Below, in pieces: positions 1 to 24,563 of a DNA stretch of 24,563 bases. Source of the stretch: a virus. The stretch is taken from positions 1-24,563 of IMG/VR virus record IMGVR_UViG_3300043331_002606; one strand, written 5' to 3'. Under the pieces are notes generated by a model, which made no database searches, had not been told where the DNA came from, and saw nothing but the letters and a program-made list of their open reading frames with translations. A program made the translations under genes and the position numbers. The stretch's first letter is position 1, and each line of letters begins with the position of its first letter.

Positions 1-383
1 TCGATCCAGTTCCGTACTCGCGTCGGATAGCGGTCGAGCATGTACCGCGTGCCCCATGGCGAGCCGAGCTTCCAACCGAACAGCGACACATAGAATGCAC
101 GGTGGAAGCCCAGGCGCCCTGTCGGCGTGATGCACGTCCTGTTGTTAGATGTTGCGTTAGGCGCTGGCGTATCGAACGCGAGGCGCATCGTGCAGGCCGA
201 CACGCACCTGCCCTCGATCCGATGCCGATGCCCCGCCGTCCATTGGTTGTAATACTCAGTGTAGCGGGCGACGACGTTCCCGCCTGGATCGCTCTGCACC
301 ACGATATCGCCGGCGATGACGCCATAGAGCAAAACGGCGCCGATCCCGGCGCCGATGCCCGCAGCAGGTTTGAGCACCTTCAT
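1..383 (-). CDS. Membrane-anchored ClpP-like (COG3904-like) protein, 3' end outside window
   Basis: This reading frame is open from the ATG at 383-381 to the window edge, giving 127 codons with no stop, so the C terminus is missing. The N terminus (about residues 5-28) is a hydrophobic, glycine/alanine-rich segment that should act as signal anchor. It is followed by a motif with C-V-S-A-C-T near residue 70 and a C-I-T-P...L-G-F-H segment near residues 92-102. From memory, this pairing is typical of small alphaproteobacterial proteins related to COG3904 (ClpP/crotonase-like fold), where the serine of the SAC motif is the putative nucleophile. The later W-G-T-R-Y-M-L-D-x-Y-P segment also fits that family. 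The start overlaps the stop of the upstream 28-residue ORF (ATGA), suggesting translational coupling. The function is unknown; a periplasmic protease-like role is inferred. Confidence 0.6.
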   Translation of the reverse strand, partial: MKVLKPAAGIGAGIGAVLLYGVIAGDIVVQSDPGGNVVARYTEYYNQWTAGHRHRIEGRCVSACTMRLAFDTPAPNATSNNRTCITPTGRLGFHRAFYVSLFGWKLGSPWGTRYMLDRYPTRVRNWI

Positions 384-466
384 GGGACACCTCCCATCAT
401 CCGCAAAGCGGGTTGAAAAGCGAGCATCAGCGTAAAGCCGATGAGGAACGGCAACAGCAGATGCAT
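380..466 (-). CDS. Tiny hydrophobic (single-TM) peptide, 28 aa
   Basis: The ATG at 466 opens a 28-codon frame that ends in TGA at 382-380. That stop overlaps the ATG of the ClpP-like gene in an ATGA arrangement. The first 20 residues are strongly hydrophobic (MHLLLPFLIGFTLMLAF...), consistent with one membrane helix, followed by a short tail with R-M-M. It lies 7 nt after the stop of the frameshifted secreted-protein gene, so it belongs to the same close-packed run of small genes. It could be a small membrane protein of the lysis or host-interaction region, but no family is recognisable. Support comes only from the start/stop coupling and composition. Confidence 0.35.
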   Translation of the reverse strand: MHLLLPFLIGFTLMLAFQPALRMMGGVP

Positions 467-473
467 CGGTGCC

Positions 474-739
474 TCACATCAGCGGGCCGGGCGCGTAGCA
501 GTAGATCAGCGGCCGACCGAGCTCGTTCCATCGCCACCACAGCACCGGGGCGCCGTTGCGGTTCGGCTCGCGAATGACGACATCATCCGGCACCGGGGTC
601 CATTGCGCGATCGGGCATTTTCCCTCGGCGCAGCGGGTCCAGTATACTGGCCGGGATACAGCTCGCGTGCCGGCAGCGAAGGCGCGAGCGTGGCCAGGGC
701 GCCGATGCCGATCAGAGCCAGCGCAAGCGCCGCTCTCAT
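474..739 (-). pseudogene. Small secreted protein gene, apparently frameshifted
   Basis: The ATG at 739-737 is preceded by a strong Shine-Dalgarno (GGAGGA, about 5 nt away). It opens with a clear signal peptide: MRAALALALIGIGALATLAP, then an S-L-P-A-R-E cleavage region and E-L-Y-P-G-Q-Y. After roughly 37 residues this frame turns into low-quality arginine/serine-rich sequence and ends at 506. The -1 frame, in contrast, becomes protein-like from about position 655, with C-A-E-G-K-C-P, a W-x-x-V-P-D-D-V-V-I stretch and the C-terminal end Y-C-Y-A-P-G-P-L-M, stopping at 474-476. The simplest reading is one small secreted cysteine-containing protein of about 90 residues broken by a single-base indel near 640-665. 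A sequencing error would look the same. Confidence 0.5.
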
Positions 740-813
740 GCGCCCTCCTCCCCGGCATCGTCTGGCGCCTCCGGAAGCATCACCGCGGAGGCGAGGTATT
801 GCACCGCCTGCAT
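736..813 (-). CDS. Possible 25-aa ORF upstream of the secreted protein
   Basis: ATG at 813-811 opens a 25-codon frame (MQAVQYLASAVMLPEAPDDA...). Its TGA at 738-736 overlaps the next ATG (739) as ATGA. The same frame extends upstream of the ATG with plausible sequence (D-R-I-I-N-R-R-R-Q-G-D-R-Q-L) up to a TGA just before position 860. There is no good ribosome site at 813. The strong site (GGGGAG, 5 nt spacing) instead serves an ATG at 860 that opens a 15-codon frame ending TGATG on this start. This looks like one small gene of about 40 codons with a 1-nt indel right after its start, or two coupled micro-ORFs. Low confidence. Confidence 0.25.
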   Translation of the reverse strand: MQAVQYLASAVMLPEAPDDAGEEGA

Positions 814-890
814 CAGTTGCCGATCGCCTTGTCGGCGTCTCCTGTTGATGATGCGGTCATGTCAGCTCCCCATGGAGAAGTGGCCGACTG

Positions 891-1277
891 TCAACGCGGC
901 TCGGGAGCACGCTCCGACAGCGCCGCGTCGCGCTGCGCCTTGGCCGCGTCGCGCTCAGCAGCTATACGGTCACGGTCGATCAGAGCGTCGCGTTTGGCCG
1001 CCAACGCCGCGTCGCGCTCAGTCTCGGCCGTCGTAGCGCGAGCCTCGGCCTTGGCGGCTGTGTCGAGCGCGGCGATCTGCGCCGCACTCAAAATGTCAGC
1101 GACCGGAAAACCCGGCTCGCCTTCCTTGACGGCAACCGGCTCGAGCTTCTCCGGGTACACCTTCATTGCACCGTCGTCATCAGTGACGACGGTGGCCCAT
1201 TGCACATGCGCGCCGGATAGCGTGCCGTCCGCGCGCCAGCGAACGAGTAGCTCGTAGGGTTGTCGCGTCGCTTGCAT
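891..1277 (-). CDS. Tail-fibre-associated coiled-coil protein, hypothetical (128 aa)
   Basis: The ATG at 1277 has a good ribosome site (TGAGGAG, about 6 nt upstream) and lies 22 nt after the tail-fibre stop, so it is co-transcribed with it. Residues 1-70 form a mixed domain with L-V-R-W-R-A-D-G-T-L-S-G-A-H and a G-F-P-V-A-D-I-L segment. From about residue 74 to the end the protein is alanine/arginine/glutamate/aspartate-rich with heptad spacing (repeated A-E-R-D-A-A), i.e. a coiled coil. Genes of this layout right after a fibre gene are often fibre chaperones or trimerisation factors. That role is inferred from position only; no named family is recognised. Confidence 0.7.
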   Translation of the reverse strand: MQATRQPYELLVRWRADGTLSGAHVQWATVVTDDDGAMKVYPEKLEPVAVKEGEPGFPVADILSAAQIAALDTAAKAEARATTAETERDAALAAKRDALIDRDRIAAERDAAKAQRDAALSERAPEPR

Positions 1278-1299
1278 TATTTACTCCTCATCATCGTCA

Positions 1300-2457
1300 T
1301 CACGACACGACCGCCCCATCAGGGAAGCGCCAATTGGTGCCGTCACTCACCGCCAGTCGTTTGTTCGACGTGCCGTCTGAAACGTAGATCATCCGCGCCG
1401 CAGTCGCCGCCGATGGCAGCGTGCCCACGGTATAGCTGCGGAGCCCCAGGTGGCCGCTGTCGTCGGCGACCACGACGCTGGACGCCCCGATGATGCTGTC
1501 GTCGAACGTGTAGCCAGATGTCGCTCCCGCGAACGCCAGCGTGTTCGCTGAGTGCGTGATCGTCGCGTCGTTGTTGAAATCAATGACGCCGCCCGATGCA
1601 AGGTACAGATCTGAGAATCTGTTACTCGCCCCGCCAAGCGCCATCCCGTCGTTAGCGGCCGGGATCACCGATCCGCCGTGGACGCGCAACAACTCGGTGA
1701 GCGCACCGCCGACCGCTGCATAGAACTCAAATCCGCCGTCCTCTGAGCCGTTGGTCGGGTCGAGGATTTTTCCGTACAGGAGGCAATAGGCTGTAATGTT
1801 TGCCGCGGAGTCGTTGCCGTTAAAGTTGAATCCGGCGATATAATCGCCCGCAGCGGGGCTCGCGGAGTTCTTGTACGATGTCCAATTCATCCCCGAGGCG
1901 GTGTCGTCGTTCCACGTTATTTGAAAGGTGTTGACGCTCGAAACGCCGATGAAGTCGCCTGCGTCAGCGCCGACGAGAGAGACGCCTCCACTGCCCCAGA
2001 CGATAGACTGGCCGTCGTCTAACAACCAAGATGCGCCCGGGGTGCGGACCAGCGTCGCGCCGGTGATATCGAGGACGCCCGGGCTGACGTTGACGATGCT
2101 CACGTCGCCGCCGAAGTCGACCAGGCCGCCCGCGGCGAGGTAGACGGCCGGCCAGGTCACCCCGATCTGGACCGGTGCGTCGTACTCGGCGGCGGTGCCG
2201 GCCGGCACGAAGCGCCAGGTGCGGGTGAAGCTGCCCGACGTGGCGGTGATCTTGTAGGCGCCGCCCGCCACGTGGAACGCGGCAAAGCCCTCCGAGTCGG
2301 CATTGAACGGATTGCCGATGGCCGAGGCGCCGGTGCGGTCGCTGTAGAGCGTGGCAAGACCGCCGTCGCTCTCACGGCGCACCTCGACCGACGCGCCGGA
2401 CAAGATGTTGCCGGCGCCGTCGACGATGGTCGCCTGCCAGCGGGCATAGGTGGCCAT
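1300..2457 (-). CDS. Phage tail fibre / appendage protein (385 aa)
   Basis: The ATG at 2457 has a GAGGAA ribosome site 7-8 nt upstream. Residues 1-85 look like a beta-sandwich N-terminal attachment domain (V-D-G-A-G-N-I-L-S-G-A-S-V-E-V-R-R, then N-P-F-N-A-D-S-E-G-F). The rest is Gly/Ser/Asp/Asn-rich and repetitive, as in trimeric beta-structured fibres. A block of about 31 residues near 106-136 (YLAAGG-L-V-D-F) reappears near 284-314 (YLASGG-V-I-D-F), so there is an internal duplication. The C terminus carries the phrase I-Y-V-S-D-G-T...R-L-A-V-S-D-G-T-N-W-R-F, common at the tip of alphaproteobacterial phage fibres. The downstream two thirds is visibly less G+C-rich than its neighbours, as expected of a host-range module exchanged by recombination. 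Confidence 0.78.
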   Translation of the reverse strand: MATYARWQATIVDGAGNILSGASVEVRRESDGGLATLYSDRTGASAIGNPFNADSEGFAAFHVAGGAYKITATSGSFTRTWRFVPAGTAAEYDAPVQIGVTWPAVYLAAGGLVDFGGDVSIVNVSPGVLDITGATLVRTPGASWLLDDGQSIVWGSGGVSLVGADAGDFIGVSSVNTFQITWNDDTASGMNWTSYKNSASPAAGDYIAGFNFNGNDSAANITAYCLLYGKILDPTNGSEDGGFEFYAAVGGALTELLRVHGGSVIPAANDGMALGGASNRFSDLYLASGGVIDFNNDATITHSANTLAFAGATSGYTFDDSIIGASSVVVADDSGHLGLRSYTVGTLPSAATAARMIYVSDGTSNKRLAVSDGTNWRFPDGAVVS

Positions 2458-2476
2458 GCTTGTTTCCTCACGGCCC

Positions 2477-2582
2477 TATCCTGAGGAGCGCCGCACACGC
2501 GGCGCGTCTCGAAGGATGGGTGTCCTGCTTTGCCGTCCTTCGAGACACTGCGCGCTGACGCGCGCAGCCCTCAGGACGAGGT
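2477..2582. repeat. Two head-to-head REP-like palindromes between tail tip and tail fibre genes
   Basis: Unit one (about 2477-2518) starts ATCCTGAGGAG and ends CTCGAAGGAT around a GC hairpin (CGCCGC/GCGGCG with a 4-nt loop). Unit two (about 2534-2580) is the same type in opposite orientation, starting GTCCTTCGAGAC and ending CTCAGGACGAG around GCGCGC-type arms. Each folds with ATCC/GGAT, GAG/CTC and GC-stem pairing. The pair fills the space between the stop of the 772-aa tail-tip gene and the fibre start. A third copy is at 5774-5816. In style they match chromosomal REP-like repeats I associate with Bradyrhizobium-type alphaproteobacteria, so host origin is inferred. Confidence 0.75.
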
Positions 2583-2590
2583 CGGAGAGG

Positions 2591-4909
2591 TCAGTTGATC
2601 TGGCTCCCGCGCACGTCGCCGGTGCCGGTGACCGTGGCGAAGCTCACGCCGTCGATGGCGGCACCTGCCGTCCCTCCTGCCCCTCCTGCCCCGCCGCTGC
2701 CCGCCGCGCTGCCGGCGCTGCCGGAGCTGCCGGGGTTGCCGCCGGCGCCGCCGTTGCCGCCGACGCCGGACCCGGAGCCTCCGGGCCCGCCCGCCTCGGT
2801 CGTGCCGGCAGTCCCCGGAAGACCGATGGTGCCAAACCCGACCCCGCCGGCGCCCGGCGTCTGGCCGCCGCCGCCGCCGCCGCCGCCGCCCCCGCCCAGA
2901 ATCGTATGCCCGCCGCCGCCGCCCCCGCCACCGCCGCCGCCCCAGATCTCGCCGGAGGTGACGTCGAGGTCGAACGCATAGCGGCTGTAGAGTGCAACGC
3001 CGCCGCCGCCGCCCGGCCCACCGGCAGAGTTGGGAACACCACCGCTGCCGCCGCCGCCGCCCTTTCCTTCGATGCGGCCGAGCACCTCGAGCGAGATGCT
3101 CACGCCCGACGGCCAGCTCCCGATGGAGAACGCCGGCGTGGCGATCGCGGTCGAGCCGATCAGCACCCCGGCGCTGACGATCGCGGTGACCACGTCGCCG
3201 GAGGCCGGCGTCGGGTAGAGCTCGTCGTGCCTTATGCGCAGGTCGATCTCGTTCTCATTGGCGTCGAAGATGATCACCCGCCCGCTCGGCCCGCTGTCGG
3301 CGCCGAGCTGCGTGAACAGCATCTCCTCGGCCTCGACATCGTAGCGGTCGGCGGACGGGCGGATGCGGGTGACCTGCACCGGCACCTCGGCCGCCGCTCC
3401 GGTCTCGTCCTGGAACGGCCAGGCACCCAGCCGGTAGCCCCCGCCGAGCTGTGGATCCTGGCCGGCATAGCGCATCAGCGAGAAGTTGAGGCGCCGCGGC
3501 GGGTCGCGGAAGCGCCCCAGCTGCTTGTCGTTGAGGGTCTCGGCGATGGCGCGCCCGCCTGCCGGAATCCAGCGCGAGAAGATCTTCTTGATCGCCGGCG
3601 TGCCGTAGTCGGCCTCGGCGTCGCTGTCGGTGGTCAGCGCCGCGGAGCGGTAGTTGTTGACCTGGTCCTCCTTGACGAGCGGATTGATCTTGCCGAAATA
3701 GGTGTAGACCTGGCTCAGCCGCTTGTCCGGCTGCTCTCGCACCTCGAGCGTGCCGGCGAGCGTGTTGTCCTCGTCGTAGGTGTCGGCGGTGGTGGAGATC
3801 GCCCGCAGCACCTGCAGCTTGATCTGCTGGCTGACGTCGTCCCACCAGATTGCCAGCGCCGCCTGCTCGACCAGCTCCGATACGAGCTTGTTGACCGAGG
3901 TCGGCTCGGCGATGAGCGCGGTATAGACGACATCGAGGAAGCTGCCGGTCTCGGTCAGCCAGGTCGAGAGCGGAATGAAGGCGTCGTCGACCCCTGCATA
4001 GGTGACCAGCAGGTCACGGATGATGTCGGCGACGTCCTCGCCGTTGTAGCGCAGGCAGAGCTGCACCCGGTCCTGGGCGCTGTGCGCCTGCGCGGTGGTG
4101 TTGAACTGGGCGCGCGTGAGGGTGAGCACGTCGCCGGAGCGGGTGAAGCTGCAGATCTCCTTGCCGCCGAGCGCCACGTGCCCGGACGACGGATATTCGG
4201 CGTTGCCGATGCCGGAGGGAGACAGCGTAGCCGAGGCGGCGGCCGCGCTGATGTCGGCGACCAGGAAGCCGCTCGACAAGAGCGGCGCCTGGGCGCGATC
4301 GTCCGCCGCCGCCTTGAGCACGTCCTTGGCCACGAGCACGTACTCGCCGGCCGGCGTCGGACCGTCGAAGCTGTCAATGATGAAGTGGCGCGTCTCCATG
4401 TCGGCCAGGTCCTGGCCGAGATAGCCGTTGATCAGCCGCAACGCCCGCCCGCGCAGGAAGGGCCGCCGCGCGCGAAACTTGCCCCAGAATGTGCCGCGCG
4501 CGAACGGGTCGCCGTAGTCGCGGCTCGATAGATAGGGATCGCCGTGGCTGCCGGTGTCGCTGTCGGGATGGTCGCAGAAGCGCACCCGCACATTGGCGCG
4601 CTGGCCGAGATCCTGGCCGAGCGAGACGGTGCCGGGCTGAAAGTCGACCTCTTTGATGGACGGGATCGCCTCGATCTCCTCCGGCAGATACATCGCCGGG
4701 ACGGCGAAGCGCAGCGTGACGTTTCCTCCTGAGCCCGCGGTCAGCGCCTCGGTGAAATTCGGCCGGTCCTGGCAGGTGCCGAGCGAGTTGAAGCACTTGA
4801 TGTCGCCGGTGACGCCGAGCGCCGCAGTGCACGGTGCGACCCCGTAGGTCAGCACGCAGCGGTCGATGTCGATCTCGACATAGGTGAGCGCCTGCCGTTC
4901 CCCCTCCAT
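2591..4909 (-). CDS. Tail tip / host-recognition protein with polyglycine C-terminal domain (772 aa)
   Basis: The gene begins 12 nt after the distal tail-like gene and is the largest protein after the tape measure, as expected of the baseplate hub/tip of a siphovirus. Residues 1-610 are a structured multidomain region. It holds several cysteines early (C-T-A-A-L-G...C-F-N-S-L-G-T-C), a T-R-H-F-I-I-D-S-F segment and a Q-V-Y-T-Y-F-G-K-I-N segment; the hub-like role is inferred. From about residue 611 the protein becomes extremely glycine-rich, with two uninterrupted runs of 11 glycines (W-G11-H and L-G11-Q) and many G-G-x-G repeats. It closes with A-A-I-D-G-V-S-F-A-T-V. Such polyglycine tips resemble receptor-binding T-even gp38 adhesins, where polyglycine II helices display variable loops. 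The DNA of this part is long GCC/GGC triplet repeats. Confidence 0.75.
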   Translation of the reverse strand: MEGERQALTYVEIDIDRCVLTYGVAPCTAALGVTGDIKCFNSLGTCQDRPNFTEALTAGSGGNVTLRFAVPAMYLPEEIEAIPSIKEVDFQPGTVSLGQDLGQRANVRVRFCDHPDSDTGSHGDPYLSSRDYGDPFARGTFWGKFRARRPFLRGRALRLINGYLGQDLADMETRHFIIDSFDGPTPAGEYVLVAKDVLKAAADDRAQAPLLSSGFLVADISAAAASATLSPSGIGNAEYPSSGHVALGGKEICSFTRSGDVLTLTRAQFNTTAQAHSAQDRVQLCLRYNGEDVADIIRDLLVTYAGVDDAFIPLSTWLTETGSFLDVVYTALIAEPTSVNKLVSELVEQAALAIWWDDVSQQIKLQVLRAISTTADTYDEDNTLAGTLEVREQPDKRLSQVYTYFGKINPLVKEDQVNNYRSAALTTDSDAEADYGTPAIKKIFSRWIPAGGRAIAETLNDKQLGRFRDPPRRLNFSLMRYAGQDPQLGGGYRLGAWPFQDETGAAAEVPVQVTRIRPSADRYDVEAEEMLFTQLGADSGPSGRVIIFDANENEIDLRIRHDELYPTPASGDVVTAIVSAGVLIGSTAIATPAFSIGSWPSGVSISLEVLGRIEGKGGGGGSGGVPNSAGGPGGGGGVALYSRYAFDLDVTSGEIWGGGGGGGGGGGHTILGGGGGGGGGGGQTPGAGGVGFGTIGLPGTAGTTEAGGPGGSGSGVGGNGGAGGNPGSSGSAGSAAGSGGAGGAGGTAGAAIDGVSFATVTGTGDVRGSQIN

Positions 4910-4921
4910 CGCATCACGGCC

Positions 4922-5752
4922 TCACGCCACGCCCTGCATCGGCAGGGTGATCTCGGTCAGCCCGTGCTGCCCGGCATTGACCGGGCGCGGGTCGCCCATC
5001 ATCCAGGCAAAGCCGCACTCCATCGGATAGGTCTGCGGCCGCCAGGCGAAGAAGAACGGCCGCGTCTGCGCCGCGGCGATGAACGGGTCGATGTCCTCGC
5101 GGTAGGTCGCGGGGTCGATCAGCGACAGATGCGCCTCGCTCTCGCGCGTCTCGCCGATCATCACCCGGCCGAGGAAGTTGCCGCTCTCCGACAGCCCGCT
5201 GACGATCCTGGTCTTGCGCGCGTATTTGATCGGCGTGTGCCCCTGCCAGATCCTGCGCGGCAGGATCAGCAGCTTACCGCAATAGACCACAGCGGCCTCC
5301 GGCAGCTCGGCGGCGAGCTGCAGCACGATGCGCACGGTGGCGAGCGGCTGCGGGACGAAGCGGAAGATCACCGGCGAATCGTCGGCCAGAATGTGCTCCT
5401 CGACCAGCTCGGCCATGGCCGGCGACGAGTATGGCGAGGAGTTGTCGAGCGTGCCCTCGACCGAGACGACGATCCCGGCCGAGCCGAAATTGTGCTTGGC
5501 GATGGCCACGTAGTCGACATCCTCGACCGAGTTGGTGGTGATGTCGATATGGGTGGTGCCGGTCTCGATCTCGCCGCGCCAGCGCAGGTGCGTGGCCGGG
5601 TTGGCCAGGTTCGACGCCGGGTGGTCGGCGTCCTCGGAGCTGGCCGCGATCGTCGCCGGGGTCACCAGGCTCTGCCAGCCGACGATCGGATTATCGGCGC
5701 CGAGCTCGCCGGTGTCCTCGAGGACGAGACTCTGCGAGATGACGACCGGCAT
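4922..5752 (-). CDS. Distal tail-like structural protein (276 aa)
   Basis: Located between tape measure and tail tip, the usual place of the distal tail protein. The first residues M-P-V-V-I-S-Q-S-L-V-L from the ATG at 5752 make a natural N terminus. An ATG nine codons upstream (5779) lies inside the REP-like repeat and is rejected. Residues about 30-150 (A-S-N-L-A-N-P-A-T-H-L-R-W-R, then D-Y-V-A-I-A-K-H-N-F-G, E-L-V-E-E-H-I-L) look like a beta-sandwich of discoidin type. The C-terminal half includes R-P-F-F-F-A-W-R-P-Q-T-Y-P. No transmembrane or catalytic motif is seen. Function is assigned by position and fold impression, not by a recognised family name. Confidence 0.65.
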   Translation of the reverse strand: MPVVISQSLVLEDTGELGADNPIVGWQSLVTPATIAASSEDADHPASNLANPATHLRWRGEIETGTTHIDITTNSVEDVDYVAIAKHNFGSAGIVVSVEGTLDNSSPYSSPAMAELVEEHILADDSPVIFRFVPQPLATVRIVLQLAAELPEAAVVYCGKLLILPRRIWQGHTPIKYARKTRIVSGLSESGNFLGRVMIGETRESEAHLSLIDPATYREDIDPFIAAAQTRPFFFAWRPQTYPMECGFAWMMGDPRPVNAGQHGLTEITLPMQGVA

Positions 5753-5773
5753 TCGTGCGTCCCCATGCTCCGA

Positions 5774-5816
5774 CCTCATCCTGAGGAGGCCGCGCAGCGG
5801 CCGTCTCGAAGGATGG
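5774..5816. repeat. REP-like palindrome between tape measure and distal tail genes
   Basis: This single copy starts CTCATCCTGAGGAG and ends GTCTCGAAGGAT, with a central perfect stem GGCCGC/GCGGCC around GCA. It is the same family as the pair at 2477-2582, in the orientation of unit one. It supplies a spurious upstream ATG (5779) to the following gene. On the minus strand it lies right after the tape measure stop and could act as an mRNA 3'-end stabiliser or weak terminator; no T-run follows. Confidence 0.75.
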
Positions 5817-5842
5817 CCGCTGGTTCTCTGGTTGCCGCGGCC

Positions 5843-7639
5843 TCACTCCGCCAGCTTGAGCCGGTAGCCGTCGGCGAACGATGCGTTGAGGCTGTCGATC
5901 AGGTCGCGCAGCATGTCGCCGGTGAAGAGCTCGCGCCCGCTCCGCCCGCGCAGCACGATCTCCTGCACGCCGCCGTGCGGCCGCCCCGGCTCGTTCTTGC
6001 GCACGTCGATCAGCTCTCCCTGCGAGGCACGCACGGCCACCATGGCGCGGTCGATGCCGGCCGGGCCCTTGACGACGCCGGAGCCGCCCATGGCGAAGCT
6101 CGGCGGCTGCTGGCTGGTGATCTTGGCGACATTGGCGAGGCCCGCCGCCACCACGCCGGCGGCGGCGATGTAGTTGAAAGGCGGCGGCGCCGAGGCGAGC
6201 GCCTTGTTGGCGCCGACCCAGGTGTCGATCGTGGCCTGCGCGATCGCGGACGCCTTCTGGGCGATGAACCACTTCTTGTTCATCTGCCCGAGCGTGCCGA
6301 ACGCATGGGCGAAATTGCCGACCGCACTGGCGGCCACAATGGCGTTGCTCTCGGAGACCTTCTGCGCCATTCGCGTGCTGGCGAGCGCGAACTGCTCCTG
6401 CGTGAGGATGCCGCGCGCGTAGGCGTCGTTGATCTTCTGCACCTCCATCGCCATCTGCTCGGCCGGCGTGCGGAAGCGCTCCATGATGCCCTGCTGCTCG
6501 GCCTCGATCTTGGCCATCAGCGCCACACCCTTGGCCCGCTCCTGGTCGACGAGCTTGAGCGACTGGATCATCGGCGCCGCGATCTTGGCGGCGGTGTCCG
6601 GCGCCTTCGCCGCGATCTCCTGCGCCGGAGCATCCCACAGCGTGGCGATGCGCTCCCTGGTGGCCGCGGCGATGCGGTCGGAGTCGGCCAGCGCCGTCTT
6701 GAGCGTCTCGAACGCCTGGCTGAGCTCGCCGGCGCCGAGCAGCTTGGCCGCGGCGATGATGCCTTTGATCTCCGTGGAGAGCTGCGACACGATCCCCACG
6801 GCGGCGATGCCGTTCTCGACGAAGAATCGGAAGGTGGAGTTGACCGCCTCCTGCGCGGTCTGCATCAGGTCGCTGTCCTTGCTCGCCTTCACCAGCGCCT
6901 CGGACAGCGAGGCGAGCGCCGGCACGAGCCCCGTGGTCAGACGCACGATCAGCCCGTCCTTGACCGCGGTCAGCCGCTTCAAGTTGTCGTTGAAGTCCTC
7001 GGCGGCCTTGGCCGCCTTGCCGTCGATGGTGAGACCGAGCGCCGCCGCCTCGGCGGTCAGGTCGGCGAGCCCGGCCCTGCCCTGGTTGAGCAGCGGGATC
7101 ATGTCGGCGCCGGCGCGCCCGAACAGCGCGACGGCCAGCGCGGTCTTGTTGGCGCCGTCCTCGTACCTGGCGAACTTGGCGGCAAGCTCCCCGAGCACCA
7201 CGTCGGCCGCCTTCATGCGGCCGGAGGCGTCGGTCACCGAGACGCCGACCGCGGCGAAGGCATTGGCCGCCTCGCCCGTGGCGTCCTTGGCCGCATCGCT
7301 CATCGAGCGGGAGAGCTTGATCACCGACTTCGAGAGCGACTCGACACTGACATCGGACAGCTCGGCGGCGAACTTGAGCCTCGATAGCTCCTCGACCGGG
7401 ATGCCGATCTTCTGCGCGGTCTTGCCGAGGTTGTCCATCTCGTCGACCGTGCGGCCGACGGCGACGGCGAGACCTCCTGCGGCTCCCGCCAGCGCGCCGG
7501 CGATCGCCGCGCCGGCGACGGCGATGCTGCGGCCGAACGCGCTGAGACGCGACTGCGCGTGCTTGAGCCCGTCCTCGAGCGCGGCGGTGTCCGCTCCGAG
7601 CACGATGCGCAGGGCGCCTATGGTGGCGTTGCCGGCCAT
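5843..7639 (-). CDS. Tail tape measure protein (598 aa)
   Basis: The start at 7639 (M-A-G-N-A-T-I-G-A-L-R-I-V-L-G-A-D-T) has a GAGGAG site 8 nt upstream; an ATG 16 codons earlier lies in the palindrome and lacks a site. The N terminus resembles the lambda-family/COG5281-like tape measure start (L-G-A-D-T-A-A-L-E-D-G-L-K). A hydrophobic Ala/Gly segment follows (about residues 38-62), then long helical, alanine- and lysine-rich sequence with a D-N-L-G-K-T-A-Q-K-I-G-I-P segment, and another hydrophobic patch near residues 495-515 (Y-I-A-A-A-G-V-V-A-A-G-L-A). It directly follows the tail assembly chaperone. At about 1.5 angstrom per residue (general rule) it would specify a tail of roughly 90 nm, short for the class. 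No peptidoglycan hydrolase domain is visible. Confidence 0.88.
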   Translation of the reverse strand: MAGNATIGALRIVLGADTAALEDGLKHAQSRLSAFGRSIAVAGAAIAGALAGAAGGLAVAVGRTVDEMDNLGKTAQKIGIPVEELSRLKFAAELSDVSVESLSKSVIKLSRSMSDAAKDATGEAANAFAAVGVSVTDASGRMKAADVVLGELAAKFARYEDGANKTALAVALFGRAGADMIPLLNQGRAGLADLTAEAAALGLTIDGKAAKAAEDFNDNLKRLTAVKDGLIVRLTTGLVPALASLSEALVKASKDSDLMQTAQEAVNSTFRFFVENGIAAVGIVSQLSTEIKGIIAAAKLLGAGELSQAFETLKTALADSDRIAAATRERIATLWDAPAQEIAAKAPDTAAKIAAPMIQSLKLVDQERAKGVALMAKIEAEQQGIMERFRTPAEQMAMEVQKINDAYARGILTQEQFALASTRMAQKVSESNAIVAASAVGNFAHAFGTLGQMNKKWFIAQKASAIAQATIDTWVGANKALASAPPPFNYIAAAGVVAAGLANVAKITSQQPPSFAMGGSGVVKGPAGIDRAMVAVRASQGELIDVRKNEPGRPHGGVQEIVLRGRSGRELFTGDMLRDLIDSLNASFADGYRLKLAE

Positions 7640-7652
7640 GCAGATGCTCCTC

Positions 7653-7705
7653 GAGGCATGATCCCGGCCCGAGATGTGGCAGGCCACGTCTCGGGATCAT
7701 GCCTC
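7653..7705. repeat. Long near-perfect hairpin between tail chaperone and tape measure
   Basis: Positions 7653-7666 and 7692-7705 are perfect 14-nt reverse complements. Nested inside, 7668-7680 and 7683-7695 are reverse complements with one mismatch. On the minus-strand mRNA this folds as a 10-bp outer stem, a 5-nt bulge and a 13-bp inner stem with a 2-nt apex. One end contains the chaperone stop codon (7704-7706); the other abuts the tape measure ribosome site (7647-7652). No T-run follows, so it is not a classic terminator. It could tune tape measure translation or be a mobile palindromic repeat. Confidence 0.75.
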
Positions 7706-8012
7706 AGTGCTTGCTGATCTTTCCGCCCATGGCCACGGTCCACAGCCGCGCCACCTCGAGCTGCTCCTGCCAGGTCTGCGGCTTGCGCCGCGGTTTCACC
7801 TGCAGCGAGCGCAGCGACGGAAATCTTCCCTTGCTCGGCCGCGCCAGCGCCGCCGTGTGCCAGGCCAGCCAGGCGCGCTCGTTGTGCTCGCGCTCCCGCC
7901 GCGACGAGGCGCCGTCGAACCGCAGCATCAGCTCGCGCGGCGTGAGACGCCAGAATGTCTCGGGGTCGAAGCCGGCAGCGACGAAGTCGACGAGGAGGCC
8001 GGGCCAGTCGTT
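7704..8012 (-). CDS. Tail assembly chaperone C-terminal (T-like) part, -1 frame, no start codon
   Basis: The frame runs open from upstream of 8282 to TGA at 7706-7704. Its protein-like part begins near 8012 with N-D-W-P-G-L-L-V-D-F, followed by G-F-D-P-E-T-F-W-R-L-T-P-R-E-L, the signature of the small phage/GTA tail assembly chaperone family (Phage_TAC type). R-A-W-L-A-W-H-T-A-A-L then appears and a basic tail. No ATG, GTG or TTG in this frame precedes the conserved part closely; the first ATG is inside it (M-L-R-F). The frame is -1 relative to the overlapping upstream gene, as in lambda G/GT-type chaperones. It is therefore probably made as an extension of that protein by ribosomal frameshifting somewhere between about 8100 and 8012. 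The exact junction is inferred. Confidence 0.72.
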   Translation of the reverse strand, partial: NDWPGLLVDFVAAGFDPETFWRLTPRELMLRFDGASSRREREHNERAWLAWHTAALARPSKGRFPSLRSLQVKPRRKPQTWQEQLEVARLWTVAMGGKISKH

Positions 8013-8365
8013 TCGCCGCTCTCCTGTCCCGGCGGCCGAGGGTCCGCAGCCAAGGCCCCGGGCTGCACCGGCGGAAAGGCGAGCTCGAACGCCCGGGTGA
8101 GCAGCTCCACCATCTGCCGCGGCGTCACCAGGTCCGCGGCGGCTCGCTCGTCGGTGATGTCGGGATGCCGCACCCGCAGGCCGATGCAGAACATGGTGCG
8201 GAAGTGCTTGAGCTTGGCCTTGCCGCTCGCCACCAGGGTGGTGACCGCGTCCTCGACGCCGAGCGCATCGTCGATCTCGCACAGCGCATTGATCGAGAAG
8301 CAGAGCACGTAGTCCTTGCCGTCAAGGCCGGTGAAGCCGACCTCGCCGCGGTGCGGATTCGCCAT
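7928..8365 (-). CDS. Tail assembly chaperone N-terminal protein, GTA TIM-barrel-like family (145 aa)
   Basis: ATG at 8365 with AAGGAG about 6 nt upstream, 15 nt after the tail tube stop. The start M-A-N-P-H-R-G-E-V-G-F-T-G-L-D-G-K-D-Y-V-L, followed by F-S-I-N-A-L-C-E-I-D-D-A-L-G, matches the 'gene transfer agent family protein' found between tail tube and tape measure in alphaproteobacterial phages and GTAs. The conserved part ends near residue 118. The remaining tail (P-A-S-S-S-T-S-S...) is Ser/Pro-rich and overlaps the T-like frame, so it looks like the normal termination product of a frameshifted pair. The family label is by recognition of position and sequence style. It is most likely the G-like chaperone. 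Confidence 0.8.
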   Translation of the reverse strand: MANPHRGEVGFTGLDGKDYVLCFSINALCEIDDALGVEDAVTTLVASGKAKLKHFRTMFCIGLRVRHPDITDERAAADLVTPRQMVELLTRAFELAFPPVQPGALAADPRPPGQESGETTGPASSSTSSLPASTPRHSGVSRRAS

Positions 8366-8380
8366 TGTGGCTCCTTATCA

Positions 8381-8815
8381 TTATGCCTGCGTGAGCGTCG
8401 GCGGGCCGGAGAGCTTGAACGTGACCGTCGCGCTCATCTTGTCGTCGAGCGACGCCTCGCTCTCGAACCCGGTCAGGATGGCGTCGAAGTCGAACCGGCT
8501 TACGCCGTCGGGGAACACGATGCGCCGGGGCAGCACCGCGGCTGGCGTGTCGGACAGCTCGTTCATGATCGCCAGCGCCGTCGATCCGGTCGGCACCCAG
8601 TTGAGCTCGATCGAGACCTCGCCGCCGTCCTTCATGCCGGCGACGAACTCGCGCCAGGCGCCGGGCGACTGCTCGTGCGAGGCGTCGATGGCGTCGCGCG
8701 AGATGCTGGGCGGCGTGACGCTGGTCACCTCGCCCCAGGTGGTCCAGGTCCCCGGGCTGTCCGAGCTGGCGGTCATGAACAGCGTTCCGTAGCCGATGCG
8801 GGCCTCAGTGGTCAT
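8381..8815 (-). CDS. Major tail tube protein (144 aa)
   Basis: ATG at 8815 is preceded by a GAGGAT site. The protein starts M-T-T-E-A-R-I-G-Y-G-T-L-F and contains T-W-T-T-W-G-E-V-T-S-V-T-P-P-S-I-S-R-D, then I-D-A-S-H-E-Q-S-P-G-A-W-R-E-F-V-A-G and G-G-E-V-S-I-E-L-N-W. These are hallmarks of the TP901-1/HK97-type tail tube family (the T/S-H motif, then W-R-E-F-V-x-G). The C terminus (S-A-T-V-T-F-K-L-S-G-P-P-T) is typical as well. It lies between HK97 gp10-like and chaperone genes, the canonical place. Confidence 0.9.
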   Translation of the reverse strand: MTTEARIGYGTLFMTASSDSPGTWTTWGEVTSVTPPSISRDAIDASHEQSPGAWREFVAGMKDGGEVSIELNWVPTGSTALAIMNELSDTPAAVLPRRIVFPDGVSRFDFDAILTGFESEASLDDKMSATVTFKLSGPPTLTQA

Positions 8816-8873
8816 GGCAATATCCTCGCGCTGGTGAGTGATGCCCGCTCAACGCCGGCGGAACGGCACGCGG

Positions 8874-9380
8874 TTATCTTCCGAGCTTGGCGAGCTCACG
8901 CGCGGCCTTGCGCGCGGCGCGCTGCGCGGCCTTGTCGATCTCCTCGGCGAGCGCGTCCTTGATGCTGCCGAGCGCCTGCACCTTGCCGCCATCCCAGGCC
9001 GGCCGCATGTAGGGCCGCGGCGCCTGGTGCGCGGCGCCGAACTCCTGCACGATCGACTTGGCCGAGCCGCGCGGGCCGATGAACACGTAGACGCCCTTGG
9101 CCGGGTTGGAGCGGAAGCCGCCGACGGTCACCGCCGGCAGGGTGCCGACCTCGGCACGGTGCAGCTTCGACTGCCGCGCGCTGAGCCTGGTGCCGGTGTC
9201 GAGGCCGGCGCGAAGCTCGCCGGTGAGCGACGGCGCCAGCGCCTCGGCGTGCGCCTCCATCGGCTCCGCGGCACGGGTGAGCGCGCGCTTGAGGACATTC
9301 CTGCCGGTCGCCTTGCTGAGCTCCTGCAGCGCCTCGCCCAGCTCGCGCAGCCCCTCGACCCGGAACGTCTCTCTCGCCAT
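8874..9380 (-). CDS. HK97 gp10-like head-tail/neck protein (168 aa)
   Basis: The start at 9380 lies 1 nt after the DUF3168 stop. M-A-R-E-T-F-R-V-E-G-L-R-E-L-G-E-A-L-Q-E-L leads into an A-E-A-L-A-P-S-L-T-G-E-L-R segment (the P-x-x-T-G-x-L motif of the HK97 gp10 family). It continues with F-I-G-P-R-G-S-A-K-S-I-V-Q-E-F-G, and P-R-P-Y-M-R-P-A-W-D. The combination E-F-G...Y-M-R-P-A is characteristic. Such proteins act in head-to-tail joining of long-tailed phages. The C-terminal 40 residues are helical and Arg/Ala-rich. Confidence 0.9.
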   Translation of the reverse strand: MARETFRVEGLRELGEALQELSKATGRNVLKRALTRAAEPMEAHAEALAPSLTGELRAGLDTGTRLSARQSKLHRAEVGTLPAVTVGGFRSNPAKGVYVFIGPRGSAKSIVQEFGAAHQAPRPYMRPAWDGGKVQALGSIKDALAEEIDKAAQRAARKAARELAKLGR

Positions 9381-9381
9381 G

Positions 9382-9807
9382 TCAGCTTTCCTCGAACCAG
9401 ATCAGGAAGTCCTGCTGCACGAAGAAGAGCCTGGCAACGTCGTCGTAGCCGTCGCGGGCGCTGTCGAAGAACACCCCCTGCACCGTCACGCTCGCCTGCG
9501 GCGAGGCCGAGCCGTAGGCGACCGCGCCGGAGAAGCCGTCGAGCGAGGTCTTGACCTGGCGCGCCAGGGTGTCGGCATCGTCCGGCGTCGGCGCCCAGGC
9601 GGTGAGCTGGAGGCGCGGCCGGCCGAGCCCGGAAGGCCCGGTCATGTGATGGTCGCCGACCGCCGAGATCAGGTTGACCACCACGCTCGCCGTGCGCTGT
9701 CCCTGCGGCAGCACGCCAGGGTGGATCCGGGTGCCCACCGTCGCCGCAACGTCGGCATCGGCGAGGAGGTGGGCGCGCAGCGCGGCGGTGACGTCCTTGA
9801 CGGTCAT
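9382..9807 (-). CDS. DUF3168 / tail completion protein (gp17-like, 141 aa)
   Basis: The ATG at 9807 overlaps the head-closure stop as ATGA. Longer in-frame starts upstream lie inside the previous gene. The sequence M-T-V-K-D-V-T-A-A-L-R-A-H-L-L-A-D-A-D-V, then V-G-T-R-I-H-P-G-V-L-P-Q-G, Q-L-T-A-W-A-P and V-Q-G-V-F-F-D-S-A-R-D fits DUF3168, a structural homologue of the tail terminator/completion proteins (SPP1 gp17, lambda gpU-like). Its place between head closure and gp10-like genes is the expected one. Confidence 0.88.
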   Translation of the reverse strand: MTVKDVTAALRAHLLADADVAATVGTRIHPGVLPQGQRTASVVVNLISAVGDHHMTGPSGLGRPRLQLTAWAPTPDDADTLARQVKTSLDGFSGAVAYGSASPQASVTVQGVFFDSARDGYDDVARLFFVQQDFLIWFEES

Positions 9808-10148
9808 GTTGCCGCCACCGGCTCGTCGCCGTGCGCGGTGCAGTCGAGCTCGACCCCCTCGCGGCGGCCGATCTCGCGCACCGCCATGATCTCGAACGTC
9901 CTGCCGTCGAAGCCGACGCGGTCCTCGACCGTGACGGCCGACACCGCGTCCGACCAACGGATGCGGAAGGTCACCAGCGTGGCGCCGACGATCTGCTCGC
10001 GGGCGAACCGCTCGCTGCCGGTGTTCTCGCGCTTCTCCGCCCACACCGTGGCCAGCGTCGACCAGGTCAGCGTCTCCTGGCCGCGGTCGCTGAGCGTGAC
10101 GGTCTTGCGCTCGATGGTGATGCGCCGGTCGAGCTTGCCCGCCCTCAT
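9804..10148 (-). CDS. Head closure / head-tail adaptor protein (SPP1 gp16 family, 114 aa)
   Basis: Start chosen at 10148, where ATG overlaps the TGA of the upstream glycosyltransferase-like gene (ATGA). The five-codon longer start at 10163 is inside that gene. M-R-A-G-K-L-D-R-R-I-T-I-E-R is the standard opening of this family. W-S-T-L-A-T-V-W-A-E-K-R, F-R-I-R-W and R-V-G-F-D-G-R-T-F-E-I follow (usual pattern 'f.iRyr..i....ri...g..y.I'). It binds the connector ring and seals the capsid. It normally follows the gp6-like connector directly, but here the whole sugar-modification block (10145-16125) intervenes, with coupled translation at this junction. Confidence 0.9.
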   Translation of the reverse strand: MRAGKLDRRITIERKTVTLSDRGQETLTWSTLATVWAEKRENTGSERFAREQIVGATLVTFRIRWSDAVSAVTVEDRVGFDGRTFEIMAVREIGRREGVELDCTAHGDEPVAAT

Positions 10149-10936
10149 GCCAGCAGCCTCCACAGCGTGCCGTCGACCAGCTCGGCCTCGTTGAACTGGC
10201 TATAGGCCAGCGCGTTCAGCCACGGCTGCCGGTCGGGATAGACCGGATGCTCGATCAGCCTCAGGTCGGTGCGCCCGACCAGCGCCGCGGCCGAGGACGG
10301 ATCGACGAATACCGGGCAGCCGAGGACCACGCTCTCCACCGCGGCGATGCTGCCGTGCGAGACCAGCGCATGCGCGCCGGCGATGTCGTCCTGCAGCGTC
10401 CGCTTACTCTCCTTGTCGCGGATGACGAGCTGCCGGTCGGTCACCCTGGCCAGCGCGTCGATGGTGTCCGCGATCCAGCCCTCGGTGCGATGGAAGCGGC
10501 TGTAGGTGCGCGTCGGCGCGGCGATGACGATGTGGCGACCGCCGCGCTGCCAGGGCGAGACGTCGATGCGCAGCTCCTTCCACCTGTCGTCGGGCAGCGC
10601 GCGCAGCGCGCCGAGCTGAAAGCGGCCGCAGTGCCAGCGATAATATCCCCCGTTCTCGCCGCGCGGCAGGTGGGTGGCGAACACACGCCGGGCGTAGCCG
10701 CGATCCCAGTAGACCCATCGCCGCCCCCGCTTCACCCAGGCGTCGATCAGCGGCCGCAGCGCCGGGGTGCAGCCGACCACCGGAACGATCTCGTCGGGCA
10801 GCGCATCGAGCTGCGCCGGATCGTCCCTCACGACGCGGCCGATGTGGCGGCCGATGCGCTCGAACAGGTCGAGCTTGAAGCGCTTGAGACCCGGCGGGAT
10901 GAACAGCGCACACTGCGCCCGCTCTATTGCCGCCAC
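10145..10936 (-). CDS. GT-B / capsule-synthesis-like glycosyltransferase (about 263 aa)
   Basis: The frame contains no ATG in its credible part. The best start is GTG at 10936, overlapping the methyltransferase stop by 13 nt. The C-terminal half has I-A-A-P-T-R-T-Y-S-R-F-H, R-Q-L-V-I-R-D-K-E, then V-S-H-G-S-I-A-A-V-E-S-V-V-L-G-C-P-V-F-V-D. The latter is the pattern of GT-B enzymes and capsule polysaccharide proteins (KpsS/KpsC-like) in which a Ser/Asn-rich loop and a glutamate bind the nucleotide sugar. It ends A-Y-S-Q-F-N-E-A-E-L-V-D-G-T-L-W-R-L-L, a tail also seen in that group. The N-terminal Rossmann half is short. It is the last gene of the cassette and is coupled by ATGA to the head-closure gene. 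Donor and acceptor are unknown. Confidence 0.65.
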   Translation of the reverse strand: MAAIERAQCALFIPPGLKRFKLDLFERIGRHIGRVVRDDPAQLDALPDEIVPVVGCTPALRPLIDAWVKRGRRWVYWDRGYARRVFATHLPRGENGGYYRWHCGRFQLGALRALPDDRWKELRIDVSPWQRGGRHIVIAAPTRTYSRFHRTEGWIADTIDALARVTDRQLVIRDKESKRTLQDDIAGAHALVSHGSIAAVESVVLGCPVFVDPSSAAALVGRTDLRLIEHPVYPDRQPWLNALAYSQFNEAELVDGTLWRLLA

Positions 10937-11496
10937 AGCACGCCGATGCCGTTGTTGCGCTGCTCGCAGCTGAGCTCGACGTGGCGATGCTCCCCGCGCA
11001 GCCGTTGCCACAGCTCCGGCACGTCGATGCGCACCCCGCCGGTCCACTCCGGCGGCCGGGACCAGCCGATGTCGTGGAAGGCGACGATATGCGCCATCGG
11101 CCCGTAATTCTCCCAGTCGCGCGTCACGAACGGCAGCGTGTGGTTGGCGTCGATCAGCACCGCGTCGAACGGCGCCAGGCGCTCGACCATGGCGACGATC
11201 TCGACCGCCGTGCTGTCGCCCAGGATCAGGTGCGCCTCGAGCCCGCGCCCCCGCAGCGCCTCGATGCAGGCGCGCAGCGACACGCTCGACCGCGACCAGG
11301 CGCCGGTGCCGTGCGGCAGGTCGACCGCCACCACCCGTCCGCCGCGCGGCAGGAGCTGCCCTACCCGCCACAGCGTGCCGCCGAACTTGGCGCCGATCTC
11401 CAGGTAGCTGGCAATCCCCTCGCCGCGCAGCAGGTCGAGGAAGGCGGCGAGCTCCTCGCGGTTCTGCTGGATCTCCGTCTCGTAGGCCGCGCTCAT
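10924..11496 (-). CDS. Class I SAM-dependent methyltransferase (190 aa)
   Basis: ATG at 11496 overlaps the stop of the preceding glycosyltransferase (ATGA); longer frames upstream lie inside that gene. Motif I is S-Y-L-E-I-G-A-K-F-G-G-T-L (about residues 30-42), followed by V-V-A-V-D-L-P (motif II acidic end). D-A-V-L-I-D-A-N-H-T-L-P-F-V-T-R-D-W comes next and then A-F-H-D-I-G-W. This L-E-I-G...D-A-N-H...H-D arrangement is that of the Methyltransf_24 / cephalosporin-hydroxylase-like group, which often methylates sugars or small metabolites in glycan clusters. Substrate is inferred to be a glycan by context only. Confidence 0.75.
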   Translation of the reverse strand: MSAAYETEIQQNREELAAFLDLLRGEGIASYLEIGAKFGGTLWRVGQLLPRGGRVVAVDLPHGTGAWSRSSVSLRACIEALRGRGLEAHLILGDSTAVEIVAMVERLAPFDAVLIDANHTLPFVTRDWENYGPMAHIVAFHDIGWSRPPEWTGGVRIDVPELWQRLRGEHRHVELSCEQRNNGIGVLWRQ

Positions 11497-12134
11497 CGCC
11501 AGTGCTCCCGGACCCAAGGCAGATGCAGCAGCTGGTGCGGCTTCGGCGTGCCGTGCATGTAGCAGATGCACGCTCCCTGCAGGCCCTTGCGGCGCACGTC
11601 GTGCGCCTTGAGCGAGAGCACCCCACCCGCCAGCTGCCCGGGCCAGAGGTCGTCGAGCGGCTGCCAGGGGAAACGCCGCAGCCACTCCATGTCGTTCTCG
11701 CCGCTCCAGGCCTCGAAGATCCGCGATCCGATCCCCGGCGGCGACAGCACGACCGGGTTGATCAGCCGCTCCGGCCGGTAGGGATCGCGCGGGGCGGCGA
11801 TACGGTCGCCGCGCGCGCACCAGTCGGCGAGATGATCGACATTGCCGACGATCACCATGTCGAGCCCGCAGACGATCAGCGGCACGCGCCTGGCGTCGAG
11901 CCGGAACGGCTCGATCAGGCAGCCGTAGCCCGGCGTCGCCGTGCGCAGGCGCAGCTGCTCGACCCCGGCGCAGAGGTCACGCGGGCGGTCGGTGAAGCAG
12001 ACGAAACGGAATGGACGCGTCAGGTTGCGGGCGAAGCCGCGGTAGAGCCTCTCCACCCAGCTCTCGTCGTAGCAGCGCGAGAACGGCTGGCTGTGGTGGT
12101 TAGGCGCCCACAGGCAGCAGGCGATGTGCAGCAC
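11493..12134 (-). CDS. Small GT-A-like glycosyltransferase (213 aa)
   Basis: Starts M-L-H-I-A-C-C-L-W at 12134, overlapping the acetyltransferase stop by 35 nt. F-V-C-F-T-D-R-P (about residues 44-51) and P-L-I-V-C-G-L-D-M-V-I-V-G-N-V-D-H-L (about 85-102) parallel the nucleotide-sugar and D-x-D regions of GT8-type enzymes. The usual D-x-D is reduced to L-D-M, so metal binding may be altered. Later L-A-G-G-V-L-S-L-K and Y-M-H-G-T-P-K-P-H follow the G-x-x-x-F-N and K-P pattern near the active site. It is paralogous in layout to the product of 12642-13328 (both open M-L-H and have L-D-x-V-x-x-G). Function as a glycosyltransferase is likely; specificity unknown. Confidence 0.65.
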   Translation of the reverse strand: MLHIACCLWAPNHHSQPFSRCYDESWVERLYRGFARNLTRPFRFVCFTDRPRDLCAGVEQLRLRTATPGYGCLIEPFRLDARRVPLIVCGLDMVIVGNVDHLADWCARGDRIAAPRDPYRPERLINPVVLSPPGIGSRIFEAWSGENDMEWLRRFPWQPLDDLWPGQLAGGVLSLKAHDVRRKGLQGACICYMHGTPKPHQLLHLPWVREHWR

Positions 12135-12645
12135 GGACCCTCGCGATCGCCGTCTCGTTCACGATCTCGGTCAGCCGCCCGTCGCGTCCCCACAGGCAGC
12201 GCTCCGGCACGTCGGCGGTCACCACCGCTCCGGCGGCGACGAGCGCGCCGGCGCCGATGGTCAGCCCCGGCATGACGATGGCGCCGGCGCCGATCGAGGC
12301 GCCGTCCAGGACCTCGGTGACCACGATGCCGCCGGCGAGGATGGCGTCGAGGTCGAAGCCATCCTTGTGGGCGCGCGGCCAGCGGTCGTTGCAGAAGATC
12401 ACGTGCGGGCCGATGAACACCTCGGATCCGATGCGCATGCCGGGATCGACGAAGGCACCATGACTGACGATCGAGCGGTCGCCGATCTGCGAGGCATCGA
12501 CGATGGCGCAGGTGGCGATCCTGCAGTCGGCGCCGATCACGGCCTTGCGGATCACGCTGGCGAACTGCCACACCCTGCTGCGGGCGCCGATGGATGCGTT
12601 CTCCACGCAGGCGAGCGGATGCACGAAGGCGGAGCCGTCGATCAT
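12100..12645 (-). CDS. Left-handed beta-helix acetyltransferase, WlbB/WbpD-like (181 aa)
   Basis: The ATG at 12645 overlaps the upstream stop as ATGA and is preferred over a GTG two codons earlier. The whole chain is hexapeptide repeats of the left-handed beta-helix type: V-E-N-A-S-I-G-A, V-I-G-A-D-C-R-I, I-G-D-R-S-I-V-S, I-G-S-E-V-F-I-G-P, then S-I-G-A-G-A-I-V-M-P-G-L-T-I-G-A. The insertion F-C-N-D-R-W-P-R-A is characteristic of WbpD/WlbB-type UDP-amino-sugar N-acetyltransferases. It probably acetylates an amino sugar using acetyl-CoA in the cytoplasm. No aminotransferase or dehydrogenase of that pathway is present in the window, so it must use a host-made intermediate or a finished glycan. 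Confidence 0.82.
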   Translation of the reverse strand: MIDGSAFVHPLACVENASIGARSRVWQFASVIRKAVIGADCRIATCAIVDASQIGDRSIVSHGAFVDPGMRIGSEVFIGPHVIFCNDRWPRAHKDGFDLDAILAGGIVVTEVLDGASIGAGAIVMPGLTIGAGALVAAGAVVTADVPERCLWGRDGRLTEIVNETAIARVRAAHRLLPVGA

Positions 12646-13328
12646 GTGCACACCCAGTGCCGCTGCACCCAGGGCAGGGATGAGAACCTCGCCGGATCGC
12701 GCCAGCCCGGAAACACGACGAGCCGCGCGTCCTGTGGCAGGTCGTCGGCGTCAGGCCAGCCCGGCTTCTTGAAGGCGTAGACGCCGGAGCGGGGCCCGGC
12801 CTGCCAGCCGGCGGCGCCGGGGATCATGTGCGCGAGCCAGCCCTGGTCGTCGGGAAACTCGTGGTGCGGCAGCCTTGCCGCCGCCTCGAGCGAGAACGAC
12901 GACTGCACCTCGGCATGACGGCCGGCCCGCAGCATCCACAGCGAGCCGTTATACGGGCACGGGTTGGCGGCGTTGGCGCCCTGCAGGATGACGAAGGTCT
13001 CCGGCCGCAGGAACAGCGGGTCGAGCGGCCCGGTGACGACCACGTCGAGGTCGATGCAGACGATGCGCTCGCCGGCCAGGATGCGGTGACGCTCCTGCCA
13101 GGCCGGATCGAGCAGGCGCAGCCGCGCGAAGCATCCCCGCACTTGCGTGAGCGGCAGATCGGGCTCCGGCAGCGGGACGAGCTCGACGCCGGGAAACGTG
13201 CCCTGCCGGGTCGTGACGACGACGAGCCGGTGCTCCTGCTCGAGGTGCCGGCGCAGACCGGCGTGCAGCTTGCGCACGTGATCGGCACCGTACTTCTCAC
13301 CCCACCAGTATGTGACGACGTGCAGCAT
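12642..13328 (-). CDS. Small GT-A-like glycosyltransferase (228 aa)
   Basis: ATG at 13328, 30 nt after the methyltransferase stop. M-L-H-V-V-T-Y-W-W-G opens a Rossmann-like beta strand. Near residues 89-102, I-V-C-I-D-L-D-V-V-V-T-G-P-L carries the D-L-D (D-x-D) metal site of GT-A glycosyltransferases, flanked as in GT8 relatives. A later segment, C-P-Y-N-G-S-L-W-M-L, corresponds to the 'N-x-G' acceptor-loop strand; G-V-Y-A-F-K-K and V-V-F-P-G-W-R-D form the C-terminal H/D-G-x-x-K-P-like end. Comparable small transferases occur in phage genomes. Sugar specificity cannot be read from the sequence. Confidence 0.72.
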   Translation of the reverse strand: MLHVVTYWWGEKYGADHVRKLHAGLRRHLEQEHRLVVVTTRQGTFPGVELVPLPEPDLPLTQVRGCFARLRLLDPAWQERHRILAGERIVCIDLDVVVTGPLDPLFLRPETFVILQGANAANPCPYNGSLWMLRAGRHAEVQSSFSLEAAARLPHHEFPDDQGWLAHMIPGAAGWQAGPRSGVYAFKKPGWPDADDLPQDARLVVFPGWRDPARFSSLPWVQRHWVCT

Positions 13329-13358
13329 CGCGCTTCCGGGCGGCCGAGGTCGAGGCGA

Positions 13359-13934
13359 TCATGCATTGCGCTGCCAGACGGCACAGACGCCGAGGGTGAG
13401 CGACAGGTGCGAGGTGTGCACGCGCTTGAGCCCGAGCGGCCCGAACTCGCTGTCGATGGTGCGCATCTCCTGGTCGTTCTCCAGCGGCTTGTCGCTGGTT
13501 GCGCGCCAGGCGAACCACTTCCGCGTATGCTCGCCGAGCCAGAGCAGCAGGGCCCGCATGTCGGCGGGCGGCATCACCCGCTTGAGCTTGTGATAGGTGG
13601 CGAGCAGGAGCACGATGTCGTAACCGATGCCGCCGAACGGCGCCATCGCCTGCGGCCCCCTGGTGAGGTCCACCACCTCGAACCTGCTCTCGACGCTGCG
13701 CAGGTCGGCGAAGAGCTCCCGCGCGCAGGCGATGCCCTCGACGTAATTGTCGCAGCCGTGCACCAGCGTCGCGCCGTTGTTGGCGAGCTCGAACCCCACC
13801 AGGCCGCGGTTGCAGCCGACGTCCAGCACCGAGGCGCCGCGCGCGCGCAGGACCAGGTCGGTCATGCCGTCCATGCGCAGGTCGTGATAGCCGGCGACCC
13901 GGCGCATCAGCTTGTGCTCGGATTCGATGTTCAT
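13359..13934 (-). CDS. Class I SAM-dependent methyltransferase (191 aa)
   Basis: The ATG at 13934 overlaps the stop of the heptosyltransferase-like gene (ATGA); the longer upstream start is a shadow. The signature S-V-L-D-V-G-C-N-R-G-L-V-G-F-E (motif I, about residues 35-49) is clear, then H-G-C-D-N-Y (motif II) and D-I-V-L-L-L-A-T-Y-H-K-L (motif IV/V). W-F-A-W-R-A-T-S and a C-terminal beta-rich end (L-S-L-T-L-G-V-C-A-V-W) complete a normal-length fold. It most likely O- or N-methylates a sugar given its neighbours; this is inference from context. Small size and no extra domains argue against a DNA methyltransferase. Confidence 0.8.
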   Translation of the reverse strand: MNIESEHKLMRRVAGYHDLRMDGMTDLVLRARGASVLDVGCNRGLVGFELANNGATLVHGCDNYVEGIACARELFADLRSVESRFEVVDLTRGPQAMAPFGGIGYDIVLLLATYHKLKRVMPPADMRALLLWLGEHTRKWFAWRATSDKPLENDQEMRTIDSEFGPLGLKRVHTSHLSLTLGVCAVWQRNA

Positions 13935-14713
13935 GCCGCGAGCTTCTCCCGCACCGCGGCCTCGACCGTCTCCAGCTCGATCGCCAGCATCGCCCGCCGG
14001 CAGTGATCGCACGGCCGCAGCGAGCCGCAGAACTCGTCGCTGCCGGCGAGATTGGCGTGCATGTCGTATCCGGTGACCTGCGGCGGGATGAACCCGCCGA
14101 AAAGGACCACGCCGGAGACGCCCACCGCCGCGGCACCGTGATGCATGCCGCCCTCATGCCCGACATAGAGCCGCGCGGCGGCGAGCACCGCGAGCGCCTC
14201 GCGCAGCGAGCGAGCCGGGATCTGCCGCACCGGCAGGCGGACCGTGGCGCCGGGATAGCTGAACTGGCACACGTCATGGCCGCCGCGGCGGAGCCGCTGC
14301 GCAAGCTCGATCCAGCGAGCGGCCGGCCAGCGCTTGTTCGGCGAGGACGTCTTCCAGGCCGGAACGTTCGGCTCGAGCAGGATGAAGCCGCGGCCGTGCG
14401 GCGCCGCCGCGCGGCGCTCCACCTCGGCGAAGAACATCTCGCCCGGCTGCGGGCGGAAGCTCATGTTCCAGATCCACCGGTCGCGCACGCGATCGTGCCG
14501 GTTGTAGAGGCGGTTCCCCTTGTAGAAGGGCACCCACTCCAGGTGCGGCGCCTTCTCGGTGCCGGGCACCGCGATGTTGAGGTTGCGCTTGAAGATCGTC
14601 GGGCTGTTCTGGTCCCAGATGATCCTGCTGCCGTCGCCGAACGCGATCCTGACGCCCCGCTGCGCGGCGCCGCGCGCCATGCCGGTCGCCATGATGTTGT
14701 CGCCGAGACCCAT
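13931..14713 (-). CDS. Glycosyltransferase family 9 / heptosyltransferase-like protein (260 aa)
   Basis: The N terminus M-G-L-G-D-N-I-M-A-T-G-M-A is the G-L-G-D-x-x-M-A-T phosphate-loop motif of ADP-heptose:LPS heptosyltransferases, here placed at the very start of the protein. The middle has R-G-F-I-L-L-E-P-N-V-P, then S-P-N-K-R-W-P-A-A-R-W (the N-K-x-W-P...W motif), and A-A-R-L-Y-V-G-H-E-G-G-M-H-H-G-A-A-A-V-G (the GT9 G-x-D-x-G-x-x-H-x-A-A-A donor site). A Cys-rich end follows (C-G-S-L-R-P-C-D-H-C-R). It is about 60-90 residues shorter than typical heptosyltransferases. The preceding gene ends 12 nt upstream in the same frame. Probably transfers a sugar from a nucleotide donor; acceptor unknown. 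Confidence 0.82.
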   Translation of the reverse strand: MGLGDNIMATGMARGAAQRGVRIAFGDGSRIIWDQNSPTIFKRNLNIAVPGTEKAPHLEWVPFYKGNRLYNRHDRVRDRWIWNMSFRPQPGEMFFAEVERRAAAPHGRGFILLEPNVPAWKTSSPNKRWPAARWIELAQRLRRGGHDVCQFSYPGATVRLPVRQIPARSLREALAVLAAARLYVGHEGGMHHGAAAVGVSGVVLFGGFIPPQVTGYDMHANLAGSDEFCGSLRPCDHCRRAMLAIELETVEAAVREKLAA

Positions 14714-14725
14714 CGCCGGAGATGA

Positions 14726-15457
14726 TCAGGACGCCCAGCGCGTCAGCACGGCACGCCAATGGTCGGCGTAGGGCACGTCGCGGAAGCCCTCGAACCACGG
14801 GCCCCCTTCGGTGAAGTGAACCACCTGCGGGTCGTCCCCGGCATCGCTGTGCCCCGGCAGCCAGTTCCACACCGGGTCGAGCGCACCGATCTCCCCGTCG
14901 TCGAGCCAGCACAGGCGGTGCAGGTCGCGGCCCGGCAGCGTGTTGACCAGGTCCACGTCGAGCGCGGCATTGGCCGGGTGCGCCACGTTGAACGCCATCA
15001 TGCTCGACCAGTTCTTGCGCGGGTAGGCGCTCTGCGTCTGGCCGTCCATCTTCTGCGTCGCCGCCGGCGCGTAGCGATGCTGCACGCAGTAGAGCGCCTT
15101 GGCGTCGTCGAGCTGCGCGATCAGCGGGTTGAGACTGCCGCGCACCAGAACGTCGCAGTCCATGAACAGCGCCCAGGAGGCGGCGCGGGCGCCGTGCCGG
15201 CGCTCGAGCTCGGGAACCAGGAAACGCGAGATCGCGAACTCGGTGCTCATCGGGTGGGCGGAGATCACGTCGTAGAGCCGGCCGAGCCGGCGCTCGGTCG
15301 GGCGGGTGTAGAGCCCCTGCTCCTGCAGCTGCGGCAGCACCAGGCCGTGCACCGGCACGTGGCGGTGAAACTCGCGCAGGCTGTAGCGAGCCACCGCATA
15401 GGCCGCCGCCTCGCGCGGATCGAAGCCGATCCAGACCGACCAGGAGCGCCTCGTCAT
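14726..15457 (-). CDS. GT-A glycosyltransferase, GT8-like (243 aa)
   Basis: The start at 15457 (M-T-R-R-S-W-S-V-W-I-G-F-D-P-R-E) is 8 nt after the DUF115-like stop. I-G-F-D-P-R-E...A-Y-A-V begins a family of phage/bacterial transferases, and the metal site D-C-D (residues 100-102, in W-A-L-F-M-D-C-D-V-L) is intact. N-W-S-S-M-M-A-F-N (acceptor strand), D-P-V-W-N-W-L-P-G-H and V-V-H-F-T-E-G-G-P-W-F (terminal H-x-x-G-G loop) complete the usual GT8 pattern. All catalytic positions look preserved, so this is probably the most clearly functional transferase of the block. Confidence 0.82.
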   Translation of the reverse strand: MTRRSWSVWIGFDPREAAAYAVARYSLREFHRHVPVHGLVLPQLQEQGLYTRPTERRLGRLYDVISAHPMSTEFAISRFLVPELERRHGARAASWALFMDCDVLVRGSLNPLIAQLDDAKALYCVQHRYAPAATQKMDGQTQSAYPRKNWSSMMAFNVAHPANAALDVDLVNTLPGRDLHRLCWLDDGEIGALDPVWNWLPGHSDAGDDPQVVHFTEGGPWFEGFRDVPYADHWRAVLTRWAS

Positions 15458-15465
15458 GCAGAAGC

Positions 15466-16125
15466 CTACAGTCCCCAGCCGCGCAGCGCCTGCTCGATGC
15501 TGGCGCGGCGGAAGCATTTGACGTCGCTCGAGGGCGAGGCGTTGACCACGTCGACGCCGAGCGAGGCGAGCACGTCGGCGCTCCCCTCGAGCGCGCGCAC
15601 CCAGCGGCGGAAGCTGGTGCGGTCGGGGTTGCGCCGGTCCTTGCCGACGTTGCGCCCGTACCAGTGCAGGCCGGAACGGTCGTGCATGTCGAAACCGATC
15701 AGCAGGATGCCCGTGCAGCCGAACTGCACCGCGAGGTTGAGCGCCTGGAAGCCGCTGTTGCCGCCAGAGCCGATGACACCCGGCTCCTCGCAGACGATGG
15801 CGTCGAGATCGACCTTGCGGATCTCGATCTTGATGACGCCGGGAAACTCGGACGCGGCCTTGCGGTCGTAGCAGAGCTTGAGCCCGGGAAACTGCGGCAG
15901 CCCCTTACGCTCGCGCCACCACGGCGCCTCGCAGCCGTACACCACCTCGGCCCACGGGCAGAGGTCGACGTTCGACTTGACCGCGAGCACGTGGATGCGC
16001 CCGCGGAGCACCGAGAGATCCTGCTGCTTGACCGACGGGCCCGAGGCGACGACCGCCACGCACTCGCCGCGCCAGTCGGGCCACCACTCGAACCTCCCGG
16101 GCCCGAGCGCGGCCGCCCGGTTCAT
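15466..16125 (-). CDS. DUF115-like / sialyltransferase-like phage protein (219 aa)
   Basis: The ATG at 16125 overlaps the connector stop (ATGA). The N-terminal V-A-V-V-A-S-G-P-S-V is the nucleotide-binding G-x-G/S-P-S loop of the DUF115 and GT42 sialyltransferase-like superfamily. G-G-N-S-G-F-Q-A-L-N-L-A-V-Q-F-G near the centre, followed by I-L-L-I-G-F-D-M-H, is the second signature. H-W-Y-G-R-N...F-R-R-W-V (the histidine that ends the active site in this group) and V-V-N-A-S-P follow. Members can be glycosyltransferases or 6-hydroxymethylpterin pyrophosphokinase-like. Among the transferases downstream, a CMP-sugar or nucleotide-sugar-dependent role is the best guess. It is the first gene of the cassette. 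Confidence 0.72.
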   Translation of the reverse strand: MNRAAALGPGRFEWWPDWRGECVAVVASGPSVKQQDLSVLRGRIHVLAVKSNVDLCPWAEVVYGCEAPWWRERKGLPQFPGLKLCYDRKAASEFPGVIKIEIRKVDLDAIVCEEPGVIGSGGNSGFQALNLAVQFGCTGILLIGFDMHDRSGLHWYGRNVGKDRRNPDRTSFRRWVRALEGSADVLASLGVDVVNASPSSDVKCFRRASIEQALRGWGL

Positions 16126-16715
16126 GCCATCGCGGTGTGCACGCGATGCTGCCGCAGCAGCTGCTCCGCTCCCCATGGCAGCGATACCGCAGATGATCCC
16201 ACAACCACGCTCTCGCGGTGCTCGTAGAGCGAGCCGATGATCAGCTTGAGCGCCGCGAGGATGTCGAACGGCACCGCGGCGGCGGGCGGCGAGCTCTGGT
16301 CGAGGTAGCCGGCGCGGAAGCGCACCCGCACCGGGTTCGCCACGTCGCCGGGCGTCGGCCAGGAGGTGTCGACGATGATGCGCCCCGGCTCGCTCGCCGT
16401 GTCGACCTCGTAGTCGCCGGCGTCGATCTCGATCTCGCTGCCGTCGGTCGCACGGTAGAACACGCCGGTCACGGCGATCAGCGGCGGCAACGGCACCTCG
16501 ATCGCCTCGTCGTCATCGGGAAACTCGTCGAGGTAGAGATCCCAGGTCTGGTCGATCAGCGCGCGGCCGAGGAAGCGCTCCGCGTGTGCCGTGGCTCCCT
16601 GGAGCATGGCGGTGATCAGCGTGTCGTCGTCGCTGTGGTCGACGCGCAGGTGCGCCTTGACCTCGGCGAGGGTCAGCGGGTTGGACCCGGCGGCGGTGAT
16701 CAGCTTCAGCGCCAC
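16122..16715 (-). CDS. Head-tail connector (phage gp6-like / phiE125 gp8 family, 197 aa)
   Basis: Starts with GTG at 16715 (V/M-A-L-K-L-I-T), 4 nt before the collagen-like stop is passed; no ATG is available in frame. N-P-L-T-L-A-E-V-K-A-H-L-R-V-D-H-S-D-D-D-T-L-I is the signature of the gp6-like connector family (x-L-x-E-x-K-x-H-L-R-V). A-E-R-F-L-G-R-A-L-I-D-Q-T-W, P-L-P-P-L-I-A-V-T and a C-terminal helix I-L-A-A-L-K-L-I-I-G-S-L-Y-E-H-R-E are also typical. It forms the ring beneath the portal in the mature neck. The stop is overlapped by the start of the DUF115-like gene. Confidence 0.9.
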   Translation of the reverse strand: MALKLITAAGSNPLTLAEVKAHLRVDHSDDDTLITAMLQGATAHAERFLGRALIDQTWDLYLDEFPDDDEAIEVPLPPLIAVTGVFYRATDGSEIEIDAGDYEVDTASEPGRIIVDTSWPTPGDVANPVRVRFRAGYLDQSSPPAAAVPFDILAALKLIIGSLYEHRESVVVGSSAVSLPWGAEQLLRQHRVHTAMA

Positions 16716-16719
16716 GGCA

Positions 16720-17436
16720 TCACCACTTGCTGCCGTCGGGGCCGAGCTGCGTCAGATCGCGGCCGGGACGGCCGGCAGGTCCCTGCGGACCTGGTGCGCC
16801 GTCCTTGCCGTCGCGTCCGTCGCGGCCGCGCTTGACCGCCAGGCGCCAGTCGGAGCCCTTGTCCTCGGGCTTGCTGGTGGTGTCCGCCTGCGCGATCCAC
16901 AGCGAGCCGCCGTGGCTCACCGCGTCGCCGCGGGCATAGGCGCCCTGGCGCCAGACGCCGCGATCGAGCAGGAACGGCACCACGTGCTCGAAACGCTTGA
17001 CCGTCTCTCCGCGCGTGAAGACCACGGCGAAGGTGCGCTCGCCGTCATACTCATGGGTCAGCTCGTCGAAGCCGAGGCCGTCGGCGCCGGCCTTGCCCGG
17101 CGCGCCATCCTTGCCGTCGAGGCCATCCTTGCCGGCAGCGCCGTCGCGCCCGGGCAGGCCGTCGCGGCCGTCACGGCCTGGCGCGCCCTCCTCTCCCTGC
17201 GGACCGGCGGGACCCGGCTCTCCCGCCTTGAGATCCTTCAGCGCCGCGGCGAGCTGCAGCCGGTCCTGCTCGATCTTCTCCCGCAGCTTGACATTCTCCA
17301 GCCTGAGCTCGGCGATGGCCGCCCGGCTCTCGGCCTTGAGCAGCTCGATTTCCTGGCGCGCATGAAATCGCCACTCGGAAACCACCTGCCCCAGGACTTG
17401 CGCAACCGTGTCAAGCTCGAAGGGCACGGGCAGCAT
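16720..17436 (-). CDS. Collagen-like virion-associated protein with CBM5/12-like domain (238 aa)
   Basis: The preferred ATG is at 17436, overlapping the last 26 nt of the portal gene. A start 35 codons upstream (17541) would lie in the portal coding sequence. Residues 15-70 form a charged coiled coil (E-I-E-L-L-K-A-E-S-R-A-A-I-A-E-L-R-L-E). There are then 17 consecutive Gly-X-Y triplets (about 73-123) and a second block of about 8 triplets near 202-225. Between them a folded domain has R-T-F-A-V-V-F-T-R-G and G-V-W-R-Q-G-A-Y-A-R-G-D-A-V-S-H-G-G-S-L-W. This is the W-x-x-x-x-x-Y-x-x-G-D-x-V-x-x-x-G-x-x-W pattern of CBM5/12-type sugar-binding modules. It would trimerise via coiled coil and collagen helix. 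Position after the portal suggests a head- or neck-associated fibre. Confidence 0.82.
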   Translation of the reverse strand: MLPVPFELDTVAQVLGQVVSEWRFHARQEIELLKAESRAAIAELRLENVKLREKIEQDRLQLAAALKDLKAGEPGPAGPQGEEGAPGRDGRDGLPGRDGAAGKDGLDGKDGAPGKAGADGLGFDELTHEYDGERTFAVVFTRGETVKRFEHVVPFLLDRGVWRQGAYARGDAVSHGGSLWIAQADTTSKPEDKGSDWRLAVKRGRDGRDGKDGAPGPQGPAGRPGRDLTQLGPDGSKW

Positions 17437-18841
17437 CAAACGCGGCGGCCCATTTGAAGGTGGCGTCGATGAATCGTTGCCGCTGCTGCTCAGCGCCCTG
17501 TCCATCATCGCCCTCCGCCGCGGCCGCATCGTCGTCGTCATCGTCCGGCAACGGCGCCGCGCGCGCAGTGCCGAATGGATCGTCCTTGGCGTCGCGCTTG
17601 GCGAGCGCGGCCAGGCTGAAATTCTGCTGCTGCAGGTAGACCTGGTCGCCGCCGGTCACCGGCTTCAGGTCGAACCAGGAGCGCGCCTCGTCCGGCGTGT
17701 AGAGGCCGCCGCGGATGCCGTCGGTCGCGGTCTTGACCTTGGTGGCGGTATCCATGCGCAGCAGATCCTGCAGGTCGAACTCGGTGCCGAGCGTGCGGTT
17801 CGGCACCTCGGGGAGGCCGAGCCCCTCGTCGAGGACGAGCTCGATCGACTCGATCAGCCCCTGCAGGCACTGCGAGTAGTACTGCTGATTGAGCGCCTCG
17901 ATGTTGTTGTAGGTCGGCATCTTGCCGACGCCGATCATGTAGGGCGGCACGTGGAAGCAGGAGCACACGGTCTCCGCCGTCCACTTGAGCTGCTCGATCA
18001 GCTGCGCGTCGTCGGCGTTGACGCTCATCGCCTCGTATTTGAGGCCGTCGCCGAGCACCGCGACCTTGCCGACGTTCTCGCCGGTGTAGCTCTTCTCCCA
18101 TTGCTCCTTGAGACGCCTGGCGGTGTCGTCGCTGATGGCGCCTGGCGCGGAGAGCACGCCGCCGGGCTTGCTGCCGTTGGCGAAGAAGCTCGCGCTGTTG
18201 CGCTGGATGGCGAGGCCCTGCACCGCGGCGAGCGCGCAGGCGGTGATCGGCGAGACGCCGCACAGTGGATGATACAGCGGCACCATCACGTCGTGCATGA
18301 TCTCGCTCGCCGGCGCCAGCACGCTGTCGTCGCTGATGCCGGAGAGGCTGTCGGCGCGCAGGCGGTAGAATACGTCGCCGTCGGGCGCCACGTAGGCCTT
18401 GGTGCGCAGCGGGTCGAGCACGTACAGCGCGGTGACCACGCCGCGGCCGTCGCGCTCCTTGAGCACGTAGGTGTTGCCGTGGGTGAGCTTGGAGACGAGC
18501 CAGGACTCGAAGAACTTGACCCGGTTCTGGTAGCGGTTGGGCTTGCGCATCACCGGCGAGAATGCGGCCGACGTGGTCTCGCTCCAGATGCCGTCGCGGT
18601 CCTGCTCGACCAGGCGCAGCCGCAGCTTGGCGATGTCGGAGGCGATGAGCGTCACGCAGGCATAGACCGCAGAGTAGGCGAGCACGTTCTCGGCGCGGAT
18701 CTCCATGTTGCGCTGCCAGGCGCCGGGGAACGGCTCGCGGATGACCGGCCACCAGCCGTCCGACCAGCCGCCCCAGCTCGGCGGCTGCGTCGGCGTCGGC
18801 GAGGCCTTGCGCAGGGTGATCTCGTAGCCGAGCAGGCGCAT
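17411..18841 (-). CDS. Portal protein, HK97 family (476 aa)
   Basis: The start M-R-L-L-G-Y-E-I-T-L at 18841 is 1 nt after the previous stop; a longer in-frame ATG at 19012 lies inside that gene. V-Y-A-C-V-T-L-I-A-S-D-I-A-K-L (about residues 60-75), N-S-A-S-F-F-A-N-G-S-K-P-G-G-V-L and F-H-V-P-P-Y-M-I-G (about 320) are the three classic HK97-portal signatures. N-N-I-E-A-L-N-Q-Q-Y-Y, L-Y-T-P-D-E-A-R-S and a low-complexity D-D-D-D-D-D stretch near the end follow. Length is normal. It forms the dodecameric DNA channel. Here it follows the capsid gene instead of preceding it. Confidence 0.95.
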   Translation of the reverse strand: MRLLGYEITLRKASPTPTQPPSWGGWSDGWWPVIREPFPGAWQRNMEIRAENVLAYSAVYACVTLIASDIAKLRLRLVEQDRDGIWSETTSAAFSPVMRKPNRYQNRVKFFESWLVSKLTHGNTYVLKERDGRGVVTALYVLDPLRTKAYVAPDGDVFYRLRADSLSGISDDSVLAPASEIMHDVMVPLYHPLCGVSPITACALAAVQGLAIQRNSASFFANGSKPGGVLSAPGAISDDTARRLKEQWEKSYTGENVGKVAVLGDGLKYEAMSVNADDAQLIEQLKWTAETVCSCFHVPPYMIGVGKMPTYNNIEALNQQYYSQCLQGLIESIELVLDEGLGLPEVPNRTLGTEFDLQDLLRMDTATKVKTATDGIRGGLYTPDEARSWFDLKPVTGGDQVYLQQQNFSLAALAKRDAKDDPFGTARAAPLPDDDDDDAAAAEGDDGQGAEQQRQRFIDATFKWAAAFDAARALRA

Positions 18842-18842
18842 C

Positions 18843-19130
18843 TCAGTCCTCGGCCACAACGTCGCGGCGCTGGTAGCGGCGCCGCGGCGCCCCCTCGCCG
18901 GCGAAGCCGGAGAGCGACGGCTGCCAGGCCTCGACGCTCTCGCCGGCCGCGGCGCGGACCGGCTCAGCAGGAGCCGCCGCCGGCTTGGCCTCGGGCTCCT
19001 TGTCCTTGGCATCGACGGCGCGGCGCGCCGCCTTCAGCACACGGCCGTGCTTCTCGGCGGCCTCGAACGTGTCGCCAGGCTTCACCAGCTTGCCGGCGTA
19101 TCTGAACTCGCGCTGCGCGACGAGCTTCAT
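18843..19130 (-). CDS. Small conserved phage protein upstream of portal (95 aa)
   Basis: ATG at 19130 with TAGGAGC about 8 nt upstream. M-K-L-V-A-Q-R-E-F-R-Y-A-G-K-L-V-K-P-G-D-T-F-E-A matches the opening of short phage proteins (DUF7302-like, from memory) that start 'MKV.A...FRY.G..V..GD.FEA' and end in disordered Ala/Pro/Glu-rich tails. Here the ordered part ends near residue 45, followed by K-D-K-E-P-E-A-K-P-A-A-A-P. The stop is 1 nt before the portal start. It may be a decoration or head-completion accessory; function unknown. Confidence 0.72.
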   Translation of the reverse strand: MKLVAQREFRYAGKLVKPGDTFEAAEKHGRVLKAARRAVDAKDKEPEAKPAAAPAEPVRAAAGESVEAWQPSLSGFAGEGAPRRRYQRRDVVAED

Positions 19131-19154
19131 GGCAATGCTCCTATACGGCGCATG

Positions 19155-20102
19155 TCAGTAGGCGATGCAGTCCTCGCACAGCGTGCCACGCACGTCCTTG
19201 CGCAGGTGCGCCTCGCGCAAGGCCACGAACGGCGGCGAGTTCCAGGCGCTCATGAAATCCGTCCCGGTCAGGTCGCCCATGGTCCAGTTGGCGCGGGCGT
19301 CGAAGCAGCACGCCGAGAGGTTGCCGTCCGCGGTCACATGCCCCTCGGTGAAGGCGGACCAGCACGGCAGCGGCTCGCGCAGGGCGTCGAGCCGGCCCTG
19401 GTTGCCCGCGGTCGGGCGATAGCCCAGCTCGGCCTCGCGCTGGGTGGCGAAGGCGCCCATGGAGTAGAGCGGCAGCCAGTAGTGCTGATCGACGTAGGGC
19501 AGCACGCGCTCGGCAAGCAGCAGCTCCATGCGCTCCTGCTGCTCGCCGTCGTAGCGGATCGACGAGGCGTAGAGGCTGGTGGTGTGGCCGCGCTCGAGCC
19601 GCATGTGCCACACTGCCGCGATGTTACCCAGGGCGACCTCGTAGAGCTTGGGCGACACCGCCATCAACTTGGCGAACTGCTCCGGGTCGGCGGCGTTGAC
19701 GGACCATTTCAACGAGTCGAGCCCGGCGGCCATGCAGCGCTCGACCCATTCGACCTTGGCCAGGGAGGCGTTGGAGGTCAGGAACACGTAGGGCATGCCG
19801 AGGTCGCGTTTGAGATGCTCGATGCAGCGCACCAGCAGCCTCGGCGCCATGAAGGATTCGCCGAGATAGAAGACCCCGATCTCCTCGACGCCGGCCGCGT
19901 GCATCTCGCGGGTGGTCCGCTGGAACAGACCGAAGTCCATGTCGCGGCGCGGCTGCACCTCGCGGGTGCGCAGGGCGCAGAAGCCGCAACGGTAGTTGCA
20001 GCGCGGCGACACCTCGATCTTGACGCTCCTCGGCGCCGGCAGCACCGGGCGCAGGCGATCCGGGGCGATCCGGGTGATGGCGTCGATGCGATCGGTGATC
20101 AT
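19155..20102 (-). CDS. Radical SAM / SPASM-domain protein (315 aa)
   Basis: The ATG at 20102 is chosen because upstream in-frame codons overlap the terminator and the capsid gene. A GAGGAGG site lies about 16 nt upstream, rather far. S-P-R-C-N-Y-R-C-G-F-C carries the C-x-x-x-C-x-x-C cluster (C35, C39, C42) for the SAM-binding 4Fe-4S. G-V-F-Y-L-G-E-S-F and F-L-T-S-N-A-S-L are the following beta-strand motifs. The C terminus has C-W-S-A-F, D-G-N-L-S-A-C-C-F-D, a G-D-L...F-M-S-A-W-N-S segment and L-C-E-D-C, i.e. an SPASM auxiliary iron-sulfur domain, normal for peptide or glycan modification enzymes. Such a gene in a phage head operon is unusual. Substrate not evident; candidates are virion proteins or glycans of the nearby cassette. 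Confidence 0.88.
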   Translation of the reverse strand: MITDRIDAITRIAPDRLRPVLPAPRSVKIEVSPRCNYRCGFCALRTREVQPRRDMDFGLFQRTTREMHAAGVEEIGVFYLGESFMAPRLLVRCIEHLKRDLGMPYVFLTSNASLAKVEWVERCMAAGLDSLKWSVNAADPEQFAKLMAVSPKLYEVALGNIAAVWHMRLERGHTTSLYASSIRYDGEQQERMELLLAERVLPYVDQHYWLPLYSMGAFATQREAELGYRPTAGNQGRLDALREPLPCWSAFTEGHVTADGNLSACCFDARANWTMGDLTGTDFMSAWNSPPFVALREAHLRKDVRGTLCEDCIAY

Positions 20103-20149
20103 CGGGCGTAGTCGGTCGCCTCCTCGCCGCGACGCATGAAGGCGTCTAT

Positions 20150-20178
20150 AAAAAGGGGCCGGGAGTGACCCCGACCCC
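20150..20178 (-). terminator. Intrinsic (Rho-independent) terminator after the capsid gene
   Basis: On the minus strand the sequence is a 9-bp GC stem, GGGGTCGGG pairing with CCCGGCCCC (one U-G wobble), a 6-nt loop GTCACT, and a run of five T. Stem positions are 20170-20178 and 20155-20163; the T-run is 20154-20150. It sits 25 nt after the capsid stop and 47 nt before the radical SAM start, so it would separate the capsid transcript from the downstream genes at least partly. Confidence 0.85.
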
Positions 20179-20203
20179 AGTGCCACAGCCGACGGGAGGA
20201 TGA

Positions 20204-22201
20204 TCAGCTGTCGGCGTACTTGGCGTACTGGATGAAGCCGACCGCATCGGCGCGGCGCTTCTGCCAGGAGACCCACCGCTCGGCCTTGATGGCGATCATG
20301 TTGTGCTGCCACAGGCTGATGAGCGTGGTCGACGCGCTGATCGGAGAGTCCGGCGCGCTGTCCATGTTGAGCGAGGCCTCGCGGCTCGCGTCGATCGACA
20401 CCTCGCCGTCGTCGGCGAGCATGATCTCCGGCGCCTTCACCAGGATGATCGGGTAGCCGTCGGTGGGCGACGAGCCGGTCGCCGGCAGCGCTTCCGAGGT
20501 GATGACCGGCAGCCCGCCGAGGCGGCCGCCGTTGACATCGATGTTGGGGAATTCCGCCTGCCCCAACGCATTCGTCATCAGCGAGATGGCGAATGCCTGC
20601 TGCTGGGTCATCAGCAGAACGGCGCCGGCCATCGACAGGTTGCCGTCGAGGAAGCTGTTGACCAGCGTCTTGAGGTCGGCCCGCAGCGCGTCCGGCGTGG
20701 CGCCGGTGGCGGTGACCGGGGTCACGCCGTTGGTGATCGAGGCCGGGCGCACGCCCGCCTGCGCGTCGGCCGCCGGATCGACGAAGGCGATGTCCATGAA
20801 CTTGACGATCTCGGCGATGAGATTGTCACGCACCAGCATCTCGGCCGACGGGTTCGACAGCCGCACCAGCTCCTCGGTCATCGGCACGATGCCGGCGATC
20901 TTGTGGTGCTCGAGGGTCACCGTATCGAAGGCGAGCGAGGAGACCGGCTTGACCTTGCCCTCGCCGATCCAGTTGACGGTCGCGCCGCCGGTCTGCCGGG
21001 GAACCTTGATCTTGAACGGGACCCGGCGCAGGCCCGGGATGCGGCCGATGATGGTGAGCGGCTGCAGCAGCTCGATGAACTCGTTCTGCAGGTTCTGGTA
21101 GACGACCAGCGGGGCGGCCCAGGTGGTGTCGGTCGTGGTGCCGGCTTCGACAGCCGCCTTGGCGAACATCTCGTAGTCGGTGGTGCCGACCATCATCTGC
21201 GCCTTGAGCACCTCGGCGACCTCCGGGGTGTCCTGCCAGCGCTTGGCGATCTCGTGCGCCTGCATGATGTTGCCGCGGGCGTTGGCGAGCGCGATCACGT
21301 AGCGGGTGAAGCGCGTTCCCTTGGGCAGCTGCTTGGCGAGCACCTGCACCGAGACGCCGCCGCGCAGCTCGGACGCCCTGGACGGCGTGTCGACCTTCTC
21401 GACGGCGATCGCCGCCGCCTTGTTGGCCTGCTCGAGCGATCGCAGCCGCTTCAGGTGCTGGTCGATCCTCTGCACGTCCTCCTCGAGCGTGTCGTACTCG
21501 TCGCTCTCGGCCTGGTCGAGGGTGACGCCCTCGTCGGCGGACTTCTGCATCAGCTCGTTCATGCGCGCGGTCTTGGCGGCGCGCGTCGCCTCGAAGGCGG
21601 AGATCTGCTCCGCAATGGTCCTCGGCATTGTCCTCGCGTCCTTCGGCGCTGGTGACTTTGCGTTGCGTGGTCCCGTGGCGCCGGGGCGTTTGCGCTCGAC
21701 GGGCGAGAGCGTGCGGCCGGACGCGGCCCGGATCTCGTCGTCGATCGACTTGATGGTCTCGATGGTGGCCTCGGCGTTCGCCGGGATGGTCACCAGCGAC
21801 AGCTCGAGCACCTCGGTCTCGCGGAAGCGGATGCCGCCGTCGTCCATGTAGCTGTGGTCGAGGCTGCGGAAGCCGATGGAGACGCCGCGCACCAGCCCCA
21901 GCTTGACCGACTGCCAGGCCTCGTCGATGCGCTCCTTGAGCGCGCCCGGCTCGTCGACCGTCGGCATGCGGGCGGAGAAGGCGACGCCGTCCTCGGTCGG
22001 CTTGTCGAAGCGCACCGTGCCGATCGGCTTGTCGCTCCTGTGCTGCCAGAGAAGCGGCAGCGGGTTGGTGTATTTCACGCCGAGCGGCTCGACGATGTCC
22101 CCGATGCGATCCGGCGTTGGCGTCGTGGCCATGCCCGTGATGACCCGCAGGTCATCGTTGACCGACTTGATCTGCAGCAGGCTGTAAGCGCGCTTGAGCA
22201 T
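20204..22201 (-). CDS. Fused prohead protease and major capsid protein, HK97-type (665 aa)
   Basis: ATG at 22201 has GGGAGG 6-7 nt upstream. Residues 1-150 are the HK97 prohead (S78) protease: L-W-Q-H-R-S-D-K-P-I-G-T-V with catalytic-type H54, R-G-V-S-I-G-F-R with S108, and E-V-L-E-L-S-L-V-T-I-P-A-N-A-E-A with E133 as the third acidic position. A linker (150-192) leads to M-P-R-T-I-A-E-Q-I and a coiled-coil delta domain (about 195-270). The HK97-fold capsid follows, e.g. F-T-R-Y-V-I-A-L-A, W-I-G-E-G-K, M-T-E-E-L-V-R, D-N-L-I-A-E-I and A-E-R-W-V-S-W-Q-K-R. Here protease and capsid are one gene, as in some other prophages. The internal ATG at 21628 (M192) could yield a capsid-only product. It lies directly after the large terminase, before the portal. 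Confidence 0.94.
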   Translation of the reverse strand: MLKRAYSLLQIKSVNDDLRVITGMATTPTPDRIGDIVEPLGVKYTNPLPLLWQHRSDKPIGTVRFDKPTEDGVAFSARMPTVDEPGALKERIDEAWQSVKLGLVRGVSIGFRSLDHSYMDDGGIRFRETEVLELSLVTIPANAEATIETIKSIDDEIRAASGRTLSPVERKRPGATGPRNAKSPAPKDARTMPRTIAEQISAFEATRAAKTARMNELMQKSADEGVTLDQAESDEYDTLEEDVQRIDQHLKRLRSLEQANKAAAIAVEKVDTPSRASELRGGVSVQVLAKQLPKGTRFTRYVIALANARGNIMQAHEIAKRWQDTPEVAEVLKAQMMVGTTDYEMFAKAAVEAGTTTDTTWAAPLVVYQNLQNEFIELLQPLTIIGRIPGLRRVPFKIKVPRQTGGATVNWIGEGKVKPVSSLAFDTVTLEHHKIAGIVPMTEELVRLSNPSAEMLVRDNLIAEIVKFMDIAFVDPAADAQAGVRPASITNGVTPVTATGATPDALRADLKTLVNSFLDGNLSMAGAVLLMTQQQAFAISLMTNALGQAEFPNIDVNGGRLGGLPVITSEALPATGSSPTDGYPIILVKAPEIMLADDGEVSIDASREASLNMDSAPDSPISASTTLISLWQHNMIAIKAERWVSWQKRRADAVGFIQYAKYADS

Positions 22202-22222
22202 GGTCCCTCCCGCCGGCGTCCG

Positions 22223-23938
22223 TCACACGAACAGCATCTGAAACCTGCGCTCGACCGGGGCGCCGCGGGCGGCGATGCCGATCGCCATGACCAGCGCGAC
22301 GATCAGGTCGATGCGGATCGACGAGCGGTCCTTCGCCGGCTTGATGTTGTCGGCGGCGTCGCTCTCCACCGCCACCGCCTGGGCGTGGCGGCGCAGCAGC
22401 GGATGGCCGCCGTGGTCGAAGCCGTTGGCCATGACCAGGCGCTCGAGCTCCTTGGCCGGCGCCGACATCGAGGCGAAGCCCTGCCCGAACAGCACCACGG
22501 GCAGGCCTTCCTGCTGCAGCTTCACCGCGGTCTCGGTGGCGTTCCAGCGGTCGATGGCAAGCCCGCCCTGCCCCGCCTCGCGGTCCTTCTCGCCGGCGAA
22601 CGCGATCTTGAATCGCTCGGCGTCGCGGAAGATCTGCTCCTGGATGAAGGCGTAGTCGACGACGTTGCCGGGCGTGGTGAGCAGCGCGCCCTCGGCGACC
22701 AGGCGGTCATAGGGCACGCGGTCGCGCTTGGCGTGCGCCTTGACCAGGTCGGCGGGCTTGAACGCGCGCACCAGCACGGCGGGGCGCGGCAGGCCCTCCT
22801 GGACCGGAAACCACCAGGCGAGACCGGAGAGGTCCGTGGTCGAGGAGAGGTCGAGCCCACCGTAGCAGGTCTTGCGCTCGAGCCTCGCCTCGAGCTCGCG
22901 CCAGGGCGTGGCGCCGATGCAGTGGTCCCAGCCGTAGCGGTTGCCCTCGTCGTCGAGCGCATCGAGCGGCAGCCACTTGACCGCGGTCTCGGTCCAGGTG
23001 TTGAGCCGATAGCGGCGGAAGTCGTTCTCCAGCCGCGGCAGCTGGCGGGCGCGCTTGAAGTCGGCGAGGAAGGCGTCGGTCTTGACGGTGCGGCCGAAGT
23101 TCGGGTTGGCCTTGCGCCAGGTCGTCTCCACGGTCCAGTCGTCGTCGGGGTCCGGCGCGAAGATCAGCACCAGCGTCTCGGGATCGTCGATCTCGCCGGC
23201 GGCGATCGCCTGGCATTCCTTGAACACCTCCTCGCCGTGGCTCCCTTTCTGCCCGGCGGTCGAGATCAGGAACTCGAGCGGCTGCCGGCGCGCGGCGGCA
23301 CTGTCGTGGACGTAGGTGTAGAGGTCGCCGTTCGGCCACTCGTGGATCTCGTCGCCGATCAGCCCCGACATGGACAGGCCGTGCTTGCCCTTGGGCTTGC
23401 CGGAGAGCGGGCGGAACGAGGCGTTGAGCGCCGGGCAGTAGATCGATTCCTTCAGGCATTCGAGCCGCACGGCGAGGCTCGGCGAGCGCACCGCCATGGA
23501 CGATGCCTTGGCGAAAACGATCGACGCCTGGTCCTTCTCCGCGGCGATGGAGAAGACCTGGCCGCCGATCTCGGCGTCGCCGAGCAGCACCAAGAGCGCG
23601 ATGCCGGCGGCGAGCTCGGTCTTGCCGTTCTTGCGCGCAATCCAGATGAAGGCGCGGCGGTAGCGCCGCGTGCCGTCGGCGCGCTTCCACCCGAACAGCG
23701 GTCGGACGATGTCGTGCTCCTGGAAGTCCTCGAGCACGAACGGGCGGCCCGCCCATTCGCCCTCGGTGAAGACGAGATGCTCGGGAAAGAACGCCGCCGC
23801 CTTGTCCGCGGTGCTCTCGTCGTACCAGTAGGCGCCGTCACGCCAGTGCGCACCGTCCCAGGTGGCGGCCGGGGTGCGGCGCAGCGCGGGCGGCAGCGGC
23901 GGCGCTGCCGGCGCGGCGACGATCGGGGAGACCTGCAT
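22223..23938 (-). CDS. Terminase large subunit (571 aa)
   Basis: Starts at 23938, 3 nt after the small subunit stop. F-I-W-I-A-R-K-N-G-K-T-E at residues 97-108 is the terminase Walker A (A-R-K-N-G-K-T). L-I-G-D-E-I-H-E at 193-200 is Walker B with the catalytic glutamate. T-C-Y-G-G-L-D-L-S-S-T-T-D-L starts the RNase H-like nuclease, with the first metal aspartate near residue 363. D-R-W-N-A-T near the C-terminal third and S-S-I-R-I-D-L-I-V-A-L at the end complete the nuclease pattern. It is the ATP-driven packaging motor and headful/cos nuclease of HK97-type phages. Length is normal and all motifs are intact. Confidence 0.96.
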   Translation of the reverse strand: MQVSPIVAAPAAPPLPPALRRTPAATWDGAHWRDGAYWYDESTADKAAAFFPEHLVFTEGEWAGRPFVLEDFQEHDIVRPLFGWKRADGTRRYRRAFIWIARKNGKTELAAGIALLVLLGDAEIGGQVFSIAAEKDQASIVFAKASSMAVRSPSLAVRLECLKESIYCPALNASFRPLSGKPKGKHGLSMSGLIGDEIHEWPNGDLYTYVHDSAAARRQPLEFLISTAGQKGSHGEEVFKECQAIAAGEIDDPETLVLIFAPDPDDDWTVETTWRKANPNFGRTVKTDAFLADFKRARQLPRLENDFRRYRLNTWTETAVKWLPLDALDDEGNRYGWDHCIGATPWRELEARLERKTCYGGLDLSSTTDLSGLAWWFPVQEGLPRPAVLVRAFKPADLVKAHAKRDRVPYDRLVAEGALLTTPGNVVDYAFIQEQIFRDAERFKIAFAGEKDREAGQGGLAIDRWNATETAVKLQQEGLPVVLFGQGFASMSAPAKELERLVMANGFDHGGHPLLRRHAQAVAVESDAADNIKPAKDRSSIRIDLIVALVMAIGIAARGAPVERRFQMLFV

Positions 23939-23941
23939 GCC

Positions 23942-24505
23942 TCAGTTGAGAAGCCCGATGGGCGAGACGATCGGCTCGGCCGGCGTGAGCGCCGGCGCGG
24001 CGGGGTCGCCGGGGCGCTCGTCGGACCGCTTGGGGATGGACGCGAACAGGTCGCCGGAGACGCCGGTCTGCGCGCGGGCGGCGAAGATGCGCTGGCGTTC
24101 CGCCGGGTTGAGGCCGAAGCGGTCCTCGGCGGCGAGCAGCTGCCGCTCGAGACGGTCGGCGATCAGGAAGGCGGGGTTGATGCGCTTGAGGCGCCCCCAC
24201 TGGCTCTCGGATTCGTAGCTCTCGCCCTCGGCGTCGATGAGCTGCTGCATCTTCAGCCAGCGGGCGAAGTTGCGGCAGTAGCGGCCGAAGGTCTCGGTGT
24301 CGGCGGCGGTGAGCAGCTTCGCCTCGCGCAGCGTCGGCGCGAGCTTATCCCAGAGCGGCAGCGCGTCGTCGTCGAGCCAGCGCGGCGGCTCGATGCCGCC
24401 GGCGGACACCGCTGCGAGCGGCACGGATTCCCGGCGCCGGCGCGTGCTGCGCACCGCCGCCTTCTGGCTCCTCACCGCCTCGGGCTCAGGCCGGCGTCCG
24501 CGCAT
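23942..24505 (-). CDS. Terminase small subunit, P27 family (187 aa)
   Basis: ATG at 24505; a GGAGGTGCGC ribosome site lies upstream with a long spacer of about 13 nt. M-R-G-R-R-P-E-P-E, then P-P-R-W-L-D-D-D-A-L-P-L-W-D-K-L-A-P-T-L, and L-T-A-A-D-T-E-T-F-G-R-Y-C are the P27/terminase_4 signatures (P-x-x-L...A-x-x-x-W, then L-T-x-x-D). R-I-N-P-A-F-L-I-A-D-R-L-E-R-Q-L-L-A-A-E-D-R-F-G-L-N-P-A-E-R is the standard C-terminal helix pair. It binds the packaging start site and loads DNA into the large subunit. It is the first gene of the module in the window. Confidence 0.93.
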   Translation of the reverse strand: MRGRRPEPEAVRSQKAAVRSTRRRRESVPLAAVSAGGIEPPRWLDDDALPLWDKLAPTLREAKLLTAADTETFGRYCRNFARWLKMQQLIDAEGESYESESQWGRLKRINPAFLIADRLERQLLAAEDRFGLNPAERQRIFAARAQTGVSGDLFASIPKRSDERPGDPAAPALTPAEPIVSPIGLLN

Positions 24506-24563
24506 CGCTCAGCGCACCTCCACAAAAAAAACTCTCGGGAAATCCCCGCAAACCTTTTTGCGA
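24506..24563. promoter_or_regulatory. Upstream segment of the packaging operon with a perfect hairpin
   Basis: This 58-nt stretch has no gene. It contains a perfect inverted repeat CGCAAA-CCTT-TTTGCG at 24547-24562, a run of eight A at 24524-24531 on the plus strand (T on the transcribed strand), and an adjacent GGGAAATCCCC block. Immediately upstream of the small terminase is where cos or pac packaging sites and operon promoters commonly lie. No clear -10/-35 pair is visible within the few bases available. Confidence 0.4.

Follow-up and report, generated by a model that had tools for sequence, protein, structure and literature searches.

The window, i.e., the whole stretch of DNA analysed here, is a 24,563-bp viral contig of about 70% GC in which every late gene lies on the minus strand. 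Genes were called with a codon-scored caller, by which two opposite-strand ORFs at 12828–14725 are still miscalled. The head region comprises the following features:

22223–23938, minus strand: putative large terminase, 571 aa, named by position and inference
20204–22201, minus strand: fusion of prohead protease and HK97-type major capsid protein, 665 aa
20155–20178, minus strand: intrinsic terminator in the gap between the capsid and radical SAM genes, GGGGTCGGGG-TCAC-TCCCGGCCCC, with a 10-pair stem and T5
19155–20102, minus strand: radical SAM/Twitch-SPASM enzyme, 315 aa, with C35-C39-C42 for the SAM cluster and C247, C265 (C266), C309 and C312 for the predicted auxiliary cluster
18843–19130, minus strand: 95-aa protein, DUF7210-like (E 1e-5, a weak match just under the Pfam cut-off)
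17411–18841, minus strand: HK97-type portal protein
16720–17541 (likely start 17436), minus strand: collagen-like protein

The 571-aa gene gives a 29% tblastn match to the gene in the TerL position of L036 (L-numbers label the compared loci), with which the gene order is shared. The stem of the terminator is also present in the predicted fold, the z-score of the whole region being only -1.07, and the shuffled region gives 0.2 terminators on both strands together. The terminator at 20178–20155 and the gene order confirm what an earlier note on this DNA had described, namely that the radical SAM gene follows the capsid terminator and precedes the 95-aa protein and the portal. The capsid-portal interval revealed no promoter-like site, so that the gene is likely expressed by read-through. 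Elsewhere in the window, positions 2591–4909 encode a tail-tip-like protein that ends in a long glycine-rich stretch (G runs) and weakly matches the phage adhesin Gp38.

The radical SAM ORF (20102–19155, minus strand) is complete and uninterrupted, and its ATG start is supported by the N-terminus MITxRIDAITxI, which is kept across 36 aligned family sequences. The 315-aa product matches the Pfam models Radical_SAM (PF04055; E 1.9e-11, 44.9 bits against a gathering cut-off of 29.5) and SPASM (PF13186; E 5.9e-11, 42.9 bits, exceeding the gathering cut-off) and contains the motif CNYRCGFC, i.e., C35xxxC39xxC42, whose three cysteines are invariant in the 36 aligned members; the CxxxCxxC motif and a score past the gathering cut-off place it in the radical SAM superfamily. 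The ORF, the Pfam matches and the alignment bear out the complete enzyme with this motif reported previously between capsid and portal. Its composition (GC 0.684, GC3 0.940) is like that of its neighbours and, together with the depth of the family, rules out a recent random cargo gene, an origin named beforehand as one that would speak against a role in the virion. On sequence grounds, the gene is predicted to encode an active-looking Twitch-type radical SAM enzyme.

Full SPASM domains have seven cysteines, arranged as CX9-15GX4C..CX2CX5CX3C..C, and two auxiliary clusters (PMC6231123), while Twitch is a truncated SPASM with one auxiliary cluster (PMC6231123, PMC9012708). The only conserved cysteines in the C-terminal region of the window enzyme are C247, C265, C266, C309 and C312, those of the auxiliary cluster being invariant in an alignment of 36 diverse members; this set falls short of the seven cysteines of SPASM sensu stricto and points to one auxiliary cluster, so that the C-terminal domain with its predicted cluster fits a Twitch-type SPASM. 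The SPASM-type cysteines proposed earlier are therefore retained with regard to the PF13186 match and the cluster cysteines but are not of the seven-cysteine kind, and the term should read Twitch.

When a profile of the Twitch region was compared with the PDB, BtrN was the sole meaningful sequence match, weak and limited to this domain (E 0.006). In the alignment C265 falls on C187 of BtrN, C312 on C235 and C309 at C232, and C247 sits where the fourth BtrN ligand would fall; the spacing C247-X17-C265 would mirror C169-X17-C187, C169 presumably being the upstream ligand of the BtrN cluster. The butirosin dehydrogenase BtrN (PDB 4M7S/4M7T) resembles the window enzyme in having a radical SAM core plus Twitch and in its auxiliary cysteine spacing; in contrast, the fold-level identity is 12%, the lengths differ (about 250 versus 315 aa) and the window is devoid of butirosin/aminocyclitol genes. 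Dehydrogenases of the BtrN type remove two electrons from a hydroxyl of a cyclitol or sugar. BtrN itself is a Twitch enzyme oxidising an aminocyclitol, in which the four-Cys cluster is probably the electron acceptor (PMC9012708, PMC6231123). Function could not be derived from the fold because many radical SAM enzymes are tied among the whole-fold matches (SuiB at the top, viperin, DesII, MoaA and EpeE, with BtrN also significant), and the nearest predicted viral structures to the model of the window enzyme are at most 18% identical.

Radical SAM subfamily profiles gave no named subfamily: there is no PHROG for the window enzyme, and its scores stay under the cut-offs of all 23 NCBIfam families compared. 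Viperin (TIGR04278; E 1.7e-9, 37.1 bits versus a cut-off of 450) and MoaA (TIGR02666; E 3.3e-10, 39.4 bits versus 284) were rejected by their NCBIfam equivalog or exception cut-offs, the likeness to both being limited to the radical SAM core. Searches with tblastn at E 1e-5 gave no matches among 50,697 records of cultured phages, and plasmid matches are merely 20–30% identical. IMG/VR yielded 74 further members from environmental viral contigs with 48–73% identity, as well as two distant matches; these homologues and the invariance of the cluster cysteines in the aligned set place the family far beyond chance. GTDB genomes yielded 168 homologues, 80 of which were retained, mostly from Betaproteobacteria MAGs; the distribution in bacteria is patchy, with 16 of 399 genomes positive in the order of Azoarcus L1K30. 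In a tree of 153 rows the window pairs with the phage locus L002 (SH-aLRT 88), and a mainly betaproteobacterial clade of 62 rows stands beside the two (SH-aLRT 90); with midpoint rooting this clade falls within the phage diversity, at moderate support and with an unsure root. Two viral contigs share an identical enzyme with a MAG labelled Myxococcales or Euryarchaeota (L042 = L153; L047 = L155); phage contigs are binned into MAGs, which makes the MAG host labels unreliable. A Gallionella MAG contig (L157) has the enzyme, a GT8 gene and a tape-measure homologue (38% identity) within 10 kb and is possibly a prophage, providing a host lead.

The glycan cassette that had been noted 3 kb downstream does begin at 16125, 3.0 kb from the radical SAM gene, and extends to 10145:

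15466–16125, minus strand: sialyltransferase-annotated/MptE-like protein, cassette start (PHROG 4603, E 2.4e-36)
14726–15457, minus strand: GT8-like glycosyltransferase with DxD and KNWSS motifs
13931–14713, minus strand: GT9 family (heptosyltransferase-like) glycosyltransferase
13359–14012, minus strand: class I methyltransferase (weak Pfam matches)
12642–13328, minus strand: glycosyltransferase (PHROG 1962)
12100–12645, minus strand: left-handed beta-helix (hexapeptide) acyltransferase-like protein
11493–12134, minus strand: glycosyltransferase (PHROG 1962, E 2e-34)
10924–11496, minus strand: Methyltransf_24 methyltransferase
10145–10936, minus strand: unnamed 263-aa protein, cassette end, conserved in other radical SAM cassettes (cluster 8)

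From the packing of the genes, we infer that cassette and head genes are co-transcribed; the gene order in the window and its relatives agrees with that of phage virion-glycosylation cassettes, where glycosyltransferases are co-transcribed with head genes. The window radical SAM gene lies outside the contiguous cassette, which counts against its being a cassette member. In L002, however, it is located inside a homologous cassette with the order sialyltransferase-like, GT8, radical SAM, GT9, and in L036 and L146, which share the protease-capsid, portal and collagen-like genes with the window, it is found among the glycan genes downstream of the portal; L073, cut within the radical SAM gene, agrees with this latter arrangement. 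L160, of all loci the nearest to the window by its cassette, has capsid, portal, GT8, GT9 and methyltransferase genes as well as subsequent cassette genes with 54–68% identity, but the radical SAM gene is absent throughout its 15.5-kb contig. Its capsid-portal gap (1582–2512) contains a 66-aa ORF, a partial repeat of the end of this ORF and a minus-strand ORF, suggesting that the gap is an accessory-gene site; these ORFs have no Pfam match, and the reading of the small one as a known phage accessory gene was dropped. Given the in-cassette position in L002, L036 and L146 and the lack of the gene in L160, the window gene appears, by this comparison of gene orders, to belong to the cassette and to have moved into the gap between capsid and portal.

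Linkage was scored in 75 viral loci with HMMs from neighbour clusters: a glycan gene is present within 5 kb in 61 loci, a GT8-like gene in 50 and a head gene in 55. In half of the 14 loci devoid of a glycan gene, the enzyme lies in the first 500 bp of the available sequence, so that one flank is missing in these seven. The family of the window GT8-like protein is the commonest direct neighbour of the radical SAM family; GT8 is directly adjacent in 28 of 49 clusters formed at 80% identity (11 upstream and 17 downstream), and its side relative to the enzyme switches five times on the tree. The carriers span at least four head modules (HK97, P22-like, SU10-like and Terminase_6 type), and the gaps flanking the enzyme have medians of 2 and 9 nt, 4-nt overlaps being frequent. 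GDP-mannose dehydratase/epimerase-like and DegT aminotransferase genes occur just upstream of GT8 and the enzyme in L046–L057, L005, L012 and L016, forming a fuller sugar-making cassette in some carriers. In the reverse search, the 80 best GT8 loci all lack the radical SAM enzyme within about 6 kb, only a weak 27% match being present in L192, so the enzyme is an accessory to a far commoner glycosyltransferase.

Among the 80 retained bacterial homologues, a glycan gene was detected within 9 kb in 17 and none in the other 63. The enzyme is found beside a type IV pilin, a TPR protein, a TPR-GT61 protein, an epimerase and GT8 in L103 (Azoarcus sp. L1K30); beside flagellin, FliD, a TPR glycosyltransferase-like gene and GT8 in L088; with PilB/PilC-like genes, a pseudopilin motif and GT8 in L084 and L123; and with GT8, a sugar isomerase and two ABC transporters in L098. 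A conserved EQGxGD domain, which from its sequence looks like a GT-B glycosyltransferase, is common to the neighbouring TPR proteins. Some bacterial copies, a minority, are therefore located in islands of pilin/flagellin glycosylation type. Most have FNR/CRP, ccoNOQP, universal stress protein, nitronate monooxygenase, HemN, NrdD, U32 peptidase or Nar neighbours, the cco and Nar names being assigned by sequence inspection. In particular, FNR/CRP, universal stress protein, nitronate monooxygenase, ccoNOQP or HemN genes accompany the betaproteobacterial copies L080, L092, L106, L110, L113–L117, L129, L130, L138 and L141, and NrdD and U32 peptidase lie beside the enzyme in L086 and L089, which makes for a conserved anaerobic setting of the family. 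A second radical SAM paralogue, 39–51% identical, is found directly upstream in L086 (3–872), L101 (9075–9947) and L109 (8928–9860). The glycan-free bacterial copies and their anaerobic neighbours indicate that the reaction of the family may not be glycan-specific.

The idea of a virion-modification system put forward in the earlier note is partly supported by the frequency of glycan and head genes around the viral copies and by the in-cassette position in relatives, though not as a constant partnership with the cassette: homologues do not always travel with the same glycan genes, as seen from L160, from the GT8 loci and from the glycan-free bacterial copies, the last of which partly realise the case, named there as one that would refute the idea, of homologues unlinked to phage structural or glycan genes.

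The presence of the enzyme beside a glycosyltransferase and head genes in dozens of unrelated phages suggests that it probably alters a virion-decorating sugar. We give about an even chance to its being an accessory enzyme that modifies a sugar as part of a cassette for virion (or surface-protein) glycosylation tied to the head operon, for which we infer the sugar, the reaction and the target. A sugar substrate is suggested by head-protein families that vary while the enzyme is conserved, by the lack of a recognition-element (RRE) domain or precursor gene and by the glycosyltransferase as constant partner. Peptides are the substrates of many SPASM/Twitch enzymes (PMC9012708), SuiB heads the fold matches and the window gene lies between capsid and portal, all of which would agree with direct modification of a structural protein in the manner of a RiPP maturase, such as a crosslink, a C-alpha epimerisation or a residue oxidation of the capsid or collagen-like protein. 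This is nevertheless improbable: the radical SAM core begins after only about 20 residues, which excludes an RRE domain, in most loci the short gaps could not accommodate a gene for a peptide precursor, the enzyme stays 48–77% identical across carriers whose head proteins vary by family, and no NCBIfam RiPP-maturase cut-off is reached. On these grounds a RiPP maturase, and with it the peptide or structural-protein crosslinking offered earlier as an option, is disfavoured, as is the collagen-like protein as a general target, since it was detected in only a few loci, most of which have an HK97-type head module.

It is also unlikely, to a somewhat lesser degree, that the cassette including the radical SAM enzyme alters a host surface glycan (LPS, O-antigen or capsule) and not the virion, for instance blocking superinfection; pelagimyophage GT8 glycosyltransferases have been so interpreted (PMC7029224) and the window GT9 is heptosyltransferase-like, but in many unrelated phages the genes belong to the late head operon and run in one direction with the portal, terminase and adaptor genes, with little space between them, and several bacterial copies lie with pilin and flagellin genes. 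Little probability is likewise assigned to an auxiliary metabolic gene of anaerobic metabolism that benefits the host, its proximity to glycan genes reflecting a shared accessory-gene site. Most bacterial homologues do reside among genes of anaerobic respiration and O2-independent pathways, and the capsid-portal gap of L160 is filled by other ORFs devoid of Pfam matches; against this, GT8 is repeatedly adjacent to the enzyme, now upstream and now downstream, with five switches on the tree, anaerobic genes are absent from the conserved neighbour clusters examined in phage members, and the island members L103, L084, L088 and L098 are among the bacterial copies best placed as relatives of the phage forms. 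Confidence in the sugar reading is moderate mainly because of the anaerobic-gene context of most bacterial copies.

If the enzyme does act on a sugar, the 5'-deoxyadenosyl radical would remove a hydrogen from a nucleotide sugar, or from a sugar already in the glycan, and the auxiliary cluster, fully cysteine-ligated, would accept the second electron, by analogy with the aminocyclitol dehydrogenase BtrN, with the generation of an oxidised, epimerised or deoxygenated sugar. The GT8-like and other glycosyltransferases, the methyltransferases and the hexapeptide transferase would then build the modified sugar into a virion-protein glycan. More tentatively, virion glycans may contain a radical-SAM-modified sugar, with an exchangeable radical SAM plus GT8 module also used for bacterial flagellin and pilin glycosylation.

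Precedents exist for phage radical SAM genes in the vicinity of glycosyltransferases. In UC3 (WD0613), encoded in the Undecim cluster of phage WO, a glycosyltransferase is fused to a radical SAM domain (PMC9203015); by description, both cases join a radical SAM domain and a glycosyltransferase in a prophage-associated glycan-type island, but UC3 is a single fusion protein from a Wolbachia island of 11 genes, whereas the window has a stand-alone Twitch enzyme in a head operon. The hypervariable region of pelagimyophages has GT8 glycosyltransferases and radical SAM cassettes (PMC7029224) and is similar, by description, as a phage region rich in GT8 that also has radical SAM genes; that region serves host recognition near the tail fibres, in contrast to the head operon of the window. 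Mycobacteriophage virions are glycosylated by phage-encoded glycosyltransferases (Freeman et al. 2023, cited in PMC13313380), with other glycosyltransferases and hosts and, as far as this citing source relates, no radical SAM component. In the literature covered, outside which most subscription papers lie, no paper was found that connects radical SAM enzymes with phage head glycosylation, the WO and pelagimyophage cases being the only precedents of the wider kind, and no prior description was found of a Twitch family tied to head operons via a GT8 partner.

Few phages are known to glycosylate their virions, and radical enzymes, which are sensitive to oxygen, are no established part of this process. 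The recurrence of the enzyme with GT8 across head types and in pilin and flagellin islands makes it possible to test whether radical chemistry yields unusual sugars on virions or surface proteins; if this is true, radical chemistry would be a step common to the glycosylation of surface filaments and capsids.
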